A stretch of DNA of 64,000 nt. Source: Brachyhypopomus gauderio (taxonomy: Eukaryota; Chordata; Actinopteri; Gymnotiformes; Hypopomidae). Under the pieces are notes generated by a model. The model saw only the letters and a list, made by a program, of their open reading frames with translations. It made no database searches and was not told the origin of the DNA. Numbering within the stretch: position 1 is the stretch's first letter; every line of letters begins with the position of its first letter. The stretch lies in assembly GCF_052324685.1 (NCBI RefSeq), contig NC_135225.1:8356915-8420914 (forward strand). Reading direction: 5' to 3'. Below, in pieces: positions 1-64,000 of this stretch. Made by a program: the position numbers and the translations under genes.

Positions 1-1094
1 TAATGAGGCATAACTGATTCTTTTCTCATCCCACATTAAACAGTTGTTTAATACCAAACAATTGACAATACATATTGACAGAGATAATGTAAGCACATTT
101 GTGCATATTAGTCACAACTGCATATGACAACAGTGTCTGCCCTATGACAGACAGCAAGAGGATAAAAAAACTTACAGGAGGTCCATGAACGAAAAAAAGA
201 ACATGGGGAAGTCAAAATAAAAGCTGTGATGTCGGTCCTCTGTGCAAAATAAAAGTCTGTGATGATGGTCCTCTGTGCTTCTGTGCACATTAATTTCCTT
301 GTTTGGTTATTCTAGATTTTTGAGACTTTTTTAACATGGTTTAAAATGATATATAACTCATTTTAAACACCATGTAATCTAGAACATGTCACATGTAAAA
401 CACCTGGGTGTGTGGTTAGGGAAAATACTGGTGTCATCAAAGTAGAGGCCACTGCTGTACCAGACCGGGCTCCACAGGGCAGGGTATTGGCAGGTAAACA
501 TGACATAATATGATAAAGGCATCACAATATAATTTCAGTATGAGAAAGCACAGGTAGCTGGAAAGTTTATTTAGTTAAAAAGAAACAAGATCTTAGAGAA
601 ACACAGTACTACTAATGCATTTTATTGGTTTATTGTTATCCTGTTGCTCTTTGTCATCTAAGACAGCATTTTCAGTAAAGAACTATGCTATTGTTTGTTA
701 TTTTGGATCAGATTTTGTTCAGATAGTTATCAATACACATATCAATAACAATTTAACCAAGTGACTATTTTGACCACATATTCAGTACTATAGGGTTTCC
801 ACCAAATGGCTCATTCTCTGTTCTCTCTCCTATACCTGTTCCTTAACAAGGTCTAAACAGATCCCAAGAAGTGTACATTTTTACCATGCTATTTTAATTA
901 TATTCTAATCTCATTACTGCATTAATGATTTGTTGGAAGATGCCAAAAATGCCTACCTTATGCTGTCATGTCCACTCTTTACAGTGCCCAACCTTTCTGC
1001 CTACAGAACCAGACATTTTGCCCAGGTGAGCTGCTGTGATAAACTGTTGGTGGCGATGTGACATAACCCTACTGGGGTTAGGCAATGTCCTCTG

Positions 1095-1096
<2 letters not shown>

Positions 1097-1160
<64 letters not shown>
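1097..1160. repeat. (GT)n microsatellite
   Basis: About 30 uninterrupted GT dinucleotides. It creates spurious Cys-Val and Thr-His open frames on the two strands. Confidence 0.97.
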
Positions 1161-1161
<1 letters not shown>

Positions 1162-2577
1162 TGGGTGAGACTACCTTTAAAGCACTATCATTCAGCAGGA
1201 CAGCAGCCGCCGGTGGTGTGAGCATACGTACAGTCTGCTAGATCACTACTAGCAGCCTCACAGTTACATTCACAGCAGCACAGCACATACCAGCAAAACG
1301 GTATGGAGCTCACACTAGGATCACACTAGGATCTAGGAACACACTAGGATCTGCACTATACACTTTACTGAATGAACACATGCTTGTATCCATTTTAGGT
1401 GTGTCCCATGACATAGTTCTAGAGTGCCTGAAAGAAAATAACAAGACAGGCAAGGGGTAAAGGAGTAAATCAACACTAAGTAGTTATTAGACTAAATGCA
1501 GGTCAGTGAAGTAGGTTAGATGCCTGATCATCCCCTTCAGAGAGCATTCAATCAGGTCACACTATTCAGTAGCAGCAAGCAGCCTTTCTATATGGTAAAC
1601 TTGCGTGATGTTCACCTCATGCTTCCGTCATACCATACATATTTTGCTGTCAAACATTTTAGAATGTGTCTAATTACTTTTGTGAGCAGGTTGGTACGGG
1701 GTATTCAAATATACCTTTCTTTTGGATTTAAACTTTGCTGTAAAAACACAAAAGCAAATGCACTAATCTATCCTTGAAATTAAATTTACTGAAAACATAT
1801 AGCTTTTGTCCAAGTGGATAAATTATTTCGTATTTTTTCAAAAATTACAATTTCAATTATTTTAAACAATTAAACAGAATTAAAATAGTTTGGCAACATC
1901 ACCTAGGCCTACTTTAGTAATGTTACACCTTGAACCGAGCCAGTCAGCACTGGTAACACTGATTCATTTTAAAGAGGAGCATGTATGCTGTGATATACAT
2001 TATATTACTGCTGCTTAACACTGAACCATCGTGAGAGAAACGCTACACTGTGCAGCCCTCAACGCACCTGCTCTCCCTCCGCAGGCAGGGAGCCAGCTTC
2101 TTCCCTCGCACCTCCGTCTCCCCCCGACCCCCGAGTTTACAAAGGCATAGTACAAACGTCACTGTTTGTTTTTCAATCGCATGACAATCTGGTTTCTGGT
2201 TAACTAACTATGTTTTCAGTTCTGCGCACCACAAGTTCAGTAAACACGTAATTTTTCCTCCAATCACTGGTTCGGCTTGTCTTTACTGGCCAGCCCCTCT
2301 TTCTCCTCGCTTTCTCCTTCACGCAGTACGCCTGTAAGATGCCACCTGCCCCCTCCACAGCACACACGCTCAGCTCCCCTCTCTTGGTGGACTCTGTATG
2401 CTGCCTTCAGGGCTTCTCCAGCAGAGGGGAAGAGAAAGGCTTTGGCCCTCACAGCTGTTCCCAATGCTTCGGTCCCGATCGCTCAGCAACCAAGAACAAA
2501 ACAAAAGCACATCCCCTCCTCCATCCCCTCCCTTCTGCACCAGAACTCTATCAACCATTCCCCCTGCCCCCCCACCC

Positions 2578-2632
2578 CACACACACATGAACACACACAC
2601 ACGCACACACACACGCATACACACACAAACCA
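2578..2632. repeat. Imperfect (CA)n microsatellite
   Basis: CA repeats broken by CG, AT and AA steps, preceded by a C-rich run. The interruptions suggest an older, stabilised tract. Confidence 0.85.
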
Positions 2633-3099
2633 CAACCCTGTCCTCTAACCCTCTAACCCCCTCCTACCCCCACCACCCTTGCACTCAAACACCAAGTCCT
2701 TTGTCCACATTCGATGGGCAAAATATATATTCTGCAGTAACAGCAACTAGGAGCCAAGATGAAATGGTATTATAAAAAGCCGAGGAAAGTAGGCCTTTCT
2801 GTTGTTTGATGCAAACAGATAAGTAGCAAAATTGCTGAATTGTCAAGTGTCACCGTGCCACAGTTATCTGGTTATGCTGAAAATACAAGAACAGGAACAT
2901 TTTGGGTCAAATATCATCCAAAACACGATACAAATGATGTATAGTATATTTAGAATGGGAATGGAATGTTAAACACTGTAAAAACTTTACTGGCACTGCA
3001 AATGTTATCCTGCTCTGAAATATTGTTATATATCATGTTTGGTGTTCTCAGTTATGCAGACAGACATGTGATACAGAGAGACACGGAGATGGAGAGCTA

Positions 3100-3119
3100 G
3101 GAAGACAGAGACAGAGAGA

Positions 3120-3178
<59 letters not shown>

Positions 3179-3205
3179 ACAGACAGACCGACAGACAGAC
3201 AGAAA
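3100..3205. repeat. (GA)n tract with GACA steps
   Basis: Long purine-rich GA tract ending in GACA tetranucleotide repeats. It explains the Ser-Leu open frame on the minus strand. Confidence 0.95.
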
Positions 3206-3417
3206 GAGAAGGTTTGTGTGAGGGAGAGGACACTAAGGCAGCTCGTAAGAGCGAGACTCCATGCAGCTCCTATGCCTCCCTCGCTGTTCAGTAATGTGAC
3301 ATGACCAAAGCAAGTTCAAAAAAACAATATCACTTCCCTCAAAGAGCTTCTCAGTGCTCGTGTTCATTACAGCCACCAGACAATAGGGAAGCATGGGGTT
3401 TGCCAAGAGCCAACATG

Positions 3418-3462
3418 TGTTGTGAAAAACGCTATACAAATAAACTTTGATTGATTGATTGA
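3418..3462 (+). mobile_element. LINE/SINE 3' tail (L2/CR1-like)
   Basis: The sequence reads as a 'cgctatacaaataaactttg' tail followed by TGAT/ATTG repeats. This is the usual 3' end of 5'-truncated L2/CR1-type retroelements in fish. Only the tail is recognisable. Confidence 0.6.
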
Positions 3463-4647
3463 GCCCCAGTCTTTCAGGTGAGCAGATACTACCTGCCAGC
3501 CACCGTCCTGGCCGCCCATCAGTGGCGGTGTGCAAGGAGCATGGAGATCATCTTGTACACATCTAATGCGTTTTCCTTTTTTTTATCCAGCCATTTTGTC
3601 CTTCACTCATTACAGTGTCATACAGGTTGGATTAGAAATCAAGCATCTGTTGTATAAAGCGGGGAAGGTGTGTGAATGCCACACCTCTCACAGAGACAGC
3701 TGGAGTGCCATTATGCCACAGGCTGACTCAGATGGCTTCTCATTCTCACCTGGTTGCCTTTGACATACAGTACATGAGCACAGTCTTCTGTAGAGGGAGC
3801 CATTGCTGAGCTAAACGTATGTGCTTGGTCAAAGTGTGCTTTGTGACATACCGTTCAAAAACTATTTGGAGGGTGTGAACATTAAATGGACAAATCTGAA
3901 AAATTACACCAGGCAACGTGCACCCCTTGAACGATGAGTCTTCAGATGAATAGATCAAGAAATTGCAAAAAAAAAAAACTTTCTTTTTTTTGTGAAAATA
4001 GACAAGCTATTAGCCAGGCTCATGAAGGCAGGAGTCTAGAAGTCAGCACAGTGTGGTGTGATAATGGAGAGTTTTATAATAAGGGTGGAGCAGACTCTAC
4101 TCCACTCCATCCACATAATGAGGGGCTTGGAGAAGAGGGCCAGCCATGGGAGAATGTGCCCTTTATTCCTGCTGCTTGTTGCCTGAGTGCAGCCTCTGTT
4201 CACCAGGCCTGGCACACATTTATGACACAGGGAACCAAACCAGCACTGGCTACGTGTCTTTTACTGCAACACTGGGCTCAGCCGGTAAGAAACACGGCAT
4301 GCTGGGAAATGGAGCCACAGCTGCCGATCAACTACTAATTACCATTATGGTCTAAACAAAGTGACCAAGCAGAAGCACCAGTCTAAAAGCAGAATGTGAT
4401 TACAGGAGTGAACAGGTAGTGAGTTTGTATTTTTATTTTTCCAGGTAATATGACTATTTTGTCATAATATTAGGATTAGTTCCCTCTTGCTTCCTCACTG
4501 CTGGTAATTAATTCCCCCTTTGAAGAGTTCAGTTCCTGTGGACAAGAAGTGTGTTAGCCAGCATGACACAAAAACATTAACATACACAGTTGTATAGATT
4601 AATCCAGAGTCTTAAAGTTTAGTAATTTCCGAAATAGAATGTGAGCA

Positions 4648-4785
4648 GAAAGGAAAAGGGAAAGAGAAAGGGAAAGAAAGAAAATGAGACAGTCAGAGAG
4701 AGACAGAGGTAGAGAGACAGAGAGAGGCAGAGAGAGACAGAGGTAGAGAGACAGAGAGAGGCAGAGAGAGAAAGAGAGGTCAGTG
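4648..4785. repeat. GA-rich minisatellite
   Basis: Purine-rich sequence in which a roughly 36-bp block (gacagaggtagagagacag, then agaggcagagag) is repeated about twice between about 4690 and 4770, flanked by simple GA/GAAA repeats. Confidence 0.8.
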
Positions 4786-6214
4786 AGGTCAGAATCCTGA
4801 CCTGTGACCTAGGCTGAACTCTAGCATGTAAGGTCAGGTTTACTGTCCTGCTTTCTGCCCTCACAACTGTGCTGCCTCTCCTCAGAGCCCTCAGTGCAGG
4901 CCTACCACACACACGCTGCATCTGCTCATCAATTATTTAACACTAACAATTGACAGCACAATAAGACAAGAGAGGAGTCGTCTCAACTCTACTTTGTTGT
5001 ACTGCACAAGCACAGAGCTTTAAAAACTGACATTCATCACAGTCTTTTGGCCAATAACCAAAGGTAGCAATGCACACTTCCTCGATCAATGAATCTATTT
5101 TTCCTAATGCAAACATAACCTTAATATCAGTGTTTACAGTAATTAATCATACATAAGTTAAACTGTGTCAAAAACCACCTCCTACTCTAGTGGTGTAATG
5201 TAAAATGCACATTAACAGCAGAAAGTCTCTGGGTGCTTAGTCATCATTCCCCTGCTCTCTGGTTTAACACGCAGGAGTAAATGAGGGCAAGGCCCAGGCA
5301 GGAAACAGTAGTCAGTACAGAATAAACAGCATCAAGCAAATTATAGATGACTAATAACTACCATCTGAAAAGATGGGAAAACATTGCTATGACAGGATCC
5401 TAACATACATTTTAGGACTTTCATTTAGTCTAAGACTATTTGAGCAATAAAATAAACTGAACTAACATGGTTTATTTCAGCAGTATAAAGTCACTAAACT
5501 AAACACTGAAAATGTAAAAACTGTCAAAAAAAATTATCAATTTAATTTGGCCCATTTTGTAATTATCGCCAATAGGTTTCCACATAAAACAGCAGGTAAT
5601 TGTAAAATATAGCATGGCTTCAGTTTCCTTAAAGCATTACAATATTAAGTGCTTTATAAACTAAAAGTCTTCATACTTAATGTGGTGTGTTACCTTTATT
5701 ATTATGTAACAAGCCAGTCAGCCCAGTTCGTAAGCCATGACATTTCGTAAATAAGATATGGCTTGCTTTACGCTCAATTACACAGACAGTGTCCATGCAA
5801 TCTTGAAATGACAAATATCATACATTTTAGCTCTTTTCAACATTTTATTTTTCATTAAATTATTTACAAATACAATACATGCGAAGAAAATCCCTGACTC
5901 ACCCTTCCAGTGGGTGGTAACATTTTTTTCCCCTCACACCTGTGCATACTACCAAGAGCCAGTAGGGTGAGGTACAAAATACATAATTACCCAATGTAAA
6001 TAAAAATATATATATGTATAAAGTGTCATGCTTTTATTAGAGTGAGCCCGCAGTCTTAGTGTGTCTTGTTCTGCTGCGGGGCATCCCCCTTGAGCCCAGC
6101 TGACCTGAGGACAGTCCTACGGCTCCTTCCCCACCCTTTGCCTCCTTTAAAGGTAGGACACTGAAATATTAATGCTGCAGTACAACAGACTGCAGGAGGG
6201 AGGCTACATGCACT

Positions 6215-6217
<3 letters not shown>

Positions 6218-6307
<90 letters not shown>
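6218..6307. repeat. (GT)n microsatellite
   Basis: About 45 GT repeats, the longest GT tract in the left part of the window. Confidence 0.97.
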
Positions 6308-6308
<1 letters not shown>

Positions 6309-6720
6309 CAGTAGCATGACTACTGCTCAAGACATTCGATCCTTGCCCTTCTGTTCTGACCTGTGAAGCCTGTACTGCTGTTCTTCTGCAATGGGTTCAG
6401 AAAGAATCTGTTCTTAAATACTGATCGGGGATCAGCACACTTGAGGTAATAGGGGGTTCTGCTGGAATGTGGTGGTGAGTGTGTGCGACCACAGGCACAT
6501 GTAGCTGTGATGGGTGAGAAGAGTATGGGCTTCCCGAGTTAGGAGGAACTCAAAGAACACAAAGCAAGATACCAACCTCACGGCTGACAACAAAAATTGT
6601 ATTAATCAGGTGATAGAATTATGAGCTGTAATTCCCAACTAAAAAGGACATAGATGTAGCAACATAGATGTAGCTTTGACACTTTGGTTACCATGTATTA
6701 AAGATGACAGCATATGACCT

Positions 6721-7804
6721 GTATTCATATGCCAAAAGTATTCGCTCACCCATCCAAATGATTGAAATCAGGTGTTCCAATCACTTCCATGGCCACAGGT
6801 GTGTAAAATTAAGCACCTAGGCATGCAGACTGTTTTTATAAACATTTGTGAAAGAATAGGTCGCTCTCAGGAGCTCCTTGAATTCCAGCGAGGAACTGTG
6901 ATATGATGCCACCTGTGCAACAAAACCAGTCATGAAATTTCCTCGCTCCGAAATATTCCACAGTCAAATGACAGCAACTCAGCCAGTTGTAGAACACGTA
7001 AACTGACGGAGCGGGGTCAGCGGATGCTGAAGCGCATGGTGCGAAGAGATCGCAAAATCGTCTGCAGAATCAATCACTACAGACATACAAACTTCATGTG
7101 GCCTTCAGATTAGCTCAAGAAAAGTGCACAGAGAGAACAGCTTCATTCAAGCCATACATCACCATGTGCCATGCAAAGCGTTGGATGCAGTGAGGTAAAG
7201 CACGGCACCACTGGACTTGTCTGGAGTGACTATTCGCACTTCTGCATTTGGCAATCTGATGGACGAGTCTGGGTTTGGCAGTTGCCAGAAGAACGGCACT
7301 TGTCTTACTCAGTTGTGCCAAGTGTAAAATTTGGTGGAGGGGGGGTTGTGGTGTGGGGTAGTTTTTCAGGAGCTGGGCTTGGCCACTTAGTTCCAGTGAA
7401 AGGAACTCTGAATGCTTCAGCATACCAAGAAACATCCTACTTTGTGAGAACAGATTGGATCTGGCCCCTTCCTCCTCCAATATAACTGTGCACCAGTGCA
7501 CAAAGCAAGGTCCATAAAGACATGGATGGCAGAGACTGGTGTGGATGAACTTGACTGGCCTGCACAGAGTCCTGATCTCAACCCGATAGAACACCTTTGG
7601 GATGAATTAGAGCAGAGACTGAGAGCTATGCCATCTCGGCCAAAATCAGTATGTGACCTCACAAATGCACTGAATGGTCAAATGGTCAAAAATCCCCATA
7701 AAGGGTGGACCAATGTCATATTGAATGGATTAGGACTTGGATGTCACTTAAGCTAATATGTGAGTCAAGGAAGGTGAGCAAATAGTTTTGTCAATATAGT
7801 GTAT
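6721..7804 (+). mobile_element. Degenerate Tc1/mariner (Tc1-like) element
   Basis: The left end (gccaaaagtattcgctcacc, about 6731-6750) and the right end (ggtgagcaaatagttttgtc, about 7773-7792) are inverted copies of the fish Tc1-type terminus, and the right end closes with an 'atatagtgta'-like sequence. Between them, frames on the plus strand show Tc1 transposase pieces: a paired-type helix-turn-helix region (about 6850-7080) and a catalytic-domain part with W-P-A-Q-S-P-D-L-N-P-I-E-H-L-W (about 7554-7602), the hallmark block around the second catalytic Asp and the final acidic residue of DD34E. The frame breaks repeatedly (7184-7200, 7325, 7485), so the transposase is dead. Length about 1.08 kb, short of an intact 1.3-1.6 kb copy. 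Confidence 0.88.
7496..7756 (+). pseudogene. Tc1-like transposase, C-terminal fragment
   Basis: An 86-codon open stretch carrying the DD34E C-terminal region of a Tc1 transposase: K-A-R-S-I-K-T-W followed by D-W-P-A-Q-S-P-D-L-N-P-I-E and then E-Q-R-L-R-A. The upstream catalytic parts lie in other frames with stops (7171-7485), so this is a fossil and not an independent gene. It belongs to the element at 6721-7804. Confidence 0.85.
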
Positions 7805-7850
7805 GATAATTACATGATAAGATGATTTGACTTAAGTGGGCCACCTTTGC

Positions 7851-8096
7851 CAGTATGTTCATGTGCAGTATGTTCCTGTTCAGTATGTTCCTGTTCAGAA
7901 TGTTCATGTTCAGAACGTTCATGTTCAGAATGTTCATGTTCAGTATGTTCCTGTTCAGAATGTTCATGTTCAGAACGTTCATGTTCAGAACGTTCATGTT
8001 CAGAATGTTCATGTTTAGAACGTTCATGTTCAGTATGTTCATTTTCAGTAGGTTCCTGTTCAGAATGTTCATGTTCAGAATGTCCTTTTTTCAGTG
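7851..8096. repeat. 15-bp minisatellite (catgttcagaaygtt)n
   Basis: About 16 tandem copies of a 15-bp unit of the form c(a/c)tgttcag(a/t)a(c/t)gtt, diverging at the right edge. Because 15 is divisible by three and the unit has no stop, several frames stay open (Met-Phe, Cys-Ser and Val-His-Val-Gln patterns, and Asn-Met-Asn on the minus strand). These frames are by-products. The tract starts about 50 bp after the dead Tc1 element. Confidence 0.93.
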
Positions 8097-10992
8097 TTCA
8101 ACACAGAAACTGAACATTATGAATAACAGGAGGTGTCTCATTGTTTGGAGTGAGATTCCTTATAGATAAATAAAACAATAAATGAAAAAAACATACTGAA
8201 ATATCCATATGATAAAATTTACATCTGAGCATGTAATCAGTAAAGTAAAGTAATCAGTAAAGCAAATCCCGATGAGTTGACTAACTGACCTCAGGTCAGA
8301 GAGCTGTATACCTTGCGAGCACCAACAGGCTAACGAAGTGACAAGAGTCTGAGCTTCTCGGAGAAAACAGAGACATAGACGGAGATTCTAATCTGGATAA
8401 TCAGCAAAACTAGATGTGGTTCTCTAATCCACTACAAACAGAACTGTGACTGCGGCCTTTTGGTACAAGACCGATAAGTGTGGGGAGACAGACTTAAAAA
8501 GACCACGAAGTTCTGCTCGTGAAGTTTTAATGACACGAGTCTAAACACGGAATGCCATCAAGCCCTTGCTCGGGATACCATCCTCCTACCATCCAAAATA
8601 ACGAGTCTGCAATGACTTTTGATCGTTTGGCGGTTTACCATGATCAAGGACACGTTTTGGCATTTTAGTGCTGGTCAATTTACATTTATGTACATCAAGT
8701 CTGTAGTGGGACAGCACCGCAGAGACGGCTTTACCTACATGATAGCGGCGGTTACGTGCAAATTCAGATTGTCCGTCAACGCACACGTCTCTCTTATTAA
8801 ACACTTGAAATATCACCGGAGAAACGTGTCCTGCTTTGACGGGTGGTGAAGAGCACAGCAGACCTGGAGATCATGCGGTGCCTCTCACTTAAAACACTGA
8901 CGCTAGGCAATAAAGTGAATTTGGAACAGCCCAGACATATTTTAGTGATGAGCAAACGGAAGTAAATTACACTCAGTAAAAATACAAATATGTTAATTGT
9001 ATGGTTAACTGCAAGGTTTCACATTCTGCGTGTTACACACGGACACTCTATGACCTACATCAAGATGCACTGGAAGCAAGCGACTCGCTTATGTTGCAGA
9101 TTTCGGTACACTTCAGTAGCGTGCAATGCAACTGCAGTAGTCACTCACCCTTTTTGAAGGATTCGGCCGGTCCAGTTCAATAAAAGTCACTCATTGACTG
9201 TTCGGGCTATGACTTTAGATAAATAATACAGAATTGCACTCTAGACAAGGTTTGCATACCGTAGTTGGTCATAGAGTCTGAATTCAATTCATTTTTGAAC
9301 GTCCCTTGCGTAGTCCGTGAGCGTGAAGCATGCCCTCTCTCATTTTAGTATAAGTATGTAGGAGGCTAAAGATTTGGCGACTGAACGCCTTGGCTGTAAT
9401 TGCAAGACACTGAAAATGATTGATAGATTGTGCAGGGACTCGAAGGCTGAATCACAATGCTTTACCCCGCCTATTCTCTGAGAAACGGCGAATAGAACTG
9501 CAGGAGAAGGTAGATCATAGCTGTGTTATTTAAAGAGACTATTACAAATAGACAATTTCACCCTCCCAATGTTTTACAAGGATCAATCTGTGAACCTCGA
9601 ACGTAGTGCATACTTGGAAAACTGCTTGACAAGAAACTGAGTAGGTCTAGGCCAAAAGCTTTCATTTACATGGTTAGAGAGTTACAACTAACAAAACGAG
9701 GACGCGTTTCTTTATTCATGGACTATGTGTGTAATGCTGTTGGAATATTCATTTCCATAAACCTCTACTGGAGCTACTTCTGCCATTCAGCTTCCTCATT
9801 ACAGTGAGAAGAAGCTCCGTAGGAGAAGCACTGCAAGAGACTCCCTGTGGCACCGCGTGCACGAGAGAGATCAGTATCCTTGCAGTGGCGGAGCAAAGAA
9901 AAGGCAGCACGCGCTGGCAGCATGCCTACCTTCTGCTTGGCTCAATCGTTTTGTTACAAGTTCAATCTGTGCTGCATAACAGGAAATGGAGTGTTCAAGA
10001 AGCCTTCCACTGCTGAAAATAGACACATGAAAGACAGAAAAACAGGCATCATCTACTGTGGCTGAGAGGCTAATGGAGATGTGTTTTATATTTTACTTAT
10101 TCAAAACGCCATTTATAGAAGATTTCTTATTTTTCTGAGCAGATTTTACATTGTATATTGTCACAGAAGGGCAACTAAGATGTGATTATTTACTTTATTG
10201 TGTGTACTCACTGATTTGCCTGACAAAATCGCAATTGTATTAATAAATACCCCAAAGTCAACCACTTTGTAGTTGTGGTCTTTATATTTTAGAAATGGAC
10301 AAAATCATTTATGTCCCAAGAGAGGGGATCTCGGCTAGAACGCTAGTTAGGCAGTTTTCAGTGTTACAACCGTATTACAACAGTAGCTTCTACAAGAAAT
10401 AGCTACAAGTACAAGTACATAACACATGATTTTAACAAACATGTTCAGGTAGTTTCTATTACACTCCAATAGAGCGGGATACACGTGATTAATGTGTTGT
10501 GAGAAATAAATACTCATCAGACCTCAATCATCTCCGTCCGTCCGTTTTATAATTTAACTGTACTCATCATATAATATAAATATTATCTTAAAATGAACAA
10601 CATTGCAGCATTTCAAACATGTAATTGAAATTATATTGCTTTGCAATTCAGCAGACTGGAAACAGATACAGTATCTTGCTTAAGTTGAAATCCTTATATA
10701 ACCCTTATAGTATGTCCTTTGTCGTCACCTAGTGTTCTTGAATTGTAAGACACTTTTTAAAAAAAGCATAAGCAGGCCAATATGATGTGCCATCAGAGAC
10801 ATATACCTATGCATTCTAAACAGGGACTTTGCAGTAAGTTACCACTAATATATTCCAACCATAACACATTTCCGTGTGTTTTGAGTAAATGAAATCAAGT
10901 TGTAGCATGCCATCTAGGGGAGACAGTGTGTTAATACATTGTCGAGGTACTCTCTCCCCCATACACACATCCACACATTTCTCTCTCTCTCT

Positions 10993-10995
<3 letters not shown>

Positions 10996-11076
<81 letters not shown>
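10996..11076. repeat. (CA)n microsatellite
   Basis: About 40 CA repeats preceded by a CT/CG run. It abuts the left end of a small inverted-repeat element. Confidence 0.96.
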
Positions 11077-11078
<2 letters not shown>

Positions 11079-11244
11079 GCTGGCCCAAGCCTTAAAAGGC
11101 TTCATTTGGGGCCTCCCATACCACCTCAGAACCAAATTCTTATGTAATTAATAGTGTCATCATCATATCTGGGTGCTCTTGGGGGCCCCTGGTGGCATGG
11201 GGGCCCTAAGCAGCCATCTAATGGTATGCCTTAGGCTGGCTCTG
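11075..11244. mobile_element. Small hAT-like MITE
   Basis: The left end reads cagggctggcccaagcctt. The right end, reverse-complemented, reads cagagccagcctaaggc. CAGGG/CAGAG termini with a GC-rich 'gctggccc' start are typical of hAT-type non-autonomous elements in fish. The core is about 170 bp with no coding capacity. CA repeats on both sides hide any 8-bp target duplication. Confidence 0.55.
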
Positions 11245-12183
11245 CTCACACAAACACACTCCTTATTTCACCTCATTTTAATTCACAAAGAAGTTAGAGT
11301 TATTTATTTATTTATGTATTTATTTATTTGTTATGTATTTGTTGAGTGCTTGGCCTAAGGCCACTACTGAGAAGGGTTTTTGTGCTGACATGATTAAGAG
11401 TGCTTTTTCTGAGTGTGAGAGGAAAATATACTGGAAGACATTCTTCTATGAAACCAGATTTAAAGGTGAAACCCAGCTGTTAAAGAGAGTACATTTACAT
11501 GAAGTGGTTTAATCTTGCTTAATGTATGTGTTGTGTGTGTAGATCTGTGTGAATGTCTGTGAGTATTAATACAAATGATTGTATATTAGAATAGTCAACT
11601 TCAATAAAAAACTCCCTGTAAGGAAATAAAGAAGGCTAGTTTCAGAAGACGATGACCTCGGGAGTCCAGTGGTGTCCATAGAAAGCCCCCCATGGTGAGA
11701 TGATGTGGATTTTTGTAACGCTGGGAAAACAGAGACAGCTCCCTGTGCTTCTAGTTTGGCAGCTGTAAGTTGTTATTTTTGGAACAGAATAGCTGTTTCA
11801 CGTTTACAGGACCTCAAAGCAAACAAAAGACTGAACCTTTACATACTGTATACATATTGATGGTGAATTCAGGATTTCACAGTATATAAGAAAAGCATTT
11901 TTAAATAACCAAATGCACAAATTAAGCTGATTATTTCCTTAATAAAATGAGGTAAAATAGAATAAATTAAATTAAATACTGGCAATAATTCCCCTTGTTG
12001 CATCATTCCATCTTGTATCATGCTGTTAGAATGTGAATGGAACTGCGCATGCCCTGCTCTCGTTTTATACAATCTATCTCGCCATTGGCACACAGAGATC
12101 GTACGCCGGTAGTGAGTGGGGTTTCTAGTGCTCTCAAACTCTCGTCGTTTGGTCATGCTGTGAAAGGAGGAATCGACTTTCCA

Positions 12184-12190
12184 TATAAAA
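12184..12190 (+). promoter_or_regulatory. TATA-like box of slc1a4
   Basis: TATAAAA lies 77 bp before the slc1a4 start codon in a short leader. A start of transcription near 12210-12220 would fit. The position is inferred from sequence only. Confidence 0.4.
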
Positions 12191-12266
12191 ATTCCCAGAA
12201 GCAAATACCGCTTTAGGACAAATACCGCTCTTTGATACTTAGCAAGCAGATACACGCATTTTAGTC

Positions 12267-21448
<9,182 letters not shown>

Positions 21449-21595
21449 AATTTCTTTATCACCTTTTTCTTTCTTTCTTGTTACTCTCTTTCCTCCTGAT
21501 GTTTTCTCTTTTTTTTCTTTTTTTTTAAACCACTAAGTTTTAACCATATCAACTTTTAAAAGATGCTGCCTGTTGACTCCTATCTAAAACCCGGG

Positions 21596-21601
21596 AATAA
21601 A
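21596..21601 (+). other. Polyadenylation signal of slc1a4
   Basis: AATAAA 148 nt after the slc1a4 stop codon, in the 3' UTR. It is the first good signal downstream; longer 3' UTR forms cannot be excluded. Confidence 0.5.
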
Positions 21602-22460
21602 TGCCATATTTCCATTCAGTGAGTATACAATTGATATTTATATGTCACATTAGCACAGTGTGGACATCGTAGTGAAATGACAAGTGTGTTTTACTCTGAC
21701 ATTGTCCTTTATTGTGCCACATTTGTTTTTTATTATGGGTAAGGAGAGCGTTCTCAGTTTGCCTGTTATGTGTTATGGTACATCTAAAAGGGAATATTCC
21801 TCATTTTAAGTTAAAGTGAAGAGAATCATTTACAGACTGACCTCTTGCTCTATTTATTAGCTATATTTTAACTTGCCATGTAAAACATTAACCATTTTGA
21901 AGATGGATAAGAAAATATTTGCTGTAAATATTTGGTCCCTAATGGCATGTCTTGTCACGGTCTGGCCTAGTCTGGCTCTGACACCGAGATTTGATGGGGA
22001 CTGTTTTGCAAGGTGACTATCAAAACAACACGACAGGATAAGTTAACTCTGATTTTCAAGTACTTAAACTTCAAACACTTGAAAAAATATAAATACTTGA
22101 AAAAGTTGAGAATGTGTGATGAGAAGGAGAATGTGTGATGAAAACTAGCATGGGTAAGAAAAGACTAGACATGCTCCACGTGCATTTACTTGTTGCTTCT
22201 CATAATTTATGTCGCAAAAAAAAAAAAAACAGCTCTAACAATGTGCTGTAGTGACATCTAGTGGTGGAACTGAAACTGTTAGAGTAGTAAGCTGTGATTA
22301 CTAGTACTTGTTTTTAATTGCTAAAGACTGTGAAAACTGAAAAGAAAGATAAAAGATTAGTGCTAAAAAACAACGGATTATGAAATATTGTAATTTTCTT
22401 TTTATTTCATTCCAGACCCACAAGTTCATGTTTTATCACTGGGCGCAAAAGTACCACTAA

Positions 22461-23183
22461 AGCCCTATCCGGACGGGATTAGTTTCTCAGGGGGTCCTGG
22501 GGTAATTTTCTCTTTTACGGGGGGTCCTCTGTGATTTTAATCCCATCCGGAACGAGCATGTCCGTGTTTTTCTCAGACGTCCTCAGAGAAAATTACAGGC
22601 GGAATTACCTACTGTTTTTCGCTGTACTCCGTGGTCGTCTGGTAATTTTAGTCCCGTCCGGATCCACATGTCTGAGTTTATACATGCAGACATCACCTCG
22701 CGTTTAATAAAACAGTTATATGTCCACTGCCACGCACCGTAGTTACACGTTGGGCGCGCGTTTTCACGGAGATCCACGTAAAGACAGCGGCGAGCGAAAA
22801 TGGATTTACTGGATTTTTTAATGGATTTATTTTATTTTATTTAACGGATTTATTTAGCTATTTACATTCATTAGCGATTTTTTATAATGTGTTTTCTGTA
22901 TTGGTTTAACAAAATAGCTTAACTTAAACGGAGATCTTAAATGCTGAACTGAACAGTAGTAAAGTTAAAAGTTAAAAAGGAATCATCAGAGTTGGCAGTG
23001 TGACATTATTAAACATGCTATCACGTGACAAGGCGATGTCATGTGACCGAGAAAGCCAAAAACTCGCGGGTCCTCCTGTTTTTTCAATTGCTGTCCGGAT
23101 GCAAGAGTTTTATCACTGAGTACAAGGGTGAAATATTTTTCACAGACGTCCCCCTGAAAAACTAATCCCGTCCGGATAGGGCT
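22461..23183. mobile_element. 723-bp MITE with ~34-bp inverted ends
   Basis: The left end (starting agccctatccggacgggatt) and the right end are inverted copies matching at about 33 of 34 positions. The CCGGACGGGATT motif also recurs inside with changes, pointing to internal sub-terminal repeats. The interior has no open frame of note. The flanks are TAA on the left and TAT on the right, so I see no exact target duplication; the superfamily is not assigned. Confidence 0.8.
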
Positions 23184-23859
23184 TATGTACATATATTTTG
23201 AATGTATTGAAAAAATAACTGCTAAGAAAGGTATAAACGACTTTATGTAATTTATTTTAAATTACCATTTTTTATACAATTTGTTGAACATGTTTTTAAA
23301 TCTGTCAGGTCGTTGCTGTTGACATTAACAAACTAACTTAAACTGTCTTTGTTATTGTTTTCGCTTCTGCTGGAAACACATTGTTCAATTTTTTAAAACT
23401 GTTACTGTAACTCTTTATAACTACTGCCTATACTTCTAAGCTGTTACATGTTATTAAATTAAGAGCAATGTAATAAGAGCAGTCTCTTCCATTGCACAGT
23501 TTGTACAGGTAAACAATGCATATCAGTAGTAACTGTTGTAAGCACTCGTAGGTAATTCATGTAGCTGATTCAACCCTTTAGGCCCACTACTACAAATTTG
23601 AGTGATTACAAACTCGAGGCCCAGTTTGTTTTCGTAGTGCGGAGGTGAAGACCTGTGTATGTTCTCAGCACTGTGTGTATTTGCTGTACATATTCTAACC
23701 GGAGTTGCAACTGGAGCCGCCAAGAGGACATTCTGTTTAGTGCTGTGGGCGGCGCATCTGTATATTAGCTGTACACAACCAGCACGACACTGGTTTCGTT
23801 ATGGAATGGTAAAGCAATTTCACAAAAACGTACAATTTTAAGAACCATAGAGCTCCTTT

Positions 23860-24030
23860 CTCGTGTTTCCTATTGGCTGGTTACAACAATCTTCCGTCGT
23901 TCGCGCCTCCCTTTTCACGAACTCTTTCGGTAACCGACTGAACTACGTTTTGATGAACGGATTATACACGTAATTTCCCTTTAATCGGAGCTTTAAACAT
24001 TTTTTCCATCACATCTGGAAAAAAAAGGTA
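23860..24030 (+). promoter_or_regulatory. Putative cep68 promoter and first non-coding exon
   Basis: A CpG-containing stretch with an inverted CCAAT box (cctattggctgg, about 23869-23880) and no TATA box, followed by a possible donor (aaag|gtatgtt near 24028). It lies upstream of the first cep68 coding exon, which starts after an acceptor at 25651. Role inferred from position and composition only. Confidence 0.35.
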
Positions 24031-25651
24031 TGTTAACATTGTGTTTCATTAGCTGGCTGAGAAGATCGAAGGATAACCGTCACAGATGCTGTACAAAATG
24101 TTAAATAGAAGTGAAAGTGTAGAGTCGAAGGAAAGTGACAGATACTAACCATTTTTGGCACACGGTCATGCGTCTGGGCAGCTTACATTGAATAGAAAAT
24201 GTTCATTAGAAAATTACTTTGTTAAACTTAGTTACTATTATCCTTTACAGTTTCTGCCTGGGATAATTCGATTTGTGCAAGAGCGGGCTGTTGGAATGTT
24301 TTTACAATTAGGCCTGTTCATTGTTGCCCGTTTATAAATAGTTTTGTCCTGGGCGAGTGGTGGGATGCTCGTATTTCTCATTCTTTAGGATCGGATAACT
24401 GCCCTATTAGTGCCCTGTGTTGCTCTTTCGGGTCTACATACTGAATGTGTTATAAAAATTTTATTAAAGTTATTTTAGAAAATGTTTTACCTAAGCGGTC
24501 TCATCTTTTACATTGGCAAAATATTACTTTGCTATATGCACAGATGTAGTCGATAACTTGCACACTAACACGTAAGACTTTAAAAAATATGCTATGTCTT
24601 TTATAGAACCAGGTAATAGTATCCTTAGAGGATAGTCAAACGCATAAGCGGTTTGCTACATGGATAAGATCTTGAATCAATAGGTTTGTGTAATTCAAGA
24701 TCAGTGCTTGCTTATTTATTTTCCAGCAAACCCTAGTTGCCATAGTGGCTGTCCAGACAAATATGCGACTCTTGGTAACACATTGTAGGCTTGAATGCAC
24801 TACAGAATCCACTCTAGAACCAGCTGTCTCCTTTGATCTGATGTTATTGCAACTCAAAGATCATGTACCCATGATACACATGTACATATTGAGATGCAAT
24901 TTTATGACTCTTTATGTATCTTTATGTAAGATTTAATATGTGCATTTCTTGTTTTCCAATGCATAGTATATGTGCATAGTATATTATTAGAGTAGGCATA
25001 TGAAACCCATTTCACGGTATCTTTTATTAGACCTATGTCTTGTTATTTTGAGATTAAACCAATCATTACTGAAGTCTTATAGTGAACACACACAGTGTCC
25101 TTTGTTCTCAGGCAGGGTTTGACTGACACCTGCCACGTGACCAGCTCTCCAGACACACCATCTTCATTCGTCTCCCGTGGAAACCACCAGAACTACTTGA
25201 AATGAACCAATCAAAAGGGCGATTACAGACAGTATTATGTGTGTTCAACAGGTTAAATGCAGTTCATGCCATTTTTTCCTCTTCATTATGGCGTAGCCTT
25301 CTGGAGCTTCTTTGCTTCTTTACTGAATGTGGCCGAGGACAAAGAACAATGTTGTCCAGGCAGGCCTGCACTTGTCCTCTTGATGGGTTTACTGATCCGT
25401 ATCATGAGCATCATTATATTTTACTCAGCTGCTCTGTGTTTTGACGATTCTCCTGTAGCTTTTAAGCACTCCAATGACTTTATAACTTTGTCATGTGGTT
25501 TTGGGTAACTATACCTTTTTTTTAAGTAAGTACATTTTATTTGTACAGCACAATTTAAACCTAAGTGTTTTGCAATCAGTGAAGTATTAAGTACATTTTT
25601 TTGGAGTTTGTTATTATATTACCTATGCTGTTTACAAAATCTTATTTTCAG
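24031..25651 (+). other. Putative cep68 5' intron
   Basis: No coding family recognised. A block at about 25110-25200 (ttctcag followed by CpG-containing sequence) could be an extra 5' UTR exon. The tract before 25651 is a fair acceptor (cttattttcag). Confidence 0.35.
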
Positions 25652-25705
25652 AATTCAACTATCACTGACAACAGATGAGGTTCATCAGGGATTCAGAGTG
25701 CTGCA

Positions 25706-28700
25706 ATGGCTCTGGAGGTTGACGGAGCCTTATCAGACACCTTCTCTCTGATGGAGCACAAGGACTATGGGAGGTGGAGACGAAGGATCCCAGAGTCGCT
25801 TCACTCTGGCCACACAAGACCTCTCACACCTGGTGACGGATTAAATCCACCACATGACCAGGATGTCAAAGACTCAGACAGTGACAGGAGTGTTATCAAG
25901 AAGACTGTTACCATGGCACCCACCTCTAGGTATATGACAGGAAGAACCTATTGTGCCAGAAAGCCAATGATCACTGCTGAGCACAAGATTTCAATCTTGA
26001 AGAATCCTCTCACACAAGAATGTTCAGAAACAGTAAGTTTTCAGTGCCTGGAGATTCGATTATTGAATGTTATTGAATGACTTTGTCTAATATGCTAATT
26101 ATAGTATGTGGGACTAAGTATTTGCATCTTCATTGTGGTGGCTGATATGTGTTAGAAAGTATATTCATGCTGCCATATGTGTAATTCTATATAAAAAAAA
26201 ATATAGGTTAGTTCTAAAAGTCATGGTTTGGTCTAATAGCCTGTGTATTATAAAGTAACAAATATAATATAAAAATGTATTGTTATAATCAGGATAATTT
26301 CCTTTGCCCAAACCCTGTTTTGTTTATCCACAGATTCACATGAGCAGCGTGGCAAGTTACCAAGAAAGTGAAGGGTTACTGTTTATGCAGTCAGATGGGT
26401 ACACTGCAGAAAACACCAATATTTCCCAGAGCTCTTTGCCTTCAGTATCCAAAGAAGACTGTTATGCCTCCTTGAGTATATCAGACCTCAAGAGCTCTGT
26501 GCCTTCAGCTTGTGTATATGAAGGAAGGAGCCTCTCCAGCCCCTCTTTAGATGACCTAAACCTTACAGTGCCATTAAGCCCCAAGTTGACTTCCACCCAG
26601 AAGATGTTCTCTAATTCTTGTATTACCCAAACCTATTCCTCTCCTAAGACAAAAACAGGAGCAAGTAAGCAGGAAGCAGACTCTTTTCTTAACACTCACT
26701 CTTCACTGAGCTACAGTAAAGGCTACTCATCTGCAATGAAAAACATGTCCCCCTATCAAGCCAATTACTGGGCCTGTGTTATCCCAAGCTCCTTACCACC
26801 CTCCCCAGACCGCAAGTCCCCCAGCTGGAACCCAGATAAGGAGTATCAAGAACTCCTGGATTATACGTACCCTCTCAGGCCTGAGTGCAGGCCGCTTACG
26901 CACACAGATCCACTTTTGCAAGACTCTGGCGTTGAGTTAGACCAGTTTCACAGCTCTTCTAGCCTTTCATGTTTGGAGAAATCCATGATGAAAATAAGGC
27001 AAGATAGAGATTGTCTAGCTGCAAGTCAGAGGTTATCTGAATGGCAAAGTCTGAATCTGAGAAAACTCTCGCCTTCCAAGTCCTCAGATGGCAGGATATC
27101 TAGTAATCTGTATTCTTCACTGGACCAGGTGGGTTTATCAGTGGAGAGTTTGGATTTTGAGGGGAAACAGAACTTTCACTACAGGAAATTTGGCATATTT
27201 TGCTCCTCGAAGTCTGCTCCAACCTTCATTAGATCCACATATATCTTACCCCGTCATGGGTCACTTGGCGACTTAGATGAGGAGTTCCTTCGGTTGCCAG
27301 AACAATTAAAGGAACTTCAAGTTCTGTCTCACGAGCTGAATGACATTACAGCAGAAATAAGTCAGCCAGTCACGACAAGCTGGGAGAGGGAGAGTGCCTC
27401 TCTAAGATCATCATCAGCACAGAGACACAAATACACACCAACTGTCACTGTGCAAGAAAAAAGTGGTGAGGAGGATCATGGTTCAGTGTCTGAAGTCCCT
27501 CTTCAAAGTAAGACATTCTCAGAGCAGGTGAAAGGACTGGGTGCTAGACTGCAAATGATCAGCAGTCAGGTAAACAGAGGCAATCTGAGGGATGTGGAGG
27601 CCATTGTGGATCAACTGAGTGGAACATCAACGGCGTCTCAGAGCAAGACGGGCTCAGAACAGAGTGCAGAAGATAACAAGAAATCCCTCTTGCAGCACAT
27701 TCAAGTGAGTGATTGAAGGTTTTGTGTAAATTTGAATTTGAATGCTACTGACATGAACACTAATACAACTTTTACCTTTTTTAATAGGTATTTTGCTCAA
27801 ACCTAGAAGAACTGATTAAGTGGTTGTACAAGGTGGTGGAGAAGATGGAGAGTCTTTCCCCTCCTTCAGTAAACATGGAGAGTGTTAAAGCTTCTCTTGC
27901 TGACTATAAGGTCTGGACTGAAAACAACATATAAGTCACTAAATGTGATGATAAATGTGATGATAACATTATCTACCATGAGTGAAATATATGATGAATA
28001 TATAATTGTATTATTTATGGCCAATATTGCATTTGCTAAATAAATGTCTATGGTCCGTATAATAGATCATATCAAATAATCCAGGTGCTACTGGTGTTTA
28101 AACCAGTTTTATTTTATTTATTATATAATTATTACACAATTATTGTCATATTGTCATTCAGTACCAGTCATAATATTGCTCACTGACTGAAAATATGTAA
28201 ACAATGTACTGTAAATTGTGAAAGCTGATATATATATACGTGAACTGATTTCTAAAACAATTTCCCAGAATTTTCAGAAGGAAGTTCAAGCTCACCGGCC
28301 TCTAACAGCCTCTGTGCTTCAGAGTGGAGAGATGCTACTGTGTTGTATGAATTCTGCATCTCCCTGTGAGTTGTTGTGATCACCTTGATAACCACGTGCA
28401 TTAATATTCTACAATAATCTCTGCACACAGTCCTTTTGTGTAATTTTTAATGTGTATTTAGCTTTTTGTGTATTATTTTGCTAAGCTTGTATTTACTAAC
28501 ATTTTATTTTTGATAAATTAATCTATTAGGCATTAGTATGCTTATTGAATTTTCTCTTTCCTATCAGTCCTTATAAATATTTAGACTTCAGCATATGCAT
28601 CTCTATGTCTGTTCTGTTTGACTGCACACTGTGTAATTTCAGCATGGCTCTGCACAGCGGTCACTTACTCAAGTGTGTGTCAACCTTAAAAGAGATTACT

Positions 28701-29418
28701 TCTCTTAATATGAGGCAAACAGGAAAAACTACTTTCCCTGATATAATATAGAGGTGTGACTGAAGCATCTGACTGAAATAAATTTCAGACATTGATACAT
28801 CTGTAATTTATCTCTTGAATACATAATTAACTGGATAACTGGATAACCAACTGTGAACTGGATAACTATAATACATTTTGTATAGGCTATTTTCACTAAG
28901 CTGTCTTTTAAATCCTCAAGGAGACCACAGTGGCTTGTTTTTCCCTTTGGTCTGGTGCACACGGTTACAACATTGCAGTTTGAAACATGCAGTAGCATGT
29001 AATCCAATACCCAGTCTTGTCTGACAGAAACAGGAAACAATAGGAGAATAAGGCCAGTCGTCACTCTGAGGCCAGTGTTTTGTTTTGGTCTGCTCCCTGA
29101 TCATTTTATATCAGTGTCAGTCTGTAGCAGTTTTACACAACCACTCCATAACTCACAAAACGTAAATGCATTTCTAGCACTCCACAAAGAAATATGAGTG
29201 ATAGCATGTATCTTCTTTAAATACCAACTTGTGTTTTTATATACTTTCTAATGAACTGTTTACCTATGGGCAACTCAGTTCTTCAGGAGACGTTGATGTT
29301 GATAGAGAGGCAGTCCAGTGCCCTTGAGGCTCATTCAGAACACCTCTTCTCCTCAATCCTCTCAGCCATGGACAGCCTCACTGAACCAAGTATACAGGGT
29401 GACACAGGTAAACAATAG
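25706..29418 (+). CDS. cep68: Centrosomal protein of 68 kDa (CEP68-like), spliced
   Basis: CEP68 is a centrosome-linker protein that works with rootletin and CEP215 to hold the two centrosomes together in interphase. Exons read: 25706-26032, 26334-27704, 27788-27910, 28269-28365, 29279-29407, joining in one frame. If the last donor is not used, a stop follows at 29416-29418, giving 685 aa. The second exon encodes 457 residues of Ser-rich, low-complexity sequence; the later exons form a predicted helical, spectrin-repeat-like C-terminus (C-S-N-L-E-E-L-I-K-W-L-Y-K-V-V-E-K-M and onward). Identity rests on this architecture and on position between slc1a4 and rab1a, as in other vertebrates. The leader has a short out-of-frame upstream ATG (about 25675). 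Odd points: the third exon's donor is AAG|GTCTGG, and the 29279 acceptor has a weak pyrimidine tract. No AATAAA follows 29418 before the repeat array, so a further exon (see 47577-47701) is likely. Confidence 0.8.
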
Positions 29419-29582
29419 TGGCCAACCTATTGGACAGGCCTGAGTTTAAAATATTGTGTTTAACACTTCATTGCTGTTTGTGTTTCTATTTGAATATGAT
29501 GCATTGCTCATTGTAGAATGCCCTCGTGTTCACATATTTCAGAAAATGCAGTGTACACATTTAAAATTGCATTTGCTTTTTA

Positions 29583-29761
29583 GGGTTCACACACGTAGTG
29601 TGGGAAACCTATTGTAATTGTCGGGTTTTTTCTTCTTATTATTAGGGTTCACACACGTAGTGTGGGAAACCTATTGTAATTGCTGAGATTTTTCTTATTA
29701 GGGTTCACACACGTAGTGTGGGAAACCTATTGTAATTGTCGGGTTTTTTCTTTCTTATTAT
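29583..29761 (+). repeat. Three head-only copies of the array element
   Basis: Three consecutive ~55-63 bp copies of the element's 5' end (ttagggttcacacacgtagt, then gtgggaaacctattg) precede the first full unit. Each ends in a T-rich/TTATTA junction and lacks the rest of the unit. Confidence 0.9.
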
Positions 29762-31730
29762 TAGGGTTCACACACGTAGTGTGGGAAACCTATTGTTATT
29801 GTTAGGTTTTTTCTTCTTTCTTATTATTATTATTATTTTTCTCCGCATAAAACGCATACTGCAGCCTAAACCGTAAGGCCCAGGGAGACCAAACTTGGTA
29901 GACTGGTGTAGTCTGTTTGCGGGACCGTGCTAAAGTACAGAGACCCACATTGGCCTGATGGTGGCGCTATAGCGCAGCATTTTGCGTTTTGGTCCATATC
30001 TCCCACCCCGTAGGTCCTAGAAACAAAATTCCACTTCAGGTGCATTCCTTGGCTCCAGACAAACAAAAAAGCCTCAAGAACCATTAAGCTCCGCCTACTT
30101 AGATTTTTGCTAATTTGCATAATATGCAAAACCTACTTTTTTATACTAGTCCCTGGTTTTTCATCTGATCACCACAATCTTGGTGTCAAAATATTCACAA
30201 GAATCTCATTATCAAGGAACATCAACAAAACTGTGACATTGGTATACAGTCTGGTTGTCACATGTCAATCAATAGCTCTGAGGCGTGGCCAAATTGACTT
30301 CAGCAGCTATATCTCAGCAATGCTTTGACCTATCTTTATGAAAATTTATCAGTTGTTAGGGCACATGACTCAGAGGTCACAGGTCAAAGCTGGCCACGAT
30401 TGTCCAATAGGGGGCGCTATAACATGGGGAAATTTGTTTCTCAGAAACCATTAGTCACATCAAGCCCAAACTTTACAGGCATCATCAGGGGCCCAAGTGG
30501 TATCAAGGCACACAATGATGACCTCATCACTCAAAAAACATGGCCGCCATGAGCCAATTAATTTTTATTTGAATTAATTGGCCATTTGACAGACTTACCA
30601 TTGGCCAATCAACATGAAACCTCATCACTGTGCATATCCCAGGACTCTGTGTCATACTGTGCAGTGTTGAAACATTTGGCCACTAGGTGGCGCTATTTGT
30701 GAAAATCATGCATAACTCCTCCAAATTATCACTTAGGAACATGCAACTTGTTTCTTTTTATACCTTGCAGTAGACCTGACAACTTTGCAATTACAAGTCC
30801 TATTAAAAAATGCATACTTTTGTCACATTCATCAATTGTTTGAAAATAGCTCTTTAAGAACTAGTCCTTGGAATTTGACCCAATGATGGCAAAAATGGCA
30901 TAGGCATAATCTGTAGACACTGTAGTTAACTAAATATGGAAAAAATGTTGCATTTATATTTTTCTGATTGGTCAATTTTTCCATTATATCCTTCTGGCCA
31001 TGCCATAAATGACCTTTATTGCTATAACTCATAAACCATGTAAGTGATCAACTCCCAATTTGAAAGGCTTTTATACACTGAGGTCCTTGTGAGGTAGGCC
31101 ACGTTTGGTTCACATTGGCCTGTCGGGGGCGCTACAGTACCTAAAAACCTAAGAAATCATAAAAACTCATGCAGCAATGCTCTTATGCAGAATACAGACA
31201 AGTAATGGGGCTTGTATGATTCAGATCAATGAGGTCTATAACATTGCAATTACATCTCATAACAAAAAGTGCACTGCCTGACCAGAAATGAACCTTTTAT
31301 TTCACCAAAATGTCCTATTACATTACTGAGATTAATGAGATATCAGTATGGTAGTACTTGGGCTCCATCTAGTGGCCAAACACCAGAACTGACTGAAAAC
31401 TATTGCTCACATGAAACACCACACAAACACACACAAAGCTGATCTCAGCATGTGATTTAGTTCTGTGATCTGAATCATTTTGCCAATACACATTATTTTG
31501 ATCCTTTTGGGCCTTTAGTGCCTCAGTTGAATTGAATGTTTTGTCACATTGATTTATTTGTGCATTTTTTCCACTCAAACAGCTTCTATTCACTTTTGGG
31601 TCTAAAGGACATATTGGGCTTCTTTTTGCCTGTTGAGGCCAAGAGGCCAATTTGTTAGTCTAAAAGACCTTTTGGGCTTTTTTGCCTTTTTTTGTGTGAA
31701 CCCGCCAATCGCCGCTTGCGGCTATATTTA
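29762..31730 (+). repeat. Array unit A (type 1, divergent subtype)
   Basis: Full unit with head. Near its start it has the type-1 block (ggtgtagtctgtttgcggga). It shares several unit-wide variants only with unit G, e.g. 'aaggaacatcaacaaaactg' in place of 'aaagttgcttaaaaacattt', and a 3' end with 'gggcttttttgccttttttt'. Confidence 0.9.
30680..30693 (+). promoter_or_regulatory. CTCF-like core motif, representative of the array
   Basis: CCACTAGGTGGCGC fits the CTCF core consensus CCASYAGRKGGCRS at all 14 positions. The same perfect core recurs at 32650, 36357, 38619, 40475, 42679 and 44582, with one-base variants at 34504 and 46431. All are on the plus strand. Binding is not shown by sequence alone. 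Confidence 0.55.
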
Positions 31731-33648
31731 TTAGGGTTCACACACGTAGTGTGGGAAACCTATTGTAATTGCTGAGATTTTTCTTATTATTATTATTATT
31801 ATTATTTTTCCCCCTGTAAAACGCATACTGCAGCCTAAACCGTAAGGCCCAGAAAGACCAAACTTGCCAGCAAGGTGCAGCAGGTGTGCAATGAGAGAAA
31901 TAGAGACAGGGACCCACATTGGCCTGATGGTGGCGCTATAGCGCACCATTTTGCGTTTTGGTCCATATCTCCCAAACCGTAGGGCCTAGAAACAAAATTC
32001 CACTTCTGAGGGATTCCTTGGCTCAAGCCAAACAAAAAAGCCTCAAGAACCATTAAGCTCCGCCTACTTAGATTTTTTGCTAATTTGCATAATATGCAAA
32101 ACCTACTTTTTTGTACTAGTCCCTGGTTTTTCATCCGATCACCACAACCTTGGTGTCAAAATATTCAGGAGAATCTCATTATCAAAGTTGCTTAAAAACA
32201 TTTTGAGATTTGCATACAACCTGGTTGTCACATGTCAATCAATAGCTCCGAGGCGTGGCCAAATTTACTTAAACAGCCATATCTCAGCAACGCTTTGACC
32301 GATCTTCATAAAATTTTAACAGTTGTTAGGGCACATGACTCCGAGGTCATAGGTCAAAGCTGGCCACAATTGTCCAATAGGGGGCGCTATAACATGGGAA
32401 AAACTGTTTCTCAGAAACCATTAGTCACATCAAGCCAAAACTTTACAAGCATCATCAGGGGCCCAAGTGATATCAAGACACCCAATGATGACATCATCAC
32501 TCAAAAAACATGGCCGCCATGAGCCAATTAATTTTTAATTGAATTAATTGGCCATTTGACAGACTTACCATTGGCCAAACAACATGAAACCTCACCACTG
32601 TGCATATCTCAGGACTATGTGTCATGCTGTGCAGTTTTAAAACATTTGGCCACTAGGTGGCGCTATTTGTGAAAATCATGCATAACTCCTCCAAATTTTC
32701 ACTTAGGAACATGCAACTTGTTTCTTTTTATTCCTTGCAGTAGACCTGACAACTTTGCAATTACAAGTCCTATTAAAAAATGCATACTTTTGTCACATTC
32801 ATCTATTGTTTGAAAATAGCTATTTACAAACTAGTCATAGGAATTTGATCCAATTATGGAAAAATTGCTATGAGCATAATCAGTAGACTCTGTAGGTAAA
32901 AACTGAGTAAAAAAATGTTGAATTTTTATTTATCTGATTGGTCCATTTTCCCATTATATCATTGTGGCCATGCCATATATGACCTATATTGCTATAACTC
33001 ATAAACTATGTATGCAATCAACTCCCAATTTGAAAGGCTTTTATATCCTGAAGTCCTTGTGAGGTATGCCAAGTTTGGTTCAAATTGGCCTGTCGGGGGC
33101 GCTACAGTACCCAAAAACCTAAGAAAACATAAAAACTCATGCTGCAATCTTGTTATGCAGAATACAGACAATTAATTGGTCTTGTATGATCCAGATCAAT
33201 AAGTTCTATAACATTGCAATTACATCTTATAACAAAAAGTGCACTGCCTGACCGGAAATGAACCTTTTAATTCACCAAAATGTCATTGCATTACTGAGAT
33301 TAATGAGATATCAGTATGGTAGTACTTGGGCTCCATCTAGTGGCCATACATTGAAACGAACTGAAAACTATTGCTCACATGAAACACCACACAAAAACAC
33401 ACACAAAGCTGATCTCAGCATGTGATTTAGTTCTGTGATTTGAATCATTTTGCCAATACACATTATTTTGATCCTTTTGGGCCTTTAGTGCCCCAATTGA
33501 ACATTTTTTTGCACATTGATTTATTTGTGCATTTTTTCCACTCAAACAGCTTCTTTTGGGTCTAAAGGACCTATTGGGTCTATTGCCTATTGAAGCCAAG
33601 TGGCCTATTCGTGTGTGAACCCGCCAATTGCCGCTTGCGGCTATATTT
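31731..33648 (+). repeat. Array unit B (type 2)
   Basis: Full unit with head. Type-2 block: ccagcaaggtgcagcaggtg followed by caatgagagaaatagagaca at about 31868-31910. It joins unit C directly through an ATT run without the gggttcacac head. Confidence 0.9.
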
Positions 33649-35503
33649 ATTATTATTATTTTTCTCCGCATAAAACGCATACTGCAGCCTAGACCGTAAG
33701 GCCCAGAGACACCAAACTTGGCAGAATGGTGTAGTCTCTTTGCGAGACCGTGCCAAAGCACAGAGACCCACATTGGCCTGATGGTGGCGCTATAGCGCAC
33801 CATTTTGCGTTTAGGTCCATATCTCCCAAACCGTAGGGCCTAGAAACAAAATTCCACTTCTGATGGATTCCTTGGCTCAAGCCAAACAAAAAAGCCTCAA
33901 GAACCATTAAGCTCCGCCTACTTAGATTTTTTGCTAATTTGCATAATATGCAAAACCTACTTTTTTGTACTAGTCCCTGGTTTTTCATCCGATCACCACA
34001 ACCTTGGTGTCAAAATATTCAGGAGAATCTCATTATCAAAGTTGCTTAAAAACATTTTGAGATTTGCATACAGTCTGGTTGTCACATGTCAATCAATAGC
34101 TCCGAGGCGTGGCCAAATTTACTTAAACAGCCATATCTCAGCAACGCTTTGACCGATCTTCATAAAATTTTAACAGTTGTTAGGGCACATGACTCCGAGG
34201 TCATAGGTCAAAGCTGGCCACGATTGTCCAATAGGGGGCGCTATAACATGGGAAAAACTGTATCTCAGAAACCGTTAGTCACATCAAGCCAAAACTTTAC
34301 AGGCATCATCAGGGGCCCAAGTGATATCAAGACACACAATGATGCCATCATCACTCAAAAAACATGGCCGCCATGAGCCAATTAATTTTTATTTGAATTA
34401 ATTGGCCATTTGACAGACTTACCATTGGCCAAACAACATGAAACCTTACCACTGTGCATATCTCAGGACTATGTGTCATGCTGTGCAGTTTTAAAACATT
34501 TGGCCACAAGGTGGCGCTATTTGTGAAAATCATGCATAACTCCTCCAAATTTTCACTTAGGAACATGCAACTTGTTTCTTTTTATTCCTTGCAGTAGACC
34601 TGACAAATTTGCAATTACAAGTCCTATTAAAAAATGCATACTTTTGTCACATTCATCTATTGTTTGAAAATAGCTTTTTACAAACTAGTCATAGGAATTT
34701 GATCCAATTATGGAAAAATTGCTATGAGCATAATCAGTAGACTCTGTAGGTAAAAACTGAGTAAAAAAATGTTGGATTTTTATTTTTCTGATTGGTCCAT
34801 TTTCCCATTATATCATTGTGGCCATGCCATATATGACCTATATTGCTATAACTCATAAACCATGTATGCAATCAATTCCCAATTTGAAAGGCTTTTATAT
34901 CCTGAAGTCCTTGTGAGGTACGCCAAGTTTGGTCCAAATTGGCCTGTCGGGGGCGCTACAGTACCCAAAAACCTAAGAAAACATAAAAACTCATGCTGCA
35001 ATCTTGTTATGCAGAATACAGACAAGTAATTGGTCTTGTATTGTCCAGATCAATAAGTTCTATAACATTGCAATTGCATCTTATAACAAAAAGTGCACTG
35101 CCTGACCAGAAATGAACCTTTTAATTCACCAAAATGTCATATTGCATTACTGAGATTAATGAGATATCAGTATGGTAGTACTTGGGCTCCATCTAGTGGC
35201 CAAACATCGGAACGGACTGAAAACTATTTCTCACATGAAATACCACACAAACACACACACAAAGCTGATCTCAGCATGTGATTTAGTTCTGTGATTTGAA
35301 TCATTTTGCCAATACACATTATTTTGATCCTTTTGGGCCTTTAGTGCCCCAATTGAACATTTTTTTGCACATTGATTTATTTGTGCATTTTTTCCACTCA
35401 AACAGCTTCTTTTGGGTCTAAAGGACCTATTGGGTCTATTGCCTATTGAAGCCAAGTGGCCTATTCGTGTGTGAACCCGCCAATTGCCGCTTGCGGCTAT
35501 ATT
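33649..35503 (+). repeat. Array unit C (type 1)
   Basis: Headless unit with the type-1 block (ggtgtagtctctttgcgaga). One base differs from the perfect CTCF-like core at 34504-34517. Confidence 0.9.
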
Positions 35504-37640
35504 TATTATTATTTTTCCCCCTGTAAAACGCATACTGCAGCCTAGACCGTAAGGCCCAGAAAGACCAAACTTGCCAGCAAGGTGCAGCAGGTGTGCAATG
35601 AGAGAAATAGAGACAGGGACCCACATTGGCCTGATGGTGGCGCTATAGCGCACCATTTTGCGTTTTGGTCCATATCTCCCAAACCGTAGGGCCTAGAAAC
35701 AAAATTCCACTTCTGATGGATTCCTTGGGTCAAGGCAAATAAAAAATAAATTTGAACCATTAAGCTCCGCCTACTTAGATTTTTTGCTAATTTGCATAAT
35801 ATGCAAAACCTACTTTTTTATACTAGTCCCTGGTTTTTTATCGGATCACCACAAGCTTGGTGTCAAAATATTCAGGAGAGTCTCATTATCAAAGTTGCTT
35901 AAAAACATTTTGAGATTTGCATACAGTTTGGTTGTCACATGTCAATCAATAGCTCCAAGGCGTGGCCAAATTTACTTAAACAGCCATATCTCAGCAACGC
36001 TTTGACCGATCTTCATAAAATTTTAACCGTTGTTAGGGCACATGACTACGAGGTCATACGTCAAAGCTGGCCACGATTGTCCAATAGGGGGCGCTATAAC
36101 ATGGGAAAAACTGTATCTCAGAAACCATAAGTCACATCAAGCCAAAACTTTACAGGCATCATCAGGGGCCCAAGTGATATCAAGACACACAATGATGACA
36201 TCATCACTCAAAAAACATGGCCGCCATGAGCCAATTAATTTTTATTTGAATTAATTGGCCATTTGACAGACTTACCATTGGCCAAACAACATGAAACCTC
36301 ACCACTGTGCATATCCCAGGACTATGTGTCATGCTGTGCAGTTTTAAAACATTTGGCCACTAGGTGGCGCTATTTGTGAAAATCATGCATAACTCCTCCA
36401 AATTTTCACTTAGGAACATGCAACTTGTTTCTTTTTATTCCTTGCAGTAGACCTGACAACTTTGCAATTACAAGTCCTATTAAAAAATGCATACTTTTGT
36501 CACATTCATCTATTGTTTGAAAATAGCTATTTACAAACTAGTCATAGGAATTTGATCCAATTATGGAAAAATTGCTATGAGCATAATCAGTAGACTCTGT
36601 AGGTAAAAACTGATTAAAAAAATGTTCGATTTTTATTTATCTGATTGGTCCATTTTCCCATTATATCATTGTGGCCATGCCATATATGACCTATATTGCT
36701 ATAACTCATAAACCATGTATGCAATCAACTCCCAATTTGAAAGGCTTTTATATCCTGAAGTCCTTGTGAGGTATGCCAAGTTTGGTTCAAATAGGCCGGT
36801 CGAGGGCGCTACAGTACCCAAAAACCTAAGAAAACATAAAAACTCATGCTGCAATCTTGTTATGCAGAATACAGACAAGTAATTGGTCTTGTATGATCCA
36901 GATCAATAAGTTCTATAACATTGCAATTGCATCTTATAACAAAAAGTGCACTGCCTGACCAGAAATGAACCTTTTAATTCACCAAAATGTCATATTGCAT
37001 TACTGAGATTAATGAGATATCAGTATGGTAGTACTTGGGATCCATCTAGTGGCCAAACATCGGAACGAACTGAAAACTATTTCTCACATGAAACACCACA
37101 CAAACACACACAAAGCTGATCTCAGCATGTGATTTAGTTCTGTGATCTGAATCATTTTGCCAATACACATTATTTTGATCCTTTTCGGCCTTTAGTGCCT
37201 CAACTGAATCTTTTTTTTTTACATAAAGTACACAGCCTGACCAGAAACGAACCTTTTAATTCAACAAAATATCCTATTTCATTACTGACATTAATGAGAT
37301 ATCAGTATGGTAGTACTTGGCCTCCATCTAGTGGCCATATTCTGACTGAAAACTATTGCTCAAATGAAATACCACACAAACACACACAAAGCTGATCTCA
37401 GCATGTAATTTAGTTCTGTGATCTGAATTATTTTGCCAATGCACATTATTTTGATCCTTTTAGCCCTTTAGTGCCCCAATTGAACCTTTTTTTGCACATT
37501 GATTTATTTGTGCATTTTTTCCACTCAAACAGCTTCTTTTTCACATTTAGGGTCTAAAGGACCTTTTGGGCCTCTGCCTATTGAGGCCAAGAAGCTTATT
37601 TGTGTGTGAACCCGCCAATTGCCGCTTGCGGCTATATTTA
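35504..37640 (+). repeat. Array unit D (type 2, with internal 3' duplication)
   Basis: Headless type-2 unit, longer than its neighbours because a ~280-bp 3' segment is present twice (starting near 36941 and 37219, each with 'gcctgaccagaaa' then a 'ctagtggcca' block). Confidence 0.9.
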
Positions 37641-39620
37641 TTAGGGTTCACACACGTAGTGTGGGAAACCTATTGTAATTGCTGAGATTTTTCTTATTAT
37701 TAGGGTTCACACACACAGTGTGGGAAACCTATTGTTATTGTCGGGTTTTTTCTTTCTTTCTTTCTTATTATTATTTTTCTACTGATAAAACGCATACTGC
37801 AGCCTAGACCGTAAGGCCCAGGGAGACCAAACTTGGCAGGATGGTGTAGTCTCTTTGCGAGACCGTGCTAAAGCACAGAGACCCACATTGGCCTGATGGT
37901 GGCGCTATAGCGCACCATTTTGCGTTTTGGTCCATATCTCCCAAACCGTAGGGCCTAGAAACAAAATTCCACTTCTGATGGATTCCTTGGCTCAAGACAA
38001 ACAAAAAAGCCTCAAGAACCATTAAGCTCCGCCTACTTAGATTTTTTGCTAATTTGCATAATATGCAAAACCTACTTTTTTATACTAGTCCCTGGTTTTT
38101 TATCGGATCACCACAACCTTGGTGTCAAAATATTCAGGAGAATCTCATTATCAAAGTTGCTTAAAAACATTTTGAGATTTGCATATAGTCTGGCTGTCAC
38201 ATGTCAATCAATAGCTCCGAGGCGTGGCCAAATTTACTTAAACAGCCATATCTCAGCAACGCTTTGACCGATCTTCATAAAATTTTAACAGTTGTTGGGG
38301 CACATGACTCCGAGGTCACAGGTCAAAGCTGGCCACGATTGTCCAATAGGGGGCGCTATAACATGGGAAAAACTGTTTCTCAGAAACCATTAGTCACATC
38401 AAGCCAAAACTTTACAGGCATCATCAGGGGCCCAAGTGATATCAAGACACACAATGATGACATCATGACTCAAAAAACATGGCCGCCATGAGCCAATTAA
38501 TTTTTATTTGAAATAATTGGCCATTTGACAGACTTACCATTGGCCAAACAACATGAAACCTCACCACTGTGCATATCTCAGGATTATGTGTCATGCTGTG
38601 CAGTTTTAAAACATATGGCCACTAGGTGGCGCTATTTGTGAAAATCATGCATAACTCCTCCAAATTTTCACTTAGGAACATGCAACTTGTTTCTTTTTAT
38701 TCCTTGCAGTAGACCTGACAACTTTGCTATTACAAGTCCTATTAAAAAATGCATACTTTTGTCACATTCATCTATTGTTTGAAAATAGCTATTTACAAAC
38801 TAGTCATAGGAATTTGATCCAATTATGGAAAAATTGCTATGAGCATAATCAGTAGACTCTGTAGGTAAAAACTGATTTAAAAAATGTTGGATTTTTATTT
38901 ATCTGATTGGTCCATTTTCCCATTATATCATTGTGGCCATGCCATATATGACCTATATTGCTATAACTCATAAACCATGTATGTAATCAACTCCCAATTT
39001 AAAAGGCTTTTTTATCCTGAAGTCCTTGTGAGGTACGCCAAGTTTGGTTCAAATTGGCCTGTCGGGGGCGCTACAGTACCCAAAAACCTAAGAAAACATA
39101 AAAACTCATGCTGCAATCTTGTTATGCAGAATACAGACAAGTAATTGGTCTTGTATGATCCAGATCAATAAGTTCAATAACATTGCAATTGCATCTTATA
39201 ACAAAAAGTGCACTGCCTGACCAGAAATGAACCTTTTAATTCACCAAAATGTCATATTGCATTACTGAGATTAATGAGATATCAGTATGGTAGTACTTGG
39301 GCTCCATCTAGTGGCCAAACATCGGAACGGACTGAAAACTATTTCTCACATGAAATACCACACAAACACACACACAAAGCTGATCTCAGCATGTGATTTA
39401 GTTCTGTGATTTGAATCATTTTGCCAATACAAATTATTTTGATCCTTTTGGGCCTTTAGTGCCCCAATTGAACATTTTTTTGCACATTGATTTATTTGTG
39501 CATTTTTTCCACTCAAACAGCTTCTTTTGGGTCTAAAGGACCTATTGGGTCTATTGCCTATTGAAGCCAAGTTGCCTATTCGTGTGTGAACCCGCCAATT
39601 GCCGCTTGCGGCTATATTTA
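37641..39620 (+). repeat. Array unit E (type 1)
   Basis: Begins with one extra head-only copy (37641-37702), then a full head with acacacacagtg in place of acacacgtagtg. Type-1 block present. Confidence 0.9.
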
Positions 39621-41760
39621 TTATTATTATTTTTCCCCCTGTAAAACGCATACTGCAGCCTAAACCGTAAGGCCCAGAAAGACCAAACTTGCCAGCAAGG
39701 TGCAGCAGGTGTGCAATGAGAGAAATAGAGACAGGGACCCACATTGGCCTGATGGTGGCGCTATAGCGCACCATTTTGCGTTTTGGCCCATATCTCCCAA
39801 ACCGTAGGGCCTAGAAACAAAATTCCACTTCTGATGGATTCCTTGGCTCAAGCCAAACAAAAAAGCCTCAAGAACCATTAAGCTCCGCCTACTTAGATTT
39901 TTTGCTAATTTGCATAATATGCAAAACCTACTTTTTTATACTAGTCCCTGGTTTTTCATCGGATCACCACAACCTTGGTGTCAAAATATTCAGGAGAATC
40001 TCATTATCAAAGTTGCTTAAAAACATTTTGAGATTTGCATACAGTCTGGTTGTCACATGTCAATCAATAGCTCCAAGGCGTGGCCAAATTTACTTAAACA
40101 GCCATATCTCAGCAACGCTTTGACCGATCTTCATAAAATTTTAACCGTTGTTAGGGCCCATGACTCCGAGGTCATACGTCAAAGCTGGCCACGATTGTCC
40201 AATAGGGGGCGCTATAACATGGGAAAAACTGTATCTCAGAAACCATTAGTCACATCAAGCCAAAACTTTACAGGCATCATCAGGGGCCCAAGTGATATCA
40301 AGACACACAATGATGACATCATCACTCAAAAAACATGGCCGCCATGAGCCAATTAATTTTTATTTGAATTAATTGGCCATTTGACAGACTTACCATTGGC
40401 CAAACAACATGAAACCTCACCACTGTGCATATCCCAGGACTATGTGTCATGCTGTGCAGTTTTAAAACATTTGGCCACTAGGTGGCGCTATTTGTGAAAA
40501 TCATGCATAACTCCTCCAAATTTTCACTTAGGAACAAGCAACTTGTTTCTTTTTATTCCTTGCAGTAAACCTGACAACTTTGCAATTACAAGTCCTATTA
40601 AAAAATGCATACTTTTGTCACATTCATCTATTGTTTGAAAATAGCTCTTTAAGAACTAGTCATAGGAATTTGATCCAATTATGGAAAAATTGCTATGAGC
40701 ATAATCAGTAGACTCTGTAGGTAAAAACTGAGTAAAAAAATGTTGGAGTTTTATTTATCTGATTGGTCCATTTTCCCATTATATCATTGTGACCATGCCA
40801 TATATGACCTATATTGCTATAACTCATAAACCATGTATGCAATCAACTCCCAATTTGAAAGGCTTTTATATCCTGAAGTCCTTGTGAGGTATGCCAAGTT
40901 TGGTTCAAATTGGCCTGTCGGGGGCGCTACAGTACCCAAAAACCTAAGAAAACATAAAAACTCATGCTGCAATCTTGTTATGCAGAATACAGACAAGTAA
41001 TTGGTCTTGTATGATCCAGATCAATAAGTTCTATAACATTGCAAATGCATCTTATAACAAAAAGTGCACTGCCTGACCAGAAATGAACCGTTTAATTCAC
41101 CAAAATGTCATATTGCATTACTGAGATTAATGAGATATTAGTATGGTAGTACTTGGGCTCCATCTAGTGGCCAAACATCGAAACGGACTGAAAACTATTT
41201 CTCACATGAAATACCACACAAACACACACACAAAGCTGATCTCAGCATGTGATTTAGTTCTGTGATCTAAATCATTTTGCCAATACAATTTATTTTGAAC
41301 CTTTTGTGTCTTTACTGCCTCAACTGAATCTTTTTTTTAAAATAAAGTACACTGCCTGACCAGAAATTAACCTTTAAGTCACCAAAATGTCCTATTTCAT
41401 TACTGAGATTAATGAGATATCAGTATGGTAGTACTTGGCCTCCATCTAGTGGCCATATTCCGGAACTGACTGAAAACTATTACATGAAACACCACACAAA
41501 CACACACAAAGCTGATCTCAGCATTGTGATTTAGTTCTGTGATCTGACTCAATTTCCCAATACACATTATTTTGATCCTTTTCGGCCTTTAGTGCCTCAA
41601 CTGAACCTTTTTTTGCACATTGATTTATTTGTGCATTTTTTTCCACTCAAATAGCTTCTTTTCACATTTAGGGTCTAAAGGACCTTTTGGGCCTCTGCCA
41701 ATTGAGGCCAAGAGGCCTATTCGTGTGTGAACCCGCCAATTGCCGCTTGCGGCTATATTT
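39621..41760 (+). repeat. Array unit F (type 2, with internal 3' duplication)
   Basis: Headless type-2 unit with the same kind of ~280-bp 3' duplication as unit D (starting near 41061 and 41346). Confidence 0.9.
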
Positions 41761-43728
41761 AGGGTTCACACACGTAGTGTGGGAAACCTATTGTTATTGT
41801 TAGGTTTTTTCTTCTTTCTTATTATTATTATTATTTTTCTCCGCATAAAACGCATACTGCAGCCTAAACCGTAAGGCGCAGGGAGACCAAACTTGGCAGA
41901 CTGGTGTAGTCTGTTTGCGGGACCGTGCTTAAGTACAGACACCCAAATTGGCCTCATGGTGGCGCTATAGCGCAGCATTTTGCGTTTGGATTCATATCTC
42001 CCACCCCGTAGGTCCTAGACACAAAATTCCACTTCAGGTGCATTCCTTGGCTCCAGACAAACAAAAAAGCCTCAAGAACCATTAAGCTCCGCCTACTTAG
42101 ATTTTTTGCTAATTTGCATAATATGCAAAACCTACTTTTTTATACTAGTCCCTGGTTTTTCATCTGATCACCACAATCTTGGTGTCAAAATATTCACAAG
42201 AATCTCATTATCAAGGAACATCAACAAAACTGTGACATTGGTATACCGTCTGGTTGTCACATGTCAATCAATAGCTCTGAGGCGTGGCCAAATTGACTTC
42301 AGCAGCTATATCTCAGCAATGCTTTGACCTATCTTTATGAAAATTTATCAGTTGTTAGGGCACATGACTTAGAGGTCACAGGTCAAAGCTGGCCACGATT
42401 GTCCAATAGGGGGCGCTATAACATGGGGAAATTTGTTTCTCAGAAACCATTAGTCACATCAAGCCCAAAATTTACAGGCATCATCAGGGGCCCAAGTGGT
42501 ATCAAGGCACACAATGATGACCTCATCACTCAAAAAACATGGCCGCCATGAGCCAATTAATTTTTATTTGAATTAATTGGCCATTTGACAGACTTACCAT
42601 TGGCCAATCAACATGAAACCTCATCACTGTACATATCCCAGGACTATGTGTCATACTGTGCAGTGTTGAAACATTTGGCCACTAGGTGGCGCTATTTGTG
42701 AAAATCATACATAACTCCTCCAAATTTTCACTTAGGAACATGCAACTTGTTTCATTTTATACCTTGCAGTAGACCTGACAACTTTGCTATTACAAGTCCT
42801 ATTAAAAAATGCATACTTTTGTCACATTCATCAATTGTTTGAAAATAGCTCTTTAAGAACTAGTCCTAGGAATTTGATCCAATGATGTCAAAAATGGCAT
42901 AAGCATAATCTGTAGACACTGTAGTTAACTAAATAAGGAAAAAATGTTGCATTTTTATTTGTCTGATTGGTCAATTTTTCCATTATATCCTTCTGGCCAT
43001 GCCATAAATGACCTTTATTGCTATAACTCATAAACCATGTAAGTGATCAACTCCCAATTTGAAAGGCTTTTATAGACTGAGGTCCTTGTGAGGTAGGCCA
43101 AGTTTGGTTCAAATTGGCCTGTCGGAGGCGCTACAGTACCCAAAAACCTGAGAAATCATAAAAACTCACGCAGCAATCTTGTTATGCAGAATACAGACAA
43201 GTAATGGGGCTTGTATGATTCAGATCAATGAGGTCTATAACATTGCAATTACATCTCATAACAAAAAGTGCACTGCCTGACCAGAAATGAACCTTTTAAT
43301 TCACCAAAATGTCATTGCATTACTGAGATTAATGAGATATCAGTATGATAGTACTTGGGCTCCATCTAGTGGCCAAACACCGAAACTGACTGAAAACAAT
43401 TGCTCACATGAAACACCACACAAACGCACACAAAGCTGATCTCAGCATGTGATTTAGTTCTGTGATCTGAATCATTTTGCCAATACACATTATTTTGATC
43501 CTTTTGGGCCTTTAGTGCCTCAGTTGAATTGAATGTTTTGTCACATTGATTTACTTATGCATTTTTTCCACTCAAACAGCTTCTATTCACTTTTGGGTCT
43601 AAAGGACCTACTGGGCTTCTTTTTGCCTATTGAGGCCAAGAGGCAAATTTGTTTGTCTAAAAGACCCTTTGGGCTTTTTTGCCTTTTTTTGTGTGAACCC
43701 GCCAATCGCCGCTTGCGGCTATATTTAT
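41761..43728 (+). repeat. Array unit G (type 1, divergent subtype)
   Basis: Full head; the closest relative of unit A by shared variants throughout its length. Confidence 0.9.
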
Positions 43729-45580
43729 TATTATTATTTTTCCCCCTGTAAAACGCATACTGCAGCCTAGACCGTAAGGCCCAGAAAGACCAAACTTGCC
43801 AGCAAGGTGCAGCAGGTGTGCAATGAGAGAAATAGAGACAGGGACCCACATTGGCCTGATGGTGGCGCTATAGCGCACCATTTTGCGTTTTGGTCCATAT
43901 CTCCCAAACCGTAGGGCCTAGAAACAAAATTCCACTTCTGATGGATTCCTTGGCTCAAGCCAAACAAAAAAGCCTCAAGAACCATTAAGCTCCGCCTACT
44001 TAGATTTTTTGCTAATTTGCATAATATGCAAAACCTACTTTTTTGTACTAGTCCCTGGTTTTTCATCCGATCACCACAACCTTGGTGTCAAAAGATTCAG
44101 AAGAATCTCCTTATCAAAGTTGCTTAAAAACATTTTGAGATTTGCATACAGTCTGGTTGTCACATGTCAATCAATAGCTCCAAGGCGTGGCCAAATTTAC
44201 TTAAACAGCCATATCTCAGCAACGCTTTGACGGATCTTCATAAAATTTTAACAGTTGTTAGGGCACATGACTCCGAGGTCATATGTCAAAGCTGGCCTCG
44301 ATTGTCCAATAGGGGGCGCTATAACATGGGAAAAACTGTATCTCAGAAACCATTAGTCACATCAAGCCAAAACTTTACAGGCATCATCAGGGGCCCAAGT
44401 GATATCAAGACACACAATGATGACATCATCACTCAAAAACCATGGCCGCCATGAGCCAATTAATTTTTATTTGAAATAATTGGCCATTTCACAGACTTAC
44501 CATTGGCCAAACAACATGAAACCTCACCACTGTGCATATCTCAGGACTATGTGTCATGCTGTGCAGTTTTAAAACATATGGCCACTAGGTGGCGCTATTT
44601 GTGAAAATCATGCATAACTCCTCCAAATTTTCACTTACGAACATGCAGCTTGTTTCATTTTATTCCTTGCAGTAGACCTGACAACTTTGCAATTACAAGT
44701 CCTATTAAAAAATGCATACTTTTGTCACATTCATCTATTGTTTGAAAATAGCTATTTACAAACTAGTCATAGGAATTTGATCCAATTATGGAAAAATTGC
44801 TATGATCATAATCAGTAGACTCTGTAGGTAAAAACTGAGTAAAAAAATGTTGGATTTTTATTTTTCTGATTGGTCCATTTTCCCATTATATCATTGTGGC
44901 CATGCCATATATGACCTATATTGCTATAACTCATAAACCATGTATGCAATCAATTCCCAATTTGAAAGGCTTTTATATCCTGAAGTCCTTGTGAGGTACG
45001 CCAAGTTTGGTTCAAATTGGCCTGTCGGGGGCGCTACAGTACCCAAAAACCTAAGAAAACATAAAAACTCGTGCTGCAATCTTGTTATGCAGAATACAGA
45101 CAAGTAATTGGTCTTGTATTGTCCAGATCAATAAGTTCTATAACATTGCAATTGCATCTTATAACAAAAAGTGCACTGCCTGACCAGAAATGAACCTTTT
45201 AATTCACCAAAATGTCATATTGCATTACTGAGATTATTGAGATATCAGTATGGTAGTACTTGGGCTCCATCTAGTGGCCAAACATCGGAACGGACTGAAA
45301 ACTATTTCTCACATGAAATACCACACACACACACAAAGCTGATCTCAGCATGTGATTTAGTTCTGTGATTTGAATCATTTTGCCAATACACATTATTTTG
45401 ATCCTTTTGGGCCTTTAGTGCCCCAATTGAACATTTTTTTGCACATTGATTTATTTGTGCATTTTTTCCACTCAAACAGCTTCTTTTGGGTCTAAAGGAC
45501 CTATTGGGTCTATTGCCTATTGAAGCCAAGTGGCCTATTCGTGTGTGAACCCGCCAATTGCCGCTTGCGGCTATATTTAT
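43729..45580 (+). repeat. Array unit H (type 2)
   Basis: Headless type-2 unit. Confidence 0.9.
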
Positions 45581-47431
45581 TATTATTTTTCTCCGCATAA
45601 AACGCATACTGCAGCCTAGACCGTAAGGCCCAGAGACACCAAACTTGGCAGAATGGTGTAGTCTCCTTGCGAGACCGTGTAAAAGCACAGAGACCCACAT
45701 TGGCCTGATGGTGGCGCTATAGCGCACCATTTTGCGTTTTGGTCCATATCTCCCAAACCGTAGGGCCTAGAAACAAAATTCCACTTCTGATGCATTCCTT
45801 GGCTCAAGCCAAACAAAAAAGCCTCAAGAACCATTAAGCTCCGCCTACTTAGATTTTTTGCTAATTTGCATAATATGTAAAACCTACTTTTTTATACTAG
45901 TCCCTGGTTTTTCATCGGATCACCACAACCTTGGTGTCAAAATATTCAGGAGAATCTCATTATCAAAGTTGCTTAAAAACATTTTGAGATTTGCATACAG
46001 TCTGGTTGTCACATGTCAATCAATAGCTCCAAGGCGTGGCCAAATTTACTTAAACAGCCATATCTCAGCAACGCTTTGACCGATCTTCATAAAATTTTAA
46101 CCGTTGTTAGAGCACATGACTACGAGGTCATACGTCAAAGCTGGCCACGATTGTCCAATAGGGGGCGCTATAACATGGGAAAAACTGTATCTCAGAAACC
46201 ATTAGTCACATCAAGCCAAAACTTTACAGGCATCATCAGGGGCCCAAGTGATATCAAGACACACAATGATGACATCATCACTCAAAAAACATGGCCGCCA
46301 TGAGCCAATTAATTTTTATTTGAATTAATTGGCCATTTGACAAACTTACCATTGGCCAAACAACATCAAACCTCACCACTTTGCATATCTCAGGACTATG
46401 TGTCATGCTGTGCAGTTTTGAAACATTTGGCCACTAGTTGGCGCTATTTGTGAAAATCATGCATAACTCCTCCAAATTTTCACTTAGGAACATGCAACTT
46501 GTTTCTTTTTATTCCTTGCAGTAGACCTGACAACTTTGCAATTACAAGTCCTATTAAAAAATGCATACTTTTGTCACATTCATCAATTGTTTGAAAATAG
46601 CTCTTTAAGAACTAGTCATAGGAATTTGATCCAATTATGGCAAAATTGCTATGAGCATAATCAATAGACTCTGTAGGTAAAAAGTGATTAAAAAAATTTT
46701 GGATTTTTATTTTTCTGATTGGTCCATTTTCCCATTATATCATTGTGGCCATGCCATATATGACCTATATTGCTATAACTCATAAACCATGTATGCAATC
46801 AACTCCCAATTTGAAAGGCTTTTATATCCTGAAGTCCTTGTGAGGCATGCCAAGTTTGGTTCAAATTGGCCTGTCGGGGGCGCTACAGTACCCAAAAACC
46901 TAAGAAAACATAAAAACTTATGCTGCAATCTTGTTATGCAGAATACAGACAAGTAATTGGTCTTGTATGATCCAGATCAATAAGTTCTATAACATTGCAA
47001 TTGCATCTTATAACAAAAAGTGCACTGCCTGACCAGAAATGAACCTTTTAATTCACCAAAATGTCATATTGCATTACTGAGATTAATGAGATATCAGTAT
47101 GGTAGTACTTGGGCTCCATCTAGTGGCCATACATTGAAACGAACTGAAAACTATTGCTCACATGAAACACCACACAAAAACACACACAAAGCTGATCTCA
47201 GCATGTGATTTAGTTCTGTGATTTGAATCATTTTGCCAATACACATTATTTTGATCCTTTTGGGCCTTTAGTGCCCCAATTGAACATTTTTTTGCACATT
47301 GATTTATTTGTGCATTTTTTCCACTCAAACAGCTTCTTTTGGGTCTAAAGGACCTATTGGGTCTATTGCCTATTGAAGCCAAGTGGCCTATTCGTGTGTG
47401 AACCCGCCAATTGCCGCTTGCGGCTATATTT
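45581..47431 (+). repeat. Array unit I (type 1), right edge of array
   Basis: Headless type-1 unit. The array ends in gccgcttgcggctatatttt and then passes into unique sequence. Confidence 0.9.
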
Positions 47432-47576
47432 TTAAGTTGAACCTTTACATTTAGCTTAAATCTTAAATAAAATGCATTAGCCCTCAGCTGTTATCTTTTT
47501 AAAACATCTCTGTACATCATCGTTTACATTATCTAATTGCATTTATCTGTTATGTTTACAGTGTCATAGAGAACAG

Positions 47577-47701
47577 TACTACCTCTCTTTTCCAACAGTG
47601 AGGACATTCTCAAAGATGAATCTCCAGATGTGTGGATCAGTATTATAGTAGTTGTCTTTTTGTGCATTAAGTATGTGCTAAGCAGGAAGCTGAAGAAGTA
47701 A
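47577..47701 (+). CDS. Candidate last exon of cep68 with a hydrophobic tail
   Basis: After the repeat array an open stretch reads E-D-I-L-K-D-E-S-P-D-V-W, then I-S-I-I-V-V-V-F-L-C-I-K-Y-V-L, then S-R-K-L-K-K and a stop at 47699-47701. It continues the cep68 frame from the donor at 29407 if the acceptor AG at 47575-47576 is used (724 codons with stop, 723 aa). The stronger-looking acceptor is at 47597-47598, after ctctcttttccaac, but it would need a different incoming phase and so an unseen exon or an alternative donor. A hydrophobic stretch of ~17 residues with a basic end resembles a tail anchor; I do not know this for CEP68. It could also be an exon of another transcript or a chance frame. 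Confidence 0.4.
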
Positions 47702-49840
47702 AGATTAGGTGTTTGGTTGAGCAATTTCACATGACTGCATTTGTCACTGAAACCATGTATTTCTACATAAGATTTCAGATACTAAAGTTTGATAAGTCTG
47801 ATCCCTTTAATACATGTCACTCAAAGGGCACTAACAATAACACTATTTGCCATAAACATTTCCTAAATGTGTAGAAGTGCTTTACACATTTAAATACATG
47901 CAATATACCTTAGACATGTTTGTTTTACTTTAAATGCATTGTTTGAATATTAGCACGGGGGCAATAACAGCACAAACCTGATTTTCTTTTATGTTTGTTT
48001 TCTCATTGAAAATATCATAAAATGTCATGATAGCTTTATTTTACAACAGTGCCTGTGGACTGAAGTGGTTTCCTGCATCAGTACATAGCATGATCTCAGG
48101 TTATTGCTTCATTAAGTTTTAATACTTGAGAGCATACTGGCCCTCAGTAGGATGCCTGCAGCTTTAGTTTCTACCCAACCTACAAACAACATGCCTTTTC
48201 TAATTCCTAAATGCTATGTGTAGTATTATGTCTAATGAACATGCAGTAAGTGAATGATTTTGTCTCAGTATTTTTCATTTTTAAAAATGTACATTGTTCT
48301 ATTAAGTTAAACGATAAACTGTTTCAACTTTGTTCTTTTATCAACACTTGAAATATATTCAGGCTTTTAAATATACTGCTTTATCCAAACTTTATCTTGC
48401 CATCTATTCATCTATACAACTTTCAGCATGTTTCGAGTCCAATGTTTTTCACAAATACCAACCAAACAAAAAAACACCTCTTGAAATGATCAAATCACAC
48501 AAACTTAAAACATGTAATTTGAAGAGAAAAAGAAAGTGGCCTGTAAGTAACCCAAATTACAGACATTGCAATTCAAGAGGTTTTACATTTTTTATTTGCC
48601 ATAAATGTTGCTAAAGTGTGTCAGAATCCACCTGCAGGTTCTTGTTTCATTTGCATTTAAACAATCTTGGTAAAGTAAGTCATTTATCAAATTTTTTAAT
48701 TTCTAATTTCAAAAAAGACTTAATTCTTGAAACAAGCATTGTGTGTTGAGAGGGAATGAGGTATATCGAGAACATGCAGTGTAAGAATTATATTAAGATG
48801 AATTACACATCAGGCAACCCAATCAACTAGACATGATATTGTTAATTCAAAGCAGGTTTTAGTGGCCTTTATTATGAAAAAAGAGAACATAGTGTTTTAT
48901 GCAGTTGTGCCACTTTCAGGATATTCCACAGGTTATGGCTAATTAAAACTGATTTAAGATCACCGGAACAATATTTTTCATATGAACGCTGAATAAATAA
49001 TCATAAACACATACATGGCTTCTATATGTTCTATCAAGAATTGCAGACATAGCTGATATTGTACAGTCTGGTGGTACAACATTTATTTTTTCTTATTTAA
49101 ATGTTACATGTAGCGCATCAAAATTACAATAGTCTGCAGCCACAAATTAAATGCAAAAGATTCAAAAGTAAAACTACTTAGATAATGTATTCCATCCTAA
49201 AGAACTGGCAATTCCGATCTTACATATATATATACATAATGTATATGTACATATATTTCGCTAGACGTTCTGATATTGGACAGCCACGGTTGTGTGGTTG
49301 GTTGAAACGCCGATTGGCAAAACACCTGGAAAGGGGACAAAAACCTACACATGCCAATATAAACAGTAAAATAATCAACACAGAAAAAGTAAGAAATCAG
49401 AAGGACAGAAAAAAAGAACAGTCATTGAATTCTGACCACAGTAGACCTGCAGTAGGAATGCAGTGAGAAACATATTTCTTTAGAAACCTGCACACAGACA
49501 CACAGTTGTGTGAAAATGAAATCTGTCTTGTTTTAGGGTGGGGGAGGGTGTTTCGAAGTTGCCCCATACCATGACCTTATGTGAATTTGTGAAAGGGGAG
49601 GGGCCCGAGCGATGGCAGATTCTTCTATGTTTTTTGGTAGTGCGGCTACATACAGTACAATTTAGGCAACTTAAATTGTTTCCGGTCTCTCACTCAATCT
49701 CACCCTTGTCTCTCATTTAATAAGTGGTCTACCTCTCTCTCTGTCTGTCTGTGTCTCTCTCTCGCTCTCTCTCTCTGGGGCTTGTTCCATGTGATACTGG
49801 GGGCCAGGGCTTTGGGGGGGAAAAAAGAGAGAGGGAGTCC
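47702..49840. other. Intergenic/3' UTR space between cep68 and rab1a
   Basis: AT-rich sequence with no further gene recognised. It probably holds the 3' UTRs of both converging genes: TTTATT at 49082-49087 and ATTAAA (complement of 49715-49720) are minus-strand polyadenylation candidates for rab1a, and AATAAA near 48992 is a plus-strand candidate. A CT/CTGT simple tract lies at 49733-49776. Confidence 0.5.
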
Positions 49841-58047
<8,207 letters not shown>

Positions 58048-58290
58048 CGTGGATTTGACGGCGTTAAAGTGAGTCTTCTTAAATAACACTTCGCCTGGCG
58101 TAGATCAAGTAGAAACAAACTCCTCCGATAAAAAGTAACTAGCTGGCTAGCTACTCCCTCAAACCAGAGGATACTCGTTTGAAACCCAAAATGGCGGACC
58201 CTCTCGTCCAGGAAATAGCGACTCCTCGTACAGACTGCGTAAGCTTTCGGCGTGCACGAGTTTTGCGGAAGTAGTAGTTCGAGCCCTCGA
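58048..58290 (-). promoter_or_regulatory. rab1a 5' UTR and promoter region
   Basis: CpG-containing sequence just upstream of the rab1a ATG. It has a YY1-like AAAATGGCGGAC (58188-58199) and an ETS-like GCGGAAGTAG (about 58265-58274), both common in TATA-less housekeeping promoters. The transcription start itself is not determined. Confidence 0.5.
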
Positions 58291-63319
<5,029 letters not shown>

Positions 63320-63640
63320 TTCACTTTTAGCTCTTTCTGATGCACGAACCGACGACCTTACGCCCCCGAAAGCGCCGTTAGGAGTAAAGAGACTGAAAAT
63401 TACCCACCGAATTTTAACTTTTTTTTGACAAATGACAATTTGTGGTAGGAAGATTTTAATTATTTAATTCATGCAGCTTTCTGAAAAACAGCACAAACTA
63501 CCGAGAACGTGTAAATAAAACACCGGAAGTAGTTAAACTTGGCGGAACTTGTTTTAAAGTCTCATGTTTTGCGCGCAGCCCGATACAAGGTAAAAATCAA
63601 AACTTCATTTTATAACTGTTAATTTAACCAACAGTGGTTT
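63320..63640 (+). promoter_or_regulatory. Putative divergent promoter; first exon of next plus-strand gene
   Basis: Between the asparaginase-like ATG (63319) and the window end lies CpG-containing sequence with an ETS-type ACCGGAAGT (63522-63530) and a plausible donor (acaag|gtaaaa at about 63591). A 5' UTR exon of a rightward gene (ACTR2 is the next plus-oriented neighbour in other vertebrates) would fit, but no coding sequence is visible. Confidence 0.35.
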
Positions 63641-64000
63641 CTGATTTATGCGAAAGCGTGGCTGGTTCAGCATAGTTTTGTGTTCTTATTTCGAGATTAT
63701 ATCTACGGTAATAGTAACGTTTACAGCATTATTTGTTCGAACATTGATGTCCACCACGGGCAGACTCCAGCTAGCTAACATGGCTATCGTTGTCATAGTT
63801 AGCGCAGGCTCACGTTAGGTAGTTAGTCTTATATTTAAGCCAGCTGAGATTAAGCTAGACTTAGTTAGCTGTCTTGCTAAAAATAGTAAGCTAACAATGT
63901 ATTCTGCTGCGTTAATTAATTAGCTAGGTAGATATCTTACTCAGCAAGTTTGCGTGGGTAACGTGTTTGTGGTAGTTAGCTAGCTAACGTTAACTGGTTA
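63641..64000. other. Right edge, no coding sequence seen
   Basis: Contains TAGC-rich stretches like those near rab1a. If the preceding donor is real, this would be the start of a first intron. Confidence 0.4.

Follow-up and report, generated by a model that had tools for sequence, protein, structure and literature searches.

What could be the role of a long run of CTCF-like motifs repeated between two convergent genes of the gymnotiform fish Brachyhypopomus gauderio? The window, a stretch of 64,000 nucleotides whose coordinates are used throughout, holds nine same-strand units of ~1.85 kb, arranged head to tail in a tandem array. A location between cep68 and rab1a had been proposed by a sequence-only reading of this DNA, and is right in outline. 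The rab1a gene was placed by tblastn with a hand-entered human RAB1A sequence (minus strand, C-terminal end at 49844), but the name of the other neighbour, downstream of which the array lies and which we take to be cep68, comes from expected gene order, and its main ORF gave no Pfam match.

26304..29418, plus strand: 3' part of putative cep68, from ORFs, with a possible stop at 29416-29418
29580..47430, plus strand: whole array, nine Helentron/HINE-like units, head to tail
49844..52169, minus strand: coding exons of rab1a (those matched), the 3' neighbour

The array opens with a block of repeated element 5' ends (exact ends at 29580, 29642, 29698 and 29761), followed by the nine units. No Pfam domain was detected in the one unit ORF tested.

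29580..29829, plus strand: array start, element 5' end (TTAGGGTTCACACACGTAGTGTGGGAAACC...) four times in tandem (TRF period about 56-63, 4 copies)
29849..31728, plus strand: unit U1, minor subfamily, 97.3% identical to U7
31818..33647, plus strand: unit U2
33672..35503, plus strand: unit U3
35525..37638, plus strand: unit U4, within which a 276-bp stretch is duplicated (36939-37493), so that the minus-strand site is present twice
37787..39618, plus strand: unit U5
39643..41759, plus strand: unit U6, another long unit as U4 is (2117 bp), with a second minus-strand site at 41437
41847..43725, plus strand: unit U7, minor subfamily
43750..45577, plus strand: unit U8
45599..47430, plus strand: unit U9, the last, with an intact 3' end

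What kind of sequence is the repeated unit? Its ends resemble those of a non-autonomous Helentron, or HINE.

31731..31762, plus strand: 5' end of a full-length unit, where TTA precedes the 13-bp subTIR GGGTTCACACACG, forming a hairpin with the following stretch
47393..47430, plus strand: 3' terminus with subTIR CGTGTGTGAACCC, palindrome GCCGCttGCGGC and end TATATT, then unique DNA starting TTT

Elements of the Helentron/HINE class depend for their movement on autonomous elements that share their ends and encode the Rep/Helicase-endonuclease. Their subTIRs measure 12-15 bp and lie 2-4 nt from the 5' end; here GGGTTCACACACG lies 3 nt from it, and its exact reverse complement stands close to the 3' end. 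The 5' hairpin is strong (-9.6 kcal/mol, z -5.1), and the 3' palindrome folds into a 4-bp stem with z -1.5, equalled by 14 of 200 shuffles. HINEs enter T-rich targets without target duplication; the single insertion here is flanked by T-rich DNA (...TTTGCTTT|TTAGGG and TATATT|TTTAAG). The ends TTAGGG... and ...CTATATT and these T-rich flanks differ from those of a canonical Helitron (5' TC, 3' CTRR, A/T insertion). The excerpted description of DINE-1/HINE elements lists 13-bp subTIRs, the 5' one enclosing a short inverted repeat, a 3' palindrome, a T-rich target and a microsatellite (PMC4067079), and the units resemble it in these features. The units differ in that the 3' subTIR lies 25 nt from the end used here, whose exact position within a T run is undefined, and the palindrome 6 nt from it, compared with 38-60 nt for the subTIR of mite HINEs and 8-35 bp for their 5-10 bp palindrome, as that account gives them. 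They also differ in forming a nine-copy array of near-complete units and in carrying CTCF-type sites, on which the same excerpt is silent (PMC4067079).

Each unit contains five sites that match the CTCF matrix, four on the plus strand and one on the minus. The matrix was a hand-entered version of the human JASPAR MA0139.1 counts, applied here to a fish, and matches were called strong at p<=1e-6 (on the consensus unit, a threshold of 16.6 bits, about p 1e-6).

29951..29969 in U1, plus strand: S1, TGGCCTGATGGTGGCGCTA, p 9.4e-7; equivalents start at 31920, 33774, 35627, 37889, 39745, 41949 (variant), 43852 and 45701
30401..30419 in U1, plus strand: S2, TGTCCAATAGGGGGCGCTA, p 2.6e-8, identical in 9/9 units; equivalents start at 32371, 34225, 36078, 38340, 40196, 42400, 44303 and 46152
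30677..30695 in U1, plus strand: S3, the main site, TGGCCACTAGGTGGCGCTA, 27.5 of 30.2 bits, p 7.9e-11 per position; equivalents start at 32647, 34501 (variant), 36354, 38616, 40472, 42676, 44579 and 46428 (variant)
31116..31134 in U1, plus strand: S4, TGGCCTGTCGGGGGCGCTA, p 1.7e-7; equivalents start at 33086, 34940, 36793 (variant), 39055, 40911, 43115 (variant), 45018 and 46867, the two variants with p 1.6e-6 and 1.8e-6
31360..31378 in U1, minus strand: S5, TGGCCACTAGATGGAGCCC, p 1.7e-8; equivalents start at 33328, 35184, 37037 and 37319, 39299, 41155 and 41437, 43357, 45262 and 47111 (37319 and 41437, p 2.9e-8; 37037, p 8.0e-7)

The score of S3 is 91% of the highest that this 19-bp matrix can give, and the two S3 variants score 25.9 and 20.9 bits. 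The nine motif coordinates given by the sequence-only reading are all exact: CCACTAGGTGGCGC sites recur on one strand every 1,849-2,262 bp (main-site spacings of 1970, 1854, 1853, 2262, 1856, 2204, 1903 and 1849 bp), seven of the nine fit the core CCASYAGRKGGCRS perfectly, and those at 34504 (CCACAAGG) and 46431 (CCACTAGT) carry one mismatch each. The weaker related sites that it mentioned are real, and every one of the nine units has each of them, here and there with one base altered. Its claim of a single orientation holds for the strongest site, which is on the plus strand in 9/9 units, but 11 of the 45 strong matches in the array are on the minus strand. It also understated the array, missing the total of five matrix sites per unit, the Helentron/HINE-type ends and the element-level pattern of variation described below. 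Known CTCF sites may carry an optional upstream motif before the core; a TGCAGT starts 17 bp before the S3 19-mer, leaving a gap of 8 if a 9-bp form of the motif is used, against a published spacing of 5-6.

Could such motifs arise from composition? Because the nine copies arose by duplication from a single sequence, the chance calculation belongs to one unit. The consensus unit gives five matches, while its dinucleotide shuffles (n=2,000) never gave more than one (mean 0.0105), nor did column-permuted matrices (n=2,000), and an order-reversed matrix gave no match on it. Across the window, 45 of 46 matrix matches at p<=1e-6 fall in the array, where 0.04 are expected, as do 28 of the 29 occurrences of the IUPAC core with at most one mismatch (shuffles: mean 0.38, maximum 2, n=100). 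The comparison of matrix scores with shuffled repeats, suggested with the original proposal, is one that the motif passes widely. An old 720-bp internal duplication probably links S1 with S3 and S2 with S4, so the five sites should not be counted as independent of one another. An alternative is that the repeated ATTGGCC....GG.GGCGCTA box serves another factor or element replication (e.g., Rep recognition) and is only CTCF-like. The similarity of S1-S4 extends a little past the CTCF 19-mer, the CCASYAG core is without its two A residues in S1 and S4, the boxes recur within the probable duplication, and the longest invariant runs of the unit (44 and 40 bp) are not CTCF sites. However, the closeness of S3 to the matrix maximum argues for CTCF, as does S5, a strong match on the opposite strand with no in-register partner; moreover, the Helitron/Helentron structural signals in the excerpted description sit at the ends and not through the body (PMC4067079). 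We regard this alternative as improbable, and the CTCF reading of the motifs as well supported by their sequence.

Have these sites been maintained, and at what level? No site position differs from the consensus in at least two units (0/95), as against 177/1,736 positions elsewhere (Fisher 1e-4, treating neighbouring columns as independent, as do all the Fisher tests on columns here; random placement of five blocks, P 0.0022). The same comparison gives 0/95 vs 101/1000 against 100-bp flanks (p 1.2e-4) and 0/61 vs 71/654 for G/C positions alone (p 0.0026), and is marginal within the seven majority units alone (p 0.047). Changes diagnostic of the subfamilies are likewise absent from sites (0/95 vs 98/1,736; Fisher 0.008, block placement P 0.023), and summed differences in sites amount to 8 where about 31 are expected (P 0.004 by shifts, 0.007 by random blocks). 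The count of variable columns in sites is not clearly lower (P 0.0995 by circular shifts, 0.055 by random blocks), and changes confined to a single unit are not reduced (8/95 vs 116/1,736 elsewhere, p 0.53). As these are as frequent in sites as elsewhere, there is no sign of selection keeping the sites in the array; taken with the lack of shared changes, constraint on the sites therefore appears to date from the spread of the element family and not from the time after this array had formed.

The background rate of single-unit mutation is also what would be expected of an inert transposon satellite, whose CTCF-like motifs would be methylated and free of protein in vivo and whose co-orientation would be only a by-product of tandem duplication. 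Head-to-tail duplication alone yields the orientation and spacing, two of the nine main sites are already changed, and the CpG ratio of the unit is low (0.39 vs 0.43 outside), as in methylated vertebrate DNA. Such a satellite leaves unexplained the five strong sites per unit, which composition does not account for, and the absence of shared site changes. Nor does it explain the CpG within GGCGC, kept in 36/36 cells of S1-S4 with no TG/CA decay, although 11/40 CpG columns outside sites are also fully kept. This reading is possible, but on balance doubtful. Far less probable is a locus-specific insulator adopted by the host and kept by selection between cep68 and rab1a. The position between convergent genes (cep68 by expected gene order), the shared orientation of the strongest sites and the likeness to DXZ4, whose CTCF sites share polarity in the excerpted account (PMC6985041), are consistent with it; against it, single-unit mutations in the sites are not reduced, and site conservation lies between subfamilies and is probably older than the array.

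We consider it somewhat better than an even bet that this is a tandem array of a non-autonomous Helentron (HINE) whose CTCF-type sites were borne and preserved by the element family, and that CTCF probably binds at least the main site. An element of about 1.85 kb would have inserted into T-rich DNA between the two genes and grown head to tail, partly via the TTATTATT microsatellite and partly via larger duplication. The family would have carried about five CTCF-type sites, one near-consensus, which stayed intact during its divergence into subfamilies and are repeated about every 1.9 kb in the array. The strongest of them all point towards rab1a. In cells with an unmethylated array, CTCF would most likely occupy the main site at the least, and the run of co-oriented sites could then halt cohesin that arrives from the direction of rab1a, serving as a boundary or as the anchor of a stripe. 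It was probably the transposon that first profited, through open or insulated chromatin, and less the locus; the variation pattern points to relevance of the sites at the level of the element, not of the array.

CTCF macrosatellites such as DXZ4, with a unit of about 3 kb, are known mainly from mammals. The closest functional analogues of the array would be such macrosatellites and the transposon-borne CTCF sites of zebrafish. As in DXZ4, each unit here has a co-oriented CTCF motif (the main site is on the plus strand in all nine, with one mismatch in two). Each also has one YY1-core-like box, found nowhere else in the window.

30543..30550 in U1, plus strand: GCCGCCAT, 140 bp before S3; other units at 32513, 34367, 36220, 38482, 40338, 42542, 44445 and 46294

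This box resembles the YY1 core without being a full YY1 consensus. DXZ4/Dxz4, FIRRE and ICCE are described, in the excerpted text, as large tandem repeats with CTCF sites of common polarity and YY1 pairing (PMC6985041). They are X-linked, with binding and boundary proven for DXZ4, whereas the array here, one of candidate sites, has a 1.85-kb unit with transposon ends, five sites and an imperfect YY1-like box. D4Z4 (3.3-kb unit) and the 1q23.3 tRNA repeat (7.3-kb unit) are tandem repeats as well, with described ties to CTCF and to a role as insulator or boundary; both are human, and the excerpts present neither as a rolling-circle transposon. Transposon families that distribute CTCF sites include mouse SINE B2 (PMC7786948) and, in zebrafish, SINE3-1a and HATN9_DR, to which ATAC footprints assign 1,016 and 647 CTCF-bound sites, respectively (PMC9341505). 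In these accounts the families are SINEs and, by name, a hAT-type element, not rolling-circle elements, and are described as families of many sites rather than as a tandem array.

This one locus may therefore illustrate how a mobile element could turn into a boundary, with a transposon of recognisable ends giving the CTCF-type sites and its tandem growth giving the array. The lack of shared site changes, followed by ordinary single-copy decay, is the pattern expected of element-level selection, and the array makes it testable whether transposons gain by carrying CTCF sites. More tentatively, and with the odds clearly against it, the family may keep its five CTCF sites as a trait of its own, such that insertion brings an insulator and tandem amplification a DXZ4-like co-oriented array. 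If so, fish genomes would contain ready-made, copy-number-variable boundary elements that were made by transposons and not by host selection.

Vertebrate CTCF recognises the core motif that recurs through the array (29580..47430, plus strand), whose nine head-to-tail units of about 1.85 kb are denoted U1-U9. The sequence-only reading had placed nine such motifs here at regular intervals; all nine coordinates are exact, the core CCASYAGRKGGCRS is perfect in seven of the nine main sites and carries one mismatch in the other two, those of U3 and U9, and the spacing from unit to unit is 1,849-2,262 bp. Allowing up to one mismatch brings the count of the core in the window to 29, where 0.38 would be expected. 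Scoring with a 19-bp CTCF matrix after JASPAR MA0139.1 identified 46 places in the window at p<=1e-6, 45 of which lie inside the array, and at p<=1e-5 there are 47 places in the array and three outside it. The additional weaker sites suggested for each unit are real, bringing the total to five site types per unit, with S3 the main site:

CTCF-like sites of the array unit
S1, TGGCCTGATGGTGGCGCTA, plus strand, CTCF matrix site type in each unit
S2, TGTCCAATAGGGGGCGCTA, plus strand, CTCF matrix site type in each unit
S3, TGGCCACTAGGTGGCGCTA, plus strand, CTCF matrix site type in each unit
S4, TGGCCTGTCGGGGGCGCTA, plus strand, CTCF matrix site type in each unit
S5, TGGCCACTAGATGGAGCCC, minus strand, CTCF matrix site type in each unit
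37319 and 41437, minus strand, second S5 in U4 and U6

The suggestion that the motifs share one strand holds for S3, which is always on the plus strand, but not for the array as a whole, where the matches at p<=1e-6 are split 34 plus and 11 minus. U4 has a 276-bp internal duplication at its second S5, and U6 is similar in length. The sole match at p<=1e-6 outside the array (22249-22267, minus strand) is divergent to the main sites. TGCAGT is present at a gap that does not fit, and a full CTCF site with the upstream motif is therefore not claimed.

Because the nine copies are not independent, chance was assessed on a single unit, the 1,831-bp consensus, which contains five sites above 16.6 bits and has a top score of 27.5 bits. 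These values stand clear of 2,000 dinucleotide shuffles, in which at most one site was obtained (mean 0.0105) and the top score was 22.68. Column-permuted matrices (2,000) gave no more than one site and 20.65 bits on the consensus unit, the order-reversed matrix gave none, and two of 48 overlapping unit-length windows of flanking DNA held one CTCF-matrix site. A chance motif driven by composition is excluded by the shuffles and permuted matrices; the pattern first reported from the sequence holds up, and the evidence for it has grown.

What kind of sequence carries these sites? Its structure suggests that the unit is likely to be a non-autonomous form (HINE/DINE-1) of the Helentrons, a type of rolling-circle transposon. 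A full-length unit starts at its 5' end with TTA-GGGTTCACACACG-TAGTGTGGGAAACC and finishes at its 3' end with CGTGTGTGAACCC-GCCAATT-GCCGCttGCGGC-TATATT, followed by unique DNA starting TTT; the element ends are TTAGGGTTCACACACG... (5') and ...GCCGCTTGCGGCTATATT (3'). It has a perfect 13-bp subterminal inverted repeat (subTIR). At the 5' end there is a hairpin of -9.6 kcal/mol (z -5.1), and the palindrome at the 3' end folds weakly (z -1.5). Passages of one account of DINE-1/HINE elements describe a close architecture, made up of 13-bp subTIRs, of which the 5' one has a short inverted repeat nested in it, and a 3' palindrome, together with a microsatellite and a T-rich target (PMC4067079). The distances at the 3' end of the unit are 25 and 6 nt, whereas those given for mite HINEs in the same passages are 38-60 and 8-35 (PMC4067079). 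A canonical Helitron is ruled out, as its characteristic ends are absent from the unit. A protein-coding origin was also tried: four minus-strand ORFs of 141-142 aa cross unit junctions, and the one checked against Pfam (E<=0.01) had no match. An RNA gene was dropped given that the window has no Rfam match at gathering thresholds. Exact-pattern scans of viral and prokaryotic contigs returned no related copies, a result that is uninformative on fish genomes. Repeat catalogues may already list the element by name.

All units are arranged head to tail. Of the eight internal junctions, five lead through a TATTATTATT-type stretch into a unit without its 5' end, and the other three keep one or two 5' ends. 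The array opens with four tandem copies of the element 5' end alone (29580-29829), and two more stand in tandem at the U4/U5 junction (37638-37787). U1 and U7, 12 kb apart, belong to a subfamily of their own (97.3% between the two, 89-92% against the other units), and U4 and U6 cluster in the unit tree. These junction, 5'-end and subfamily patterns fit a model in which the array would have grown through larger duplication and, at the microsatellite, through either unequal exchange or slippage during replication. For plant tandem Helitrons, passages of a review describe a rolling-circle origin, many of the arrays having several 5' ends but one 3' end (PMC12628747). Here, in contrast, the 3' end is retained in all nine units, so the plant rolling-circle model is not a simple fit.

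The view that each unit holds five independent sites is weakened by a probable internal duplication of 720 bp. S1 and S3 are 727 bp apart and S2 and S4 715 bp, and a raw alignment with both pairs in register, which is partly motif-driven, has 30/38 identical positions in the motifs and 346/563 in the flanks. The best raw self-alignment of the consensus scores 485 and ends at offset 719, above the highest value, 426, among 150 local shuffles. Masking the motifs leaves the end unchanged and lowers the score to 424, which at least one of these shuffles reached. Alignment of one half of the consensus with the other gave a raw score of 421 and a masked score of 345, while no three-base-block shuffle in either set of 300 exceeded 206; the masked alignment has nearly the same offset as the self-alignment, with S2 and S4 not exactly in register. 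Masked comparisons of the S1 and S3 regions, of S3 with S4 and of the unit end did not score above their shuffles, and the segment pair 333-693 versus 609-969 overlapped itself, which voids its z-scores; one further alignment was a trivial match of the sequence to itself. Among the site windows, S2-S3 and S2-S4 scored higher than any shuffle, unlike the eight remaining pairs; with one motif masked, this still held for S2-S4 alone. From the self- and half-versus-half alignments, an old duplication of ~720 bp within the unit is likely but falls short of certainty, and three ancestral sites may have given rise to the five. The unit also contains a GCCGCCAT box, which we take to be YY1-core-like, present once per unit (30543 and eight equivalents) and nowhere else in the window, and beginning 140 bp ahead of S3. 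In DXZ4-type repeats, CTCF is paired with YY1 according to passages of PMC6985041.

Across the nine units, no site position departs from the consensus in two or more units (0/95), compared with 177/1,736 outside (Fisher 1e-4, the Fisher tests on unit columns assuming column independence; P 0.0022 by random placement of five 19-bp blocks). This difference persists when the sites are compared with their 100-bp flanks (0/95 versus 101/1000) and when G/C positions alone are counted (0/61 versus 71/654). The seven majority units alone give a marginal contrast (0/95 versus 68/1,736, p 0.047), and subfamily-diagnostic positions are likewise missing from the sites (0/95 versus 98/1,736; Fisher 0.008, block placement 0.023). 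Summed differences in the sites are 8 against about 31 expected (P 0.004 by circular shifts, 0.007 by random blocks), and the count of variable columns there is not significantly low (P 0.0995 and 0.055, respectively). Single-unit changes do not differ between the sites (8/95) and elsewhere (116/1,736; p 0.53, nine units). The absence of shared departures, alongside an ordinary single-unit rate, can thus be read as constraint on the sites during spread and divergence of the family, with none detectable since array formation. The GGCGC CpG of S1-S4 is intact in 36/36 cells, and 11/40 CpG columns outside the sites are fully kept too. Blocks of 44 and 40 bp that are invariant in all nine units (consensus 943-986 and 1584-1623) are not CTCF sites. 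Such blocks, the unremarkable count of variable columns and the independence assumed by the Fisher tests all caution against putting too much weight on the constraint reading.

The array had been placed between cep68 and rab1a. The rab1a side is borne out by its coding end at 49844 on the minus strand; the plus-strand gene upstream is presumably cep68, a name that rests on gene order. A possible stop of this putative cep68 lies at 29416-29418, some 160 bp ahead of the array, and AATAAA follows at 47466, 36 bp beyond the array end. The insertion may therefore lie in a 3' untranslated region or in the short gap between the convergent genes. Conceivably, a splice donor just ahead of 29416-29418 would instead make the array intronic. 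Elsewhere in the window, an ORF at 12267 has an SDF-family match consistent with slc1a4, and a 15-bp minisatellite, CAGAATGTTCATGTT, occupies 7851-8083 in 15.5 copies.

If unmethylated, S3 is predicted from its motif to be strongly bound by CTCF. Under the convergent rule, plus-oriented CTCF sites stop cohesin coming from the right, and with its plus-oriented sites the array would therefore be expected to anchor contacts towards rab1a and beyond. A putative role as an insulator is plausible. Certain zebrafish transposon families provide sites that CTCF occupies, as reported in passages of PMC9341505, and at Dxz4, in those of PMC6985041, CTCF sites have one polarity and contacts are swapped by inversion. 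Dxz4 is the proven model for an array of this sort (PMC6985041).

The best account of the locus is a Helentron-type transposon array with CTCF-type sites as a family trait. In the open-licence literature, the titles among the matches listed include no Helitron-class element carrying CTCF sites; no paper there joins Helentron and CTCF, none joins Helitron, CTCF, loop anchors and TAD boundaries, and none joins CTCF motif, satellite, tandem repeat, transposable element and teleost. CTCF sites borne by transposable elements and CTCF macrosatellites are already known; what would be new here, by the open-licence titles listed, is a carrier of the Helitron class.
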